Shown piece after piece: positions 1 through 64,000 of a stretch of 64,000 nt of DNA. The translations under genes were made by a program, and so were the position numbers. Origin of the DNA: Neisseria elongata subsp. elongata. Lineage in GTDB: Bacteria > Pseudomonadota > Gammaproteobacteria > Burkholderiales > Neisseriaceae. Position 1 is the first letter of the stretch, and every line of letters begins with the position of its first letter. The notes below the pieces were generated by a model. The model saw nothing but the letters and a program-made list of their open reading frames with translations, was not told the DNA's origin and ran no database searches. The stretch covers positions 1-64,000 of the forward strand of contig NZ_FOPS01000002.1 of the NCBI RefSeq assembly GCF_900113545.1. The letters are read 5' to 3'.

Positions 1-746
1 TGGAACTGGTTGAAATGGAAATCCGTGACTTGCTGTCAAGCTACGACTTCCCAGGCGACGACTGCCCGATCGTACAAGGTTCCGCACTGAAAGCCTTGGA
101 AGGCGACGCAGCTTACGAAGAAAAAATCTTCGAACTGGCTGCTGCATTGGACAGCTACATCCCGACACCTGAGCGTGCCGTGGACAAACCGTTCCTGTTG
201 CCTATCGAAGACGTATTCTCTATCTCCGGCCGTGGTACAGTAGTAACCGGTCGTGTAGAGCGCGGTATCATCCACGTCGGTGACGAGATCGAAATCGTAG
301 GTCTGAAAGAAACCCAAAAAACCACTTGTACCGGTGTTGAAATGTTCCGCAAACTGCTGGACGAAGGTCAAGCAGGTGACAACGTAGGCGTATTGCTGCG
401 CGGTACCAAACGTGAAGAAGTGGAACGCGGTCAAGTATTGGCTAAACCGGGTACCATCACTCCTCACACCAAATTCAAAGCAGAAGTTTACGTATTGAGC
501 AAAGAAGAGGGTGGTCGTCATACTCCGTTCTTCGCTAACTACCGTCCACAATTCTACTTCCGTACTACCGACGTAACCGGTGCGGTTACTTTGGAAGAAG
601 GTGTAGAAATGGTTATGCCTGGTGAGAACGTGGCCATCACTGTAGAACTGATTGCACCTATCGCTATGGAAGAAGGTCTGCGCTTTGCGATTCGCGAAGG
701 CGGTCGTACCGTAGGTGCGGGCGTGGTTTCTTCTATCATCGCTTAA
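1..746 (+). CDS. tuf: Elongation factor Tu, C-terminal part (5' end outside window)
   Basis: Translation elongation factor that carries aminoacyl-tRNA to the ribosomal A site. The window opens inside the gene in the frame that starts at base 3; 247 residues remain of a protein that is normally about 394. The end of the G domain is present, followed by domain 2 (the [24 protein letters not shown] segment is typical) and domain 3, ending in [10 protein letters not shown]. The GTP-binding loops lie upstream of the window. A methionine at base 15 is internal, not the start. tRNA-Trp follows 7 bases after the stop, which is the standard tuf-trpT-secE-nusG order. Codon use is GC-rich and highly biased, unlike the AT-rich secE and nusG just downstream. 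Confidence 0.97.
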
Positions 747-753
747 CTTTTAG

Positions 754-829
754 AGGCCAATAGCTCAATTGGTAGAGTATCGGTCTCCAAAACCGAGGGT
801 TGGGGGTTCGAGACCCTCTTGGCCTGCCA
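754..829 (+). tRNA. tRNA-Trp (anticodon CCA)
   Basis: A 76-base cloverleaf with encoded CCA. The acceptor stem AGGCCAA pairs with TTGGCCT, the anticodon stem is TCGGT/ACCGA around loop CTCCAAA (anticodon CCA), the T-loop is TTCGAGA, and the discriminator is G. It sits between tuf and secE, as in many Proteobacteria. Confidence 0.97.
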
Positions 830-836
830 AATCTAA

Positions 837-868
837 AACTAACCGGCCTTGTGTCGGTTAGTTTTTTC
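837..868 (+). terminator. Intrinsic terminator after tRNA-Trp
   Basis: A 9-bp stem AACTAACCG/CGGTTAGTT (837-845 with 855-863) followed by a run of T. It contains no uptake sequence. It lies ahead of secE, so secE-nusG depend on read-through or on a promoter that I could not place. Confidence 0.75.
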
Positions 869-885
869 TTTATGGGTAAAATGTA

Positions 886-1329
886 ATGTCTGAGCAAAAG
901 CCTGAAAATGGATTTACTTCAAGTAAAATACTAAATAAGGAGTTAAATGATAAGGTCCAGAATGTGAAAAAGTCCATTGTAAGTACATTGTTTAAAATTA
1001 TTATTGCATTGGCGATTATTGTTTTTTCAATTTGGTTTACAAATTCAAAATATTTATTTGGTAGTTCTGAAGTTTTAAGGACTGCTATTTTGTCAACTTC
1101 AGTATTTGTTGCCGGCATTGTCTTAATATGGGGTAATTTTGCTCGCCTACTAATATATTTTAAAAATTCCGTTGTAGAGCTAAAAAAAGTAGTTTGGCCT
1201 GACAAAGCTTATGCGACGAAGATGACAATTTTTGTTTTAATATTTGTTACAATATTGACAATTTTTATTTATTTGGCTGATTTTTTAATTTCTTGGGTAT
1301 TGTTTGATCTATTGATGAAGAAGGGTTAG
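886..1329 (+). CDS. secE: Preprotein translocase subunit SecE
   Basis: Subunit of the SecYEG protein-conducting channel of the inner membrane; it clamps SecY. The 147-residue protein has three predicted membrane spans (about residues 33-52, 67-82 and 112-133), like E. coli SecE and unlike the single-span short forms. The family signature ELKKVVWP is at 98-105, just before the last span. It starts at ATG 886 and ends two bases before nusG, so the two are probably co-transcribed. The gene is strongly AT-rich compared with the tuf fragment upstream. Confidence 0.93.
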
Positions 1330-1331
1330 TA

Positions 1332-1865
1332 ATGTCTAAAAAATGGTATGTAGTTCAGGCTTACTCTGGTTTTGAAAAAAATGTACAAAAGGCACTTAAG
1401 GATAGAATTGAAAGAGAGGGGATGGGTGCATCTTTTGGAAAAATATTAGTGCCAACAGAAGAGGTTGTGGATATCAAAAATGGGCGGCGCACAGTAAGTG
1501 AGCGGAAATTTTTTCCTGGTTATGTTTTGGTAGAGATGGAAATGTCGGATGATTCTTGGCATCTAGTGAGAAGTACACCTAGAGTGTCAGGATTTGTTGG
1601 CGGGGAGGCTAATCGGCCTTTGCCGATTTCCCAAAGGGAGGTTGATTCCATTCTAGCTCAAATACAGATAGGGGGAGATAAGCCTAAGCCGCGCGTAGAG
1701 TTTGAAGTCGGCCAACAGGTGCGGGTAACCGAAGGGCCATTTGCTGACTTTAATGGTATTGTTAGTGAAGTTAATTATGAAAGAAGTAAGCTTCGTGTCT
1801 CAGTACAAATCTTTGGTAGGGAAACCCCTGTTGAGCTTGATTTTGGGCAAGTTGAAAAAAATTAG
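1332..1865 (+). CDS. nusG: Transcription termination/antitermination factor NusG
   Basis: Binds RNA polymerase, links it to Rho or to the ribosome, and modulates pausing. The 177 residues carry an N-terminal NGN domain ([21 protein letters not shown] near the start and [10 protein letters not shown] at 60-69) and a C-terminal KOW domain at about 126-155 (EGPFADFNG). Length matches the family. It lies 2 bases after secE and before the rplKAJL-rpoBC cluster, the usual order. It shares the low GC of secE. Confidence 0.96.
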
Positions 1866-1944
1866 GATTATTCTGCATTATGCAGCTGAAATTTTGGCAA
1901 CATGTAAAAAGATGCCTAGCTAATGATTAAGTTATTTCTAAGTT

Positions 1945-1973
1945 TTGATTTTTTGTATTTTTTAGAGTATAAT
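1945..1973 (+). promoter_or_regulatory. Promoter for rplK-rplA
   Basis: A near-consensus sigma-70 promoter: -35 TTGATT at 1945-1950, a 17-bp spacer, and -10 TATAAT at 1968-1973. It is about 60 bases before the rplK start, in the 168-base gap after nusG. Confidence 0.75.
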
Positions 1974-2033
1974 GCTGGCTTTTTGGGAAGCGGAAATGGT
2001 TCCGCGCTATACCCGTTTTTAGGAGTCCTATAA

Positions 2034-2468
2034 GTGGCAAAGAAAATTATCGGCTACATCAAACTGCAAATTCCTGCAGGTAAAGCCAATCCATCTCCCC
2101 CAGTTGGTCCTGCTTTGGGTCAACGTGGTCTGAATATTATGGAATTCTGTAAAGCATTTAATGCTGCAACTCAAGGCATGGAGCCTGGTTTGCCGATTCC
2201 TGTTGTGATTACTGCATTTGCGGATAAATCATTCACTTTTGTGATGAAAACTCCTCCAGCTTCTATTCTGTTGAAAAAAGCTGCTGGTCTGCAAAAAGGT
2301 AGTTCTAATCCTTTGACAAATAAAGTGGGTAAATTGACCCGTGCTCAGTTGGAAGAAATTGCTAAAACTAAAGAGCCAGATTTGACTGCTGCTGACCTAG
2401 ATGCTGCCGTTCGTACTATTGCTGGTTCTGCTCGTTCAATGGGCTTGGATGTGGAGGGTGTTGTATAA
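2034..2468 (+). CDS. rplK: 50S ribosomal protein L11
   Basis: L11 binds the GTPase-associated region of 23S rRNA and is needed for factor function and the RelA response. The 144-residue protein has the conserved proline-rich [21 protein letters not shown] segment at about 14-34. It starts with GTG at 2034 behind the ribosome-binding site AGGAG. Its stop codon overlaps the rplA ATG by one base (TAATG), so translation of the two is coupled. In other bacteria L1 represses this pair by binding the mRNA; I did not locate an L1 site here. Confidence 0.97.
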
Positions 2469-3163
2469 TGGCTAAAGTATCTAAACGCTTGAAAGCTTTG
2501 CGCTCTTCTGTTGAGACCAATAAATTATATGCGATTGACGAAGCAATTGCTTTGGTGAAAAAAGCAGCGACTGCTAAATTTGACGAGTCTGTTGACGTAT
2601 CTTTCAACTTAGGTGTTGACCCACGTAAATCTGACCAAGTTATCCGTGGTTCAGTTGTTCTGCCTAAAGGTACTGGTAAAACAACCCGCGTAGCAGTATT
2701 TGCTCAAGGTGCAAATGCTGATGCCGCTAAAGAAGCTGGTGCTGATGTTGTTGGCTTTGAAGATTTGGCAGCTGAGATCAAAGCAGGTAACCTGAACTTT
2801 GATGTCGTTATTGCTTCTCCTGATGCAATGCGCATCGTTGGTCAATTGGGTACTATCTTAGGTCCGCGTGGTTTGATGCCAAACCCTAAAGTGGGTACTG
2901 TTACTCCTAATGTGGTTGAAGCAGTTAAAAATGCAAAAGCAGGTCAAGTGCAATACCGTACAGACAAAGCTGGTATCGTTCATGCAACTATCGGTCGTGC
3001 TTCATTCGCTGAGGCTGATTTGAAAGAGAACTTTGATGCATTGCTGGACGCTATCGTTAAAGCTAAACCCGCTGCTGCTAAAGGTCAGTACCTGAAAAAA
3101 GTTGCTGTATCCAGCACTATGGGTTTAGGTGTTCGCGTTGATACGTCAAGCGTGAATAACTAA
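2468..3163 (+). CDS. rplA: 50S ribosomal protein L1
   Basis: L1 forms the mobile L1 stalk of the large subunit and is an autogenous repressor of the L11-L1 mRNA in E. coli. The 231-residue protein has the typical [14 protein letters not shown] motif and a C-terminal [11 protein letters not shown] segment. It overlaps rplK by one base. A 226-base leader separates it from rplJ, so L10-L12 synthesis can be controlled separately. Confidence 0.97.
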
Positions 3164-3177
3164 TCTAAGAAATTTTC

Positions 3178-3389
3178 AAGCAACTCTATTTTGAGTCGCT
3201 TGAATTTGGGCTACTTAGAATTAAGTAGATGTCCAAGACCGTAGGGATCGCAAGATTTAATCGTAACTGCCCTACGCAGACGGTAGTCCTGAAACACATT
3301 GCAAGATTGCTTGTAAGATGTCTTTTTAGGTTACCGCGCTGGTGGGATATCATTTCGATATCCTGTTTATAAACAGTGGGAGGTAGACC
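3178..3389 (+). promoter_or_regulatory. L10-type mRNA leader upstream of rplJ
   Basis: A structured non-coding stretch between rplA and rplJ. Several hairpins can be read: CAAGCAACTC/GAGTCGCTTG near 3179-3204 (one mismatch), CTACTTA/TAAGTAG at 3211-3228, CGTAGGG/CCCTACG at 3240-3246 with 3270-3276, GGATATC/GATATCC at 3345-3363, and the palindrome CTGTTTATAAACAG at 3363-3376. In other bacteria the L10(L12)4 complex binds such a leader and represses rplJ-rplL translation. The position and the central stem with bulged flanks fit that family. The ribosome-binding site GGGAGG (3378-3383) comes directly after the last palindrome. Confidence 0.7.
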
Positions 3390-3890
3390 TTGAGTCTCAA
3401 TATTGAAACCAAGAAAGTAGCCGTAGAGGAAATCAGCGCAGCAATTGCTAACGCACAGACTCTCGTGGTTGCTGAATATCGCGGTATCAGTGTTTCCAGT
3501 ATGACTGAGCTTCGCGCTAATGCGCGTAAAGAAGGCGTTTACTTGCGCGTTCTGAAAAACACATTGGCTCGTCGTGCAGTAGAGGGTACTTCATTCGCAG
3601 CTTTGGCTGATCAAATGGTTGGTCCATTGGTTTATGCTGCTTCTGAAGATGCTGTTGCTGCTGCTAAAGTGTTGCACCAATTCGCGAAAAAAGATGACAA
3701 AATTGTAGTTAAAGCCGGTTCTTACAATGGTGAAGTGATGAATGCTGCTCAGGTTGCTGAGTTGGCTTCTATTCCGAGCCGCGAAGAGCTGTTGTCCAAA
3801 CTGTTGTTCGTTATGCAAGCTCCTGTATCAGGCTTTGCGCGCGGTTTGGCTGCTTTGGCAGAGAAAAAAACAGGCGAAGAAGCCGCTTAA
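3390..3890 (+). CDS. rplJ: 50S ribosomal protein L10
   Basis: L10 anchors the L7/L12 dimers in the ribosomal stalk. The 166-residue protein has the usual N-terminal rRNA-binding part (AYR-type [14 protein letters not shown] segment) and a C-terminal helix that binds L12. It starts with TTG at 3390, six bases after a strong GGGAGG site. There is no ATG that would keep the conserved N-terminus, so the rare start codon seems real and may limit initiation along with the leader. rplL follows after 58 bases. Confidence 0.95.
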
Positions 3891-3948
3891 TCAATTTTGT
3901 TTCTGTTAATCAATTATTTTTTAATACAATATTTGGAGTATAAATAGC

Positions 3949-4320
3949 ATGGCTATTACTAAAGAAGACATTTTGGAAGCAGTTGGTTCTTTGACCGTAA
4001 TGGAATTGAACGACTTGGTTAAAGCTTTTGAAGAAAAATTCGGCGTTTCTGCTGCTGCTGTTGCAGTTGCGGGTCCTGCTGGTGCTGGTGCTGCTGCCGC
4101 TGAAGAAAAAACTGAATTTGACGTAGTATTGGCTTCTGCCGGCGAACAAAAAGTTGGCGTGATTAAAGTAGTTCGCGCAATTACTGGTCTGGGTCTAAAA
4201 GAAGCTAAAGACATTGTTGACGGCGCACCTAAAACTCTTAAAGAAGGTGTTTCTAAAGCTGAAGCTGAAGACATCCAAAAACAATTGGAAGAAGCTGGCG
4301 CTAAAGTCGAAATCAAATAA
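3949..4320 (+). CDS. rplL: 50S ribosomal protein L7/L12
   Basis: The multi-copy stalk protein that recruits elongation factors. In 123 residues it has an N-terminal dimerisation helix pair (1-35), an Ala/Gly-rich flexible hinge (about 36-54) and the globular C-terminal domain with the [21 protein letters not shown] surface that binds factors. The ribosome-binding site is GGAG. It is followed by a weak hairpin and a long inverted repeat before rpoB. Confidence 0.97.
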
Positions 4321-4337
4321 AATTTTTATATGTAAAG

Positions 4338-4366
4338 GGCTGGCAGCTTGGCTGTCAGCCTTATTG
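4338..4366 (+). terminator. Attenuator hairpin between rplL and rpoB
   Basis: Stem GGCTGGCAGC/GCTGTCAGCC (4338-4347 with 4351-4360, one G-U pair) followed only by TTATTG. This looks like a partial terminator, as known between rplL and rpoB in enterics, which lowers rpoBC output relative to L12. Confidence 0.55.
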
Positions 4367-4387
4367 CATTTACTGAGTAGGTTAAAG

Positions 4388-4438
4388 ATTTACCTAAATT
4401 TTCATGAATGTGATTTTTATGTGAAAATTTAGGTAAAT
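4388..4438 (+). repeat. 17-bp perfect inverted repeat in the rplL-rpoB spacer
   Basis: ATTTACCTAAATTTTCA at 4388-4404 and its exact reverse complement at 4422-4438, separated by 17 bases. No U-run follows. As RNA this would be a long AU-rich hairpin, possibly an RNase III processing site as in the E. coli rplL-rpoB spacer; that role is inferred. Confidence 0.8.
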
Positions 4439-4529
4439 TAACAGCCTTGGGTTGTATTTCTCATTTGAGATGAAATAAACCGCATTGCGTTGATATTAAG
4501 TAGTTTCAACTAATTGGAGTGTTTTTGGG

Positions 4530-7500
4530 ATGGCTTATTCTTTTACAGAGAAAAAACGTATTCGTAAAAGTTTTGCGAAGCGTGACAATGTTCTTGATGT
4601 TCCTTTCTTGCTGGCGACGCAATTAGACTCGTATGCTAAATTTTTACAGCAGGGTGCTTCCTATGATAAGCGTATGGATGAGGGACTTCAGGCTGCATTT
4701 AATTCAATTTTCCCTATTGTTAGTCATAATGGCTATGCTCGTCTGGAGTTTGTTCATTATATTTTGGGAGAGCCTCTTTTTGATATCCCTGAATGCCAGT
4801 TGCGGGGAATAACATATGCAGCCCCTCTGCGTGCACGTATCCGGTTGGTTATTCTGGATAAAGAATCATCGAAACAAGATGTAATTAAAGAGGTGCGGGA
4901 AAATGAGGTGTATATGGGAGAAATTCCTTTAATGACACCTAGTGGATCTTTTGTTATCAATGGTACGGAGCGTGTCATTGTTTCTCAACTACATCGCTCT
5001 CCTGGCGTATTTTTTGAACATGATCGCGGTAAGACACATTCGTCCGGCAAGTTGTTATTTTCTGCGCGGGTTATTCCTTACCGTGGTTCCTGGTTGGATT
5101 TTGAATTTGATCCGAAGGATCTATTGTATTTCCGTATCGACCGCCGCCGTAAAATGCCTGTAACTATTCTGTTAAAAGCTTTAGGTTATAACGATGAGCA
5201 GATCTTAGATACATTTTATGATAAAGAAACGTTTTATTTCTTAAAAGATGGCGTTGAAACGAGTTTAATTGCAGGCCGTCTGAAAGGTGAAACAGCCAAG
5301 TTTGATATCGTCGATAAAGAGGGTAATGTATTAGTTGCCGCTGGCAAGCGTATTACTGCAAAGAATATTCGCGATATTGAAAAATCTGGTTTGGAAAGGT
5401 TGCGCGTTGATCCAGAGAGTTTAGTGGGCCGAACTTTAGCAAAAGATGTCATCTCTGCCGATACAGGTGAGGTCTTGGCGGTTGCAAATAGTGAAATTAC
5501 GGAAGAATTGTTGGCGCAGTTTGATATCAATGACGTACAAGAAATTCAAACACTATATATAAATGATTTGGATCAAGGTGGCTATATTTCGGCAACCTTA
5601 CGTACCGATGAAACTGCTGATCAGCATGCTGCTAGGGTTGCTATTTACAGAATGATGCGTCCTGGGGAACCTCCCACTGAAGAAGCAGTGGAGCTATTGT
5701 TTAACAGACTGTTTTTTAACGAAGACAGTTATGATTTGTCGCGTGTCGGCAGAATGAAATTTAATACTCGCACCTATGAACAAAAATTGACCTCTGAGCA
5801 AAAGGCTTCATGGTATGGCAGATTATTGAACGAGACATTTGCCGGTGCTGCAGAAAAAGGTGGTTTTGTTTTGGGTGTGGAGGATATTGTTGCCTCTATC
5901 GCCACATTGGTGGAATTGCGCAATGGTCATGGGGAAGTAGACGATATCGACCATTTGGGCAACCGCCGTGTTCGTTCTGTTGGTGAATTGGCAGAAAATC
6001 AATTCCGTAGCGGATTATCACGTGTCGAACGTGCGGTTAAAGAGCGGTTGAATCAGGCCGAGTCGGAAAATTTAATGCCGACAGACTTAATCAATGCCAA
6101 ACCTGTTTCTGCGGCAATTAAAGAATTTTTCGGATCCAGCCAACTGTCGCAGTTTATGGATCAGACTAATCCGTTGTCGGAAATTACCCATAAACGTCGT
6201 GTTTCAGCATTGGGACCGGGTGGTTTGACGCGTGAACGTGCCGGTTTCGAAGTGCGCGACGTACATCCGACTCATTATGGTCGTGTTTGTCCGATTGAGA
6301 CGCCTGAGGGTCCGAATATCGGTCTGATTAACTCGTTATCAGTCTATGCCCGCACCAATGATTACGGTTTCCTTGAAACTCCATATCGTCGAGTGGTAGA
6401 TGGTAAAGTAACTGACGATATTGAATATTTGTCTGCAATTGAAGAAGGCCGCTTCGTTATTGCTCAGGCGAATGCCGCATTAGATGAAGAAGGTCATTTG
6501 GTAGATGATTTGGTCACTTGCCGTGAGAAAGGCGAGACCATCATGGCTACAACAGATCGGGTTCAATATATGGATGTGGCAACCGGCCAGGCAGTATCGG
6601 TTGCAGCCTCTTTGATTCCATTCTTGGAGCATGATGATGCGAACCGTGCTTTGATGGGTGCCAACATGCAGCGTCAAGCGGTGCCTTGTCTGCGTGCTGA
6701 AAAACCGATGGTCGGTACCGGTATCGAACGTGCCGTTGCGGTCGATAGTGCCACTGCCATTGTGGCGCGTCGCGGCGGTGTGGTTGAATATGTTGATGCT
6801 AATCGTGTGGTAGTGCGCGTCCATGACGACGAAGCAGTTGCCGGCGAAGTAGGCGTGGATATTTACAATTTGGTGAAATTCACCCGTTCTAATCAATCCA
6901 CAAATATCAACCAACGTCCGGCTGTGAAAGCGGGAGACGTATTGCAACGTGGCGATCTGGTGGCAGACGGCGCATCTACCGACTTAGGTGAGTTGGCTTT
7001 GGGTCAGAACATGGTTATCGCCTTTATGCCGTGGAACGGATACAACTATGAAGACTCGATTTTGATTTCGGAAAAGGTGGCTGCAGACGACCGTTATACC
7101 TCGATTCATATTGAAGAGTTGAATGTCGTTGCCCGCGACACCAAGCTGGGTGCGGAAGATATTACCCGTGATATTCCGAACTTGTCCGAGCGTATGCAAA
7201 GCCGTTTGGACGAATCCGGTATCGTTTATATCGGTGCGGAAGTGGAAGCCGGCGACGTGTTAGTGGGTAAAGTAACGCCTAAGGGTGAAACCCAGCTGAC
7301 TCCCGAAGAGAAATTGCTGCGCGCCATTTTCGGTGAAAAAGCATCCGACGTGAAAGATACTTCGCTGCGTATGCCTACCGGTATGAGCGGTACAGTCATC
7401 GACGTTCAAGTCTTTACCCGAGAAGGTATCCAGCGGGACAAGCGTGCCCAAGCGATTATTGATGCCGAACTGAAACGTTACCGTTTGGACTTGAATGACC

Positions 7501-8726
7501 AACTGAGAATTTTCGATAACGATGCATTTGACCGTATCGAACGCATGATAGTCGGTCAAAAAGCCAATGGCGGGCCGATGAAATTGGCTAAAGGCAGTAA
7601 GATTACCGCCGAATATCTGGCAGGTTTGCCCAGCAAACACGATTGGTTTGATGTACGTGTTGCCGATGAAAACATTGCTAAGCAGTTGGAATTGATTAAA
7701 GGTAGCTTACAGGACAAACGTGAAGAAGCGGAAACCCTGTTTGAAATCAAGAAGAAAAAAATGACTCAGGGCGACGAATTGCAACCCGGCGTACAAAAAA
7801 TGGTGAAAGTATTTATTGCCATCAAACGCCGTCTGCAAGCCGGCGACAAAATGGCCGGCCGCCACGGTAACAAAGGTGTGGTATCCCGCATTCTGCCGGT
7901 AGAAGATATGCCTTACATGGCAGACGGTCGTCCGGTAGATATCGTGTTGAACCCGCTGGGCGTACCTTCCCGTATGAACATCGGCCAGATTTTGGAGGTT
8001 CACTTGGGATGGGCAGCCAAAGGCATCGGTGAGCGTATCGGCCGTATGCTTGATGAGCAGCGCAAAACAAGCGAAATCCGCAAATTCCTGGATACCATGT
8101 ACAACGGTGATTTGGGCGGGCCGGATATGCATAAGGAAGATTTGTCGCAACTGAGTGATGAAGAAATCTTGGTATTGGCGCAAAATCTGCGTAACGGTGC
8201 TACTTTTGCCTCTCCCGTATTTGACGGTGCGCATGAGACTGAAATCAAAGCCTTCCTTGATTTGGCCTATCCAAGCGATGACCCCGAAGTACAAAAATTG
8301 GGCTTTAACGACACCAAAACCCAAATCACCCTGTATGACGGCCGTTCCGGCGAACCTTTTGACCGTAAAGTAACTGTCGGCGTGATGCATTATTTGAAAC
8401 TGCACCACTTGGTGGATGAAAAAATGCATGCCCGTTCGACCGGTCCGTATTCGCTGGTTACCCAACAGCCGCTTGGCGGTAAGGCCCAGTTCGGCGGACA
8501 ACGTTTCGGTGAGATGGAGGTTTGGGCTTTGGAGGCCTACGGTGCAGCCTATACCTTGCAGGAAATGCTGACCGTGAAGTCGGACGATGTAAACGGACGA
8601 ACCAAAATGTACGAAAACATCGTTAAAGGCGAACACAAAATTGATGCCGGCATGCCTGAATCATTCAATGTATTGGTCAAAGAAATCCGTTCTTTGGGCT
8701 TGGATATCGACTTGGAACGCCATTAA
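4530..8726 (+). CDS. rpoB: DNA-directed RNA polymerase subunit beta
   Basis: Beta subunit of RNA polymerase, 1398 residues. The rifampicin-binding cluster ([10 protein letters not shown] onward, residues 536-565) has the sensitive-type residues D544, H554 and S559 (E. coli D516, H526, S531). H554 is two residues later than the meningococcal number I recall (H552), which fits a related but different species. The C-terminal segment [24 protein letters not shown] is canonical. The start at 4530 has GGAG upstream. One uptake sequence lies in the coding region at 5274-5285. About the first 1.4 kb is AT-rich with relaxed codon use; the rest is GC-rich. Confidence 0.98.
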
Positions 8727-8733
8727 TGTTCCG

Positions 8734-8769
8734 TTTCAGACGGCCTCTGCCACGTGAGGCCGTCTGAAA
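8734..8769 (+). repeat. Inverted DUS pair between rpoB and rpoC (outward type, no U-run)
   Basis: TTTCAGACGGCCTC at 8734-8747 and its complement at 8756-8769 around an 8-base loop. The hairpin ends in GAAAA, not T, so it should not terminate. A third copy (TTCAGACGGCCT) is at 8866-8877 in the same 211-base spacer. Confidence 0.85.
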
Positions 8770-8937
8770 AGCCGACATTTGTGCCGGCATCCATATTCAG
8801 CCGAAACCCGAAAAGATAAAGGTACGATCGGAAAGTCAAGCCGTGCAGTTGCCGGATAAGCCGTTTTCAGACGGCCTGCCTTATTTCCGATACCGTATGC
8901 CCCAGCCAAAGCGGACGAAATGTCCCAAGGAGCAAAA

Positions 8938-11900
8938 ATGAAAGCATTGTTAGACCTGTTTAATCCCCTGCAAACCGCAGGAATAGAAGAAGAATTCGAT
9001 GCCATCAAAATCGGCATCGCCTCTCCTGAAACCATCCGTTCGTGGTCTTATGGAGAAGTGAAAAAGCCCGAAACCATCAACTACCGCACTTTCAAACCCG
9101 AGCGCGACGGCTTGTTCTGCGCCAAAATCTTCGGACCGGTTAAAGACTACGAATGTTTGTGCGGAAAATACAAACGTTTGAAATTCAAAGGTGTAACCTG
9201 TGAAAAATGCGGCGTGGAAGTAACCCTGTCCAAAGTGCGCCGCGAACGCATGGGCCATATCGAACTGGCCGCACCTGTAGCACACATTTGGTTCTTGAAA
9301 TCCCTGCCGTCCCGCTTGGGTATGGTGTTGGATATGACCTTGCGCGACATCGAACGCGTATTGTATTTCGAAGCTTTTGTCGTTACCGACCCCGGTATGA
9401 CTCCGTTGCAACGCCGCCAATTGCTGAGTGAAGAAGATTATTATCAGAAATTGGATGAATATGGTGATGATTTCGACGCAAAAATGGGTGCGGAAGGTAT
9501 ACGCGATCTGTTGGCGAAGTTAGATATTGCGAAAGAAGTCGAAATCCTGCGCCAGGAATTGGAAAGCACCGGTTCGGACACCAAAATCAAAAAAATTGCC
9601 AAACGCTTGAAAGTATTGGAAGCGTTCCAGCGCAGCGGCATGAAACTGGAATGGATGATTATGGACGTCCTGCCGGTATTGCCGCCCGATTTGCGCCCGT
9701 TGGTGCCGTTGGACGGCGGTCGTTTCGCCACTTCCGATTTGAACGATTTGTACCGCCGCGTCATCAACCGTAACAACCGTCTGAAACGCCTGCTGGAACT
9801 GCACGCCCCTGACATCATCGTCCGCAACGAAAAACGTATGTTGCAAGAAGCGGTTGACTCACTGTTGGATAATGGCCGTCGCGGTAAAGCCATGACCGGC
9901 GCCAACAAGCGTCCGCTAAAATCATTGGCAGACATGATTAAAGGTAAGGGTGGTCGTTTCCGTCAAAACCTGTTGGGTAAACGTGTGGACTACTCAGGTC
10001 GTTCCGTGATTACCGTAGGCCCGTACCTGCGTCTGCACCAATGCGGTTTGCCGAAAAAAATGGCCTTGGAGCTGTTCAAGCCGTTTATTTTCCATAAGCT
10101 GGAACTGCGCGGCGAAGCCTCCACCGTGAAGGCGGCCAAAAAACTGGTCGAACAAGAAGTGCCGGTAGTATGGGATATTTTGGATGAGGTCATCCGCGAA
10201 CATCCGATTATGCTGAACCGTGCGCCGACCCTGCACCGTTTGGGCATTCAAGCGTTTGAACCCATCCTGATCGAAGGCAAAGCCATTCAGCTGCATCCGT
10301 TGGTATGTGCCGCGTTCAACGCCGACTTTGACGGTGACCAAATGGCGGTACACGTTCCGTTGAGCTTGGAAGCTCAAATGGAAGCCCGTACCTTGATGCT
10401 GGCTTCGAACAACGTATTGTCTCCTGCCAACGGCGAGCCGATTATCGTACCGTCTCAGGACATCGTATTGGGTCTGTATTACATGACCCGCGACAAAATC
10501 AACGGCTTGGGCGAAGGCAGCCTGTTTGCCGATGTTAAAGAAGTACACCGTGCCTACCACACCAAACAAGTTGAATTGGGTACGAAAATTACCGTGCGTC
10601 TGCGCGAATGGGTGAAAAATGAAGCGGGTGAATTCGAACCTGTCGTTAACCGTTACGAAACCACCGTCGGCCGTGCATTGTTGAGCGAAATCCTGCCGAA
10701 GGGCCTGCCGTTCGAATACATCAACAAGGCACTGAAGAAAAAAGAAATTTCCAAGCTGATTAACGCATCATTCCGCCTATGCGGTTTGCGCGATACGGTT
10801 ATTTTCGCCGACCACTTGATGTATACCGGTTTCGGATTTGCAGCCAAAGGCGGTATTTCCATCTGTGTGGACGACATGGAAATTCCGAAAGAGAAGCCGG
10901 AATTGTTGGCCGAAGCGCAAGCCGAAGTGAAAGAAATCGAAAACCAATACCGTCAAGGCTTGGTCACCAACGGCGAACGTTACAACAAAGTGGTCGATAT
11001 TTGGGGGCGCGCCGGCGATAAAATCGCTAAAGCGATGATGGACAACCTGTCTAAGCAGAAAGTCATCGACCGTGACGGCAACGAAGTGGAGCAAGAGTCG
11101 TTTAACTCCATCTACATGATGGCCGACTCCGGTGCCCGTGGTTCTGCGGCGCAGATTAAACAGCTCTCCGGTATGCGCGGCTTGATGGCAAAACCTGACG
11201 GCTCGATTATCGAAACCCCGATTACGTCGAACTTCCGCGAAGGCCTGTCGGTATTGCAATACTTTATTGCGACCCACGGCGCGCGTAAGGGTTTGGCCGA
11301 TACCGCTTTGAAAACCGCCAACTCTGGTTACCTGACCCGCCGTTTGGTGGACGTTACCCAAGACTTGGTGGTGGTTGAGGACGATTGCGGCACATCAGAC
11401 GGCTTCATCATGAAAGCCGTGGTACAAGGCGGCGATGTGATTGAAGCATTGCGCGACCGTATTTTGGGACGCGTGGCCGCACAAGATATCGTTGATCCTT
11501 CTACCAACGAAACACTGGTGGAAGCCGGAACCCTGCTGACCGAACAACTAGTGGACATCATCGACAACTCCGGCGTGGATGAAGTGAAAGTCCGCACCCC
11601 GATTACCTGTAAAACCCGTTACGGCCTGTGTTCGAAATGTTACGGCCGTGACTTGGCTCGCGGTAAATTGGTCAATGCGGGCGAAGCCGTCGGTGTCATT
11701 GCGGCGCAATCGATCGGCGAACCGGGTACCCAGCTGACCATGCGTACCTTCCACATCGGTGGTGCGGCTTCCCGTGCGGCGGCAGCGAGCCACGTGGAAG
11801 CGAAATCCAACGGTACGGTGCGCTTTAACAGCCAAATGCGTTATGTGGCAAACAATAAGGGCGAGCTGATCGTTATCGGACGTTCTTCCGAAGTCGTGAT

Positions 11901-13152
11901 TCACGACGAAATCGGCCGCGAACGCGAACGCCACAAAGTACCTTACGGTGCCACCTTGCTGGTACAGGACGGTTCGACCATCAAAGCGGGCACAACCCTT
12001 GCTACTTGGGATCCGCATACCCGTCCGATGATTACCGAGCATGCCGGCCTTGTGAAGTTTGAAAACGTGGAAGAAGGTGTAACCGTTGCCAAACAAACCG
12101 ACGAAATCACCGGCTTGTCCACTTTGGTGGTGATTGACGGCAAACGCCGCTCTTCCAGCACCAGCAAACTGCTGCGTCCGACGGTGAAACTGCTCGACGA
12201 AAACGGCGAAGAAGTCAAAATCCCGGGCACGGAAACCCCCGTTTCCATGGCCTTCCCGGTTGGCGCGGTGATTACCGTACGCGAAGGACAGGAAATCGGC
12301 AAAGGCGACGTATTGGCGCGTATCCCGCAGGCTTCGTCCAAAACACGCGACATTACCGGCGGTCTGCCGCGCGTGGCCGAATTGTTTGAAGCCCGTATCC
12401 CGAAAGATGCCGGCATGCTGGCCGAAGTAACCGGTACCGTGTCGTTCGGTAAAGAAACCAAAGGCAAACAACGCCTCATCATTACCGATGTGGACGGCAT
12501 AGCCTACGAAACCCTGATTTCCAAAGAGAAACAGATTCTGGTGCATGACGGCCAAGTCGTAAACCGCGGCGAAACCATCGTAGACGGTTCGGTTGATCCG
12601 CACGACATCCTGCGTTTGAAAGGCATCGAAGAACTGGCGCGCTATATTGTTCAAGAGGTGCAGGAAGTTTACCGACTGCAAGGTGTGAAGATTTCCGACA
12701 AACACATCGAAGTCATCATCCGTCAGATGTTGCGCCGCGTGAACATTGTCGATCCGGGCGAAACCCGCTTCATTACCGGCGAACAGGTAGAACGTGCCGA
12801 AGTGATGGCGGTTAATGAGAAAGCATTGGCCGACGGCAAAGAACCGGCGCGCTTTGAAAATATCCTGCTGGGTATTACCAAAGCCTCTTTGTCTACCGAC
12901 AGCTTCATCTCTGCCGCGTCCTTCCAGGAAACCACACGCGTCCTGACCGAAGCCGCGATTATGGGCAAACAGGACGACTTACGCGGCCTGAAAGAGAACG
13001 TCATCGTCGGCCGACTGATTCCGGCCGGTACAGGCTTGACTTACCACCGCACGCGCCGCCGCCAATGGGCAGAGCAGCAGGCTGCGCAATCGGGAGAAAC
13101 GGTTGCCTCCGCTCCGGTTGAAACGTCTGCCGACGAACAGCCGCAGGCATAA
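8938..13152 (+). CDS. rpoC: DNA-directed RNA polymerase subunit beta'
   Basis: Catalytic beta' subunit, 1404 residues from the chosen start. The active-site NADFDGD motif, which holds the magnesium, is at 461-467; the N-terminal zinc site is C73, C75, C88, C91. An ATG 18 bases upstream (8920) is in frame, but AAGGAG sits six bases before 8938 and the protein [15 protein letters not shown] begins where neisserial homologues begin. The C-terminal 20 residues are Ala/Glu-rich and variable. Co-transcribed with rpoB; the operon ends in the terminator at 13160-13189. Confidence 0.98.
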
Positions 13153-13159
13153 GCAGTAC

Positions 13160-13189
13160 AAAACGCCGTCTGAAAAGACGGCGTTTTTC
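13160..13189 (+). terminator. rpoBC operon terminator containing a DUS
   Basis: Stem AAAACGCCGTCT/AGACGGCGTTTT with loop GAAA, then T. The 10-mer GCCGTCTGAA is built into the left arm and loop (13165-13174), so a single uptake sequence is part of the hairpin. More single copies follow at 13201-13212. Confidence 0.9.
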
Positions 13190-13360
13190 TTGGCAGCGTT
13201 TTCAGACGGCCTCATATGGCTCAAAGATGGTCGATTCCAATAGAAAGGCCTGCCCAGCCATTTCCGGCTGTGTAATGATGGCCGCAGGAGTATTGGCCTT
13301 GGGCCTGCAATGTGAATCAGCCATTATTAGGCTTGGTTTGCCGTTGCCGAAGTTTGCCGC

Positions 13361-13388
13361 TTGAAAGCAGGTGGAACGATGCTATAAG
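13361..13388 (+). promoter_or_regulatory. Probable aroQ promoter
   Basis: -35 TTGAAA at 13361-13366, 16-bp spacer, -10 TATAAG at 13383-13388. A 9-bp DUS hairpin (13393-13401 with 13406-13414) would form at the very 5' end of the transcript. The 316-base rpoC-aroQ gap otherwise holds only uptake sequences; I see no gene in it. Confidence 0.5.
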
Positions 13389-13468
13389 ATGCGGCCGTCT
13401 GTTTTCAGACGGCCTCACTGCCTGAAACAGATTATTCGGACTTTTACGTCATCAAGGAACAAACCGAT

Positions 13469-13906
13469 ATGAAAAACATCCTGTTAATCAACGGCCCCAA
13501 TCTCAATTTGCTCGGTACGCGCGAACCGCAGATTTATGGTGCGGACACGCTGGCCGATGTAGAACGCCGCCTGATTGAATCGGCGGCGGGGCGCGGTGTC
13601 GCGGTGCAATGTTTTCAGAGTAACAGCGAAGGCGGGCTGGTAGACCGCATCCATGCCGCCCGCGATGAAGGCGTGGATGCAGTCATCATCAATGCGGGTG
13701 CTTATACGCACACCAGTGTCGCCATCCGCGATGCGCTGGCCGGTGTGGCAATACCGTTTGTCGAAGTGCATATCTCCAATGTCCACCGCCGCGAACCTTT
13801 CCGTCATCATTCCTATTTGTCGGACCTTGCCGAGGGCGTAATTGTCGGGCTGGGGATGTACGGTTATGAGGCCGCACTGGATTTTTTGATTCGCCGGCAG
13901 GGTTGA
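13469..13906 (+). CDS. aroQ: 3-dehydroquinate dehydratase, type II
   Basis: Third step of the shikimate pathway: 3-dehydroquinate to 3-dehydroshikimate. The 145-residue, dodecamer-type enzyme has the family's [20 protein letters not shown] start with catalytic R17 and Y23, the EGGLVDRIH loop, NAGAYTHTS at 75-83, and the VEVHISN segment with catalytic H101. Length matches the family. It stands alone, convergent with fis across a shared bidirectional terminator. Confidence 0.96.
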
Positions 13907-13920
13907 GCGCACGAGGTAAA

Positions 13921-13973
13921 AAAGGCCGTCTGAAAACTTCCTCCCACAGGGAAAAGGTTTTCAGACGGCCTTT
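13921..13973. terminator. Bidirectional DUS terminator between aroQ and fis
   Basis: AAAGGCCGTCTGAAAAC at 13921-13937 pairs with GTTTTCAGACGGCCTTT at 13957-13973. Both strands end in T after the stem, so it can stop aroQ (+) and fis (-) transcripts. Confidence 0.9.
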
Positions 13974-13993
13974 CATATGTCCTCAGGCGCAGA

Positions 13994-14233
13994 TTAAAGC
14001 AAGCCGTGTTCGTGCAGTTTTTTACGCAGCGTGTTGCGGTTGATGCCGAGGACGGCCGAAGCTCTGGATTGGTTGCCGCCGCACTGCGCCATCACGGTTT
14101 CCAGCATCGGTTTTTCCACTTGGCGCAACACCATGTCGTAAACGTTGCAGGCGGGTTCGCCGTCCAGCGTGCGGAAGTATTGGTGAAGGTTTTGCTCGAT
14201 ACAGTTGGTGATATCGGGAATTTTGTTGGGCAT
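13994..14233 (-). CDS. fis: Fis-family DNA-binding protein
   Basis: Small nucleoid-type DNA-binding protein. The 79 residues end in the Fis helix-turn-helix (GGNQSRASAVLGINRNTLRKKL, about 52-73). The N-terminal beta-arm region of enteric Fis (98 residues) is shorter here. It lies just downstream of dusB on the same strand, the widespread dusB-fis pairing, although a 160-base AT-rich gap separates them and probably holds a fis promoter of its own. Confidence 0.92.
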   Translation of the reverse strand: MPNKIPDITNCIEQNLHQYFRTLDGEPACNVYDMVLRQVEKPMLETVMAQCGGNQSRASAVLGINRNTLRKKLHEHGLL

Positions 14234-14395
14234 AGCATAATCTCAATTGGAATTTTTTTATATTTGCCGCCGTTGTATCCGGCAGCCCCGTAAGTGAATC
14301 GGTATTGTATGCAAAAAGCTCAGTTTGCGATAGTTGTTAAACCGTTTATTTAAAAAATTTACCTTTTATCTTGGTGTGGCGTGGTTTGGTCGCAT

Positions 14396-15394
14396 TTAGA
14401 CGGCCTTTTCAGACGGCCATTCGCCCTGCTCCTGCCGTTCCAAAAAGGCTGAAACGGCATCGTATTGTGCGGCGGCAGAATCGAGGGTGTTGATGTGTTT
14501 GCGGCAGGCTTCGCCGTCAGGAAACGGCGCGAGATACCAGCCTATGTGCTTGCGGGCAATGCGCAGGCCTGCGGTTTCGCCGTAAAAGTCATACATTTCC
14601 CGCAGGTGTTCCAACATGGCGGCGGAGGCCGCCTGAAAGGTGACGGGTGCGGGCGGGCTGCCGTGCTGCAGGAAGTATGCGATGTCGGCAAACAGCCAGG
14701 GCCGACCTTGCGCGCCGCGCCCGATCATCACGCCGTCCGCCCCGGTCTGCCGTAAAACCTCGGCGGCTTTTTGCGGGGTGGTGATGTCGCCGTTTACCCA
14801 CAGCGGTATCGAAATGTCGTGTTTGACTTCGGCAATCAGGTCGTAAGAGGCCTGCCCCTTGTACATTTGCTCGCGGGTGCGGCCGTGGACGGCAAGTGCG
14901 GCGATGCCTGCCTGTTCGGCCATTTTGGCCACCGTGCGGATGTTTTTATTGTTTTCGGCAAAACCGAGGCGGGTTTTCAGCGTAACGGGAACGTCCACCG
15001 CCGACACCACCGCGCGCAGGATGTCGCCCACCAGTTTTTCGTTTTGCAGCAATGCGCTGCCCGCCAGCACGTTGCAGACTTTTTTCACCGGGCAGCCCAT
15101 GTTGATATCGATAATCTGCGCGCCGTTTTCCACATTGTAGCGCGCGGCCTCAGCCATTTGTTTCGGGTCGCTGCCCGCAATCTGCACCGCCCTCAGATCG
15201 TCTTCGCCGTCGAAATCGCCGCGCGACAGGCTTTTTTTGGTGTGGCGCAGCGAAGGGTCGCTGGCCAGCATCTCGCTGACGGCGTAACCCGCGCCGAAAC
15301 GGCGGGCCAGCCGTCGGAACGGTTTGTCGGTAATGCCTGCCATCGGCGCGAGGGCGACGGGCGTGGCGATGCTGTAGGGGCCGATGCGGAACAT
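14396..15394 (-). CDS. dusB: tRNA-dihydrouridine synthase B
   Basis: FMN enzyme that reduces uridine to dihydrouridine in the tRNA D-loop. The 332 residues form a TIM barrel: LAPMAGITDKPFRRLARRFGAG at 15-36, the catalytic Cys C101 in INMGCPVKKV, the phosphate-binding VNGDITT and GADGVMIGRGAQGRPW segments. The partner downstream is fis. The C-terminus (PSEKAV) and the stop codon are encoded by two adjacent uptake-sequence copies, the last one degenerate (GCCGTCTAA). Confidence 0.95.
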   Translation of the reverse strand: MFRIGPYSIATPVALAPMAGITDKPFRRLARRFGAGYAVSEMLASDPSLRHTKKSLSRGDFDGEDDLRAVQIAGSDPKQMAEAARYNVENGAQIIDINMGCPVKKVCNVLAGSALLQNEKLVGDILRAVVSAVDVPVTLKTRLGFAENNKNIRTVAKMAEQAGIAALAVHGRTREQMYKGQASYDLIAEVKHDISIPLWVNGDITTPQKAAEVLRQTGADGVMIGRGAQGRPWLFADIAYFLQHGSPPAPVTFQAASAAMLEHLREMYDFYGETAGLRIARKHIGWYLAPFPDGEACRKHINTLDSAAAQYDAVSAFLERQEQGEWPSEKAV

Positions 15395-15604
15395 ATTGGA
15401 AATACGGTGGAAACGGAAGAGGGCGGATTATAGTCAAATATCCGGCAAACCGTCACGGCAGACGGACCGTACCCGCATTTTTACCCAAGCCCGAAAAGGC
15501 CGTCTGAAAACAGGGCGGGCAAGGCGGATCGGCGGGAAAAAGTTGAAGCACGCGCGCCGCTGCTTTATGCTTGCGCGTTTTATCAAGACCGGACGGATCA
15601 GGCA

Positions 15605-16195
15605 ATGGACGGACGACTGGAAGCAGGTGTGGACGAAGCGGGGCGCGGGCCGTTGATCGGCAGCGTATTTGCCGCCGCCGTGATTCTTCCGCCCGATTAC
15701 GATTTGGCCGGTTTGGCCGACTCGAAAAAACTCAGCGAGAAAAAGCGCGACGCGCTGGCGGAAGAAATCCGGCGGCAGGCGGTGGGCTGGTGCGTGGCTT
15801 CGGCCGACGTGGCGGAAATCGCCGAACTCAACATCCTGCACGCCGCGATGCTGGCCATGCGCCGCGCGGTGGAAGGTTTGGCCGTGCCGCCGCAGAAAGT
15901 GTGGATAGACGGCAACCGCGTGCCCGAAGGTTTGGCCATCGAAGCGGAAGCCGTGGTGAAGGGCGACGATAAAATCGCCGCCATATCCGCCGCATCGATA
16001 CTGGCCAAAACCGCCCGCGACGCGGAAATGTACGCCTTGGCCGAACGCTATCCGCAATACGGTTTCGAAAAACACAAAGGCTACGGCACGGCGGCGCACC
16101 TGGCCGCCCTGAAACAATACGGCGCGCTGCCGGAACACAGGGCGGATTTCGCCCCCGTGCGCGAATTGCTGGCGCAGGGACGTTTGTTTGAATAG
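15605..16195 (+). CDS. rnhB: Ribonuclease HII
   Basis: Cleaves RNA in RNA-DNA hybrids and starts removal of misincorporated ribonucleotides. The 196 residues have the DEDD-type active site: D10 and E11 in [11 protein letters not shown]102 in WIDGNR, D121 in [15 protein letters not shown]. The GRG motif is intact. Its TAG stop shares bases with an uptake sequence (AGGCCGTCTGAA at 16194-16205). It is divergent from dusB; the 210-base gap has a single DUS at 15497-15508. rlmH follows 39 bases later. Confidence 0.96.
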
Positions 16196-16234
16196 GCCGT
16201 CTGAAAACACGGTTTCGATTGAAAGGGAAACAGC

Positions 16235-16705
16235 ATGAACATCACCGTATTGGCCGTCGGCACGAAAATGCCGCGCTGGGTGGACGAGGCGGTAAACGAA
16301 TACGCCAAACGCTTCGGCCGCGACATTCAGTATGCCTTGAAGGAAATCAAGCCGGAAAAACGCGGCGCGGGCGTGAATGCCGTGCAGGGCATGGCGGCGG
16401 AGGAAAAACGGATTTTGGAGGCCGTGCCGGAAGGCGCGTATCTGGTGGTACTGGACGAACGCGGCAAAGCGCCGACTTCGCTCGAATTGGCGGCACATCT
16501 GAAAGACTGGCAGTTGCAGGGCGAGCACGTCTGCTTCGTAATCGGCGGCGCGGACGGCATGACCGACGCGCTCAAACAGCGGGCGAAAATGATGCTGCGC
16601 CTCTCCAGCCTCACCCTGCCGCACGGCATGGTGCGCGTGCTGCTGACCGAGCAGCTTTACCGCGCGGTGTCGATTCTGAACCACCATCCGTATCACCGCG
16701 AATAG
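16235..16705 (+). CDS. rlmH: 23S rRNA (pseudouridine-1915-N3)-methyltransferase RlmH
   Basis: SPOUT-class methyltransferase that methylates pseudouridine 1915 in helix 69 of 23S rRNA using SAM. The 156 residues show the knotted C-terminal part: VVLDERGK at 71-78, FVIGGADGM at 101-109, and LPHGMVRVLLTEQLYRA at 128-144, ending in HPYHRE. Length is typical. Probably transcribed with rnhB; a DUS terminator follows. Confidence 0.96.
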   Translation: MNITVLAVGTKMPRWVDEAVNEYAKRFGRDIQYALKEIKPEKRGAGVNAVQGMAAEEKRILEAVPEGAYLVVLDERGKAPTSLELAAHLKDWQLQGEHVCFVIGGADGMTDALKQRAKMMLRLSSLTLPHGMVRVLLTEQLYRAVSILNHHPYHRE

Positions 16706-16721
16706 GCGGGAAAAAAACATC

Positions 16722-16763
16722 AAAAGGCCGTCTGAAACCGGGTTGTTTTTTCAGACGGCCTTT
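16722..16763 (+). terminator. DUS-pair terminator after rlmH
   Basis: AAAGGCCGTCTGAAA pairs with TTTCAGACGGCCTTT across an 11-base loop; T follows. Confidence 0.9.
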
Positions 16764-16837
16764 CTGCCAATGGCAACAATCTGCCGGGGTGAATCAATTT
16801 ACGCCCTGCGCTTGCCGTTTCTGCGGCATTTCGATTT

Positions 16838-16944
16838 TATAGTGGATTAAATTTAAATCAGGACAAGGCGACGAAGCCGCAGACAGTACAGATAGTACGG
16901 CAAGGCGAGGCAACGCCGTACTGGTTTAAATTTAATCCACTATA
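16838..16944. repeat. Short Correia repeat enclosed element (107 bp)
   Basis: Starts TATAGTGGATTAAATTTAAA and ends with the matching inverted repeat TTTAAATTTAATCCACTATA. The core (GGACAAGGCGACGAAGCC..., ...CGGCAAGGCGAGGCAACGCC) is the standard neisserial Correia core. At 107 bp it is the short form lacking the roughly 50-bp internal segment with the IHF site. It lies between the convergent rlmH and the YccS-type gene, so it does not break a gene. Confidence 0.93.
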
Positions 16945-17004
16945 TTGCACTGCCGATTATATGCCGCAGGCGGACGGTTTCGCGCTGTCGTTATGCGCGT
17001 TGGC

Positions 17005-19266
17005 TCAAGGGTTTTCCGGTTCGGCCTTTGGCGTTTCTTGCGGTGCGGTTTGCCGGCCGCCTTCGGTGTCTGCGCTGTGCTCAAGTGCTTGGTCGCTTGG
17101 GTTGCCGCCGTCGTTGTCGGGCGCGGCTGCGGCGGCCGATGGGCCGTGAAGGGCGGAATGGGCGGGCTCGAGCAGGGCGGCGGTGGCGGAAAGCTGCTGC
17201 CACAGCAGGCTGTTTTGTTCGCGGCCGTCGTGCGGGTGCAGCTGTTCCAGTTCGGCCTGTACGTCGGCGAGCCGGGCTTGGAAGTCGGTTTTGTCCAGTT
17301 CCGGCACGGCTTCGAGCAGGTCGCACAGGCGGTAGGCGGCGGGGAAGTATTGTTGTAGGAAGGGTTGGTGTTCGTCGTCGCGGCGGATGGTGGAGCGGTA
17401 TGCGCCGAGGGCGGAGATGTAGCCGATGAGGGAATAGTTGATTTTCAGCAGTTGGAAGCCGTCTGAAAGGCGGCTGCCGTATTTGGACGGTTCGGCCGAC
17501 ATGTCGGACAGTGTGCTGGAGAGGGCGGCGGCGCGTTCGTGGCTCAGGCGGCGCGCGCTGCGGTAGGCGACGTCTTCGCCGCCGCCGCTTTTCAGGCTGT
17601 CGAGGATGCCACGCAGGTAGCCCGCGTCGGCGGCGATGGCGGCCGCGCCGGTTTTGCCCAGTTGCAGGTAGTGCCAGTCGGGCCAGATATAGGACACTGC
17701 CGCCCAGGCGAGCAGGCAGCCGACGACGGTGTCGGCCATGCGCATCGGCAGGGCTTGGGCGATGTCGAAGCCGGCGATGGAAAAGCCGATGAGGGCTTGG
17801 ATAGTGATGAAGAAGGTGGAGTAGCTGTATTTGTTGGCGCGGAAGAGGAAGAACAGGGACACGCCGGCGGTCAATACCATCAGTTTGGCTTCGAGCGACT
17901 GGGTGAAGTAGGGCAGCAGGGAGCCGACGAGTACGCCCGCCAGTGTGCCGGCGATGCGTTGTTTCAGACGGCTTTGGGTGGCGGAGTGGTTGGGTTGGCA
18001 GACGAATACGGCGGTCAGCAGTATCCAATAGCCGAAGTTCAGTTGCAGGGTTTCCACTACGAGGCCGCAGAAGAGCACCAGTATCGCCATGCGGACGGCG
18101 TGGCGGAAGGTGGGGGCTTCGGGGGTGAGCTGGCGGCGGATGCTTTTGAAGGCGTCTTTCAGTTTGGCCGAATCGTGGTGGGCGATGCGCAGGTCGCCGC
18201 CTTGTTCTTCGGTCAGCCCGCTTTCGAGGTGGGAGAGCTGGTAGTTGATGCTTTGCAGGTTGGCGGCCAGCCGTTGCAGTTGCGGCAGTTCGGCGGCGTC
18301 GCGGTGGAGTTCGGCATAATGCGCCACCGACTGCCTCAGGCCTTTGCGCGCCCGTGCCAGACGCGGGTCGTCTTCATAAACCCGGCCGTTTTTCAGGCTG
18401 TCGGCGATGTCGCGGCAGGCCTGTGCCTGCAATTCCATCAGGCGCAGGAAGCGGAAAATCAGGTCGCTGTTTTTCAGTTTGTCCGCCATGGCGCGATAGT
18501 GTATGTGGCTGGAACTGGCGCGTTCGTGGATGTCTTGGGCGGCGAAGTAATAACGCAGCATACGGGTGGTGCGCGGATGGCGGTGCTGGCCGCGCATGCG
18601 GTAGAACAGCGCGCTGCGGCAGAGGTTGAAAGTGTCGATGACGCGGCTGTTTTTCATGGCCAGGTCGATTTGACGCTGTTCCAGGCCGTCTGTTTCGTCG
18701 GGGTCGAAAAAAACGGCTTTGGCATCGAGATACGCACCCAGTGCGCAATAGGCTTCGGCCACGGCTTCCTGCACCGGGCGGTGCGGCAGCAGGATGTGCA
18801 GCAGCAGGGTAACCGCGTTGTAGAGCGACGCGCCGCACAAAATCATCAGCGGATTGACGTACCAGGCGGCCGGATGGGCGGGGTTGTAGGTCAGCGTGGT
18901 GTACACCGCCACCGCCAGCGTGCCGAAGGAGATGGTACGGTAGCGCAGGCCGACCGCGCCGATCATGGTGAAAACGAAGGCCAGCAGGGCCATCACCGCC
19001 AGAAACACCCCGGGCCGCCCCAGCGCGGCCTGCACCGCCAGCGAGGACACGGCAAAGGCCGCCAGCGACACCGTCGTATTTTTCAGACGGCCTGACAATA
19101 CGTTGTCCAAATCGACCAAGCCGCCCGCAATCACGCCCAGCACCAACGGAATCGTAACCGATTCCAGGCGGAAGCGGTAAACCAGATAGGCGATGATGCC
19201 GGTACTCACCAGCGACGGCAGCATGGCAATCAGTTTGGCATTGACGGGCGGGGTTTTGAATTTCAT
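17005..19266 (-). CDS. YccS/FUSC-family inner-membrane protein
   Basis: Large membrane protein of about 753 residues, of the YccS/YhfK (FUSC) family; the family's substrate is not firmly established. It has two sets of membrane spans: one N-terminal ([18 protein letters not shown], then [22 protein letters not shown]) and one central ([19 protein letters not shown]..., [34 protein letters not shown]), separated by a cytosolic helical region; the C-terminus is an Ala/Pro-rich tail. The first-span region is intact. Start chosen at MKFKTPP; in-frame ATGs at 19299 and 19338 are possible, but none has a good ribosome site. It is divergent from the pyrB leader. Confidence 0.85.
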
Positions 19267-19358
19267 TTTGCGGGCAGGGGCAGTCTGGGAAAACGGCATT
19301 TTACACATTTTCAGACGGCTCCAGCCTGAAAATCCCAACCCCGAAAAGGCAAATATGC

Positions 19359-19364
19359 GATAAT
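19359..19364 (+). promoter_or_regulatory. Extended -10 element of the pyrBI promoter
   Basis: TGCGATAAT (TGn plus GATAAT at 19359-19364), 30 bases before the leader ORF. No good -35 is seen, which fits an extended -10 promoter. Confidence 0.45.
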
Positions 19365-19393
19365 CGCCCCGTCCTACCGATTAGAGGCAACAC

Positions 19394-19507
19394 ATGGCCC
19401 GCCCCGCATTTTCCACCCGCCCTTTCCGGGCCGCATGCCGCGGCGCATCCGTCATTGTCTGCCGTTGTTTCGCAAAACCCCGCCTTCGCGGGGTTTTTGC
19501 CGAATGA
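19394..19507 (+). CDS. Putative pyrB leader peptide
   Basis: A 37-codon ORF with AGAGG upstream of its ATG. Seven of the residues are Arg (positions 3, 9, 12, 16, 24, 30, 32) and three are Cys. Its last codons run through an intrinsic terminator (19474-19498), its stop codon is 9 bases beyond the T-run, and pyrB starts 14 bases after that stop. This is the geometry of the enteric pyrBI leader, where a ribosome close behind RNA polymerase stops the terminator from forming. No sequence similarity to the enteric peptide is claimed. Whether it is translated is unproven. Confidence 0.6.
19474..19498 (+). terminator. Attenuator terminator upstream of pyrB
   Basis: AAAACCCCGC/GCGGGGTTTTT with a CTTC-type tetraloop, a textbook intrinsic terminator inside the leader ORF, 24 bases before the pyrB start codon. 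It contains no uptake sequence, unlike nearly all other terminators in the window. Confidence 0.88.
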
Positions 19508-19521
19508 AGAAAGGAAACCGA

Positions 19522-20442
19522 ATGCCCAACCCGCTTTACCGACAACACATAATTTCCATTTCCGACCTGACGACCGAACAGCTCGAACTGCTGCTTCAGA
19601 CGGCCTTGAAGCTGAAAGAGCACCCGCGCGGCGACCTGCTCGAAGGCAAACTCATCGGCTCATGCTTTTTCGAACCCTCCACCCGCACGCGCCTGTCGTT
19701 TGAAACCGCCGTACAACGCTTGGGCGGCAAAGTCATCGGCTTTGCCGACGGCGCGAACACCAGCGCGAAAAAAGGCGAAACCCTCGCCGACACCGCCCGC
19801 ATCATCTCCAGCTACACCGACGCCATCATCCAACGCCACCCCAAAGACGGCGCGGCGCGCGTGTCCGCCGAGTTTTCCAAAGTCCCCGTCATCAACGCCG
19901 GCGACGGCACCAACCAACACCCCAGCCAAACCCTGCTCGATCTCGTTACCATCTACGAAACCCAAGGCCGTCTGAACAAGCTCAAAATCGCCATGGCGGG
20001 CGACCTCAAATACGGCCGCACCGTCCATTCCCTCTGCCAAGCCCTCAAACGCTGGGACTGCGAATTTGCCTTCGTCTCCCCGCCCAGCCTCGCCATGCCC
20101 GAATACATCACCGAAGAACTCGAAGCCGCAGGTTGCCGTTACCAAATCCTGCCCGACCTCGAAGCCGCCGTCGAATGGGCGGACATCCTGTATATGACCC
20201 GCGTCCAGCGCGAACGCTTTGACGAACAAGAGTTCGCCAAAATCCAAGGCAAATTCAACCTCAACGCCGCCATGCTCGCCAACGCCCGTCCCAACCTGCG
20301 CGTGCTGCACCCCCTGCCGCGCGTTGACGAAATCCACCCCGACGTCGATGCCACGCCGCACGCCTACTATTTCGAGCAGGCGACCAACGGCGTTTACGCC
20401 CGCATGGCGATTTTGTCGCTGGTGTTGAACGAAGAAGTGTAA
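19522..20442 (+). CDS. pyrB: Aspartate carbamoyltransferase catalytic subunit
   Basis: Condenses carbamoyl phosphate with L-aspartate, the first committed step of pyrimidine synthesis. The 306 residues have the carbamoyl-phosphate loop [10 protein letters not shown] (51-60), K84 of the 80s loop (KKGET), H106 and the NQHPSQ segment (131-136). The start is the ATG behind AAGAAAGG; an upstream in-frame ATG at 19435 would lie within the leader and is rejected. Two uptake sequences lie in the coding region (near 19606 and 19965). pyrI follows after 9 bases, so the holoenzyme is the enteric-type c6r6 complex. Confidence 0.96.
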
Positions 20443-20451
20443 GGGAAAAAT

Positions 20452-20910
20452 ATGGAAAATAAAAAACTCAGCGTCGAAGCCATTGAAAACGGCACCGTCA
20501 TCGACCACATCCCCGCCGGGCTGGGCTTGACCATCCTGCGCCAGTTCAAACTGCTGCATTACGGCAGCGCCGTAACCGTCGGCTTCAACCTGCCGAGCAA
20601 AACCCAAGGCAGCAAAGACATCATCAAAATTTCCGGCGTGGCGTTCGACGATGCCGCCGCCAACCGGCTGGCGTTGTTCGCGCCCGAAGCCACCGTCAAT
20701 ACCATCGCCGATTTCAAAGTGGTGGCCAAACGCCGCCTGACCCTGCCCGACGAAATCGCCGAAGTGTTCCGCTGCCCCAATGCCAACTGCGCCAGCCACG
20801 GCGAACCGGTGAAAAGCCGCTTTTCCATCCGCGGCCAAGGCAGCCAGACCAAGCTCAAATGCCATTACTGCGAAAAAACCTTCCCGCGCGAATTCGTATT
20901 GGATGCCTGA
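20452..20910 (+). CDS. pyrI: Aspartate carbamoyltransferase regulatory subunit
   Basis: Binds CTP/UTP and ATP and confers allostery on PyrB. The 152 residues have the N-terminal allosteric domain ([19 protein letters not shown] at 14-32) and the C-terminal zinc domain with C108, C113, C137 and C140. It is 9 bases after pyrB behind AAGGG, clearly one operon. The DUS-pair terminator at 20918-20973 ends the transcript. Confidence 0.97.
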
Positions 20911-20917
20911 TGCGGAT

Positions 20918-20973
20918 AGGCCGTCTGAAAAACAGGTTCCGACATTGCCGAAGCCCGTTTCAGACGGCCTTTC
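20918..20973 (+). terminator. DUS-pair terminator after pyrI
   Basis: AGGCCGTCTGAAA (20918-20930) and TTTCAGACGGCCT (20958-20970) followed by TTT. Confidence 0.85.
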
Positions 20974-20991
20974 CAAATCGGGCATATCCTT

Positions 20992-20997
20992 TATAAT
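20992..20997 (+). promoter_or_regulatory. Probable -10 element for orn
   Basis: Perfect TATAAT 33 bases before the orn start; the possible -35 (TTTCCA, 16-bp spacing) is weak. Confidence 0.4.
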
Positions 20998-21029
20998 CCG
21001 CCGCTTTCCCATTCAAAAGGCCGTCTGAA

Positions 21030-21587
21030 ATGACCCAAAACGCAAACAACCTCTGCTGGCTCGATATGGAAATGACCGGGCTTGACCCCGAACGCGAACG
21101 CATTATCGAAGTCGCCATGATTATCACCGACCCCGATTTGAACGTCTTGGCGCAGTCCGAAGTTTATGTCGTCCACCAAAGCGACGAACTGCTCGACGGC
21201 ATGGACGCTTGGAACACCGCCACCCACGGCCGCACGGGGCTGACCCAACGCGTGCGCGAATCGCGGCTGACCGAAGCCGAAGTGGAACAGAAGCTGCTGG
21301 ACTTTATCGCGCAATGGATTCCCGAAAAAGCCACGCCGATGTGCGGCAATTCCATCCATCAAGACCGCCGCTTCATGGTCAAATACATGCCGCGCCTCGA
21401 AGCGTATTTCCACTACCGCAATCTGGACGTGTCCACCCTGAAAGAACTCGCCAAACGTTGGAATCCGCCTGTTGCCAAAGGCGTGGTGAAACGCGGTTCG
21501 CATCAGGCTTTGGACGATATTCTCGAAAGCATCGAGGAAATGCGTTACTACCGCGAAAATTTCTTGAAACTGCCCGAGGCCGTCTGA
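21030..21587 (+). CDS. orn: Oligoribonuclease
   Basis: DEDDh 3'-5' exoribonuclease that degrades 2-5 nt RNA and pGpG, essential in many Proteobacteria. The 185 residues have D12 and E14 ([10 protein letters not shown]), D112 (HQDRRFM), H158 and D162/D163 (GSHQALDD). Both gene ends are made of uptake sequence: a DUS ends exactly at the base before the ATG (AGGCCGTCTGAA-ATG), with AAGG 9-12 bases upstream as the only ribosome site, and the last codons GAG GCC GTC TGA (EAV-stop) are an in-frame DUS. Confidence 0.96.
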
Positions 21588-21639
21588 AAACTCAGAACGG
21601 TAGATTGGGCAGTAATACCCGGCCTGCCGCCGAATCATC

Positions 21640-21739
21640 GTTCTTGCGCAGGCGGGAATCCAGCCTTCTAGATTTCGGCAGCCTTCAGACAAATCACCGC
21701 AGTTTGCGGTTTGTCCCGGATTCCCGCCTGCGCGGGAAT
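21640..21739. repeat. NIME-type unit: dRS3 repeats flanking an RS element
   Basis: A perfect dRS3 (ATTCCC-N8-GGGAAT) is at 21720-21739 and a degenerate one (GTTCTT-N8-GGGAAT) at 21640-21659; the 60 bases between are a neisserial RS-type element (CTTCAGACAAATCACC, then GCAGTTTGCGGTTTGTCCC). It fills most of the 205-base orn-phosphoesterase gap. dRS3 copies are known filamentous-phage integration targets in meningococci; none is inserted here. Confidence 0.85.
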
Positions 21740-21792
21740 GACGTAGGTAATCTGTTTTCCACCAATCCTTTTTCAGACGGCCTCCGACCATC

Positions 21793-22842
21793 ATGTCCTA
21801 TCAATACCGCCAATCCCTGCCCGACACGCCGCTGGACATCGTCGGCGACGTTCACGGCGAATTTGCCGCCTTCCAATCGCTGCTGCACCGGCTCGGTTAC
21901 CGCGACGACGGTTTCCATCCTCACGGGCGGCGGCTGGTGTTCGTTGGCGATTTGTGCGACCGCGGTCCCGACAGCCCCGCGATGCTGGCGTGGTTCAAAC
22001 AGGCTTATGAATGCGGATGGGCATGGATGGTTTTGGGCAACCACGAATTGAACATTCTTGCCGACGACCCGAAAGACGGCTCCGGCTGGTTTTTCGATGT
22101 CCGCGCCGAAAAAGACGCCCATTACGCGCCGTGGCATTGCGTTGAAGAGAAAGAGAAAACCGAATTGTGCGCATGGCTTGCCGAACAGCCGCTGCTGCTG
22201 GAGCGCGAAGACCTGCGCATCGTCCATGCCGCTTGGCTGCCGCCGCAAATCGAATGCCTCGAAGAAGCCAAGGGCGAAAGCCTGACCGCGCAATACCGCC
22301 GCTTCGATGCCGAGTTGAAACACCGCCTTCAGACGGCCTCTTGGTATCCCGACTACCTCTACGAACAGGCGCATTACGCCCCGCAGGCGGAAAATCCAGA
22401 CCATGCGCCGCCGCCCATGCCCGCCACAGCGCGATACGAACTCGAACGCAGCCGCCTGCATCCGATACGCGCCCTCACCAGCGGCGTGGAGCGTTTGGCG
22501 GACAAGCAGTTTTACGCCGGCGGACGCTGGCGCGGTACGACCCGTTGCGCGTGGTGGGACGACTACCGCGACGATAAGCCCGTCGTGATTGGCCATTATT
22601 GGCGCAGTTGGCAGCCGTCTCCCGCCGCCGTTGCCGCCGAACGGCTGTTGCTGCCGCAGCAGCCGGATGTCTGGCACGGAGCGCGGCGCAACGTGTTCTG
22701 CGTCGATTTCTCGATAGGTGCAAGCTGGCGGGCAAGGAAATTCCCGCAGAAATACCGTCCTGAACAGTTCAGGCTGGCGGCGTTGCGCTGGCCGGAGAAG
22801 GTGTTGGTGTTTGAGAACGGCGAATGCGCGGCGACGCGTTAG
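21793..22842 (+). CDS. PPP-family metallophosphoesterase
   Basis: Calcineurin-like phosphoesterase of 349 residues. The three metal-binding motifs are complete: GDVHGE (18-23), GDLCDRGP (52-59) and LGNHE (81-85). A later PVVIGHYW segment supplies a further metal His. Such proteins include Ap4A hydrolases and PrpE-type serine/threonine phosphatases, so the substrate is not determinable here; the protein is longer than either and has its own C-terminal part. A strong DUS terminator follows. Confidence 0.85.
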   Translation: MSYQYRQSLPDTPLDIVGDVHGEFAAFQSLLHRLGYRDDGFHPHGRRLVFVGDLCDRGPDSPAMLAWFKQAYECGWAWMVLGNHELNILADDPKDGSGWFFDVRAEKDAHYAPWHCVEEKEKTELCAWLAEQPLLLEREDLRIVHAAWLPPQIECLEEAKGESLTAQYRRFDAELKHRLQTASWYPDYLYEQAHYAPQAENPDHAPPPMPATARYELERSRLHPIRALTSGVERLADKQFYAGGRWRGTTRCAWWDDYRDDKPVVIGHYWRSWQPSPAAVAAERLLLPQQPDVWHGARRNVFCVDFSIGASWRARKFPQKYRPEQFRLAALRWPEKVLVFENGECAATR

Positions 22843-22860
22843 ATGCGGATACGGACAGAT

Positions 22861-22907
22861 AAAAGGCCGTCTGAAAAAACGTTTTGAGGTTTTTCAGACG
22901 GCCTTTT
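22861..22907 (+). terminator. DUS-pair terminator after the phosphoesterase gene
   Basis: AAAAGGCCGTCTGAAAAA pairs with TTTTTCAGACGGCCTTTT. From 22908 to 23111 I see no gene, only a 10-mer DUS near 23072. Confidence 0.9.
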
Positions 22908-23111
22908 CCCGTTGCGGGTACGGCGGGGCTGGTTTTATCGGCGAAACCGGAAGCCTGCGGTTATCCAAGTGCGGGGGAAGCGGCGGCATCGGAATTTTTT
23001 GACGCGGATAAAGTGCGAACGGTATTGCCCGCTTTGTTTGAGTGGAAAAGTTGGGTTTCAGAATGTCGGGGCCGTCTGAACAGGCAGTGCGGGCGACGGC
23101 TGCAGACGGGT

Positions 23112-24008
23112 TTATCCGCCGTCTTTCTTCCGTTTCGCCCTCGGATGGGCGCGGTCGTACACTTGCGCCAGGCGGTCGAAATCGAGTTTGGTGTAAATCT
23201 GGGTGGCGGACAAGTTGCTGTGGCCGAGCAGCTCCTGTATGGCGCGGATGTCGCTGGAGGATTGCAGCAGGTGGCTGGCGTAGCTGTGGCGCATCATGTG
23301 TGGGCTGAGGTGTTGCGGGCTGCCGTTTTTTACCGCCCAGTCGCGCAGGCGGTTTTGGATTTGGCGGATGCCCAGCCGTTTGCCCGTGTGGCCGGTGAAC
23401 AGGGCGGTTTCGCCGCTTTGCGCGATGCGTTGCGGCAGGTAGGCGCGCAGGGCGGAAACGCTGCGGCTGCCCAGCGGCACTTGGCGGTGTTTGCCGCCTT
23501 TGCCGCGCACTTCCACCCAGCCTTCGTTGAGCAGGATGTCGTCCGTATTCAGGCCGTGCACTTCAGCCACGCGCAGGCCGCTGCCGTAGAGCAGTTCGAA
23601 TATGGCCAAATCGCGCACGTCGAGGCCGTTTTCTGCGGGCGCGTGGTCGAGCAGGCGGTTGAGTGGTTCGGCATCCACGGCTTTCGGCAGCCGTTCGGGT
23701 GCTTTCGGTGCTTTCAGGCGGACTGTCGGGTCGGCATCGAGCAGCTTTTGCCGCATGAGGAAGGCGCAGTATTGCCGCCAGACGGAAAGTTTGCGGGCAA
23801 GACTGCGTTCGGATTGGTTTTGTTGCGACAGTTTTTTCAGGACGGCGACGAAGTCGTTGCGGCCGACGGATTGGCCGTGTGCGGGCAGCAGGTTGAAGAG
23901 CTGGGTCAAATCGCGGCGGTAGGCGGCCAGCGTGTGCTCGGATTTGCCCTGCCTTTGCAGTTCGGCAAGGTAGGGGTCGAGGTGGTGCGGCAGTTCGTCC
24001 GGCGTCAT
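23112..24008 (-). CDS. xerC: Tyrosine recombinase XerC
   Basis: Acts with XerD at dif to resolve chromosome dimers. The 298 residues have an N-terminal SAM-like core-binding domain and the catalytic domain with R146 (GSGLRVAE), K170, H237 and R240 ([13 protein letters not shown]), H263 ([10 protein letters not shown]) and the nucleophile Y272 (IYTKLDF). The ending DRAHPRAKR matches XerC rather than XerD. It does not neighbour dapF here. Same strand as argJ upstream, separated by a DUS terminator. Confidence 0.94.
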
Positions 24009-24031
24009 CGGGTTTCCTGACAGGGTGGGGA

Positions 24032-24066
24032 AGAGGCCGTCTGAAAACCGGTTTCAGACGGCCTTT
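24032..24066 (-). terminator. DUS-pair terminator after argJ
   Basis: AGGCCGTCTGAAA at 24034-24046 and TTTCAGACGGCCT at 24052-24064, a short loop, in the argJ-xerC spacer. Confidence 0.75.
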
Positions 24067-24071
24067 GCGGT

Positions 24072-25289
24072 TTACGAACGGTAGTCGGCGTTGATGGAAA
24101 CGTATTCGTGCGAGAGGTCGCAGGTGTAGACGGTGGCCTGTTCGCGGCCGCGTTGCAGGTCGATGCGGACGGTGATTTCGTTTTCGTTCATGACGGCCTG
24201 ACCCTGTTCTTCGGTGTAGCCGGCGGCGCGGCCGCCTTTTTCCGCCACCAATACGCCGTTGAGCCACATTTTCAGGGTGTTGCAGTCCAAATCGACGCCG
24301 GAACAGCCGACGGCGGCCAGCAGGCGGCCGAGGTTGGGGTCGGAGGCGAAGAAGGCGGTTTTGACCAGGGGGGAGCGGGCGACGGCATAGGCGGCTTGGC
24401 GTGCTTCGTCGCGGCTTTCGGCGTTGCAGACTTCGATGGTGATGAATTTGGTCGCGCCTTCGCCGTCGCGGACGATGGCTTGGGCGAGTTCGAGGGCGAG
24501 GCCGCAGAGCAGCTCTTTGAGCTGTTTGTAGCGCGGGTCGGCGATGTTGTCGATTTCGCTTTGGCCGTTTTTGCCGGTGGCGATGATGACGAAGCTGTCG
24601 TTGGTGCTGGTGTCGCCGTCCACGGTGATGCTGTTGAAGGTGTCGTCGGCGATTTCCTGGGTCATCAGCTGGAGGACGGGTTGGGAAACTTTGGCATCGG
24701 TGGCGATGAAGGAGAGCATGGTCGCCATGTTGGGATGAATCATGCCGGAGCCTTTGGCGATGCCAGTGGCGCGGACGGTGTGTTTTTCGCCGACTTTGCC
24801 TTCGCGCGAGGCGGATTTTGGGACGGTGTCGGTGGTCATGATGGCGCGTGCCGCATCCGCCCAGCCGGCCGGGCGCAGTTTGGGCAGGGCGGCAATAATT
24901 TTGTCGGCGGGCAGGGGTTCGAGGATGACGCCGGTGGAGAAGGGGAGGACTTGGGTCGGGGCGCAGCCTGCCTGTTCGGCCGCCGCTTCGCAGACGGCCA
25001 TGGCGCGGTCGTGGCCTTCTTCGCCCGTTCCCGCGTTGGCGTTGCCGGTGTTGATGACGAGGGCGCGTACGCCGTCTGCATCGAACAGGTGTTGTTTGCA
25101 GATGCGCACGGGTGCGGCGCAGAAGCGGTTTTGGGTAAACACCGCGCCGACTGTGCTGCCGTCGGAGAGCAGCATTAGGGTGAGGTCGTCGTGTTGCGGT
25201 TTTTTGATGCCCGCCTGTCCGACGAAGAGGCGGATGCCGTCGATGGCTTGGAGTTGGCCGGCGGGGGTTTCTCGATAATTGACTGCCAT
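24072..25289 (-). CDS. argJ: Bifunctional ornithine acetyltransferase / N-acetylglutamate synthase
   Basis: Transfers acetyl from N-acetylornithine to glutamate (cyclic arginine pathway) and, in bifunctional forms, also uses acetyl-CoA. The 405 residues are typical. The autocleavage site is in MIHPNMAT-ML, with T190 the new N-terminal nucleophile; the oxyanion T119-G120 is in STGVILEPLP. It self-cleaves to alpha and beta chains. Monocistronic, between two DUS terminators. Whether it is mono- or bifunctional cannot be read from the sequence. Confidence 0.95.
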   Translation of the reverse strand: MAVNYRETPAGQLQAIDGIRLFVGQAGIKKPQHDDLTLMLLSDGSTVGAVFTQNRFCAAPVRICKQHLFDADGVRALVINTGNANAGTGEEGHDRAMAVCEAAAEQAGCAPTQVLPFSTGVILEPLPADKIIAALPKLRPAGWADAARAIMTTDTVPKSASREGKVGEKHTVRATGIAKGSGMIHPNMATMLSFIATDAKVSQPVLQLMTQEIADDTFNSITVDGDTSTNDSFVIIATGKNGQSEIDNIADPRYKQLKELLCGLALELAQAIVRDGEGATKFITIEVCNAESRDEARQAAYAVARSPLVKTAFFASDPNLGRLLAAVGCSGVDLDCNTLKMWLNGVLVAEKGGRAAGYTEEQGQAVMNENEITVRIDLQRGREQATVYTCDLSHEYVSINADYRS

Positions 25290-25403
25290 GATTTTTTCCT
25301 TTGTATCGTTGGGATGGGCGTTGGCGGAAGGGAAACCGCTTCCGCTGCTTGTCCGATTCTACCGCTTCGGCGGGCGGGCTTTCAACCGTGTTCGGAACGG
25401 GAA

Positions 25404-25455
25404 AGAGGCCGTCTGAAAAAGCACCCGCGCGGCGGAATGCTTTTCAGACGGCCTC
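25404..25455 (-). terminator. DUS-pair terminator after the periplasmic repeat-protein gene
   Basis: AGAGGCCGTCTGAAAAAGCA pairs with TGCTTTTCAGACGGCCTCT; the stem extends past the uptake sequence by GCA/TGC. Confidence 0.8.
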
Positions 25456-25471
25456 TTCTGATTGAGGGCGA

Positions 25472-26674
25472 TCAGTGCATGATGGGCGGCAAGACGCGGA
25501 ATTGGAGGCTGCGCGCTTTGCCGGGGTTGCTTGGGTAGTTGAGGCCGCGGGCGATGTCTTCCACCGCGCTGTCCATGGGCGGGATGGGGTTGCCTAGTGC
25601 GTCGAGCAGGACTTTGCCTTTTGCGGGCGCGGCTTTGGCGGCGGAAGGCCGGTTTGTGACCGACGGCGGCTGTGCGGAGGCGGTAACGGGGCGGCTGTTC
25701 ATGGCCAGTGCCTGCGCGTACTGTTCTTTCACATAATCGGGCTGTTCTTGGTGGCGCGCCAGCGCGCGGTAGTCTTCCAAGGCTTCCTGGTCGCGCCCCA
25801 AGGCGATGAGGACGGCCATGCGGTCGCGTTTGGCCTGGTTGTAGATTTCGCTGTTTTCTTCAGTTTCACGCAGAATCTTGCTCAGTCCGTCGTAAACTTG
25901 TTCCAACCGTTTGCGGTCGCCGTCGGCACGGGCGCGGCGCAGTTCGTCGGCCAGTTTGGCGTGGCGTAGCCACAGGCGGTCTTTGGCGGAGAAAAATTTG
26001 CCGTGGCGGGAGATGAGTTGCTCTTGTGCGGCAAAGTCGCGGCGTTCGGCGGCGGCGCGGTATTGCTGCAGGATGTGGTCGCGTTCGGCGGTTTCGGCTT
26101 CGCGGCGGCGGTTTGCTTCCTGCTGCTTGCGGGACGGGACGGCGGTTTCGTTGTTTTGGATGCGGTTGTCCATGTAGGACTGGGCGGCAGCGATGTCGGC
26201 ATCGTTGCCGAAGCGTTCGCGGTAGAGGGCGATTTGGTTGATGGCGGAGATGTAGTCGTTGCCGTCGAGTGCGGTCAGCGCGCCGCCCAGCCAGCCGATT
26301 TTGCGTTCGGGGTCGCTTTTTTGCAGGGCTTGGTAAAGTTGGAGGGCGGTGTCGAACTGTTTTTCGTCGCGGGCGGCTTTGGCCAGGTTTTCCAGTTCGT
26401 CGGGCGCGTAGTCGCCGGGGCGGCATTCGGGGCAGGCGGCCAGTGCCTGCCGCCTGTCGCCGCGCCGTACCAGCAGTGCAATCCAGTCGGCACGGACTTT
26501 GCCGTTGCCGGTTTTCCGGTAGAGTTCGCCCATTTTTCGGGCGGCTTCGGCCAGCTGGCTGTCGCCCTGCCGGGCATAAACGGCCAGTCGTTCGCGTTCG
26601 CGGTCGGTGTCGTCGGCGCGGGCGGTGCAGCAGAGTGCGAGGAGGAGGGCGGTCAGTGCGGTACGGGCTTTCAT
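25472..26674 (-). CDS. Periplasmic helical-repeat (TPR-like) protein, function unknown
   Basis: A 400-residue secreted protein: signal peptide 1-20 (MKARTALTALLLALCCTARA), then helical pairs that look TPR-like (QLAEAARKMGELYRKTG, FDTALQLYQALQKSDPERKIGWLGGALTALDGNDY, QEALEDYRALARHQEQPDYVKEQYAQALAMN), a charged coiled region in the middle, and a Pro/Ala linker near 325-345. The first half resembles the TPR part of PgaA-like exporters, but there is no beta-barrel, so I do not assign that role. It lies 58 bases after the siderophore-interacting protein gene, on the same strand, and may share its transcript. Confidence 0.7.
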   Translation of the reverse strand: MKARTALTALLLALCCTARADDTDRERERLAVYARQGDSQLAEAARKMGELYRKTGNGKVRADWIALLVRRGDRRQALAACPECRPGDYAPDELENLAKAARDEKQFDTALQLYQALQKSDPERKIGWLGGALTALDGNDYISAINQIALYRERFGNDADIAAAQSYMDNRIQNNETAVPSRKQQEANRRREAETAERDHILQQYRAAAERRDFAAQEQLISRHGKFFSAKDRLWLRHAKLADELRRARADGDRKRLEQVYDGLSKILRETEENSEIYNQAKRDRMAVLIALGRDQEALEDYRALARHQEQPDYVKEQYAQALAMNSRPVTASAQPPSVTNRPSAAKAAPAKGKVLLDALGNPIPPMDSAVEDIARGLNYPSNPGKARSLQFRVLPPIMH

Positions 26675-26731
26675 GCGGTGGGTCGCGTAGTGGTTGTAGG
26701 CCGTTATGATAGGGGTTTGTGCGGGAAAAGG

Positions 26732-27553
26732 CTATTGCTGCGGGTTTTCCGCATCGCCGTCGACGAAGGCGTGCCGTTTTTGGTGGTAGGCTTCTTCGGC
26801 CTCGCCCTGCCGCCAATAGGGGACGGCGTAGCAGCGGGCGGGCGGCAGTTTCCAAGTTTGGCGGGCGATGGGGCGCAGCGCGGTCACCAGTTCGGCTTCG
26901 GCGGCAAACCAGACGTAGCAGTCGGCATTTTCCGGTTCGGCTTGTCCGACAGTTTCGACAATAGCGGCATTTTGCTCGGCTCCGCCGATAAAGGTGCGGA
27001 CGGTGATGCCGGGCGGGTGTCGGAAGTCGTCCGGCAGGTCGGCGGGGTCGGGCAGCAGCAGGAATACCTGCCCGCGTGCTTCAGACGGCATTTGTTCGAG
27101 CATGGCGGCGATGGCGGGCAGGGCGGTCAGGTCGCCTGCCAGTAGGTAGTAGGCAGCCGGTTTCAGGATGCTGCCGCGTTTGGGGGCGGTGATGCCGACG
27201 GTTTGGCCGGGCAGGGCGCGGGCGGCGAAGGCGGCGGCCGGGCCGTTGTCGCCGTGGAGGACGAAATCGACTTCCAGCAGGCATTTGCCGGCATCGAAGC
27301 GGCGGACTGTGTAGGTGCGGCTGTAAGGTTTGGCCGACGGGTCGCGCCATTTCGGACGGCCGTTTTCGAAGCCTTCGGGCATTTGCGGCTCGGCCTGCCC
27401 GCTTCGGGGCAGCAGCAGTTTGAACGGTACGCCGTTGCTTTCGCATGGGTAGTCGGCCAGTTCGGGGCCGGAAAAGGTGATGCGGCACATGTTTTTACCC
27501 AGCATCCTGCGGCTTTGCACTTGAATCAGGCGGGGTCTGTCGGGTCGGTTCAT
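26732..27553 (-). CDS. Siderophore-interacting protein (ferric-siderophore reductase, ViuB/YqjH type)
   Basis: Cytosolic flavoprotein that reduces ferric siderophore to release Fe(II). The 273 residues have the FAD-binding RTYTVRRF (79-86) of this family, a FNR-like barrel before it, the SIP-type LLAGDLTALPAIAAML nucleotide-binding segment (137-152), and the late YWRQGEAEEAYH motif. It is near, but not part of, the mtr locus and no siderophore receptor is in the window. No Fur box was convincingly seen upstream. Confidence 0.88.
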   Translation of the reverse strand: MNRPDRPRLIQVQSRRMLGKNMCRITFSGPELADYPCESNGVPFKLLLPRSGQAEPQMPEGFENGRPKWRDPSAKPYSRTYTVRRFDAGKCLLEVDFVLHGDNGPAAAFAARALPGQTVGITAPKRGSILKPAAYYLLAGDLTALPAIAAMLEQMPSEARGQVFLLLPDPADLPDDFRHPPGITVRTFIGGAEQNAAIVETVGQAEPENADCYVWFAAEAELVTALRPIARQTWKLPPARCYAVPYWRQGEAEEAYHQKRHAFVDGDAENPQQ

Positions 27554-27723
27554 CAGTTTGTCCTCGTTTCGGGTTACGGTTTGAGGGAGGGTGTTTCAGC
27601 GGGGAAAGGGATTTGGCTTGAGTCGGTTGCGGGGTCTGCTTCCTAATGGAAACCTCGGTTTGGCTGCGTGCAGACCTACGGCGTTTGTTTTCATTCCGTT
27701 GAACCTGTGTTTCAGACGGCCTT

Positions 27724-28389
27724 TCAGACGGCCTCTGCGGTTTTTTCGGCGTGCTTCGCGCTGTTCGGCTTGGGCAGGCGCAGGGTCGGGCTGTGTTGCA
27801 GGGTGTAGATGGCGGTGTCGATAATCGGCGGGACGACGGCTTCCAAATCCAGGTCGTCTTCGTGCAGCCACATTTCCATCAGGCCGCAGATGGTGGCGCG
27901 CAGGTAGGTGATGGCCAGGTCGATGTGGAGGTCGCCGGGCAGTTCGTTGCGGGCGGTGCAGCGGAGGACGATTTCGCGCAGCTGCTCTTCCCACAGGGCA
28001 ATGTATTTTTTTTGCACGGCCATGATGGCTTTGTTTTCTTCCGTATATTCGCATTTCAAATGGGTGATGACGAAGAGTTTGTAGTGCAGCTCGTCGTGCT
28101 TGATGTGGACGAAGATGCTGTTCAGCAGTTGCCTCAGGCCTTGTTTGTCGGCTTTCTTGAGACCGTCTGAAAAGGTGGTGCTGAAGTTCTCGAAAGTCTG
28201 CCGGAACAGTTCTTCAAACAGTTCTTCCTTGTTTTTGAAATGCCAATAAAGCGCGCCGCGCGTTACGCCTGCGTTGCGGGCGATGGCTTGAAGCGGGGTT
28301 TTCGCCACGCCATGGAGGAAAAAGGTGTCGAGGGCGGACTGCAACAGCTGCTCGCGGGTTTTTTGGGCTTCGGCCTTGGTTTTTCTCAT
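27724..28389 (-). CDS. mtrR: TetR/AcrR-family repressor MtrR
   Basis: Represses the divergent mtrCDE pump genes. The 221 residues have an N-terminal helix-turn-helix (about 31-50, TPLQAIARNAGVTRGALYWHF) and a ligand domain. The start MRKTKAEAQKTREQ resembles gonococcal MtrR, but the rest is clearly divergent and also recalls E. coli AcrR; the gonococcal protein is about 210 residues. Its last codons GAG GCC GTC TGA are an in-frame uptake sequence; a second DUS follows at once in tandem. Likely autoregulated, since its promoter overlaps the operator at 28441-28464. Confidence 0.88.
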   Translation of the reverse strand: MRKTKAEAQKTREQLLQSALDTFFLHGVAKTPLQAIARNAGVTRGALYWHFKNKEELFEELFRQTFENFSTTFSDGLKKADKQGLRQLLNSIFVHIKHDELHYKLFVITHLKCEYTEENKAIMAVQKKYIALWEEQLREIVLRCTARNELPGDLHIDLAITYLRATICGLMEMWLHEDDLDLEAVVPPIIDTAIYTLQHSPTLRLPKPNSAKHAEKTAEAV

Positions 28390-28424
28390 GGTTTGTGAAA
28401 CAGGATAAGTAAAAAATTCCGCGC

Positions 28425-28453
28425 ATTATAAGATTCAATTTACTTACATTCAA
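28425..28453 (-). promoter_or_regulatory. mtrR promoter
   Basis: On the minus strand: -35 TTGAAT (28453-28448), 17-bp spacer, -10 TATAAT (28430-28425). It overlaps the operator for 13 bases. Confidence 0.7.
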
Positions 28454-28468
28454 CATTGTATGTATAAT
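28439..28468 (+). promoter_or_regulatory. mtrCDE promoter
   Basis: -10 TATAAT at 28463-28468 with an upstream TG (extended -10). The best -35 is TTTACT at 28439-28444 with an 18-bp spacer. Confidence 0.6.
28441..28464. promoter_or_regulatory. Probable MtrR operator, AcrR-like
   Basis: Left arm TACTTACATT and right arm ATTGTATGTA around CAAC, forming an interrupted palindrome (TACnTACAnT / AnTGTAnGTA). It agrees with the E. coli acrAB operator, as I recall it, at 18 of 24 positions. It covers the -35 of mtrR and the spacer and -10 start of mtrC. Confidence 0.6.
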
Positions 28469-28504
28469 GCGCAGCTTTCAAGTTATCATAAAAAAGAGCG
28501 GATT

Positions 28505-28530
28505 AGGCCGTCTGAACATTCAGACGGCCT
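28505..28530. repeat. Near-perfect DUS palindrome in the mtrC leader
   Basis: AGGCCGTCTGAA and its exact complement separated by only CA, about 40 bases before the mtrC start. It is followed by GATTTGG rather than a U-run. It could form a cruciform or an mRNA hairpin. Confidence 0.9.
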
Positions 28531-28571
28531 GATTTGGTGCAGGTTTGAACAGAATTTATACAGGAAACGAT

Positions 28572-29912
28572 ATGATGCAGAAATTTTCCGCGCACACGGC
28601 AAGGCTGGCTGTTTTGGCTGCCGCCACCGCTTTGGCTTTGGCCGCCTGCGGCGGCAAAGACGGCGGTCAGGCGGCTGCGGGGCAAAAACAGGGCGGCGCG
28701 CAACAAAAGCAGGCTCCCTCGCCTGTGGTCGAAGTGGTTACCGTAGAACCGCAGGATGTGGCCTTGAGCGTCGAACTGCCCGGCCGTCTGGAGGCCGTGC
28801 GTTCCGCCGACGTGCGCCCGCAGGTGGGCGGTATCGTCAAACGCCGCCTGTTTGAAGAGGGCAGCTATGTGCGCGAAGGCCAGCCGCTGTATCAGCTGGA
28901 AGACGCGACTTATGTCGCCTCGTTGGAAAGCGCGCGCGCCCAACTGGCTTCGGCCGAAGCAACGCTGGCCAAGGCCAATGCCGACCTGGCGCGCTACCGC
29001 CCGCTGGTAGAAGCCGATGCCATCAGCAAGCAGGAATATGATGCCGCCGTTACCGGAAAACGTTCTGCCGAAGCCGGTGTGAAAGCAGCCAGGGCGGCCA
29101 TCAAGTCGGCACAAATCAATGTGAATTATTCCCGCATCACCGCGCCGATTTCCGGCTTTATCGGCCAGTCTAATGTTTCCGAAGGCGCATTGGTCAGTGC
29201 GAACAGTACGACGGCAATGGCCAATATCAAGCAAACCGATCCGATGTATGCCAATGTAACCCAATCGGCCACCGAAATCATGAAGCTGCGCCAGCAGTTT
29301 GCAGACGGCCGTCTGAAAGCCGTCGACGGCCGTATCGAAGTGGACATCAAACTGGAAGACGGCACGGTTTATCCGCAAAAAGGCTTTTTGATGTTTGCCG
29401 ACACTACTGTTAACGAAACCACGGGGCAGGTGAAACTGCGCGTGGTCGTGCCCAATCCACAAAACGTCTTAATGCCTAACCTTTACGTCCGCGCTGTGAT
29501 GTCGCAGTCCGTCGTGCCGAACGCCTATGTCGTGCCGCAGCAGGCGGTAACGCGCGGACAGCAGGACACCGTACTTGTGGTAAACGCGAAAAACGAAATG
29601 GAACCGCGCCCGGTAACCGTGGCGGCGCAGCAGGGCAATAATTGGGTGATTACTTCCGGCCTGAATGCGGGAGACAAGGTTGTTGTCGCCGGTACCACCA
29701 TTGCCGGCATGATGAGCGCGAGAACCGGCGTGAAAACCGTTACGACGAAAGAATGGACGCCGCCTGCCGAAGCCGCCACTACCCCCGCCGAGGCTCAGTC
29801 TGCCGCCGCTTCCGCCCCCCAATCTGCCGCCTCCGAACCGAAAACCGACGTTCAGACGGCCTCAGAGGTCAAACCCGAAGCCAAATCCGCTTCCGAAGCC
29901 AAATCCAAATAA
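28572..29912 (+). CDS. mtrC: Multidrug efflux periplasmic adaptor MtrC
   Basis: Membrane-fusion lipoprotein linking the MtrD pump to MtrE. The 446 residues have a type II signal with lipobox LALAAC (C26), an alpha-hairpin (about 95-170, SARAQLASAEATLAKANADLARYRP), lipoyl and barrel domains with ITAPISGFIGQS, and a variable Ala/Ser/Glu-rich tail. The start is the first of two ATGs behind AGGAAACG; an upstream ATG at 28545 lacks a ribosome site. The core is close to gonococcal MtrC; the tail is longer. First gene of mtrCDE. Confidence 0.95.
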   Translation: MMQKFSAHTARLAVLAAATALALAACGGKDGGQAAAGQKQGGAQQKQAPSPVVEVVTVEPQDVALSVELPGRLEAVRSADVRPQVGGIVKRRLFEEGSYVREGQPLYQLEDATYVASLESARAQLASAEATLAKANADLARYRPLVEADAISKQEYDAAVTGKRSAEAGVKAARAAIKSAQINVNYSRITAPISGFIGQSNVSEGALVSANSTTAMANIKQTDPMYANVTQSATEIMKLRQQFADGRLKAVDGRIEVDIKLEDGTVYPQKGFLMFADTTVNETTGQVKLRVVVPNPQNVLMPNLYVRAVMSQSVVPNAYVVPQQAVTRGQQDTVLVVNAKNEMEPRPVTVAAQQGNNWVITSGLNAGDKVVVAGTTIAGMMSARTGVKTVTTKEWTPPAEAATTPAEAQSAAASAPQSAASEPKTDVQTASEVKPEAKSASEAKSK

Positions 29913-29924
29913 GGAACAGCGAAT

Positions 29925-32900
29925 ATGGCTAAGTTTTTTATCGACCGCCCCATTTTCGCGTGGGTAATCGCGATATTCGTCATACTGGCGGGCGTAATCG
30001 GCATCCGTTCGCTGCCGGTGTCGCAATATCCGTCGGTGGGCGCGCCCACCATCACGCTGACTGCCGTTTATCCCGGCGCGTCGGCACAAGTGATGGAAGA
30101 CAGCGTGCTGGCCGTCATCGAACGGAACATGAACGGCGTCGAAGGTTTGGACTACATGACCACCAACGCCACATCCAGCGGCGGCGGCACGGTCAGTCTG
30201 ACCTTTACGCCGGAAACCGACGAGAGTTTTGCCCAAGTCGAGGTGCAGAATAAACTGTCGGAAGTAACCGCGATGCTGCCCGCTACCGTGCAGCAAAACG
30301 GTGTAACCGTATCCAAATCCCGCTCCAACTTCCTGATGGTTTTGATGATGTCGTCCGATACCATCGGAACGGAAGAAATCGCCGACTATGTGGAGCGTAA
30401 TATCAAGCCCGAAATTCAACGTATCGACGGTGTCGGCGAAGCCCGCCTGTTCGGTTCGCAACGTGCGATGCGGGTTTGGGTGGATCCGAAAAAGCTGCAG
30501 AACTACAACCTCTCCATGGCCGAGGTTTCGTCTGCCATCTCTACGCAAAACGCCCAAATCTCTGCCGGTTCGCTCGGTGCCCTGCCGAATGTGAGCGGAC
30601 AGGCCATTACCGCCACCATCACGGCGGAAGGCCAGCTGAAAACAGCCGAAGAATTCGGCAACATCATCGTCCGTGCAAACACTGACGGTTCCAACGTCTA
30701 TCTGAAAGACGTGGCGCGTGTCGAGTTGGGCAGCCAGGAATATTCCACTTCCACCCGATTGAACGGCAAGCCGGCCGTCGCTATGGCCGTCATGCTGTCC
30801 AACAAGGGTAACGCGATGGCTACCGCCGCCGCCGTGCGCGAACGGATGGACGAATTGCAGAAATTCTTCCCCGGCGACATGAAGTGGGATGCACCTTACG
30901 ATACTTCGAAATTCGTTTCCATCTCGATTAAAAAAGTGGTGCAGACGCTGGCCGAGGCAATTTTGCTGGTGTTTGTCGTGATGTTCCTCTTCCTGCAAAA
31001 CATCCGCTATACCCTGATACCGACCATTGTCGTACCGATTTCGCTGCTGGGTGCGTTTGCCTGTCTGCAATATCTCGGTATGTCGATTAACGTGCTGACC
31101 ATGTTCGCCATGGTGCTGGTGATCGGTATCGTCGTGGACGATGCGATTGTGGTGGTGGAAAACGTGGAAAGGATTATGACCGAGGAAGGGCTGCCGCCGA
31201 AAGAGGCAACGAAAAAAGCCATGTCGCAGATTTCTGGTGCGGTTATCGGTATTACCGCAGTGTTGATTTCCGTGTTTGTGCCGCTGCTGTTCCTTTCAGG
31301 CGCGAGCGGTAAGATTTTCACACAGTTCGCCGCCACCATGGCGATAGCGATTGCTTTCTCGGCTTTCTTTGCCCTGTCGCTGACCCCCGCCTTGTGCGCC
31401 ACCCTGCTCAAACCGATTCCGAAAGGACATCACGAAGAGAAAAAAGGCTTCTTCGGCTGGTTTAACCGCACGTTCAGCAAAGGCACGCACAAATACGAAA
31501 GCGTCGTGGCCAAAGTGTTGAAGCACACAGTGCCGATGCTGGTGGTGTATGTGGCATTGGGCGTCGTGGCCGTTCTGCTGTACAAAAACATACCAAACTC
31601 CTTCCTGCCGAAAGAAGACCAAGGCAGCCTGATGATGATGGTTCAGCTTCCGGCCGGCGCGACCAAAGAGCGTACCGATGCGACTTTGGCTACTGCTAAC
31701 GAAGTCATCACCAAAATGCCGGAAGTGGAAAGCTTCCTCGGTGTGTCCGGCTTCAGCTTTGCCGGTTCGGGTCAGAACATGGGCTTTGGCTTCATTACGC
31801 TGAAAGACTGGTCTGAACGGACAAGTCCTGCCAGCAGCGCGGCTGCCGTTACCGGCAAACTCACCGGTGCGCTGATGCAGAATGTGAAGGACGGTTTCGG
31901 TATTGTCATCAATCCGCCCGCCATTATGGAATTGGGCACAAGTTCGGGTTTTGAATTCTATTTGCAAGACCGCAACAACAGCGGCCATGCCGCGTTGCTG
32001 GACAAGCGCAACGAACTGATCGCCAAAATGCGCCAAAATCCGATATTCGACAGTACAAACATCCGCGCCTCCGGCTTGGAAGACGCACCGCAGCTCAAGC
32101 TGGAAATCGACCGTCAGGCTGCAGCGGCCCAAGGTATTGATTTTTCGTCCATACGCAGCGTTTTGGGAACGGCATTGAGTTCTTCGTATATCAACGACTT
32201 CCCGAACAACGGCCGCCTGCAGCGCGTAATCGTCCAAGCCGACGCGCAGTCGCGTATGCAGCCGGAAGACATCCTCGCGCTGACCGTGCCGAACAAATCA
32301 GGCGTTGCCGTGCCGCTGTCCACCATTGCTACCGCGAAATGGGAAAACGGCATGGAGCAGAGCGTGCGCTTCAACGGTTATCCGTCCATGAAGCTGGAAG
32401 GTGTGGCTGCCAGCGGCTACTCCACAGGGCAGGCAATGGATGAAGTGAAGAGATTGGTAGATGAACTTGAGGGCGGCTACAGCCTGGAATGGGCCGGTCA
32501 GTCGCGCGAAGAAGCCAAAGGCAACTCCCAAACCTATTTGGTTTACGGCTTGGCGATTTTGGCCGTCTTCCTCGTGTTGGCCGCACTGTATGAAAGCTGG
32601 TCGATTCCGCTCTCCGTGATTTTGGTCGTGCCGCTGGGCTTCCTCGGCGTGGTGCTGGGCATCACAGGCCGCAACGGCTTCCTCGCCCTGTTCGGCGTGC
32701 CGCCGCAATATTTGGACGATATCTATTTCCGAGTCGGCCTGATTACCGTGATTGGTTTGAGTGCGAAAAACGCCATTCTGATTATCGAATTTGCCAAAGA
32801 CCTGCAAGAGCAGGGCATGGATGCGGTGAAATCGGCACTTCAGGCGGCGCATCTGCGTTTCCGTCCGATTATCATGACTTCCTTCGCCTTTATTTTGGGC

Positions 32901-33092
32901 GTGGTACCGCTGTTCTTCGCTTCGGGCGCAAGCTCGGCCAGCCAGCGCGCCATCGGTACTTCCGTATTGTCGGGCATGTTGGTCGGCACCATCCTGTCGG
33001 TCTTCCTCGTGCCGCTGTTCTATGTGGTAATACGCAAGCTGTTCAAAGGCAAGCAGCCGCAACAACCTGCCCTGCCGATGCACGGCGAATAA
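29925..33092 (+). CDS. mtrD: RND multidrug efflux transporter MtrD
   Basis: Proton-driven inner-membrane RND pump of the HAE1 group, exporting hydrophobic agents such as macrolides, detergents, bile salts and host peptides. The 1055 residues have twelve spans and two large periplasmic loops. The proton-relay pair D405-D406 is in IGIVVDDAIVVVENV; the GFITLKDWSER segment of the porter domain and the late GLSAKNAILIIEFAKD segment (proton-relay Lys) are intact. It starts 12 bases after mtrC with GGAACAG upstream. Confidence 0.97.
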   Translation: MAKFFIDRPIFAWVIAIFVILAGVIGIRSLPVSQYPSVGAPTITLTAVYPGASAQVMEDSVLAVIERNMNGVEGLDYMTTNATSSGGGTVSLTFTPETDESFAQVEVQNKLSEVTAMLPATVQQNGVTVSKSRSNFLMVLMMSSDTIGTEEIADYVERNIKPEIQRIDGVGEARLFGSQRAMRVWVDPKKLQNYNLSMAEVSSAISTQNAQISAGSLGALPNVSGQAITATITAEGQLKTAEEFGNIIVRANTDGSNVYLKDVARVELGSQEYSTSTRLNGKPAVAMAVMLSNKGNAMATAAAVRERMDELQKFFPGDMKWDAPYDTSKFVSISIKKVVQTLAEAILLVFVVMFLFLQNIRYTLIPTIVVPISLLGAFACLQYLGMSINVLTMFAMVLVIGIVVDDAIVVVENVERIMTEEGLPPKEATKKAMSQISGAVIGITAVLISVFVPLLFLSGASGKIFTQFAATMAIAIAFSAFFALSLTPALCATLLKPIPKGHHEEKKGFFGWFNRTFSKGTHKYESVVAKVLKHTVPMLVVYVALGVVAVLLYKNIPNSFLPKEDQGSLMMMVQLPAGATKERTDATLATANEVITKMPEVESFLGVSGFSFAGSGQNMGFGFITLKDWSERTSPASSAAAVTGKLTGALMQNVKDGFGIVINPPAIMELGTSSGFEFYLQDRNNSGHAALLDKRNELIAKMRQNPIFDSTNIRASGLEDAPQLKLEIDRQAAAAQGIDFSSIRSVLGTALSSSYINDFPNNGRLQRVIVQADAQSRMQPEDILALTVPNKSGVAVPLSTIATAKWENGMEQSVRFNGYPSMKLEGVAASGYSTGQAMDEVKRLVDELEGGYSLEWAGQSREEAKGNSQTYLVYGLAILAVFLVLAALYESWSIPLSVILVVPLGFLGVVLGITGRNGFLALFGVPPQYLDDIYFRVGLITVIGLSAKNAILIIEFAKDLQEQGMDAVKSALQAAHLRFRPIIMTSFAFILGVVPLFFASGASSASQRAIGTSVLSGMLVGTILSVFLVPLFYVVIRKLFKGKQPQQPALPMHGE

Positions 33093-33102
33093 ACCACCGG
33101 CT

Positions 33103-33144
33103 TTTCAGACGGCCTCCGAACGCATAGGGAGGCCGTCTGAAAAA
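33103..33144 (+). repeat. Inverted DUS pair between mtrD and mtrE (outward type, no U-run)
   Basis: TTTTCAGACGGCCTCC (33103-33118) and GGAGGCCGTCTGAAAA (33129-33144), 16-bp arms. The hairpin ends in A, so it should not terminate within the operon. Confidence 0.85.
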
Positions 33145-33159
33145 CAACAAGGACCAAAC

Positions 33160-34593
33160 ATGAAACAAAATTTTTTCAAACCCCTTTTGAGTGCGGCCGC
33201 CGTTGCCGCCGCATTGTCCGGCTGCACCATGATTCCGAAATACGAACAGCCGCAGGTTGCGGTGTCGGAAACGTTCAAATACGATAAGGCGCAAAACAGC
33301 ATTCAGGCGGCCTCATTGGGCTGGCAGGATTATTTTGCCGACCCGCGCCTGCACCGCCTGATTGAAATCGCGCTGGAACGCAATACCGACCTGCGTACCG
33401 CCGCGCTCAACGCCGAAGCGCTGCGCGAGCAATACCGCATCACGCGCGCCAACCTCTTTCCGACGCTGGCGGCTAACGGCAACGGGGCGCGCCAGCGTAC
33501 CGCAGCCGACCTTGCGGGAGGCCGTGCCGCCATCACCGAATCGTACAGCGTCGGCCTCGGCGTATCGGCATACGAACTCGACCTCTTCGGCAAAGCGCGC
33601 AGCAACAACCGTGCCGCGTTGGAAAGCTACTTCAACAGCACCGCCGCCCGCGATGCCGTCCACCTGACCATTGTCGCTTCCGTGGCCAAAGCCTATTTCA
33701 ACGAACGCTACGCCGAAGAAGCAATGAAACTGGCGCAAAACGTTTTGAAAACCCGCGAGCAAACCTACCGCCTGAGCCAGTTGAAACACAAAGCGGGCGT
33801 GATTTCCGCCGTTGATTTGCGCCAACAGGAAGCCTTGATTGCCTCCGCACAGGCCGATTACGAAACGGCCGTGAAAAACCGCGAGCAGGCGCGCAACGCC
33901 TTGTCCGTGCTGATCAACCAACCTCTTCCGGACGATTTGCCGGCAGGATTGCCGCTGTCGCGTCAGTTTAAAGTCAGCCGCCTGCCCGCAGGCCTGACAT
34001 CCGACGTGTTGCTCAACCGCCCCGACATCCGTGCCGCCGAACACTCACTGAAACAGGCCAATGCCAATATCGGTGCCGCCCGCGCCGCATTCTTCCCCAG
34101 CATCACCCTCACAGGCAGCGTCGGATCGGCTTCCAACGAATTGAATAATCTCTTCAAATCCGGAAACGGCACTTGGGCGTTCGCACCTTCAATCAACGTT
34201 CCGATTTTCACTTGGGGCGCGTTGAAAGCCAGCCTTGATGCGGCGAAAATCCGTCAGCAGATTCAGGTTGTGAACTATGAAGCGGCGGTACAAAGTGCGT
34301 TCAGAGACGTGGCCGACGCATTGGTGGCGCGCGAACAGTTGGAAAAAGCCCATGCGGCCAAAGCCAAACAGAGCAAGGCTTACGCCGACCAACTGCGCCT
34401 GGTTCAACTGCGCTACAAGCACGGCGTTTCCAGCGCGCTCGACCTGCTCGATGCCGAACGCAGCAGCTATGCCGCCGACAGCGCGCTGCTAGCCAGCAGC
34501 CTGACGCGGCTGGAAAACATGGCTGACCTCTACAAAGCACTCGGCGGCGGTTTGAAACGCTTCGGCAACGATACGGGGGACGCGGCGAAATAG
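33160..34593 (+). CDS. mtrE: Outer-membrane efflux channel MtrE
   Basis: TolC-like trimeric outer-membrane channel of the Mtr pump. The 477 residues start with a lipoprotein signal (lipobox LSGC, C22) and contain two outer-membrane-efflux repeats (RITRANLFPTLAANGNG..., then ARAAFFPSITLTGSVGSAS) and the late LLDAERSSYAADSAL helix. It is 67 bases after mtrD, beyond a DUS hairpin. The TAG stop shares bases with a DUS. Confidence 0.96.
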   Translation: MKQNFFKPLLSAAAVAAALSGCTMIPKYEQPQVAVSETFKYDKAQNSIQAASLGWQDYFADPRLHRLIEIALERNTDLRTAALNAEALREQYRITRANLFPTLAANGNGARQRTAADLAGGRAAITESYSVGLGVSAYELDLFGKARSNNRAALESYFNSTAARDAVHLTIVASVAKAYFNERYAEEAMKLAQNVLKTREQTYRLSQLKHKAGVISAVDLRQQEALIASAQADYETAVKNREQARNALSVLINQPLPDDLPAGLPLSRQFKVSRLPAGLTSDVLLNRPDIRAAEHSLKQANANIGAARAAFFPSITLTGSVGSASNELNNLFKSGNGTWAFAPSINVPIFTWGALKASLDAAKIRQQIQVVNYEAAVQSAFRDVADALVAREQLEKAHAAKAKQSKAYADQLRLVQLRYKHGVSSALDLLDAERSSYAADSALLASSLTRLENMADLYKALGGGLKRFGNDTGDAAK

Positions 34594-34646
34594 GCCGTCT
34601 GAAACGCGGTTGCCGCAAAGCCAGAGCAAGGCTCCCGTTATGATTG

Positions 34647-34704
34647 GGCCGTCTGAAAAACAGTTTTGCCAAACGGCAAAACTGTTTTTCAGACGGCCTT
34701 TTTA
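34647..34704 (+). terminator. mtrCDE terminator with a 24-bp perfect stem
   Basis: GGCCGTCTGAAAAACAGTTT... at 34647-34670 pairs perfectly with 34675-34698 around AAAC; T5 follows. The stem is twice as long as a plain DUS pair. The rest of the 338-base mtrE-carbonic anhydrase gap holds the promoter below and no gene. Confidence 0.92.
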
Positions 34705-34830
34705 TATTTGTTTAGCAGCAGGAGGGGGATTGCGGCAGGTGTGTTAAATCGAGATAAAGGAAGTAGGGGTCGGCGGAGAAATGAATCCGCTTTAACTTCA
34801 TTACACTAATGGTTTGAAGGATGGGGAAAC

Positions 34831-34859
34831 TTGACCGAACCGTTTAATATAGCTATCTT
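34831..34859 (+). promoter_or_regulatory. Promoter of the alpha-carbonic anhydrase gene
   Basis: -35 TTGACC at 34831-34836, 17-bp spacer, -10 TATCTT at 34854-34859, in an AT-rich stretch. Confidence 0.55.
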
Positions 34860-34931
34860 CCAATAAAAAATAAAAATATTTACATACGCACCGCAACGCT
34901 TTTTTCACTCCTTAACAGAAAGGATATTGCA

Positions 34932-35690
34932 ATGCCTTGCTTCCCCCGTAATTTACCGCGTCTGACCGCCATCCTCCTGTCGGCCTGTACCGCTTTCTCC
35001 GCTGCCGCACACGGCAATCACACCCATTGGGGCTATACCGGACACGATTCTCCCGAAAGTTGGGGCAATCTGTCTGAAGAATTCCGTTTGTGCTCGACCG
35101 GGAAAAGCCAATCTCCGGTAAACATTACCGAAACCGTTTCCGGCAAACTGCCCGCCATAAAAGTCAATTACAAACCGAGTACGGTTGACGTGGAAAACAA
35201 CGGCCACACCATCCAAGTCAATTATCCCGAAGGCGGCAACACCCTGACTGTGAACGGCCGTACCTACACCCTGAAACAGTTCCACTTCCACGTGCCGAGC
35301 GAAAACCAAATCAAAGGCCGCACTTTCCCGATGGAAGCCCACTTCGTCCACTTAGACGAAAACAAACAGCCTTTGGTATTGGCCGTGCTGTATGAGGCCG
35401 GCAAAACCAACGACCGCCTGTCTTCCATCTGGAACGTCATGCCGATGACCGCAGGAAAAGTGAAGCTCGACCAACCGTTCGACGCATCCACCCTGCTGCC
35501 GAAACGGTTGAAATACTACCGCTTTGCCGGTTCGCTGACCACGCCTCCGTGCACAGAGGGCGTATCATGGTTGGTGTTGAAAACTTATGACCACATCGAC
35601 CAGGCGCAAGCGGAAAAATTCACCCGCGCCGTCGGTTCGGAAAACAACCGCCCCGTACAGCCGCTGAATGCACGGGTAGTCATCGAATAA
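34932..35690 (+). CDS. Periplasmic alpha-carbonic anhydrase
   Basis: Interconverts CO2 and bicarbonate in the periplasm. The 252 residues have an N-terminal signal peptide (about 1-26), then HWGYTGHDSPESWGNL, and the zinc ligands H118, H120 and H137 (QFHFHVPSENQ..., EAHFVH). The proton-shuttle region and the substrate pocket SLTTPPCTEGVSW are present; C54 and the Cys of PPCTEG can form the disulfide seen in the gonococcal enzyme. Monocistronic with its own promoter and terminator. Ribosome site AAAGGATATTGCA. Confidence 0.96.
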   Translation: MPCFPRNLPRLTAILLSACTAFSAAAHGNHTHWGYTGHDSPESWGNLSEEFRLCSTGKSQSPVNITETVSGKLPAIKVNYKPSTVDVENNGHTIQVNYPEGGNTLTVNGRTYTLKQFHFHVPSENQIKGRTFPMEAHFVHLDENKQPLVLAVLYEAGKTNDRLSSIWNVMPMTAGKVKLDQPFDASTLLPKRLKYYRFAGSLTTPPCTEGVSWLVLKTYDHIDQAQAEKFTRAVGSENNRPVQPLNARVVIE

Positions 35691-35714
35691 GCGGTAATGG
35701 CCGCAAAATCGGAC

Positions 35715-35758
35715 AGGCCGTCTGAAAACCGGAAAAGGGTTTTCAGACGGCCTTTTTA
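35715..35758. terminator. DUS-pair terminator after the alpha-carbonic anhydrase gene
   Basis: AGGCCGTCTGAAAACC pairs with GGTTTTCAGACGGCCT, then TTTT. It can also serve the convergent gene at 35793. Confidence 0.9.
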
Positions 35759-35792
35759 TATTGGAAAGCCGGAGGATTTGCTTGTGGGTTGA

Positions 35793-36140
35793 TTAGCGGG
35801 CGCGCCGTTTTTCTTCGGCATGTTCCTTGATGGAGGCGCACATGCCGGCGGTGTTGCCGCCATTCATCAGCATCGCCGGTTTGCCGTTGATGGTGTAGCC
35901 GCCGCTGCCGTTGTCGGCGATGACGGTTTTGCCGTCGTCCAGTTGCAGGCCGTTTGGCGTTTCCTGCCAGCCGCCGTTTTTGACGTCGTTTTGGACGACC
36001 ATGCAATAGCTGCCGTCGGTCAGGATGCCGATAAGCTGCGAACCCATGGTCATGTAAACGCCGGGAGGCGGGGTTTGTGCGAAGGCCTGTGCCGACAGCA
36101 TCAAAGCGGTGGCGGTTAGAAATCGGAGGGCGGTTTTCAT
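35793..36140 (-). CDS. Small secreted protein of unknown function
   Basis: A 115-residue protein I do not recognise. It has a clear signal peptide (KTALRFLTATALMLSAQAFA, cut after residue 21 or so) and a mature part with several Gly/Asn turns, MTMGSQLIGILTDGSYCMVVQND..., and two Cys. The charged tail EEKRRAR is encoded next to the stop. The ATG at 36140 is preceded by AAAGGA; an upstream TTG is not needed. It is monocistronic and convergent with the carbonic anhydrase gene. Confidence 0.72.
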   Translation of the reverse strand: MKTALRFLTATALMLSAQAFAQTPPPGVYMTMGSQLIGILTDGSYCMVVQNDVKNGGWQETPNGLQLDDGKTVIADNGSGGYTINGKPAMLMNGGNTAGMCASIKEHAEEKRRAR

Positions 36141-36245
36141 CAAAATCCTTTTCGGTACGGCTCCCGCAGGACGGGATTTTTATCGCCGCCTGTGCGGCAC
36201 TGTGAGGTTTGAAAGTCGGAGGAAGCCTGATTATCCGTGCCTCCG

Positions 36246-36325
36246 AGGCCGTCTGAAAGCGGCTGAACGGTTTTTTACTTTGTTTGAAACACGTTTGCGC
36301 CGCGCGGGATATTTTCAGACGGCCT
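36246..36325 (-). repeat. Widely spaced inverted DUS pair after murJ
   Basis: AGGCCGTCTGAA at 36246-36257 and TTCAGACGGCCT at 36314-36325 with a 56-base loop; a possible weak terminator for murJ. Confidence 0.55.
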
Positions 36326-36331
36326 TCCGGT

Positions 36332-37870
36332 TTAAACCTCCGAACGTTTGAAGTCGCGCGGGCGGAAGCCCAAAAGGGCGAGCGAGGTGAAGTACAGCGT
36401 GATGCCCAGAAGCACCAGCCAGCCCAGTTGCAAAGCCTTCTGCCAGCCGCGGATGTCCGTCCACTGCATGGGCATGAAGGATTGCGCCGCCCACAGGCCG
36501 AAGCACATGACGGCCAGCGCGATGGCGAGTTTGGCCAGGAAACGCCGCCAGCCCGCGTCGGGTTGGTAGAGGCCTTTCAGTCGGAGCAGCGTGAGCAGCA
36601 GCGCGGCGTTCAGGCATGCGCCCAGTCCGACCGACAGCGACAGTCCGACGTGTTTCAGCGGCACGATGAAGGCGATGTTCATCAGTTGGGTCACAATCAG
36701 CGAGAATACGGCCACTTTGACAGGCGTTTTGATGTTCTGTTGGGCGTAGAAGGCGGGCGCGAGCACTTTAATCATAATTTGGCCGACCACGCAGAAGGAG
36801 CAGGCAATCAGCGCGTTTTTCGTCATCACCGCATCGTGCAGGGTGAAGCCCTTGTTCATGAACATGGTGGCAATCAGCGGGAAGGAGAGCATCGCTAGCC
36901 CCAGCGCGGCGGGCGCGGCCAGCAGGCAGCACAGGCGCAGTCCCCAGTCGAGCAGCTTGGAGAATTCGCGCGGGTTGCGGCCGCCGGCGTATTTCGACAG
37001 TGTGGGCAGCAGTATCGTGCCGAGCGCGACGCCGAGCACGCCGGTTGGCAGTTCGGTCATGCGGTCGGCGTAATACATCCATGTGATGCTGCCGCTTTGC
37101 AGGTAGGAGGCGAAGATGGTGTTGATGACCAGCGAAATCTGCGTCACGCTGGCGGCGAATACGGCGGGGGTCATTTGTTTGATGACGCGGTTTACCGCCG
37201 AATTTTTAAAGTCCAGCTTGGGCAGGTTGAGAAACCCTTGTTTGGCCAGCCAGGGCAGTTGGAATACGAGCTGCAACACGCCGCCGACAAACACCGCCCA
37301 CGCCAGCGCGGTAATCGGCGGGTCGAAGTAGGGCACGAGGAACAGGGCGAAACCGATGAACGACAGGTTCAGCAACACCGGCGTGAAGGCGGGGATTTGG
37401 AACTTGTGGTAGGTGTTGAGTATCGAGCCGACAAATGACGATAGCGAAATCAACAGGATATAGGGGAACATTATCCGCAGCAGGTCGGCGGAGAGTGCGA
37501 GTTTGTCGGGCTTGTTGGCAAAACCGGTCGCCGTGGCGTGAATAATCCACGGTGCGGCCAACACGCCGATTGCGGTTACGATGGTGAGTACGAAGGTCAG
37601 CATCCCCGCGATGTGGCGGACGAATTCGCGCGTGGCTTCGGGTGATTTGGTTTGCTTGTATTCCGCCAGTATCGGCACGAAGGCTTGGGCGAACGCGCCT
37701 TCGGCAAAGATGCGCCGCAGCAGGTTGGGCAGTTTGAAGGCGGTGAAAAAGGCATCGGTCGCATCGCCCGCACCGAACACCCGCGCAATAATCATGTCGC
37801 GGACAAAGCCGAGTATGCGCGACAGCATGGTCATGCTGCCGACTTTGCCGAGCAGGGAGAGTAGGTTCAT
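36332..37870 (-). CDS. murJ: Lipid II flippase MurJ
   Basis: Flips lipid II across the inner membrane for peptidoglycan synthesis. The 512-residue MviN/MurJ protein has fourteen predicted spans. It begins MNLLSLLGKVGSMTMLSRILGFVRDMIIARVFGAG, with the essential Arg pair of the central cavity, and contains DAFFTAFKLPNLLRRIFAEGAFAQAFVPIL, the family signature. Length is typical. It is followed by uptake sequences, and preceded by an inverted but degenerate DUS pair (about 37896-37954) from the 4-TM gene. Confidence 0.96.
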   Translation of the reverse strand: MNLLSLLGKVGSMTMLSRILGFVRDMIIARVFGAGDATDAFFTAFKLPNLLRRIFAEGAFAQAFVPILAEYKQTKSPEATREFVRHIAGMLTFVLTIVTAIGVLAAPWIIHATATGFANKPDKLALSADLLRIMFPYILLISLSSFVGSILNTYHKFQIPAFTPVLLNLSFIGFALFLVPYFDPPITALAWAVFVGGVLQLVFQLPWLAKQGFLNLPKLDFKNSAVNRVIKQMTPAVFAASVTQISLVINTIFASYLQSGSITWMYYADRMTELPTGVLGVALGTILLPTLSKYAGGRNPREFSKLLDWGLRLCCLLAAPAALGLAMLSFPLIATMFMNKGFTLHDAVMTKNALIACSFCVVGQIMIKVLAPAFYAQQNIKTPVKVAVFSLIVTQLMNIAFIVPLKHVGLSLSVGLGACLNAALLLTLLRLKGLYQPDAGWRRFLAKLAIALAVMCFGLWAAQSFMPMQWTDIRGWQKALQLGWLVLLGITLYFTSLALLGFRPRDFKRSEV

Positions 37871-37994
37871 GGTTTGGATGCCGCAAAAGCCGTTTCAGAC
37901 GGCCTCCGGCGGGAAAGCGGATAAAGGAGCGAAGTATAAACCAAGGCCGTCTAAAAACGAACATGGCGGATGAGCTTCTTAGAAACGAAATTCG

Positions 37995-38070
37995 CTGCGT
38001 TCGTTTTAGCTTCGCAGAAACCCACTACGTTCGTTTTAGCTCCGCAGAAACTCACTGCGTTCGTTTTCAG
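37995..38070. repeat. 30-bp tandem repeat, about 2.5 copies
   Basis: Units at 37995-38024 and 38025-38054 (each CTGCGTTCGTTTTAGC-type followed by TTCGCAGAAACCCA, a few mismatches) and a partial third running into a DUS at 38070. Each unit can fold as CTGCG/CGCAG. It overlaps the 3' end of the 4-TM gene and has no spacers. Confidence 0.85.
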
Positions 38071-38515
38071 ACGGCCTTTCTTTCGGCAGCAGGCAAGAGA
38101 AGGCAAAAGCCGCTATTGCGCCTGCAAGGGTGGTGCCCGAGAGTGGAATGCCGACAATATCGGCATTCAGTATCCCGAACAATAAGCCGCATACGCCGCC
38201 AATAAAAGTCATGGTTACAACGCCTTGCGGATTGCGGTGTAGTTTGAGGGCGGCGGCAAGTACGGCGGTTACGGATGCGGGAAGGCAGCCGAAAGGCCAC
38301 GATGCGATGGTGATGCCGATGAACAGGCTGAAATCGAAATACGTCGCGCGCGGCAGGAAGGCGGCCAGTCCGCCAAGAGAAGGGGCAAGCAAAAAGCACA
38401 ACCACATCAAAATGACATAGCGTTCTTTGTCGTTGCCGTTTTTGTTGGCCAGAAAGACGGTCATTCCGGAGAGAAGCGCGAGGCTGAGCAGCGGCGACAG
38501 GATGAGATATACCAT
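38036..38515 (-). CDS. Small 4-TM membrane protein of unknown function
   Basis: A 159-residue protein with four predicted membrane spans (starting MVYLILSPLLSLALLSGMTVFLANK, then WLCFLLAPSLGGLAAFL, IGITIASWPFGCLPASVTAVLAAAL, and GGVCGLLFGILNADIVGIPLSGTTLAGAIAAFAF). I do not recognise the family. The last 18 residues (PKERPSENERSEFLRS) are encoded by a DUS and by the 30-bp repeat, so the true C-terminus has been replaced or extended by repeat DNA. The frame is open to 38656, but ATG 38515 is the only plausible start; its ribosome site is poor. Confidence 0.65.
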   Translation of the reverse strand: MVYLILSPLLSLALLSGMTVFLANKNGNDKERYVILMWLCFLLAPSLGGLAAFLPRATYFDFSLFIGITIASWPFGCLPASVTAVLAAALKLHRNPQGVVTMTFIGGVCGLLFGILNADIVGIPLSGTTLAGAIAAFAFSCLLPKERPSENERSEFLRS

Positions 38516-38539
38516 GTGATTGACTAAGGGTCGGCAAAT

Positions 38540-38580
38540 GAGGCCGTCTGAAACGAGCGTTGCAGGTTTTAGACGGCCTC
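38540..38580 (-). terminator. DUS-pair terminator after nadD
   Basis: AGGCCGTCTGAAAC near 38541 and GTTTTAGACGGCCT ending at 38579, one copy degenerate (TTTAGACGGC). Confidence 0.7.
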
Positions 38581-38588
38581 GACTGTTT

Positions 38589-39200
38589 TTATTCGGCGTA
38601 GAGTTTGTGTTTGCGGATATAGTGCCAAACGTTTCCGTCCAGCATTTCCGCCGCATCCAAGCCGTTTTTCAGACGGCCTCTGATGTCGCTGGAGCTGATG
38701 TCGAGCAGCGGGGCTTGGAGCGGGTGCAGCGAACCGTTTTGCAGTGCTTCGCCCAGCCAGCCGTGCAGTTCGCGCGGGGCTTGTGCGAGGCTGCCGCCGT
38801 TTCGGTTGGCAACGGCGATATTGGTTTGGCGGACCAGTGTCTGCCATTTTTTCCAGGTGTGCAGTTTGAGCAGGCTGTCCATGCCCAGCAGCCACCACAG
38901 TTCGGCCGTGGGAAATTGCTGGCGGAAAATCTGTACGGTGTCGAAGGTGTAGGTGGCGCCGCCGCGCACGATGTCGCAGTCGCTGACGGCAAAGCGGGGG
39001 TCGGCCGCCGCAGCCAGTTCGGTCATGGCTAGGCGGTGTTCGGCAGGGGTTTGCGCGCCGTCTTTGTGATAGGGGTCGCCCGCGGGGAGGAAGATAACGC
39101 TGTCGAGTTTGAGTTCGTCGGCGAATGCGCGGGCGATGTGGGTGTGCCCTTTGTGTATCGGGTCGAAGGTGCCGCCGAAAAGGCCGATGCGCGTACTCAT
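38589..39200 (-). CDS. nadD: Nicotinate-nucleotide adenylyltransferase
   Basis: Joins nicotinate mononucleotide and ATP to give deamido-NAD. The 203 residues start MSTRIGLFGGTFDPIHKGHTHIA, with the nucleotidyltransferase HxGH-type motif (H16 and H19), and include the SSSDIRGR loop near the end. The start overlaps the stop of the beta-carbonic anhydrase gene (ATGA), so they are translationally coupled. In many Proteobacteria nadD neighbours rsfS; it does not here. A DUS is in the coding end (GRLKNG segment). Confidence 0.95.
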   Translation of the reverse strand: MSTRIGLFGGTFDPIHKGHTHIARAFADELKLDSVIFLPAGDPYHKDGAQTPAEHRLAMTELAAAADPRFAVSDCDIVRGGATYTFDTVQIFRQQFPTAELWWLLGMDSLLKLHTWKKWQTLVRQTNIAVANRNGGSLAQAPRELHGWLGEALQNGSLHPLQAPLLDISSSDIRGRLKNGLDAAEMLDGNVWHYIRKHKLYAE

Positions 39201-39778
39201 GCCGGTTTCACCGCGCATTCGGTTTTGCCGTCCACGATGAGGGCGAGCTTGCCTGTGGTGGGGTGGATGACGAGGCCGTGTACGGGGATGTAGTCGGGCA
39301 TCAGGGGGTGGCGGCGTATCATGCCGACGGTGTGGCGCACGCTGTCTTCCACGTCGGTAAAGCCGGTCAGCCAGTTGTCGAGGCCGATGCCGGCGTTGCG
39401 CAGGGTGGTGATGCGGTCTTCGGGGATGCCGAATTCGCCGGTTTTATTCAAAAATGCGTCGGGATTCATGCCGCGCATGCCGCAGTCGTAGTGGGCGATG
39501 ACCATGATTTCGGTTACACGCAGTTCGAATACCGCTATCAGCAAGCTGCGCATCACCGAGCCCCAGGGATGATTGACTAACGCGCCGGCGTTTTTGATCA
39601 GTTTGGCATCGCCGTTTTTCAGCCCGAGGGCGCGCGGCAGCAGTTCGGACAGGCGGGTGTCCATGCAGGAAAGGATGGCGAGGCCGCGTTCGGGATATTT
39701 GTTGCTGAAAAATTGGGCGTATTCACCGGACTCGACGAAGTTTCGGTTGTAGTCGAGTATTTCGTTTAAATTGTCCAT
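39197..39778 (-). CDS. Beta-class carbonic anhydrase
   Basis: Cytosolic zinc carbonic anhydrase of 193 residues. Zinc ligands and the dyad are C38, D40 and R42 (SCMDTRL) and H96 and C99 (AHYDCGM). The short length and GFTDVEDSVRHTVGMIRRHPLMP place it in the compact beta branch found in Gram-positives and Neisseria rather than the E. coli Can branch. It overlaps nadD by 4 bases. It is a second, unrelated carbonic anhydrase 4 kb from the periplasmic alpha enzyme. Confidence 0.92.
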   Translation of the reverse strand: MDNLNEILDYNRNFVESGEYAQFFSNKYPERGLAILSCMDTRLSELLPRALGLKNGDAKLIKNAGALVNHPWGSVMRSLLIAVFELRVTEIMVIAHYDCGMRGMNPDAFLNKTGEFGIPEDRITTLRNAGIGLDNWLTGFTDVEDSVRHTVGMIRRHPLMPDYIPVHGLVIHPTTGKLALIVDGKTECAVKPA

Positions 39779-39852
39779 CAGTATTCCTTTGTCGTGGTAC
39801 GTTTGGTTGTCCGAGTGTTTTCAGACGGCCTTTGATACCGGTATGACAGCCG

Positions 39853-40353
39853 TCAGGCCAGGCTGCTGAAACGCCGTCTGAAATAAACCAGTGCCGGGTC
39901 GTGGGTGGTTTTGCCGTCGTGGACGGCGATTTCGTCGATTTCCGCCATGAATACCCAGTGGGTGCCGACTTCGCTTTGTGTGGTGAGGGTGCCGTGCAGG
40001 TGTGCCAGCGCGCCTTCTACTTGAAGCTGGCCGTTGCGCCCCCTGTGCCAGATGTGGTATTCGAAACGTTCTTCGGGCGAGAGTTTGGTCATGCCGGCGA
40101 AATGTTCGGCCACGTCTTGCTGTCCGGCGGCGAGCACGTTGATGCAGACGGCGCGGTTTTCCAATAAAACGGGCACGATGGCCGATTGGCGGTTGATGCA
40201 CAGCATAACGGTGGGCGGTTCGTCGGTAACGGCGGTAACGGCGGTCATGGTGATGCCGTAGCGTCCGGCCGTGCCGTCGGTGGTGATGACGTGTACGCCG
40301 GAGGCGCAGGCGGCCATGGCGTCGCGGAAGGGGAGTCGGAGGGTGTGCGGCAT
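39853..40353 (-). CDS. HpaC-like flavin reductase
   Basis: Flavin:NAD(P)H reductase of 166 residues that supplies reduced flavin, as the small subunit of 4-hydroxyphenylacetate 3-hydroxylase does. Family features: FRDAMAACASGVHVITTDG at 9-27, GITMTAVTAVTDEPPTVMLCINR at 33-55, and GTHWVFMAEIDEI near the C-terminus. No large HpaB-type monooxygenase is nearby, so the partner is unknown. It is 113 bases downstream of the MarR regulator on the same strand; the pair resembles the meningococcal NadR-HpaC neighbours. Confidence 0.88.
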   Translation of the reverse strand: MPHTLRLPFRDAMAACASGVHVITTDGTAGRYGITMTAVTAVTDEPPTVMLCINRQSAIVPVLLENRAVCINVLAAGQQDVAEHFAGMTKLSPEERFEYHIWHRGRNGQLQVEGALAHLHGTLTTQSEVGTHWVFMAEIDEIAVHDGKTTHDPALVYFRRRFSSLA

Positions 40354-40466
40354 AAGTTTTGTCGGATTACGGTATCTTGCGGGTGTTTCAGGCGGCCGGA
40401 CGTAAAGACGCGGCAGGCGGGTATTCTACCCGACACTGCCGCTTCGGTGTGGTTTTGTCCGGCCTT

Positions 40467-40910
40467 TTATTCGGCTTCGGACTCCCGTTGTTTCAATGTA
40501 CTTAATTCATGAAGCAACTCGAGTAATTTGTCCATTTTTTCGCGTGTCATTTTGCTTTCGATGTCGTCATAGCAGGCATCGATTGCCGAACAGGTTTTTT
40601 CGTACATGTCCGCGCCTTCGTCGGTCAGCTTCAAAAAAACCCTGCGTTGGTCGTTGGATGGTTTCATCCGCACCAGTAGGCGTGCTTTTTCCAGCCGTGT
40701 CAAAATGCCGGTCAGACTGGGGCGCAGTATGCAGGCCTGATCTGCCAAATCCTGAAAATCCAAAGTGCCGTTTTCCGCCAACAGGCGGATGATGCGCCAC
40801 TGTTGGTCGGTAATGCCCGCCTCGTTCAAAACGGGGCGAAAGTAGGATGAAAGGGCATCGCGCGCCTGCAGCAGGCTGATGTTGATCGAACGGTGTTTAG
40901 AAATACCCAT
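40467..40910 (-). CDS. farR: FarR/NadR-type MarR-family regulator
   Basis: Winged-helix MarR repressor of 147 residues. The stretch TDQQWRIIRLLAENGTLDFQDLADQACILRPSLTGILTRLEKA matches meningococcal FarR/NadR almost exactly, as I recall it; the N- and C-terminal helices are more divergent. In meningococci this protein responds to 4-hydroxyphenylacetate and represses nadA, farAB and its own flavin reductase neighbour. Here it lies upstream of the same reductase; nadA and farAB are not in this window. Ribosome site GAAGGA; an operator-like palindrome is 30 bases upstream. Confidence 0.9.
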   Translation of the reverse strand: MGISKHRSINISLLQARDALSSYFRPVLNEAGITDQQWRIIRLLAENGTLDFQDLADQACILRPSLTGILTRLEKARLLVRMKPSNDQRRVFLKLTDEGADMYEKTCSAIDACYDDIESKMTREKMDKLLELLHELSTLKQRESEAE

Positions 40911-40939
40911 AAAAAATTCCTTCGCAAAGGGAAAACAGT

Positions 40940-40959
40940 CATTTATTATGAATTAAATG
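40940..40959. promoter_or_regulatory. Possible FarR operator upstream of farR
   Basis: AT-rich palindrome with arms CATTTA and TAAATG (20 bp in all, imperfect centre), 30 bases before the farR start, in a 224-base AT-rich gap. Position and shape suit a MarR dimer site. Confidence 0.45.
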
Positions 40960-41134
40960 GTATGTGTTTTAAGCAAAAGCTGCAAGCAGAAATTCACTTC
41001 GCATAACCGTTTTCCGTTATTTTTACTTTTTCTTTGCAATCGGAAGCAAAACGGGAACTTTTATTGACGGTTTTAAAAGGGTGAAAAATAATTTCTAAAC
41101 ATGCATTTGTAATCGGATTTCTATTCAGGCCCGT

Positions 41135-41794
41135 TTATTCTGTTTCTCCGATGCTTCCGATGCGCCAGAGGCCGTCTGAAAGAATCAGGCGCGATACCGA
41201 AACATTGGGTACGCTGCGGTATTCAATTGCTTTGCTGTCTATGCTTTTCAAAATCGCCGTAATCGTCATGCCGTGCGACACTGCCAATACGCGGTGGCAG
41301 TCCGCACTTTCCTGGGCGATTTGCTCAAGGGCACGCCTGATGCGGGTAGTAAACCGTTCCTCGTTTTCCGCCAAAGCCAGAGGATCGGCTTCCGCGACGG
41401 CTTCCGCCAGCAAATGCCGATCCGCACGGCGGAAGGCTGTCTGAAAAGCCGCCGCATCGGGAAAACCGTTTTGTTCGGCCAGCTTTTGGTGCAGCACATG
41501 GGTAAACTCGCCTTCAAAACCACCGAAGCAATATTCGCGCAAATCGGGCAGTTGTCGGACAGACAAGCCGCTTTGCCCTGCCTGTTGCAGTATCAGGCTG
41601 GCGGTTTCCGCGGCACGGGGCGCGGTGCTGGAGAAGGCGGCATCAAACGCAATTTCCCGTTTCCCTATCCTGCATCCCAAAGCCGCAGCCGCAGCCCGTC
41701 CTTCGTCAGTCAGCGGCGAATCGCTCCATCCCTGCAGGCGGCCGATGGTATTGAAAACGGTTTTGCCGTGCCTTACCAGATAAACTTCCAGCAT
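41135..41794 (-). CDS. Histidine phosphatase (phosphoglycerate-mutase-like) family protein
   Basis: A 219-residue branch-1 histidine phosphatase. The phospho-accepting His is in VYLVRHGKTVFN (H9), with GRLQGWSDSPLTDEGR after it and a second His in LAVSHGMTITAIL. The substrate is unknown; relatives include phosphoglycerate mutase-like and alpha-ribazole phosphatases. The ATG at 41794 is preceded by AAGGAAG; an upstream ATG at 41815 is less likely. A variant uptake sequence (AGGCTGTCTGAA) is in the coding region near 41435. Divergent from parB. Confidence 0.87.
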   Translation of the reverse strand: MLEVYLVRHGKTVFNTIGRLQGWSDSPLTDEGRAAAAALGCRIGKREIAFDAAFSSTAPRAAETASLILQQAGQSGLSVRQLPDLREYCFGGFEGEFTHVLHQKLAEQNGFPDAAAFQTAFRRADRHLLAEAVAEADPLALAENEERFTTRIRRALEQIAQESADCHRVLAVSHGMTITAILKSIDSKAIEYRSVPNVSVSRLILSDGLWRIGSIGETE

Positions 41795-41858
41795 CGCATC
41801 TTCCTTAATGAACACATTTATTCAGCCTTGAAACCGATCGGGCATCATAACAGCAGAG

Positions 41859-41896
41859 AGGCCGTCTGAAAAAATAAAACTGCTTTCAGACGGCCT
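41859..41896. repeat. Inverted DUS pair upstream of parB
   Basis: AGGCCGTCTGAAA (41859-41872) and TTTCAGACGGCCT (41884-41896) in the divergent phosphatase-parB gap. It is upstream of both genes and so is not placed to end either transcript. Confidence 0.85.
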
Positions 41897-41939
41897 TTCC
41901 ATTAAAATAGGACGGTATTATCCGAAAGAAGCAAAAATT

Positions 41940-42797
41940 ATGGCAAAACAACCGAGCGGCCTCGGACGCGGCCTCGATTCCCTTTTGTCCGGCAGTATAG
42001 AAGACGGCCGAGACGAACGACTAACCACGGTAGCCGTAGGCGACATCAAGCCCGGACGTTACCAACCGCGCGTGCAGATGGATGACGAAGCATTGCAGGA
42101 ATTGGCGGAGTCCATCAAAGCCCAAGGCGTTATTCAGCCGGTTATCGTGCGCGAACACGGATTATCGCAATACGAGTTGATTGCCGGGGAACGCCGTTGG
42201 CGTGCCAGCCAATTGGCCGGGCTGACCGAGATTCCCGTCGTCGTTAAAAACATCAGCGACGAAACCGCGCTGGCAATGGGTTTGATTGAAAACCTGCAAC
42301 GGGAAAACCTCAACCCGATTGAAGAAGCACGCGGCCTGAAACGTCTTGCCGACGAATTCAGCCTGACGCATGAAACCATTGCCAAAGCCGTCGGCAAAAG
42401 CCGCAGTGCGATTTCCAATACCCTCCGCCTGCTGGCCTTGCCGGAACCGGTTCAGGAGCTACTGTACCGCCGCCACTTGGAGATGGGGCATGCCCGCGCA
42501 TTGCTGACACTGCCGGTAGTTGATCAGTTGGAATTGGCTCAGAAAGCGGTTAAAAACGGTTGGTCGGTGCGCGAAGTCGAGCGTCGCAGCCAGTTGGCGC
42601 AACAGGCAAAAAAAAGCAGTGTCGAGAAAACCATTCATCCCGATATCCGGCGGTTGAATGAAACATTAACGGCCGAGTTGGGCGTGAGTGCCGAAGTCAA
42701 AAGCAGTAACGGTCGAAAAGGTAAAATCGTCCTGCATTTTGACAATCCGGAAACTTTAGATGCACTGTTAAAACGGTTAGGTGTGCCGTTTGATTGA
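41940..42797 (+). CDS. parB: Chromosome-partitioning protein ParB
   Basis: ParB/Spo0J-type protein that loads on parS near the origin. The 285 residues have the N-terminal CTPase/clamp domain (YQPR motif near 41, the ELIAGERRWRASQLAG box) and a helix-turn-helix (TIAKAVGKSRSAISNTLRLLALP), then a C-terminal dimer domain. parA is not adjacent in this window, and no match to the 16-bp consensus parS was found. It precedes the atp operon, as in other Neisseria and many bacteria. Confidence 0.95.
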   Translation: MAKQPSGLGRGLDSLLSGSIEDGRDERLTTVAVGDIKPGRYQPRVQMDDEALQELAESIKAQGVIQPVIVREHGLSQYELIAGERRWRASQLAGLTEIPVVVKNISDETALAMGLIENLQRENLNPIEEARGLKRLADEFSLTHETIAKAVGKSRSAISNTLRLLALPEPVQELLYRRHLEMGHARALLTLPVVDQLELAQKAVKNGWSVREVERRSQLAQQAKKSSVEKTIHPDIRRLNETLTAELGVSAEVKSSNGRKGKIVLHFDNPETLDALLKRLGVPFD

Positions 42798-43043
42798 ATA
42801 CGCAGCAAATTAGAGCCGGAGTTGAAGCAATAAATCACCGGAAATACCTGTCGAAAAAGCAGAAAATGAAACAATGGCATAGATGAAGGCCGAATTATCT
42901 TTAAATGCGGCAGACACCTTGTCATTTTGCTAAGAACTGTTAAAAATGGCCGCAAAGCCGAATGGGAAGTTTGAAAACGTAACTTTCTATAACGGTTGCA
43001 TCGGCAGGTTATAAAATTATTTCACGAAAATTAACCTGTTTGC

Positions 43044-43072
43044 TTGACGGAAAACGGGGCATTCATTATAGT
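43044..43072 (+). promoter_or_regulatory. atp operon promoter
   Basis: -35 TTGACG at 43044-43049, 17-bp spacer, -10 TATAGT at 43067-43072, 35 bases before atpI. The 310-base parB-atpI gap otherwise shows nothing I can name. Confidence 0.75.
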
Positions 43073-43107
43073 AGTGCGGCCTATCCTGACTCTTGCTGTG
43101 TGCCCTA

Positions 43108-43467
43108 ATGGTAAAAATTCTTTATCTCCAACTTGCCGTGTTATTGGTGGTGGTTGCATTGAGCGGGTTGATAGCGGGGTCGCCTGCCGCATGGTCGGCG
43201 GCTGCCGGAGGGGTGAGTTATGTTTTACCTTCTGCTGTTACGGTCCTGTTCTTAAATATTTTCCGCAGTATGCCGCAATATGTCGGTTATGCTTTTATTT
43301 TCGGAGAAGGTTTAAGAATAGTGCTGGCACTGGTTTTAATGGTGGCATTCTTTGCCCTATATCACCAGGAGTTGCGGTTTATACCGTTTCTTTTAGGCTT
43401 GTTAGCCACCAGTCATGTGATTTTTTTTATTTTTTGGAAAGCAAAATATCATGTCAAGCGCAAGTGA
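43108..43467 (+). CDS. atpI: ATP synthase subunit I
   Basis: Small membrane protein encoded at the head of atp operons, thought to help c-ring assembly. The 119 residues have four hydrophobic spans (start MVKILYLQLAVLLVVVALSGLIAG, end RFIPFLLGLLATSHVIFFIFWKAKYHVKRK). ATG 43108 is preferred to the upstream TTG; there is no strong ribosome site. It overlaps atpB by 17 bases. The family is poorly conserved, and the call rests mainly on position and topology. Confidence 0.85.
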   Translation: MVKILYLQLAVLLVVVALSGLIAGSPAAWSAAAGGVSYVLPSAVTVLFLNIFRSMPQYVGYAFIFGEGLRIVLALVLMVAFFALYHQELRFIPFLLGLLATSHVIFFIFWKAKYHVKRK

Positions 43468-44323
43468 AACCGTGACTGCTGCCGACTATATCAAGCACCA
43501 TCTGCAAAGTTTGACCAGTTTGTCCGATGTGGCGAAAGGTCAAGGTTTGCAGAATATCGCCGATTTCTCTTATATCAACTTGGATGCCATATTTTTTGCA
43601 GTCGTTTTAGGTGCTTTGGGTTGCTTCCTGTTGCGCAGGGCGGCTGTAACAGCTACTTCCGGCGTTCCCGGCCGCTTTCAGGCTGCGGTCGAGCTGTTGT
43701 ATGAATTTGTTGATGATATGTGCAAAGGCATTATTCATAATGCAGAATCACGCAAGGCTGTTGCTCCTTTGGGTTTAACCCTTTTTGTATGGATTTTCCT
43801 AATGAATGCCATGGATTTGTTGCCGGTTGATTTGTTTCCTGTGACATGGCAAGGCATTACTGGTGATCATCATGCATTGTTGCGTGTAGTTCCAACCGCT
43901 GATTTAAATACATCGTTGGCCTTGGCAATTGGTGTTTTGTGTGTCTGCATCTATTACAACATTAAAATCAAAGGTGGCAAAGGATGGGTGCATGAGCTGT
44001 TTACAGCACCATTCGGTCCGTTTTTGGCTCCGGCCAACTTTTTGCTGAATATTTTGGAATTTCTATCCAAAACCGTTTCTCATGGTATGCGGTTGTTTGG
44101 CAATATGTATGCAGGTGAGCTGGTGTTTTTGCTAATTGCTTTGCTTGGCGGTGCTTGGGCTGCTGGCGGACATTTCAGTTTAATGGATCCCGTCTTGTTT
44201 GTGTTCCATATCGTTGCAGGTGCAGCTTGGGCTATATTCCACATTTTGATTATTACCTTACAGGCTTTTATCTTCATGGCATTGGCGTTCGTTTATATCG
44301 GTCAGGCACATGATGCCCACTAA
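43451..44323 (+). CDS. atpB: F0F1 ATP synthase subunit a
   Basis: Membrane stator subunit holding the proton half-channels. The 290 residues have the conserved SHGMRLFGNMYAGELVFLLIALL helix with the essential Arg, and the last helix HILIITLQAFIFMALAFVYIGQAHDAH. It starts inside atpI (17-base overlap), suggesting coupled translation. It is AT-rich. Confidence 0.95.
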   Translation: MSSASETVTAADYIKHHLQSLTSLSDVAKGQGLQNIADFSYINLDAIFFAVVLGALGCFLLRRAAVTATSGVPGRFQAAVELLYEFVDDMCKGIIHNAESRKAVAPLGLTLFVWIFLMNAMDLLPVDLFPVTWQGITGDHHALLRVVPTADLNTSLALAIGVLCVCIYYNIKIKGGKGWVHELFTAPFGPFLAPANFLLNILEFLSKTVSHGMRLFGNMYAGELVFLLIALLGGAWAAGGHFSLMDPVLFVFHIVAGAAWAIFHILIITLQAFIFMALAFVYIGQAHDAH

Positions 44324-44364
44324 GCATTATGTAATGGTTAAAGGTTTTATGTTCTAAAGTTTGA

Positions 44365-44658
<294 letters not shown>

Positions 44659-44731
44659 TCAGGGAAACTCTTATTCTGTATGAGCAGAATAGAAAGATTG
44701 CTTGATTAACTCTATACACGAAGGTTAAGTA

Positions 44732-45202
44732 ATGAATTTAAATGCAACCTTAATTGCGCAGTTAATCGTCTTTTTTATCTTGGTTTGGTTCACAATGAAA
44801 TATGTGTGGCCTCCGATTGCTAAGGCGCTTGATGAGCGCGCTGACAAAATCGCAGAAGGTTTGGCTGCGGCTGAACGCGGGAAGAGTGATTTTGAACAGG
44901 CTGAAAAGAAAGTTGCAGAACTCTTGGCCGATGGTCGCAATCAGGCTACCGAACTGGTAGCGAATGCGGAAAAACGTGCGGCGCAAATTGTAGAGGAAGC
45001 AAAGAATCAGGCTTCTGTTGAGGCTGCCCGTATCGCGGCTCAAGCAAAATCAGATGTAGAGCAGGAAACTAACCGTGCACGCGAAGCATTGCGTGAGCAA
45101 GTTGCTGCTTTAGCTGTAAAAGGTGCTGAAGCCATTTTGCGAAGTGAGGTTAATGCTGCCAAACATGCTGATTTGCTTGCTAACCTGAAGCAGGAGCTGT
45201 AG
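44732..45202 (+). CDS. atpF: F0F1 ATP synthase subunit b
   Basis: Peripheral stalk subunit of 156 residues. One N-terminal span ([23 protein letters not shown]), then a long charged helix ([33 protein letters not shown]...) that forms the coiled-coil dimer. Length matches E. coli b (156). It is 73 bases after atpE and 3 bases before atpH. Confidence 0.96.
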
Positions 45203-45205
45203 CTT

Positions 45206-45754
45206 ATGGCTGAGTTCGCAACTATTGCCAGACCTTATGCAAAGGCATTATTTGAACTGGCGAACGAAAAACATCAAATTGAATCTTGGTTGAGTGGGTT
45301 GAAGGAATTAGCATGGTCGGTAGCTCAGGCTCGTGTTGCTGCGCTGATTGAGGATACCCGAACTAATAGCAAGGAAAAAGCTGATTTTTTGCTCAAATTG
45401 CTTACTGATGAGCAGGTTGCGGGAGACAAAACTTTTCGTAATTTTGTTCATGTAGTGGCAGACGAAAAGCGGCTTTTGGTTTTACCTGAAATTTATGTTC
45501 AATATCAAGATTTAGTTTTATCGCGTAATAATACCAAGAAGGCGGTCATTTACAGTGCATTTGAATTTGCTAGCGAAGGGCAAAAGGCCAAAATCGTAGC
45601 AGATTTGGAGCAACATTTTAATACCCGGTTAGAAGCTGTTTTTAATGTTGAGCCTAGCTTAATCGCCGGAATTAAGGTGGAAGTGGATGATCAGGTATTG
45701 GATCTGTCTATACAGGGTAAATTGCAAAAACTGTATACGGCAATGACGAATTAG
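45206..45754 (+). CDS. atpH: F0F1 ATP synthase subunit delta
   Basis: Couples the b dimer to the alpha/beta crown. The 182 residues begin [19 protein letters not shown] and end with the conserved [23 protein letters not shown] segment. Three bases after atpF, and 10 bases before atpA. Confidence 0.95.
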
Positions 45755-45764
45755 GAGAGTTTTC

Positions 45765-47312
45765 ATGCAGCTTAATCCTGCTGAAATCAGCGAATTATTG
45801 AAAGCCAAAATCGAAAACTTAGACACAAAGCAAGAGATACATACTCGAGGTACGGTAATTTCCGTTACTGATGGTATTGTGCGAGTGCATGGCTTGTCAG
45901 ACGTAATGCAAGGTGAAATGCTTGAATTTCCGAATAATACGTTTGGTCTGGCAATGAACTTGGAGCGCGATTCGGTTGGTGCTGTTGTGTTGGGTGAATA
46001 CGAGCACATCAAAGAAGGAGATGAGGTTAAATGTACTGGCCGCATCTTGGAAGTGCCGATTGGCCGCGAATTGGTGGGTCGTGTAGTAAATGCACTGGGG
46101 CAGCCAATTGATGGTAAAGGTCCTATTGATACAAAACTGACAGCACCTATTGAGAAAATTGCGCCAGGTGTAATTGCTCGTCAATCAGTTGACCAACCTA
46201 TGCAGACAGGCGTGAAAGCTATTGACTCAATGGTACCCATTGGTCGAGGGCAGCGTGAGTTGATTATTGGTGACCGTCAGACGGGTAAAACAGCTGTTGC
46301 ATTGGATGCAATCGTCAATCAAAAAGGGACTGGCGTTGTTTGCATTTATGTAGCAGTAGGTCAAAAAGCATCTTCTATTGCGAACGTAGTTCGTAAATTA
46401 GAGGAGTATGGCGCAATGGAGCATACAATTGTAGTTGCGGCAACGGCTTCTGAAGCTGCGGCATTACAATTTATTGCGCCTTATGCAGGCTGTACTATGG
46501 GTGAGTTTTTCCGAGATAGAGGAGAAGATGCTTTAATTGTATATGATGATTTGTCTAAACAAGCTGTAGCTTATCGTCAAATTTCTTTATTATTGCGTCG
46601 TCCACCCGGTCGCGAAGCGTATCCTGGCGATGTGTTCTATTTGCACAGCCGCCTGTTGGAACGCGCTGCCCGTATCAATGCTGATGAAGTTGAAAAGCTG
46701 ACTGGTGGTGAGGTAAAAGGTAAAACAGGTTCTTTAACTGCACTGCCAATTATTGAGACTCAAGCCGGTGACGTTTCAGCGTTCGTTCCGACTAATGTAA
46801 TTTCAATTACTGACGGTCAAATTTTCTTAGAAACTGATTTGTTTAACTCAGGTATCCGTCCTGCCATTAATGCAGGTATTTCCGTCTCCCGTGTTGGTGG
46901 CGCTGCCCAGACTAAAGTTATTAAAAAATTAGGCGGTGGTATCCGTTTAGCTTTGGCACAATATCGAGAGCTAGCAGCCTTCTCACAATTTGCATCTGAT
47001 TTAGATGAAGCCACACGCAAGCAGTTGCAGCATGGTGAGGTAGTTACTGAATTGATGAAGCAAAAGCAGTTCAGTACATTAAATACAGCTGAGATGGCTT
47101 TGACCCTATGGGCTATTAATGAAGGTTCATACGGAGATGTTCCTGTTTCTAACGCATTATCTTTTGAAGCTGAGTTCTTGAGTTATGTGCGTACTCAATA
47201 TCCAAAAGTTTTAGAAAGCATCAATGAAACAGGTGCTATGTCTGATGATAATGAAAAAGCCTTAACAGAAGCGATGAAGTCTTTCAAAGCGTCTTATGCA
47301 CATACGGCATAA
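45765..47312 (+). CDS. atpA: F0F1 ATP synthase subunit alpha
   Basis: Non-catalytic nucleotide-binding subunit of F1, 515 residues. Walker [10 protein letters not shown], the [18 protein letters not shown] segment, and the signature [24 protein letters not shown] are all present. AT-rich codon use runs through the whole gene. Starts behind AGGAG. Confidence 0.98.
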
Positions 47313-47334
47313 GCGATAAAGAAAGGAGTCTAGA

Positions 47335-48213
47335 ATGGCTGTAGGGAAAGAGATTCTCACCAAAATTCGTAGTGTTCAGAATACACAGAAGATCACTAAA
47401 GCGATGCAAATGGTGTCAACCTCTAAGATGCGTAAGACTCAGGAACGGATGCGTTTAGCGCGTCCGTATGCTGATAAAGTGCGTTTGGTAATGGGCCATT
47501 TGGCACAAACACAAGAAAACCACGGTATTAAATTATTGAGCGAGCGCCGAGAGATACGTCGCGCTGGTTTTATTTTAATTACTACAGATAAGGGTTTATG
47601 TGGTGGGCTAAATGCGAATGTGCTAAAGAAATTTTTAGCACAAATGCAAGATTACCAGGAACGTGGTATTGAGACTGATGTAGTTTGTATCGGTAGTAAA
47701 GGTTTAGCTACTTGCCAGCGCATTGGGTTAAATGTAATTGCCAGCGTAGTAAATTTAGGTGATACGCCTAGGTTAGAATTGTTGGTCGGTTCATTGACAG
47801 AGCTGTTTAAGCGGTACGAACAGAACGAAATTGATATTATTCATATTGTTTATTCTGGTTTCGTAAATACTATGCGCCAAGAGCCTCGAATGGAAGTATT
47901 ACTCCCTATTGGGCGGAATACTTTGGAGGCAGCTCAAGTCGAAGGTCGGGGATATAATTGGGATTACCGTTATGAACCTACACCTATTGCTGTATTGGAA
48001 TACCTAGTTCGTCGTTATTTGGAATCTGTGGTTTATCAGGCGTTAAGCGATAATATGGCTTCAGAGCAGGCCGCACGTATGGTAGCCATGAAAGCTGCTA
48101 CAGATAATGCAGGTAATGCAATTAAGGAGCTGCGTTTGGTGTACAATAAATCGCGCCAAGCGGCTATTACTACAGAATTGTCAGAAATTGTTGCAGGTGC
48201 AGCGGCTGTATAG
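47335..48213 (+). CDS. atpG: F0F1 ATP synthase subunit gamma
   Basis: Central rotor shaft, 292 residues. It begins AVGKEILTKIRSVQNTQKITKAMQMVSTSKMRK and ends MKAATDNAGNAIKELRLVYNKSRQAAITTELSEIVAGAAAV, both canonical coiled-coil strands of the shaft. Ribosome site AAAGGAG, 22 bases after atpA. Confidence 0.97.
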   Translation: MAVGKEILTKIRSVQNTQKITKAMQMVSTSKMRKTQERMRLARPYADKVRLVMGHLAQTQENHGIKLLSERREIRRAGFILITTDKGLCGGLNANVLKKFLAQMQDYQERGIETDVVCIGSKGLATCQRIGLNVIASVVNLGDTPRLELLVGSLTELFKRYEQNEIDIIHIVYSGFVNTMRQEPRMEVLLPIGRNTLEAAQVEGRGYNWDYRYEPTPIAVLEYLVRRYLESVVYQALSDNMASEQAARMVAMKAATDNAGNAIKELRLVYNKSRQAAITTELSEIVAGAAAV

Positions 48214-48239
48214 CTTGCTGATTTGCATTTAGAAATTAG

Positions 48240-49646
<1,407 letters not shown>

Positions 49647-49658
49647 TAGGAGGCTGGC

Positions 49659-50084
49659 ATGGATGTCATGCGAGTTGAAGTGGTAAGTAACGAATACAAC
49701 ATCTATTCAGGCGAGGCCAGCTTTGTTGTGGTTCCGACTGTTCAGGGTGAGCTCGGTATTTATCCGCGACATGAGCCGATTATGAGTTTGGTACGGCCAG
49801 GTGCATTACGGCTGCAAATTCCAGGTGAAAAAGAAGAGGTTTTGGTAGCAGTTTCAGGCGGCGTTTTGGAGGTTCAACCTGATAAATTGACCGTATTGGC
49901 TGACGTGGCTATCCGTAGTAGTGAAATGGATCAAGCCCGTGCCGAAGAAGCGAAGAAGGCAGCAGAGGCAGGTATTGCCAAGGCTGCGGACGACGAAGCT
50001 TTGGCCAAGGCGCATAGTGCGTTGGCTGCTGCTCTTGCAGAACTCAAAACTCTCGACTATATTCGCTCAAGAAAACATCAATAA
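49659..50084 (+). CDS. atpC: F0F1 ATP synthase subunit epsilon
   Basis: Inhibitory/rotor subunit of 141 residues. N-terminal beta-sandwich (VVSNEYNIYSGEASFVVVPTVQGELGIYPRHEP) and C-terminal helical hairpin (DQARAEEAKKAAEAGIAKAADDEALAKAHSALAAALAEL). It is the last gene of the operon, 12 bases after atpD, followed by a terminator. Confidence 0.96.
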   Translation: MDVMRVEVVSNEYNIYSGEASFVVVPTVQGELGIYPRHEPIMSLVRPGALRLQIPGEKEEVLVAVSGGVLEVQPDKLTVLADVAIRSSEMDQARAEEAKKAAEAGIAKAADDEALAKAHSALAAALAELKTLDYIRSRKHQ

Positions 50085-50110
50085 TCTATATTTATATTTT
50101 AGATTAGATA

Positions 50111-50136
50111 AAAAGCACGGCTTGCCGTGCTTTTAT
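50111..50136 (+). terminator. atp operon terminator
   Basis: AAAAGCACGG/CCGTGCTTTT with loop CTTG. It has no uptake sequence. The following 340 bases (50137-50477) are very AT-rich and show no open frame or repeat that I can support. Confidence 0.9.
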
Positions 50137-50477
50137 TCAATTCTGTAATTATTTAATGCATTGATTTAAAATAAAATTTATTCATATTTTGAAGTTATGG
50201 CTAGATTAGTTTCAAAGATTTAAGTACTGTAAAAATAAATATCAAAGACCGGCCAAGAGTTTATTGGGGTAAGAAGAAGGAAAGATTAAATTAACACCCT
50301 CGGAATTCATTTTAATTGCAGATAATGGAGTAAGAGAACAAACGAGGCAGCTTTTGATGGGCTTAGTTTAATGGTGAAGTTGTTCTGTTCTTAATAAAAT
50401 TAAACTAGATAAATCAAAAGTTTTTCTCTTTGATGTTAGTTCGGATATATTAAGTTCTCTGAGTAAGGAAAAAAATT

Positions 50478-50873
50478 ATGGGAAAAATATTGTGTTTCGC
50501 TGTTGGGCTGCTATTGTCGGCTTGCGCGAGTATGCCAAGCAGTGAGGCGCTAAATGGTGAATGGCTGCCGGAGGAAATTGGTGGCAGTCCGTTTACTGCC
50601 CAAGCGAGTTTGACATTTGATAGCGAACAGCAGTTGCTCAGCAGTTATGCCGGATGCAATCGGCTGACAACTCGTTATAGTGCCGACAATGGGAAATTGG
50701 ATTTCGGTTATACGTCATCTACGAGGATGGCTTGTGATCCGGAACATAGCGAGGCAGAGCATAAAATCAGCCAAGTGTTTGTTCAGGCTGAGAGGTTTGG
50801 GATTCAAGACGGAAAGTTGTTGATTAAAGACGGGCAGGGGAATGTCCTATTGCGCGCTGTAAAATCGTCTTAA
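50478..50873 (+). CDS. META-domain (HslJ-like) lipoprotein
   Basis: A 131-residue lipoprotein: lipobox LLSAC (C16), then a META domain (LNGEWLPEEIGGSPF..., LTFDSEQQLLSSYAGCNRLTTRYSADNGKLDFG, STRMACDPEHSEAEHKISQVF), as in HslJ, linked to novobiocin resistance and heat shock in E. coli. The two Cys at GCN and MACD are typical. It stands alone after an AT-rich gap. Confidence 0.88.
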   Translation: MGKILCFAVGLLLSACASMPSSEALNGEWLPEEIGGSPFTAQASLTFDSEQQLLSSYAGCNRLTTRYSADNGKLDFGYTSSTRMACDPEHSEAEHKISQVFVQAERFGIQDGKLLIKDGQGNVLLRAVKSS

Positions 50874-50998
50874 GCATTTGTTTAAAAGAATATGACGGTA
50901 ATGCCTAATCTCACGGTGCAGTCGTTTTGAATGACCATGAGGCCGTCTGAAAATCGAAAACGGTAAAATTAGCAAACGGCGGCAGAATGCTTTTTATC

Positions 50999-51940
50999 TT
51001 ACTTTGCCGAATTGGGTCCAAACATATTTTCAGACGGCCTTCCAATCAAATCCGTCGAATGACGGGCGGCTTGTAAATAGGCGGCCAGCGGATGTCCGCA
51101 GTCCAACATACCCAGCCTATGGAATAAATCGGCTGTTACCAAAACGGAATCGTTCATCATTTCTCCATTACACATCGCCAATGCGGCTTCTTCCGCAGAC
51201 ATTAAGGCAAACGACGCCACTTCTCCGTCTTGATTTTGCGGTATTACCTCATTCGGCAGTATCACATCGAAAATATGCAAACATTCGCGGTGCAATCCGC
51301 GCGATACCTGATGCAGGCTGATGCAGTGTCCGGTGTATTGCAAGCGGTTGAGAACCGCATCCGTCAGCCCGGCCTCTTCGTGGCCTTCCCGTTTCGCCGC
51401 TTCCCATATCTGTTCTCCAGCCGAAATACCGCCGCCTACCAACGTGTCCAATTTGTTGGGATCAACGGCTTTATGCGGGCTGCGGCGGGCAATCCAAAAA
51501 CGCAGGCCTTCTTCCGTAACCGCCAAACCGTTGATATGGACCGCATGGCTATATAGGCCGAGCGGGCGGAAGGCGGAGCGTTCGAGGGCAAAGAGGATTT
51601 GCCTGCTGTCGCCCGACCAAACATCAAAACGTTCGTTGCGCCACCCGCCGAAAAGGCCGGCATCATGCCAGCGGCGGGCAAGCTGTTCCAACTGCCGGCC
51701 CATTTCCCTCCAATTATCCGCAACCAGATGCAGGCCGTCTGAATCTTCGTGTAGAGGATTAGGCCAATCCTGAATCAGATGTTTTCGCCAAACCTCATTC
51801 ACAAAACCCAATGCCAATCCGTTCAACCGCAGCGGTAGCCAATCTTCGGCATGGTAGCGGAAAGCCGTTTGCAGGGCAGAAAGCAAGCCGTCCTGCAGGG
51901 TGGTAGGCAATGGAGGCATGGAGGAGTAGGGCAGGTGCAT
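50999..51940 (-). CDS. Nudix hydrolase with DUF4743 N-terminal domain
   Basis: Nudix protein of 313 residues. The N-terminal part (WLPLRLNGLALGFVNEVWRKHLI) is a DUF4743 domain, as found in thiamine-pyrophosphate-acting Nudix proteins of fungi and bacteria. The Nudix box is GGGISAGEQIWEAAKREGHEEAGL, with the REx2EEx(G) metal site. The start at 51940 has AAGGA upstream that overlaps the end of rsmJ. The last residues (IGRPSENMFGPNSAK) are DUS-encoded. The substrate is inferred from the family only. Confidence 0.85.
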   Translation of the reverse strand: MHLPYSSMPPLPTTLQDGLLSALQTAFRYHAEDWLPLRLNGLALGFVNEVWRKHLIQDWPNPLHEDSDGLHLVADNWREMGRQLEQLARRWHDAGLFGGWRNERFDVWSGDSRQILFALERSAFRPLGLYSHAVHINGLAVTEEGLRFWIARRSPHKAVDPNKLDTLVGGGISAGEQIWEAAKREGHEEAGLTDAVLNRLQYTGHCISLHQVSRGLHRECLHIFDVILPNEVIPQNQDGEVASFALMSAEEAALAMCNGEMMNDSVLVTADLFHRLGMLDCGHPLAAYLQAARHSTDLIGRPSENMFGPNSAK

Positions 51941-51948
51941 GGCATTCC

Positions 51949-52710
51949 TTATTCGCCGAAGCTCGGACGTGTAGGCAGATAAATGTCGAAACGGGTGGAC
52001 TTGCCGCTGTATTGATAGGCCGGCGTGCATTGCGCCAGCAAGGCTCCTAATCGAGGCCGCTTGACCACAATGCGTTTCGTTGCAACATCTCGGGCGGCGG
52101 CCAACAACTCCTCATCGTCGGTGTTTTGCGCCGAACCGATTAACTGGTGGAAATAAGCCATTTCCTTTTTGACGGCGGCCGATTTTTGCCGTTCGGGATA
52201 CATAGGGTCGAGATAGACGACATCGGGCCTGCCTGCTGCTGCCAAATCCGACAGCAGCTGCACCGCATCACCGTAATGCAGCGTCATCCGTTCTGCAATC
52301 GCGGAGGTTTCTTCAGCCGCACGTGCCCGTCTGAGGCCGTCTGAAAGCAGGCAGGCGACAACCGGATGACGTTCGATAATCGAAACCGGCAACCCTTGTG
52401 CCGCCAAAACGAAGGCATCGCGCCCCAAACCGCCTGTGGCGTCGATAACTGACGGGCAGGCCGTATGGTTTACCGCCTTTGCAATCAGCTCGCCGCCGCC
52501 TTTCAAACGGCGGTATTGCGCGCCGCCGCCGACAAAATCCACCCGCACAAGCCCCTTTTCTCCCGCTTTGCACAAACTGATGCCTTCACTATCCGCATAC
52601 AGGTAGAGGCCGTCTGAAGGAGGATGGTCATATATGGAGATGCCGTATCCGCTGATTTCAGCCAGAGTGTCGTCAGATGCGCCGTCTGCGGCATAACAGA
52701 AAAAATTCAT
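51949..52710 (-). CDS. rsmJ: 16S rRNA (guanine-1516-N2)-methyltransferase RsmJ
   Basis: SAM-dependent methyltransferase that modifies G1516 of 16S rRNA (formerly YhiQ). The 253 residues have the SAM site DATGGLGRDAFVLA, the DLAAAGRPDVVYLDPMYPERQKSA catalytic segment and VKRPRLGALL. It is 8 bases upstream of the Nudix gene, and likely co-transcribed. Two DUS copies in the coding region encode PSDGLYLY and LLSDGLRR. Confidence 0.93.
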   Translation of the reverse strand: MNFFCYAADGASDDTLAEISGYGISIYDHPPSDGLYLYADSEGISLCKAGEKGLVRVDFVGGGAQYRRLKGGGELIAKAVNHTACPSVIDATGGLGRDAFVLAAQGLPVSIIERHPVVACLLSDGLRRARAAEETSAIAERMTLHYGDAVQLLSDLAAAGRPDVVYLDPMYPERQKSAAVKKEMAYFHQLIGSAQNTDDEELLAAARDVATKRIVVKRPRLGALLAQCTPAYQYSGKSTRFDIYLPTRPSFGE

Positions 52711-52809
52711 GATTTCCTTCCTTTGAGCCTGATAGGGCGAAGTGATGGGAAAGTACGGGATAGGCCGTCTGAAAAAGCGGAAATGCAGATGTAGAACGGT
52801 TGATGCTGA

Positions 52810-53160
52810 TTATCTCATCGGTACGAATTCAACTTTCAACGTATCGCGATGCATATAAATATTGTAGTCCCCATCAGGTGTGCCGCGATAGTGCCTATTT
52901 TCTCCCCGTAATGAAAAATTGAACCGGATAATATCGGGCTTTGTGATATTTTCAGAATAAGTTATCAGATAGTTATTCAGATCCAGTCCTTTTTCCTTCA
53001 TTGCCTGCATGGCCAAAAACAAAGGGTAGGAAAGGTCTTTTTGAATAGTGAAACCTTTTTCCGGCGTGCAATCTTGGCTTTTCCGGATATTGCTTTTTGC
53101 ATGGGCGGGGAATGATGATACGCCGACGATGGTGAAAAGAAGGAATAAGATTTTTTTCAT
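52810..53160 (-). CDS. Small secreted protein of unknown function
   Basis: A 116-residue protein I do not recognise. Signal peptide MKKILFLLFTIVGVSSFPAHA (1-21), then one Cys and a mature part with mixed beta-type segments (DLNNYLITYSENITKPDIIRFNFSLRGENRHYRG). AT-rich compared with its GC-rich neighbours, suggesting a recent arrival. A single DUS lies 40 bases beyond the stop, at 52762-52773. Confidence 0.7.
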   Translation of the reverse strand: MKKILFLLFTIVGVSSFPAHAKSNIRKSQDCTPEKGFTIQKDLSYPLFLAMQAMKEKGLDLNNYLITYSENITKPDIIRFNFSLRGENRHYRGTPDGDYNIYMHRDTLKVEFVPMR

Positions 53161-53262
53161 GAGGTGAAACCGATTATTGCGGATGGCGAAACGGCGGATT
53201 TCAAGCCGAAAACCTGTGGAATCCGCCGTTTGCAGTGGCGGCCCTTAAGGCCGCAGTTCTTT

Positions 53263-54006
53263 TTAGCGTTTGGCAAAGCCTTGTTTGCGCAGGTAGTTCA
53301 GCATGAAGGGGCGTACCGGCCGGCACAGGGTATTGCGCACTTGCTGCGCCCAATCCAAATCTTTGCCGCTGCGTTCGCGGTAGTAGGTTTTGACGGTTTC
53401 GTTGTAGTCTTCCAAAACGGTTTTTGCCGCCGGACGGTAGCGGTTTTCCGATACCAGAGTTTCTAACGGCAGGCGCGGGCGTTGCAGCGGGTCTTGGTCG
53501 GGATGGCCGAGGCACACGCCGAATAGCGGGACGACATGTTCGGGCAGGCCGAGCAGTTCGCCGACGCGGGCGATGTCGTTGCGGATGCTGCCGATATACA
53601 CTGCGCCCAAGCCCAGTGATTCGGCAGTCAGCACCATGTTTTGCGCCATAATGCCCGCATCGATTGCGCCGATCAGCAAAACCTCGGTCCAATCGGTTTG
53701 CACCGCATCGTCCAGCGCGTGATGGCGGGCGGCGTCGATGCAGAAAACCAGAAATTCGGCGCAGTGTTCGACGTAGGCGTGTCCTGCACCGCCCTCGGCG
53801 GCGCAAACCGCGCGCAATTCTTTGCGGACGGCGATGTCGGTTACGCGGATGATGCTGCCGTTTTGCAGGTAGCTGGATGTGGACGACGCGCGGGCCGCCT
53901 CCAAAACGGCGGACAGCATTTCGTCGGAAACGGGTTCGGCGGTAAAGCGGCGGATGGAACGGTGCGCCAGTGCGGTTTGCAGGGCGGGACGGCTGTTCAA
54001 AGTCAT
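53263..54006 (-). CDS. NfsA-type NADPH nitroreductase family protein
   Basis: FMN-dependent nitroreductase of 247 residues. FMN-binding RSIRRF (16-21) and SSTSSYLQ (42-49) near the N-terminus, and LGLGAVYIGSIRNDIARVGELLGLPEHVVPLFGVCLGHP in the middle, are the NfsA/FRP pattern. It likely reduces quinones or nitro compounds two electrons at a time; the physiological substrate is not known. Same strand as the small secreted protein 102 bases downstream. Confidence 0.9.
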   Translation of the reverse strand: MTLNSRPALQTALAHRSIRRFTAEPVSDEMLSAVLEAARASSTSSYLQNGSIIRVTDIAVRKELRAVCAAEGGAGHAYVEHCAEFLVFCIDAARHHALDDAVQTDWTEVLLIGAIDAGIMAQNMVLTAESLGLGAVYIGSIRNDIARVGELLGLPEHVVPLFGVCLGHPDQDPLQRPRLPLETLVSENRYRPAAKTVLEDYNETVKTYYRERSGKDLDWAQQVRNTLCRPVRPFMLNYLRKQGFAKR

Positions 54007-54071
54007 GGCTTGCTCCTCGTCAGATGGTTAGGGAAGGGGATTGTAACAGAATAGGCCGCCGCCCCGCCGAA

Positions 54072-54115
54072 GAGGCCGTCTGAAACGCTGCCGGAATATG
54101 TTTTCAGACGGCCTC
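54072..54115. repeat. Inverted DUS pair in the nitroreductase-ubiM divergent gap
   Basis: GAGGCCGTCTGAAA (54072-54085) and TTTCAGACGGCCTC (54102-54115), next to a GCCTGC/GCAGGC palindrome. The 285-base divergent gap holds no gene. Confidence 0.85.
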
Positions 54116-54291
54116 AACCTGCCTGCGGGCAGGCTTGATATACATTAAAATTTTATCCGCCCGTGCCCACGATGGCTGCTTTTTTTGTTATCCTTGCCCC
54201 GTCTTTCAAAAGTGGAATGAAAAATGCGGCTTATTACGGCATGCCGCAACTTTCCGCACGAATTTACCTATTTTATTGAGGAGCAGTGAAG

Positions 54292-55476
54292 ATGAACCGG
54301 CATTCGGATATTGTCGTCGTCGGCGCAGGGCCGGCGGGATTGAGTTTCGCACGCACCCTGGCCGACAGCGGCCTGCGGATTACCATAGTGGAAAAAAGCC
54401 CGCTCGAAAGCATTTCCAACCCGGCCTACGACGGCCGCGAAATCGCCCTGACCCACCTCTCAAAAGAGATTATGGAACGCCTGGGCATGTGGCAGCGCGT
54501 ACCCGAAAACGAAATTTACCCGCTCCGCGATGCGAAAGTTTGGAACGGCTCCTCTTCCTACCAACTCCATTTCCCGCAGCCTACACAGGCGCGCGGCGGT
54601 GCGACCGACCGCTTGGGCAACCTGATTTCCAACCACAACATCCGCAAAGCCGCTTACGACGCAGTGGCCGAACAAGGCAATGTTACCCTGCTGGCAGGCG
54701 TGGGCGTGAAAGAAGCCCGCACCGATGCCGACGGCGCGTATATTACATTGGATAACGGCGAACAACTGACTGCCCGCCTGCTGGTGGCCGCAGACAGCCG
54801 TTTTTCGCAAACCCGCCGCCAAATCGGCATTTCTGCCGACATGCACGACTTCGGCCGCACCGTCATCGTCTGCCGCTTCAAACACGAAATATCCAACTGC
54901 CACACCGCCGTCGAATTTTTCCAATACGGCCGCACCCTCGCCCTGCTGCCGCTGGAAGAGCACCTGACCAACTGCGTCATCACCATAGACAGCGACAAAG
55001 CGGGCGCGCTGCTTGCCATGTCGCCCGAAGAATTGGCCGCCGATTTGGAAAAACAACTGAAAAACAAACTCGGCAAAATGGAAAAAACCGGCACCCTGCA
55101 TACCTACCCGCTGGTGGGCGTGCATGCCCGCCGCTTCTGCACCACCCGCGCCGCCCTTATCGGCGATGCCGCAGTCGGCATGCACCCCGTAACCGCCCAC
55201 GGCTTCAACCTCGGCCTGGAAAGTGCCGACATCTTGGGCAAACTCGTCATGCAGGCGGCGCAAAACGGCCAAGACATCGGCGCAAGCTCCCTTTTGGAAC
55301 GCTACGATGCCAAACACCAGCTCCACACCCGCCCGCTCTATCACGGCACCAACGCGATGGTCAAACTCTTCACCAACGAAGCCGCCCCGGCCAAACTGCT
55401 GCGCAACCTCGTCCTGCGCGTCAGCAACAACCTGCCGCCGGTGAAAAAATTAATTACCCGCCAGCTTACCGGCTGA
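54292..55476 (+). CDS. ubiM: Ubiquinone-biosynthesis FAD hydroxylase UbiM
   Basis: FAD monooxygenase of the UbiH/F/I/M family, 394 residues. Dinucleotide-binding VVGAGPAGLSFA at the start, DGREIALTHLS near 45, and the second FAD motif ALIGDAAVGMHPVTAHGFNLGLESADIL. Meningococcal UbiM can hydroxylate several ring positions, replacing UbiH/UbiF/UbiI; no other family member is in the window. The ATG at 54292 is 8 bases after GAGGAG; an upstream GTG two codons earlier is too close to it. Confidence 0.88.
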   Translation: MNRHSDIVVVGAGPAGLSFARTLADSGLRITIVEKSPLESISNPAYDGREIALTHLSKEIMERLGMWQRVPENEIYPLRDAKVWNGSSSYQLHFPQPTQARGGATDRLGNLISNHNIRKAAYDAVAEQGNVTLLAGVGVKEARTDADGAYITLDNGEQLTARLLVAADSRFSQTRRQIGISADMHDFGRTVIVCRFKHEISNCHTAVEFFQYGRTLALLPLEEHLTNCVITIDSDKAGALLAMSPEELAADLEKQLKNKLGKMEKTGTLHTYPLVGVHARRFCTTRAALIGDAAVGMHPVTAHGFNLGLESADILGKLVMQAAQNGQDIGASSLLERYDAKHQLHTRPLYHGTNAMVKLFTNEAAPAKLLRNLVLRVSNNLPPVKKLITRQLTG

Positions 55477-55489
55477 TTTGAAATGAATG

Positions 55490-55521
55490 AGGCCGTCTGA
55501 AACAATCTTTTCAGACGGCCT
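55490..55521 (+). terminator. DUS-pair terminator after ubiM
   Basis: AGGCCGTCTGAAA and TTTCAGACGGCCT with a short loop; the tail is AAATATTAT, so it may be weak. Confidence 0.65.
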
Positions 55522-55567
55522 AAATATTATTTGGACAGTATTCCGAACGATCCGAAAGGAAAAAGAA

Positions 55568-56095
55568 ATGTTGCTGACACGTCTCGCCGCCCTATGCCTG
55601 ACCGCCGCCCTATGCGCCTGCGGCGGCACACAAACCGAAACCCCATCCCAACCGGAAAAACCGGCTGCAGCCCCGACCTCGGAAGCATCTGCTTTCCCTG
55701 CCGCGCCGTCTGAAAACACCGCTGCCGCCTCATGGAAAACGGCTGCCGAATTCCGCGCGCCCAACGGTTTGCGCTACCTCTATGTCGTCATCGACACCCC
55801 CGCAACCCGCGATGACCTGATTGCGGTTGCGGGTGACATACACCGCAAAGAACCCGATGCATGGCTGTTTTTATTGGATGCCGAAGAAAAAATACCCGAA
55901 ATGCTGGCGGCTAACCGTAGCGGCGATATGTCTTCCTTCCCGGCCGAATGGGTCAAACAACATTTGTCGGGCAGCACGTCGCTGATGTTGATGCCTGACG
56001 GAAAACGCCGATGGGCCGTGTTCGAAGGCCAATCGCGCAGCGAGCCGATTGCCGAACTGCCCTGCATAGAAGGACAGGGGATGTGTACCGATTAG
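55568..56095 (+). CDS. Lipoprotein of unknown function
   Basis: A 175-residue lipoprotein: lipobox LCAC (C18), then a Pro/Ala/Glu-rich linker (to about residue 55) and a compact domain (NGLRYLYVVIDTPATRDDLIAVAGDIHRKEPDAWLFLLDAEEKIPEML...) that ends with two Cys. The domain has an alternating strand-helix look, but I cannot name its family. The start has AAAGGAAAAAGAA upstream; a longer frame from 55487 begins inside a DUS and is rejected. Between two DUS hairpins. Confidence 0.75.
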   Translation: MLLTRLAALCLTAALCACGGTQTETPSQPEKPAAAPTSEASAFPAAPSENTAAASWKTAAEFRAPNGLRYLYVVIDTPATRDDLIAVAGDIHRKEPDAWLFLLDAEEKIPEMLAANRSGDMSSFPAEWVKQHLSGSTSLMLMPDGKRRWAVFEGQSRSEPIAELPCIEGQGMCTD

Positions 56096-56135
56096 GTTTG
56101 TGTCAGCCTCGAACAAATTCTGCCGTATCCACCGA

Positions 56136-56170
56136 AAAGGCCGTCTGAAAACATATTTTCAGACGGCCTT
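56136..56170. terminator. Bidirectional DUS terminator
   Basis: AAAGGCCGTCTGAAAA and TTTTCAGACGGCCTT around CATA, between the convergent lipoprotein and AI-2E-type genes. Confidence 0.85.
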
Positions 56171-56181
56171 CCCCTATCCCC

Positions 56182-57252
56182 TCAAATCAATCCGGCCTGC
56201 TTCAACTCGTTTTTTAGATAAGCATAATAAACCGGCGCGATGATGATGCCGCCGATGCCGAAAATCCGCTCGAACACCACCATTACCAGTAGTAATTCCC
56301 ACGCACTCGATTCGATTTCCGAACCGATAATCTTCGCATTCAAAAAATACTCCAGCTTGTGCACCACCACCAAAAACACCAGCGAGGCCACCGCCACATA
56401 CAGCGACGCACCCAAGCTCAAAATAATAATCACCGTATTGGACACCAGATTGCCCGCCACCGGCACCAGCCCCACCACAAACGCAATCACCAAAACAGTG
56501 AGGTGGAAGGGCAGTTCCACCTCGAACGCGGGCAGAATCAGATAAAGGTACACGGCGGTAACGGCCGTATCAATCAAAGAAATCTTCACCTGCGCGATAA
56601 ACACACGCTCGAAGCTGCTTTGGAAATTGACAATGCGCCGCACCAGCTCCGCCTTGAAGGGCGGCATCCGGCGGCGTTTCATACGGGCGTTTAGACGGTG
56701 GAAGCTGAGCAGCGCGCCGACAATCACACCGATGATGATGTAAACGAACACCGTCAGGCTGTTTTTACTGATGCGCGTCAGCGTATCGCCGTATTCCTTC
56801 AGCAGCCCGGCCGCCGCCGTTTTGATTTCGGCCAGATTGTTCGGCAGCATATTGGCCACCGATGCCGGCAGGTCGGCACTGTTTTTCGTATCCTCGATAA
56901 TCGCCGCCAGCTTGCCCATCATCACCGCGATATGGCCGCCTTGAATCAAGTGGTACACGCCGAAAGCCATCAGCACAATCGCCAGCAACACCAAGCCTAT
57001 GGTTAGCGTGGCTGACAACAGATTGACATTGTGCGCGTTCAGCGAGCGGCGCAGGAAGGCATTGCGCCGAAACAGCCGGCGGCGGAACCACAAAATCAGG
57101 CCGTTGGTGCGGGTAATGAAAATATAGGTCAGGATAACCGACAGCAGCAGCGGCAGGAAATGAAAATGCAGCACGGCCAACAGTGCGGCGGCAGTGAGAA
57201 AATAGGACACCGTGCGGAGTTTCGGCGTATCGGCGGGAATGCGGGTCGTCAT
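56182..57252 (-). CDS. AI-2E family (UPF0118) transporter
   Basis: Membrane protein of 356 residues with about eight spans of the AI-2E/PerM family. Characteristic parts are the long amphipathic middle (MMGKLAAIIEDTKNS..., NNLAEIKTAAAGLLKEYGDTL) and the C-terminal FVVGLVPVAGNLVSNTVIIILSLGAS...WELLLVMVVFERIFGIGGIIIAPVYYAYLKNELKQ. Substrates in the family vary and are mostly untested. Start chosen at MTTRIPADTPK (57252) with GAAAAGA upstream; ATG 57291 is also in frame. Confidence 0.87.
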   Translation of the reverse strand: MTTRIPADTPKLRTVSYFLTAAALLAVLHFHFLPLLLSVILTYIFITRTNGLILWFRRRLFRRNAFLRRSLNAHNVNLLSATLTIGLVLLAIVLMAFGVYHLIQGGHIAVMMGKLAAIIEDTKNSADLPASVANMLPNNLAEIKTAAAGLLKEYGDTLTRISKNSLTVFVYIIIGVIVGALLSFHRLNARMKRRRMPPFKAELVRRIVNFQSSFERVFIAQVKISLIDTAVTAVYLYLILPAFEVELPFHLTVLVIAFVVGLVPVAGNLVSNTVIIILSLGASLYVAVASLVFLVVVHKLEYFLNAKIIGSEIESSAWELLLVMVVFERIFGIGGIIIAPVYYAYLKNELKQAGLI

Positions 57253-57430
57253 ATCAATCTTTTCGTTGGGAATACAGTCAGGCCCGGCCATGCGGGCGGG
57301 CAGGCATTATACCGCGTACAGGCCGTCTGAAAGCAGGGTTGCCGACACCGTTTTCAGACAGCCTCACATGCGGACGGCGGAAACAGCTGTTGTCATGCGG
57401 TCTGATTGTGTATATGATAACGACCGTCGT

Positions 57431-57506
57431 GCCGGTGTAGCTCAGTCGGTAGAGCAGCGCATTCGTAACGCGAAGGTCGGGGGTTCGATTCCCTTCTCCG
57501 GCACCA
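57431..57506 (+). tRNA. tRNA-Thr (anticodon CGT)
   Basis: A 76-base cloverleaf with encoded CCA. Anticodon loop TTCGTAA (CGT). The anticodon stem has A31 opposite C39, and the acceptor has T6 opposite T67; the G27-A43 mismatch is shared with E. coli thrW as I recall it. D- and T-arms are normal. It ends in a DUS-pair terminator. Confidence 0.92.
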
Positions 57507-57517
57507 TTTCTACCGAT

Positions 57518-57554
57518 AAAAGGCCGTCTGAAAAATGGTTTTCAGACGGCCTTT
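57518..57554 (+). terminator. DUS-pair terminator after tRNA-Thr
   Basis: AAAGGCCGTCTGAAAA pairs with TTTTCAGACGGCCTTT. Confidence 0.9.
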
Positions 57555-57561
57555 GTGCAGC

Positions 57562-57591
57562 GTGTCGGATACAAGTATCCGACCTACGGCT
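57562..57591 (+). repeat. 30-bp direct repeat, left copy
   Basis: Begins GTGTCGGATACAAG and ends CGACCTACGGCT. The inner part (TCGGATAC/GTATCCGA) is itself a hairpin. It matches 59013-59042 at 28 of 30 positions. Confidence 0.9.
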
Positions 57592-57612
57592 GCTGAAAAG
57601 CGGGGATTGGAT

Positions 57613-57624
57613 TTCAGGTAGCCT
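57613..57624. repeat. Uptake sequence of a different dialect (AGGCTACCTGAA)
   Basis: TTCAGGTAGCCT, the reverse complement of AGGCTACCTGAA, known as the Eikenella-type DUS. Confidence 0.9.
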
Positions 57625-57638
57625 TTCTCGGAACGGGG

Positions 57639-58340
57639 TTAGTCGGTAGTGTTATCGCCATCGGTCTCGGCATCAGTATGGCGGGCAGATGGAGGAAGTA
57701 TATTGTAAAGCAACAGTTCGTGCGGCACGGTGGTTTGATCGCTGCCGGAAAAAGCAAGCTGGTTGTCGCTGTAACCCTTTTCTATGCCAAAGGTGGCAAC
57801 CAGTTTGCGGCCGGAGAGCTGCGGAATAATGTCGTTAAATGTAAATTCCACCGTGTTGCCTTGTTGGGTGGCGGATTTCAGGAATGGGAAGTGTTCTGTG
57901 GCCGGCAAAGATAATTTGATTTGGCCGGGCTTGGCGGCATCGGCGCCATCTAGGTTTGTATGCTCATGGATATGTTTGAACAGCCCGGCCAAACGGGATT
58001 TAATAATATAGTTGATACAGGCTTGGTCGGCGGTGTTGAGAAGCTCGGCATAGACTGGGTCGTCGGTGTCTGCTCCGGCAGCCTGCAAATTGGCGCGAAT
58101 GCCGAAACGGCAGCGTTCGGCGATATATTGGTCGCCGGGGTGGGCTTTATCGAATTCCTCTAGTCGTTGGGAGAATAATTCCATTCGACGGTAGAACTCC
58201 TCAAAACTGTATCCCAAACCAGGTTGAGGGCTGGCATGGGCGGGGCGGTTGGCGCGAGGCCGATGATGCGGTGTGGCTTGGACGGTAAAGGGCGCAGCAG
58301 CCAGCAAAGAAGCTAGTAAAACAATATATCGGTATTGCAT
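57639..58340 (-). CDS. Secreted protein of unknown function
   Basis: A 233-residue protein I do not recognise. Signal peptide MQYRYIVLLASLLAAAPFTVQA (1-22), a His/Arg/Pro-rich stretch, then a helical region (YSFEEFYRRMELFSQRLEEFDKAHPGDQ) with two Cys (ERCRFG and DQACIN), and a beta-rich second half ending in a charged, Thr/Asp tail. The start has AGGAACAAATC upstream; the frame is open to 58445 across a foreign-dialect DUS, which is rejected. It lies inside the region with AGGCTACCTGAA uptake sequences, so it was probably imported. Confidence 0.72.
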   Translation of the reverse strand: MQYRYIVLLASLLAAAPFTVQATPHHRPRANRPAHASPQPGLGYSFEEFYRRMELFSQRLEEFDKAHPGDQYIAERCRFGIRANLQAAGADTDDPVYAELLNTADQACINYIIKSRLAGLFKHIHEHTNLDGADAAKPGQIKLSLPATEHFPFLKSATQQGNTVEFTFNDIIPQLSGRKLVATFGIEKGYSDNQLAFSGSDQTTVPHELLLYNILPPSARHTDAETDGDNTTD

Positions 58341-58365
58341 GATTTGTTCCTGAATTAAGTTCGGA

Positions 58366-58412
58366 AAGAGGCTACCTGAAATATGGCTACCGTTGTTTTC
58401 AGGTAGCCTTTG
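58366..58412. terminator. Inverted pair of AGGCTACCTGAA uptake sequences
   Basis: AGGCTACCTGAA at 58369-58380 and its complement at 58398-58409, with AAAG and CTTT outside, the same build as the AG-DUS terminators but in another dialect. It would end the 123-residue gene on the minus strand. Confidence 0.85.
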
Positions 58413-58420
58413 GGCGGGCG

Positions 58421-58460
58421 GGTCGGATTCGGGAATCCGTCCCACAGTTGCTGCCTGAAA
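58421..58460 (+). repeat. Diverged copy of the flanking hairpin repeat, fused to a partial AGGCTGCCTGAA
   Basis: GTCGGATTC-GGGAATCCGTCC has the same layout as the two 30-bp repeats; GCTGCCTGAA (10 of the 12 bases of the Simonsiella-type DUS) follows at 58450-58459. Confidence 0.6.
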
Positions 58461-58533
58461 GCGTGAGTTTCAACGAGGTTAAAACCACGTGCGTGTGTTT
58501 TGTATCCACCCTACCCATGCAGGCTACGCTTGC

Positions 58534-58905
58534 TCACAATTCATCAGCGTAATTATTCTTAATAAATTCAATACACTCTTTCAATTTCTTTATAACAATT
58601 TCGGTTGGCATTACCACTACGATTTCATCAGTTAATAGGCTGTCTATTTTTGTCATCTCTTTGCCGACAATGACACCAAAGTGCTCTCGATACTGCTCAA
58701 CTTCGCTGCCATTAGGTACTTCTTCCAATATTTCCTTCAATAGGGTTTCAGACATTTCTAACAAATGCTTAACCCCCACTCCACCATCATCCATTAAGAA
58801 ATCTGCTAACCAGCCAAAGTTTTCATACCCACTACTCTCATGAAAAAGTACTCCAAACCGATTGCTACCGCTTTGAAAGAAATCTTTTGTAAAAATTAAA
58901 TTCAT
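58534..58905 (-). CDS. Small cytosolic protein of unknown function, AT-rich
   Basis: A 123-residue acidic protein with no signal peptide or membrane span: MNLIFTKDFFQSGSNRFGVLFHESSG at the N-terminus, then helices (VGVKHLLEMSETLLKEILEEVPNG) and a beta-type core (EHFGVIVGKEMTKIDSLL, EIVVVMPTEIVIKKLKECIEFIKNNY). The size, acidity and low GC resemble toxin-immunity proteins, but I see no toxin gene beside it, so this is only a possibility. It sits between imported uptake sequences and the right-hand direct repeat. Confidence 0.65.
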   Translation of the reverse strand: MNLIFTKDFFQSGSNRFGVLFHESSGYENFGWLADFLMDDGGVGVKHLLEMSETLLKEILEEVPNGSEVEQYREHFGVIVGKEMTKIDSLLTDEIVVVMPTEIVIKKLKECIEFIKNNYADEL

Positions 58906-59012
58906 GCTTAAGATCCATTAAATTATTTCATAAGAGGACAAACAGCAGGCGTAGCCCGCATAGCGGTAGTTGCAAGTCGGATTCTTGAATTCAACATTTG
59001 GATATAACGATT

Positions 59013-59042
59013 GTGTCGGATTCAAGTATCCGGCCTACGGCT
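59013..59042 (+). repeat. 30-bp direct repeat, right copy
   Basis: Begins GTGTCGGATTCAAG and ends CGGCCTACGGCT; differs from 57562-57591 at two positions. Same orientation, 1.45 kb apart, just before the end of mnmG. Confidence 0.9.
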
Positions 59043-59056
59043 AAAGCATCTGTTCC

Positions 59057-60943
59057 CTATTTCGCCCCCTTAAACCCGCGCTTCAAATGCACCATCAGCA
59101 ACGCCACCGCCGCAGGGGTTACGCCGGAAATTCGGCTGGCTTGTCCGACGGTTTCGGGTTTGTGCTGGTTGAGTTTTTGCTGCACTTCGGCGGATAATCC
59201 TTTGACTTTGCTGTAATCTATATTTTCAGGTAGCCTCAACATTTCCAAATCGCGGCGGCTGTCGATTTCTTCGTTTTGGCGGTCGATATAGCCTTGGTAT
59301 TTGACTTGGATTTCCACTTGCTCAATCACGTTTTCAGGCAGCCTGTACTCGGGTTCTGCGCCTTCGAGCGTCATCAGTGCGGCGTAGTCGAGGTTCGGGC
59401 GGCGCAGGAGGTCGTGCAGGTTGGCTTCACGGCTGAGTTTTTGTCCGAACACGCGGATTTGTTCGTCTTCGGCGAGTTTTTGCGGCGTGTACCACGTTGT
59501 TTTCAAACGTTGGATTTCGCGCTCGATGGCTTCGCGTTTTTCGTTGAACATACGCCATTGCGCTTCACCCACCAAGCCGATTTTGTGGCCGTCTTCAGTC
59601 AGGCGCATGTCGGCGTTGTCCTCCCTGAGTTGCAGACGGTATTCGGCGCGGCTGGTGAACATGCGGTAGGGTTCGTTCACGCCTTTGGTGATGAGGTCGT
59701 CCACCAATACGCCGAGGTAGGCTTGTTCGCGGCGCAGCAGGAGCGGGTCTTGTCCGCGGACGTATTGCACGGCGTTTGCGCCTGCGAGCAGGCCTTGTGC
59801 GGCGGCTTCTTCGTAGCCGGTCGTGCCGTTGATTTGTCCCGCGAAGAAGAGGCCTTGGATGGTTTTGGTTTCAAGGCTGGCTTTGAGGTTGCGCGGATCG
59901 AAGTAGTCGTATTCGATGGCGTAGCCGGGGCGCAGGATATGGGCGTTTTCCAGGCCTTTCATGCTGCGAACGAGCGCGATTTGGATGTCGAACGGCAGGC
60001 TGGTGGAGATGCCGTTGGGGTAGTATTCGTTGGTGGTCAAGCCTTCGGGTTCGAGGAAAATCTGATGGCTGTCTTTGTCGGCGAAGCGGTTGATTTTGTC
60101 TTCGATAGACGGACAATAACGCGGGCCGACGCCTTCGATTTTACCGGTGAACATGGGGCTGCGGTCGAAGCCGCTGCGGATAATTTCGTGTGTTTTCAAA
60201 TTGGTATGCGTAATCCAGCAGGACACTTGGCGCGGGTGCATTTCGGCGTTGCCGCGCACGGAGAAAACGGGCACGGGCGTGTCGCCGGGCTGTTCGGTGA
60301 GCCGGGAGAAATCAATCGTGCGGCCGTCGATGCGCGGCGGCGTGCCGGTTTTCAGACGGCCTTGCGGCAGGTTCAACTCGCGCAAACGTCCGCCCAGCGA
60401 TTTGGCGGCGGGGTCGCCGGCGCGGCCGCCTTCGTAGTTTTCCAAACCGATGTGGATTTTGCCGGACAAAAACGTGCCTGCGGTCAGCACGACGGCGCGG
60501 GCTTTAAATTCCACGCCCATCGCGGTGATTACGCCTGAAATACGGTCGCCGTCGAGCGTTACGTCGTCAACCGACTGCTGGAAGAGGTCGAGGTTTTCTT
60601 GGTTTTCCAGCATTTCGCGGATGGCGGCTTTATACAGGATGCGGTCCGCCTGCGCGCGCGTGGCACGAACCGCCGCGCCTTTGCTGGCGTTCAGGCGGCG
60701 GAACTGGATGCCGGATTTGTCGGTTGCCAACGCCATCGCGCCGCCGAGCGCGTCGAGTTCACGCACTAAATGGCCTTTGCCGATGCCGCCGATGGAGGGG
60801 TTGCACGACATTTGTCCGAGCGTTTCGATATTGTGTGTGAGCAAAAGCGTCTGCGCGCCCATGCGTGCGGCGGCAAGCGCGGCTTCCGTGCCTGCGTGGC
60901 CGCCACCGACGACGATAACGTCGTAGGTTTTGGGGTAAATCAT
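59057..60943 (-). CDS. mnmG: tRNA uridine-5-carboxymethylaminomethyl modification enzyme MnmG
   Basis: FAD enzyme that, with MnmE, makes (c)mnm5U34 in tRNA anticodons. The 628 residues begin [29 protein letters not shown] with the FAD motif, carry the [17 protein letters not shown] segment and the two Cys-bearing insertions, and end [22 protein letters not shown]. The main body is very close to the meningococcal enzyme. The 3' quarter contains two DUS of other dialects in frame (RLPEN near 59225-59236 and 59333-59344), so this end is mosaic. The start is the second of two nearby ATGs, as in neisserial homologues. Confidence 0.95.
59225..59236. repeat. AGGCTACCTGAA uptake sequence inside mnmG
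   Basis: Reverse complement on the + strand (TTCAGGTAGCCT). It encodes the RLPEN of [11 protein letters not shown]. Confidence 0.9.
59333..59344. repeat. AGGCTGCCTGAA uptake sequence inside mnmG
   Basis: TTCAGGCAGCCT on the + strand, the Simonsiella-type DUS. It encodes the RLPEN of [11 protein letters not shown]. Confidence 0.9.
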
Positions 60944-60974
60944 GTGGGTCATGTATGTATGCCTGTTTCAAGTG

Positions 60975-61012
60975 TTTCAGACGGCCTCCGAAGGTGTAGA
61001 GGCCGTCTGAAA
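60975..61012. repeat. Inverted DUS pair between EamA gene and mnmG (outward type, no U-run)
   Basis: TTTCAGACGGCCTC (60975-60988) and GAGGCCGTCTGAAA (60999-61012). A further single DUS follows near 61066. Confidence 0.85.
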
Positions 61013-61114
61013 AATAAATGGAAAATCAAACGCGCGATTGTACGCCGTTTCGCCTCGGGCGAGAAAGGCCGTCTGAAAACGCGGTTGCGATAACTGGAAG
61101 CTTCCGCCTGCCGT

Positions 61115-61126
61115 TTCAGGCAGCCT
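61115..61126. repeat. AGGCTGCCTGAA uptake sequence at the end of the EamA gene
   Basis: TTCAGGCAGCCT on the + strand. It supplies the last codons and the TGA stop of the transporter gene (GAG GCT GCC TGA, EAA-stop). Confidence 0.9.
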
Positions 61127-61997
61127 CGCCGTTTTCCGGCCGTTTCGGCAGCACTTTGGGCAGAACCACTGCCGCAAATGCCGAGGCGACGACAATCATC
61201 ATGCCCAAGCCCGATACGGTGGAAATGTATTCGTCGAGCACGATGACGGCCATCAGGATGCCGAACACCGGCTCCAGCGTGAGCAGCAGGCCGGAGAGGT
61301 TGGCGGGAACGCGGCTCATGCCTTTGTTCCACAGCCAATAGCCGAACCAGCTGCAACAGATGCCGAGGTAGAGCAGGGCGATGCCGCCCGACCAGCTCCA
61401 GTTGATTTGATAGCTTTCGGCCAGCAGCAGCGAAAACGGCAGGCACATCACGGCGGATACGGCCAGCGAGAGCGAGGTGTAGGCCGGTGCGCCGATGTCG
61501 GCAATCAGATTCTGCGTCGGGCGGGTGATGCTGCAAAACACCGCGCTGCCCGTCACAATCATCAGGCAGCCCCAGAAGTTGATGTTGCCGCCGCTATGCC
61601 CGCCCGCAATCATGATGACGACGCCGGCAAAGGCAGTCAGGCCGCACAGCCAGTGATACCACTCCGCCTTGTCGCGGAAGAAGAAATGGCCGATAAACAC
61701 CATCAGCAGCGGGTCCAGCCCGATTACGGTTTCCGCGCTGGCGGCGGAAGTGTATTTCAGGCCGATGAATTGCAGCATCAATACCGCGACATAATTGAGG
61801 AAAGACAGCCACAGCAGCGGCTTCCATTTGTCTTTCGGGATTTTGTCGAGATAGCGGCGGCAGACGGGCAGTACGATAAGCACGGAAATCAGCAGGCGCG
61901 CCTGCACCATCAATGCCGCATCGAGCATGGTGTAGGCGAATTTGGCGGCGATAAACGAACTGCTCCAAATCAGCAGGGCGAGAATCTGGTAGAACAC
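61116..61997 (-). CDS. EamA/DMT-family transporter
   Basis: Drug/metabolite-superfamily permease of 293 residues with ten predicted spans in two EamA repeats (first MFYQILALLIWSSSFIAAKFAYTMLDAALMVQARLLISVLIV, second ...GCLMIVTGSAVFCSITRPTQNLIADIGAPAYTSLSLAVSAVMCLPFSLL, with RVPANLSGLLLTLEPVFGILMAVIVLDE). Substrates in this family are mostly unknown. The stop codon comes from a foreign-dialect DUS. It precedes mnmG on the same strand. Confidence 0.88.
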   Translation of the reverse strand: MFYQILALLIWSSSFIAAKFAYTMLDAALMVQARLLISVLIVLPVCRRYLDKIPKDKWKPLLWLSFLNYVAVLMLQFIGLKYTSAASAETVIGLDPLLMVFIGHFFFRDKAEWYHWLCGLTAFAGVVIMIAGGHSGGNINFWGCLMIVTGSAVFCSITRPTQNLIADIGAPAYTSLSLAVSAVMCLPFSLLLAESYQINWSWSGGIALLYLGICCSWFGYWLWNKGMSRVPANLSGLLLTLEPVFGILMAVIVLDEYISTVSGLGMMIVVASAFAAVVLPKVLPKRPENGEAA

Positions 61998-62159
61998 GGT
62001 TTCCCTTCCTTTATTTTATTTGCACGCCCGTCCGCCGCGAAATGCCGAATTTCGGGCAAAACGGATTTTTTATCTGCTTTTTCAGCGAAATAATATAGAT
62101 AAGGCCGTCTGAAAAAGCACGGCACGGATTGTATAGTCAAAGTGGGGGGATTGCCACAG

Positions 62160-62201
62160 AGGCCGTCTGAAAAGGCCGCCGCAGCGTTTTTCAGACGGCC
62201 T
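62160..62201. repeat. Inverted DUS pair in the EamA-DUF1415 divergent gap
   Basis: AGGCCGTCTGAAA (62160-62172) and TTTCAGACGGCCT (62189-62201); another single DUS at 62102-62113. No gene is seen in 61998-62266. Confidence 0.85.
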
Positions 62202-62266
62202 GAAGCTTTATTTCGGCTGCGAAAAACCGTATGATTGCGAGTCATTTTCAACTGAAGCCCGAAAAC

Positions 62267-62848
62267 ATGAACGATATTGCCGCCACAGCCGCCGAACATA
62301 CCCGCATCTGGCTCGAAAAAGCCGTTATCGGCTTGAACCTGTGTCCGTTTGCCAAGGCGCCGCATGTGAAAAACCGCGTGCGGATTGCCGTCAGCACCGC
62401 CAAACACACCGACGGTTTCCTCGAAGACCTCGACCGCGAACTGGCATTGTTGGCCGACTCGCCGCCGGACGAATTGGAAACCACGTTGCTGGTGCATCCG
62501 TCATTGTTTACCGACTTCATGCAGTTTAACGACATGCTCGATTTTGCCGATCAGGCTGTCATCGACAACGGCTTGGAAGGCATCATCCAAATCGCGCCCT
62601 TTCATCCCGATTTCCGCTTCGAGGGCACGGAGGCCGACGACATCGGCAACTACACCAACCGCAGCCCCTATCCGACCCTGCACCTGATTCGTGAAGACAG
62701 CATCGCCAAAGCCGCCGAAGCCTTCCCCGATGCCGAAGCCATTTTCGGCCGCAACATCGCGCTGCTGGAAAAAATGGGCAAAAGCGGTTGGGACGCATTG
62801 GAAATCCCGCAGGGCTGCCCGTTTCATCAAGCGGAGGATAATAAATGA
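62267..62848 (+). CDS. DUF1415 family protein
   Basis: A 193-residue protein of the DUF1415 family (function unknown, found in many Proteobacteria). The family's TRIWLEKAVIGLNLCPFAKAPHVKNRVRIAVS start, the TTLLVHPSLFTDFMQFNDMLDFAD segment, and IIQIAPFHPDFRF...NRSPYPTLHLIREDSI are clear. It starts at MNDIAATAAEHTR; ATG 62231 is also possible and neither has a strong ribosome site. It overlaps the DUF454 gene by 4 bases (ATGA). Confidence 0.82.
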   Translation: MNDIAATAAEHTRIWLEKAVIGLNLCPFAKAPHVKNRVRIAVSTAKHTDGFLEDLDRELALLADSPPDELETTLLVHPSLFTDFMQFNDMLDFADQAVIDNGLEGIIQIAPFHPDFRFEGTEADDIGNYTNRSPYPTLHLIREDSIAKAAEAFPDAEAIFGRNIALLEKMGKSGWDALEIPQGCPFHQAEDNK

Positions 62849-63207
62849 TTTTGCGCTGGCTTTTTTGGACGGCAGGCGCAGTGTCGCTGCTGTTGGGTGT
62901 TATCGGCATCGTGCTTCCCGTCCTGCCGACCACGCCGTTCGTCCTGCTGGCCGCCGCATGCTGGGCGCGAGCCTCGCCGCGTTTTCACAGCTGGCTGCAC
63001 CGCCATCCTTATTTCGGCCCGATGGTGCAAAACTGGGAAGAAAAACGCGCCGTACCGCGCCGCGCCAAATACCTTGCCTACACCATGATGACCGCGTCCT
63101 GCCTGATGATGCTCTACCGCTTCCCCGACCAATGGTGGATAACCGCGGGTACGGCCGCCATCTGCCTGGCCAGCGCGGTTTGGATGTCGCGTCTGCCGGA
63201 TGCCTGA
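62845..63207 (+). CDS. DUF454 (YbaN) family membrane protein
   Basis: A 120-residue inner-membrane protein of the YbaN/DUF454 family. Three or four spans; the signature GVIGIVLPVLPTTPFVLLAAACWARASPRFHSWLHRHPYFGPMVQNWEEKRAVPRRAKYLA is complete. Its start overlaps the stop of the DUF1415 gene by 4 bases, so they are coupled. Function unknown. Confidence 0.87.
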   Translation: MILRWLFWTAGAVSLLLGVIGIVLPVLPTTPFVLLAAACWARASPRFHSWLHRHPYFGPMVQNWEEKRAVPRRAKYLAYTMMTASCLMMLYRFPDQWWITAGTAAICLASAVWMSRLPDA

Positions 63208-63304
63208 ACCGTCTTTACTGTTTTCAGACGGCCTCGGTGGCTATCCAATCCATTCCGTTTCTTATAGAATGTAAGCCTCTCTCAAATCAGGTTAAGATAT
63301 CACA

Positions 63305-64000
63305 ATGACAACGAACAATCCCTTCCTGCGGGCACTCAAACGCACCAGTACCGTGCAGCAAATCGCCATCGGTCTGGTTTTGGGCGTACTGCTATACATC
63401 GTATCCCCGTCCGCCGCCAAAACAGCGGGTATTTTCGGCGACATGTTCGTCGGTGCGCTGAAAGCCGTGGCGCCGTTCCTGGTGTTTGTACTGGTAACGG
63501 CAGCCATCACCAAGCATCAAAAGGGCAACGAAACCCACATCAAACCGATTCTGCTGCTTTATCTGCTCGGTACGTTGGGTGCGGCACTGGTGGCCGTGGC
63601 CGCCGGCCTGGCTTTTCCGACCGAGCTGAAATTAATCGGCGGCAACGTCGAGTCCGCCGCCCCTTCCGGTATTGGCGAAGTATTGAAAACCGTACTGCTG
63701 AATTTGGTGGACAATCCGATTAAAGCCCTTTCTGGCGGTAACTATATCGGCATCCTCGCTTGGGCTCTGATGCTGGGTTTCGCCCTGCGCCATGCTTCCG
63801 CCACCACGCGTTCGATGGTGGCCGATATGGCGGACGCGGTATCCGACATTGTCGGCTGGGTTATCCGCTTTGCACCGCTGGGTATTTTCGGCCTGATTTC
63901 GGCCACATTGGCGGCCACCGGTTTTGAGGCGTTAAAAGACTATTTCCGCCTCCTCGTGGTGCTGGTGGGCTGTATGCTGTTTGTTGCATTCGTGTTCAAC
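63305..64000 (+). CDS. sstT: Serine/threonine:sodium symporter SstT, N-terminal part (3' end outside window)
   Basis: DAACS-family (dicarboxylate/amino acid:cation symporter) transporter of serine and threonine with sodium. 232 codons are present, open to the window end, where the full protein would be about 400. It begins [34 protein letters not shown] and includes [35 protein letters not shown] and [22 protein letters not shown], matching SstT. Ribosome site weak; TATAGA 32 bases upstream may be a -10. Confidence 0.9.

Follow-up and report, generated by a model that had tools for sequence, protein, structure and literature searches.

DNA uptake sequence (DUS) dialects of the Neisseriaceae have been described as efficient barriers between genera. 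N. elongata, an AG-DUS species, is reported to bind AG-DUS DNA at 0.3% and AG-eikDUS DNA at 0.01%, and its transformation relative to AT-DUS is given as 0.04 for mucDUS DNA and 1.39 for AG-DUS DNA (PMC3630211, Table 1). The same paper reports only weak DUS specificity of the uptake step in the commensals it tested, and interprets mucDUS copies in the meningococcus as traces of past interspecies transfer (PMC3630211). A later study mapped all eight dialects and reported genomic islands of foreign dialect, with AG-DUS in gonococci as well as N. mucosa and with king/simDUS in an ICE (Hughes-Games et al. 2020, PMC7371117); the polymorphic-toxin genes mafB-mafI are also named there.

The locus described here lies near the end of the window, the whole 64,000-nucleotide stretch of the N. 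elongata subsp. elongata genome that was analysed (contig NZ_FOPS01000002.1, positions 1 to 64,000). We refer to the genome under study as G000 and to other Neisseriaceae genomes as G003, G004 and so on; the family set comprises 83 genomes. A sequence-only reading of the window had reported a patch of foreign uptake sequences between 57.6 and 61.1 kb, and the DUS scan recovered all of them: AG-eikDUS AGGCTACCTGAA at 57613(-), 58369(+), 58398(-) and 59225(-), AG-simDUS AGGCTGCCTGAA at 59333(-) and 61115(-), and the 10-mer GCTGCCTGAA at 58450. The window contains 6 matches to AGGCTRCCTGAA, all within 3.5 kb, as compared to 0.02 expected by chance, and none of 100 shuffles reached 6. The remaining DUS, all of which had been taken to be AGGCCGTCTGAA, are nearly so (71 AG-DUS), apart from a single AT-DUS at 27080 and several copies with one mismatch. 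The patch itself is real and less pure than proposed, with four AG-DUS (60351, 60976, 61000 and 61066) within its stated limits. No AG-DUS occurs from 57553 to 60350, a stretch that holds four AG-eikDUS and one AG-simDUS, the scarcity of native DUS and local excess of another dialect that mark a foreign-dialect island. The last native-dialect pair before the patch is a resident AG-DUS inverted repeat (hairpin, 57519..57554), and within the patch an AG-eikDUS inverted pair is terminator-like (58369..58409).

The AG-eikDUS copies at 57613, 58369 and 58398 lie in a foreign cassette (57593..59009) that is 94.9% identical over 1.4 kb to G003:C1:1023644-1025071, whereas the flanking genes are 78% and 70% identical to G003. 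A donor-like genome with matching dialect and high identity is thus present in the family set, G003 being an AG-eikDUS genome. Between 14 and 28 kb of the window the top match to G003 was 82% over 0.9 kb (best 3 of 311 candidate places scored). The contrast between cassette and flanks, together with the rarity of ORF1 (see below), supports the proposed import from a relative using another dialect, and the patch was absent from all 19 of the other mnmG neighbourhoods compared. Its extent was overestimated: the shared tract ends near 59355 and not at 61126. The AG-simDUS at 61115..61126(-), counted as a member of the patch, sits at the 3′ end of an EamA transporter gene, in DNA without high-identity sharing with G003, and is probably unrelated to the shared tract. 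The junction between cassette and mnmG differs (681 bp in G003 vs 46 bp in G000) and the cassette copies differ by 5%; the true donor is not seen because the eikDUS genus is sampled by two genomes only (G003 and G004). Because the family searches scored no more than the few top candidate places of each genome, failure to find a match in them carries little weight. Contamination or assembly mixing was rejected on three grounds: identity in the blocks shared with G003 is 92–97%, short of 100%; the G003 assembly is a single contig; and the islands sit within contigs, with AG-DUS on either side.

The cassette carries two ORFs. ORF1 (57639..58340, (-), 233 aa) has a signal-peptide-like N terminus, as read by eye, and 94% amino acid identity to its G003 counterpart; it occurs in 2 of the 83 family genomes, G000 and G003, with no homolog in the other 81 searched. 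ORF2 (58534..58905, (-), 123 aa) is a candidate orphan immunity protein. MafI-type immunity genes are linked to EndoU toxins, and likewise the ORF2 homolog in G030 (64% amino acid identity) lies directly downstream of an ORF with an EndoU-nuclease domain, a position that suggests an immunity function for ORF2. Unlike in MafI-type pairs, ORF2 stands here without a toxin partner: by eye, no EndoU-type ORF was recognised beside it in the ORF lists of the window or of G003. Neither ORF matched a Pfam family or any of 72,556 plasmid records, none of 50,697 phage records matched ORF2, and an NCBIfam search gave insignificant matches only. Single-sequence structure predictions (mean pLDDT 51.9 for ORF2 and 47.5 for ORF1) were too poor for a fold search.

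Two 30-bp direct repeats frame the cassette. The left copy (57562..57591, (+)) abuts the patch and is absent at the corresponding place in G003; the right copy (59013..59042, (+)) is 93% identical to it, and the window has no further copy when up to three mismatches are allowed. G031, G026 and G029 also carry this repeat near mnmG, at a distance of 145 to 1,436 bp from its 3′ end, there without the cassette. The left neighbour of the cassette is a tRNA-Thr (CGT) gene (57431..57506, (+), ARAGORN). Among the 14 relatives' loci examined, 6 have it 1.7–6 kb from the 3′ end of mnmG, in the same orientation in G031, G026 and G015 and inverted in G017, G027 and G047; the remaining 8, among them G003, lack it within 7.5 kb of mnmG. 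Downstream of mnmG the DNA varies between relatives, and copies of one palindromic repeat occur there in several species.

The right neighbour, mnmG (GidA; 59057..60952, (-)), is a mosaic. Its body (59362-60952) is ordinary Neisseria and falls in the clade of G015, G026, G029 and G031, which rules out import of the whole gene into G000. The sequence-only reading had given the cargo as two unrecognised genes plus the 3′ end of mnmG; the genes stand, and of mnmG only two short 3′ stretches are foreign. One surrounds the AG-eikDUS at 59225 (59206..59255, (-)) and is common to G003 and G031, and the other surrounds the AG-simDUS at 59333 (59306..59355, (-)) and is common to G003 and G021. Since the first site is also found in Neisseria G031 and the second in G021, both move among Neisseria too. 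The mnmG body of G003 groups with G000, G015, G026, G029 and G031 (support 0.98), while that of its congener G004 is distant, and it carries a mucDUS AGGTCGTCTGAA, the sole Neisseria-dialect site in G003's part of the locus. Within the group it falls with G029/G031 and not with G000, at a support of only 0.67. A Neisseria-type body in G003 indicates that exchange ran both ways; G003 clearly took up Neisseria DNA here, and parts of the locus may have moved in the reverse direction.

Across the whole of G000 we identified 109 matches to AGGCTRCCTGAA, 82 of which are AGGCTACCTGAA, as compared to 2,809 AG-DUS. Many scattered copies of AGGCTACCTGAA would have spoken against import; 82 copies do exist genome-wide, yet the foreign sites are clustered. 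Among the 100 of 109 matches listed, 76 fall in 11 clusters of at least three sites spanning 74 kb, whereas random placement gave a mean of 9.4 clustered sites and at most 26 (1000 trials). Eight of the 11 clusters match G003 at 92–97% over at least part of their length, one has no match, and two were barely compared. AGGCTACCTGAA, the exact 12-mer of AG-eikDUS that is abundant in Eikenella-type genomes, occurs 2,836 times in G003, 1,282 times in G004 and 0–38 times in the 45 other same-genus genomes. The patch is therefore not isolated; it is one of several, in a two-way exchange and not a single one-way event.

Blocks shared by G000 and G003 at 88% identity or more total 45.2 kb and contain 25 A/A and 34 e/e sites, a set that is biased because some G003 stretches were picked partly for AG-DUS; 29 of the 76 AG-DUS in G003 lie inside it. 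The e/e total is unaffected by one site entered twice (74635), since another (58369) dropped out at an alignment gap. In the 35.0 kb of blocks found by whole-G003 searches, regardless of G003 AG-DUS, the G003 copies hold 19 AG-DUS vs 1.2 expected from the genome count; the G000 islands were chosen by eikDUS, which inflates eikDUS counts in this set. Both dialects are present in the shared blocks of both genomes, and inverted pairs with one arm per dialect occur (the count of pairs covers only stretches selected for their foreign DUS). The long blocks are 92–97% identical, none near 100%. The C2 island differs from G003 in gene order, and in the larger C4 island other Neisseria are roughly as distant from G000 as from G003. 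At island C10:60937-64442 the two genomes are 94% identical, with a best G004 match of 68%.

A ComP_DUS (PF16732) search of the 83 genomes gave two tandem pilin matches in G000, between which the true ComP was chosen by resemblance only. The one placed in a tree groups with Neisseria G033, G012 and G039 and not with G003/G004. As this ComP-like protein is of Neisseria type, no receptor switch is seen, and an Eikenella-type ComP in G000 is not supported.

We favor, with a probability of about 0.7, the reading that the ~1.4-kb cassette and the two short mnmG 3′ stretches were imported from an AG-eikDUS lineage near G003, the dialect barrier being passed via mixed fragments. The dialect suggests a donor of Eikenella or N. 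shayeganii type, and the cargo would comprise a secreted-type protein (ORF1), an orphan immunity-type gene (ORF2) and the mnmG stretches. Insertion between tRNA-Thr and mnmG in a Neisseria with AG-DUS would have followed transformation and homologous recombination, and the DNA downstream of mnmG may act as a cassette-exchange site. The Eikenella-type genome had itself acquired Neisseria DNA carrying DUS of Neisseria dialect, the mnmG body with its mucDUS being one case; fragments cut from such places would therefore be recognisable by Neisseria ComP and would find homology, so that mixed-dialect fragments probably crossed the barrier. The low mucDUS ratio of N. elongata (0.04) counts against such a bridge, mucDUS being the one Neisseria-dialect site that G003's part of the locus offers, as does the G003 copy of C10:60937-64442, which has a mucDUS only and no AG-DUS. 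More tentatively, bilingual fragments, including pairs with mixed arms, might shuttle both ways between Neisseria and Eikenella, and genes might make round trips and gain a second dialect abroad, the barrier leaking at specific inherited fragments and not evenly.

Transfer in the opposite direction, of cassette and mnmG from a G000-related Neisseria into the G003 lineage with eikDUS gained there or from an older Eikenella source, is unlikely. The Neisseria-derived mnmG body, the G003 AG-DUS within shared blocks and the C10 island so much closer to G000 than to G004 are all consistent with it, but the cassette's uptake sequences are in G003's own dialect and none is AG-DUS. Block eikDUS are also near the native G003 density (1.12 vs 1.29 per kb) and block AG-DUS at half the G000 density (0.57 vs 1.19 per kb), both figures subject to the inflation from eikDUS-based island choice, and the nearness of the G003 mnmG body to G029/G031 speaks against a G000 source as far as its support goes. 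We consider it improbable that a third lineage outside the 83 genomes, bilingual or exchanging with both, gave the blocks to G000 and G003: no genome of the 83 is rich in AG-DUS and AG-eikDUS alike, although both dialects are kept site by site in both genomes, no long block approaches identity, the C2 gene order is unlike G003, and part of the shared DNA is also found in G039, G031, G017 and G044. Framing repeats and an adjoining tRNA gene might indicate a mobile element that transfers itself (ICE, prophage or transposon), a very improbable explanation for two small genes without Pfam, phage (ORF2) or plasmid matches and a repeat that occurs near mnmG without the cassette in three relatives. 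That the sites arose by chance, or by resident AG-DUS drifting to the eik/sim forms, has a negligible probability: a single base separates AG-simDUS from AG-eikDUS, and the 61115 site may be plain coding sequence at a gene end, but AG-DUS and AG-eikDUS differ at three bases, the copies far exceed expectation, and the whole segment, not the sites alone, is 95% identical to G003.

Import from an AG-eikDUS lineage would place the patch beside the islands of Hughes-Games et al. (PMC7371117), where a local excess of another dialect and a lack of the native one likewise mark DNA from another Neisseriaceae. That paper stresses large islands that mostly have a single dialect and that it shows to be ICEs (PMC7371117), whereas here we find a small cassette plus larger blocks with interleaved dialects; at 1.4 kb, with two ORFs without Pfam match, the cassette lacks the integrase, conjugation genes and size (more than about 10 kb) of an ICE. 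The donor dialect here is AG-eikDUS, and the terms eikDUS and Eikenella do not occur in the main text of that paper. The Neisseria minimal mobile element (MME; PMC3898611) is a site where whole-gene cassettes without transfer genes differ between genomes, and the interval next to mnmG may be comparable; no transfer gene was seen in the patch, and homologous recombination would be the route. Unlike the MME as described (PMC3898611), the exchange is cross-species, its donor belongs to a different genus and dialect, the cassette is framed by direct repeats, and the border genes are inconstant among relatives. If mixed fragments do pass, gene flow across a 12-base barrier becomes testable and passable genes predictable from sequence. 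The dialect sequences and hosts are those of Frye et al. 2013 (PMC3630211), in which the barrier is the message; here we see repeated passage over one of the widest barriers, with G000 and G003 sharing eight places at 92–97% identity and both dialects kept.

The segment at 57593-59009, which carries ORF1 (57639..58340, minus strand; 233 aa) and ORF2 (58534..58905, minus strand), also lies beside mnmG in G003, an AG-eikDUS-rich genome of another genus. The segment is 94.9% identical between the two genomes, as compared to 78.2% for the AI-2E-type gene on the left flank and 70.4% for the EamA gene on the right; mnmG (59056-60961) is 95.4% identical. No match of at least 90 bp to the segment was found in 19 of 19 other relatives compared at the locus. 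Among the matches listed for 57400-59060 in 46 genomes of the same genus, there were only tRNA, DUS and repeat sequences, save ORF2 in G030 (70%). ORF1 is present in 2 of 83 Neisseriaceae-family genomes, G003 and G000 (the genome holding the window), with 94% amino acid identity. Between these two genomes ORF1 differs by 18 synonymous and 15 non-synonymous codon changes (dS ∼0.12, dN 0.03) and ORF2 by 2 and 5 (dS 0.03, dN 0.02). The contrast with the flanks and the rarity of ORF1 agree with the proposal that the patch came from a relative using another dialect, and from these comparisons import is well supported.

The six foreign-dialect 12-mers and one 10-mer reported by the sequence-only reading were all confirmed in place. 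AGGCTRCCTGAA occurs 6 times in the window against 0.02 expected from dinucleotide-preserving shuffles of the window (n = 100), with six or more copies in 0/100. The native dialect, AGGCCGTCTGAA, accounts for 71 copies, as claimed for all remaining DUS in the window, with the exception of one AT-DUS at 27080. The proposed interval of 57562..61126 overstates the foreign stretch, which must be smaller because four AG-DUS copies lie inside it. Across the 2.36-Mb draft genome of G000 there are 2,809 AG-DUS and 109 AGGCTRCCTGAA sites, 82 of which are AGGCTACCTGAA; the 45 other genomes of the genus hold 0-38 copies of AGGCTACCTGAA, with at least one in 41 of them. Many copies scattered over the genome had been named as evidence against import, yet AGGCTRCCTGAA sites are clustered rather than scattered: of the 100 of 109 places covered by the cluster statistics, 76 fall into 11 clusters of at least three, together within 74 kb, whereas random placement yielded a mean of 9.4 clustered and a maximum of 26 (1000 trials). 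Elsewhere in the window, a 9-kb stretch with 44.5% GC (41885-50940) lacks all eight DUS dialect motifs that were scanned for; judged by eye, it appears to hold parB and atp operon genes, and it is probably ordinary core DNA. Blocks at 19488-22904 are 95-97% identical to the Neisseria genome G029 and nearby DNA at 24.0-25.2 kb is 76% identical, which suggests further mosaicism within Neisseria.

There are 2,836 copies of AGGCTACCTGAA in G003 and 1,282 in its congener G004, with just 76 and 40 AG-DUS. AG-eikDUS has been reported from Eikenella and N. shayeganii (PMC3630211, PMC11316581), and by dialect G003 and G004 are Eikenella type. As judged by alignment, the window patch is not an isolated event. 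The other ten clusters were compared with G003 through ten G000 stretches, one cluster in part only, together with a site pair on contig C3. Seven of these ten contain G003-like DNA (91.7-97.1%): C2:10.2-13.1 kb, C2:63.6-77.6 kb, C4:92.5-107.9 kb, C7:187.6-202.8 kb, C10:60.9-64.4 kb, C10:179.4-184.2 kb and C12:55.4-57.0 kb. With the window patch, 8 of 11 clusters are G003-like, several in part only, and two short pieces of the C2 island are just 82% and 91% identical. Where DNA neighbouring the shared blocks matches G003 at all, identity is 71-76%. For the C10:51-53 kb cluster (sim/king sites), a search of the complete G003 genome gave no such match; the C6 cluster, the C10:338-353 kb cluster and the C3 pair have none in G003 stretches chosen for other reasons, which says little. 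On its left side (C2:63277-67650), the C2 island is also 96% identical to the same-genus G039, in a match extending further left than that to G003. At C7:184510-187888, four dialects (AT-, king-, muc- and eikDUS) occur together over a few kb; the adjoining C7:187641-189710 shares 97% identity with G003, and an AT-DUS and a mucDUS in it are common to both genomes.

Of the 79 other genomes that matched mnmG, G003 is the closest over the whole gene (96%). A gene that is G003-like throughout, as identity alone would have it, is contradicted by windowed comparison and trees. In a 31-genome tree, the mnmG body (59362-60952) of G000 and G003 groups with that of G015, G026, G029 and G031 (support 0.98). 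G003 falls with G029 and G031 (0.67), which pair at 0.90; G000 is placed next to G026 without support (0.14), and G004 is far away. Site 60351 is an AG-DUS in G000 and, in G003, the mucDUS of the G015/G026/G029/G031 clade. The position of G003 inside a Neisseria clade, the mucDUS of that clade and the distance to G004 thus indicate that the mnmG body of G003 was acquired from Neisseria. The suggested import of the mnmG 3' end holds only for two ∼50-bp stretches in which G000 and G003 differ from most Neisseria, each surrounding a foreign site (59206-59255, also in G031, and 59306-59355, also in G021), and not for the body.

The shared DNA is bilingual in both genomes. In blocks of at least 88% identity, 25 AG-DUS and 34 eikDUS sites are identical in G000 and G003. 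When only blocks recovered by searching all of G003 are counted, the G003 copies (35.0 kb) carry 39 eikDUS, 19 AG-DUS (1.2 expected from the G003 average), 2 mucDUS and 2 simDUS. The G000 copies carry 35 eikDUS (1.2 expected, a contrast inflated by selecting the islands on eikDUS), 20 AG-DUS and 5 simDUS. Inverted pairs, defined as opposite-strand neighbours with starts 12-40 bp apart, are 15 AG/AG, 5 eik/eik, 5 AG/eik, 3 AG/sim, 1 eik/sim, 1 king/AT and 1 king/king in the G000 islands; 57 eik/eik, 11 AG/eik, 4 AG/AG, 2 eik/sim, 2 eik/muc and 1 AG/sim in the G003 stretches; and AG/AG in 13 of 13 cases in window 1-57000. The mixed pair C4:99746/99762 also occurs in Neisseria G017 and G044, and the aligned site at C4:101812 is an eikDUS in G000 and G003, an AG-DUS in G017, G044, G029 and G026, and a mucDUS in G031.

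The AG-DUS species N. elongata is reported to bind AG-eikDUS DNA 30 times less than AG-DUS DNA, and AG-eikDUS DNA gave no transformants in N. meningitidis; the authors caution that uptake as such showed little DUS specificity in the commensals they tested (PMC3630211). The ComP-like protein of G000 that could be placed is of Neisseria type. The simplest way across the dialect barrier may be a bridge of mixed fragments. An Eikenella-type genome would first acquire Neisseria-dialect DUS through earlier imports, fragments bearing these DUS would be taken up by Neisseria, and recombination via the Neisseria-like part would carry the eikDUS-marked neighbours in. At the mnmG locus, this role would fall to the mnmG body of G003, which bears a mucDUS and adjoins the cassette. 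The proposal is weakened because the reported ratio for mucDUS transformation of N. elongata is only 0.04, as compared to 1.39 for AG-DUS (PMC3630211), and because C10:60937-64442, in its G003 copy, contains a single mucDUS but no AG-DUS.

Neither ORF1 nor ORF2 matched a Pfam family, and single-sequence structure models of both were poor. Judging by its N terminus, ORF1 would be a secreted protein. The ORF2 relative in G030 (64% amino acid identity) is preceded by an ORF encoding a bacterial EndoU nuclease domain (PF14436, E 1.1e-11), and we therefore take ORF2 to be a candidate orphan immunity gene.

Foreign dialects have already been used to detect imported islands (PMC7371117). The term eikDUS appears in four papers of the literature searched, which did not include subscription journals: PMC3630211, PMC11316581, PMC12061091 and PMC12616744. 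Passages of the first two describe no eikDUS islands in a Neisseria genome, and such islands were named in none of the titles listed. What is new is the donor dialect and the bilingual setting; import of foreign-dialect DNA as such is known. The overlapping AG-simDUS/AG-kingDUS dyads in low-GC DNA at C10:338693-352522 (examined as 329000-348900) resemble the Kingella-type king/simDUS ICE described in PMC7371117.

A 30-bp palindromic repeat frames the window cassette as two copies in direct orientation (57562-57591 and 59013-59042, 93% alike), with no third copy within three mismatches in the window and a 70% copy inside the cassette at 58420. An exact-pattern scan identified the repeat at 15 of 234 loci, with none in the G003 stretches examined or in ten G000 island stretches. 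It lies 687, 198 and 158 bp from the mnmG 3' end in G031, 1,436, 1,431 and 193 bp in G026, 145 bp in G029 and ∼2.5 kb in G015. Content 3' of mnmG varies among relatives; of the 14 loci examined, 6 have a tRNA-Thr within the next 7.5 kb, and in 3 of these it is inverted. Second, truncated mnmG 3' ends close to the full gene (G015:C1:110385-110677, G029:C1:1382928-1383679) are possible scars of cassette exchange. The site downstream of mnmG resembles the minimal mobile element as defined in PMC3898611, but its border genes vary.
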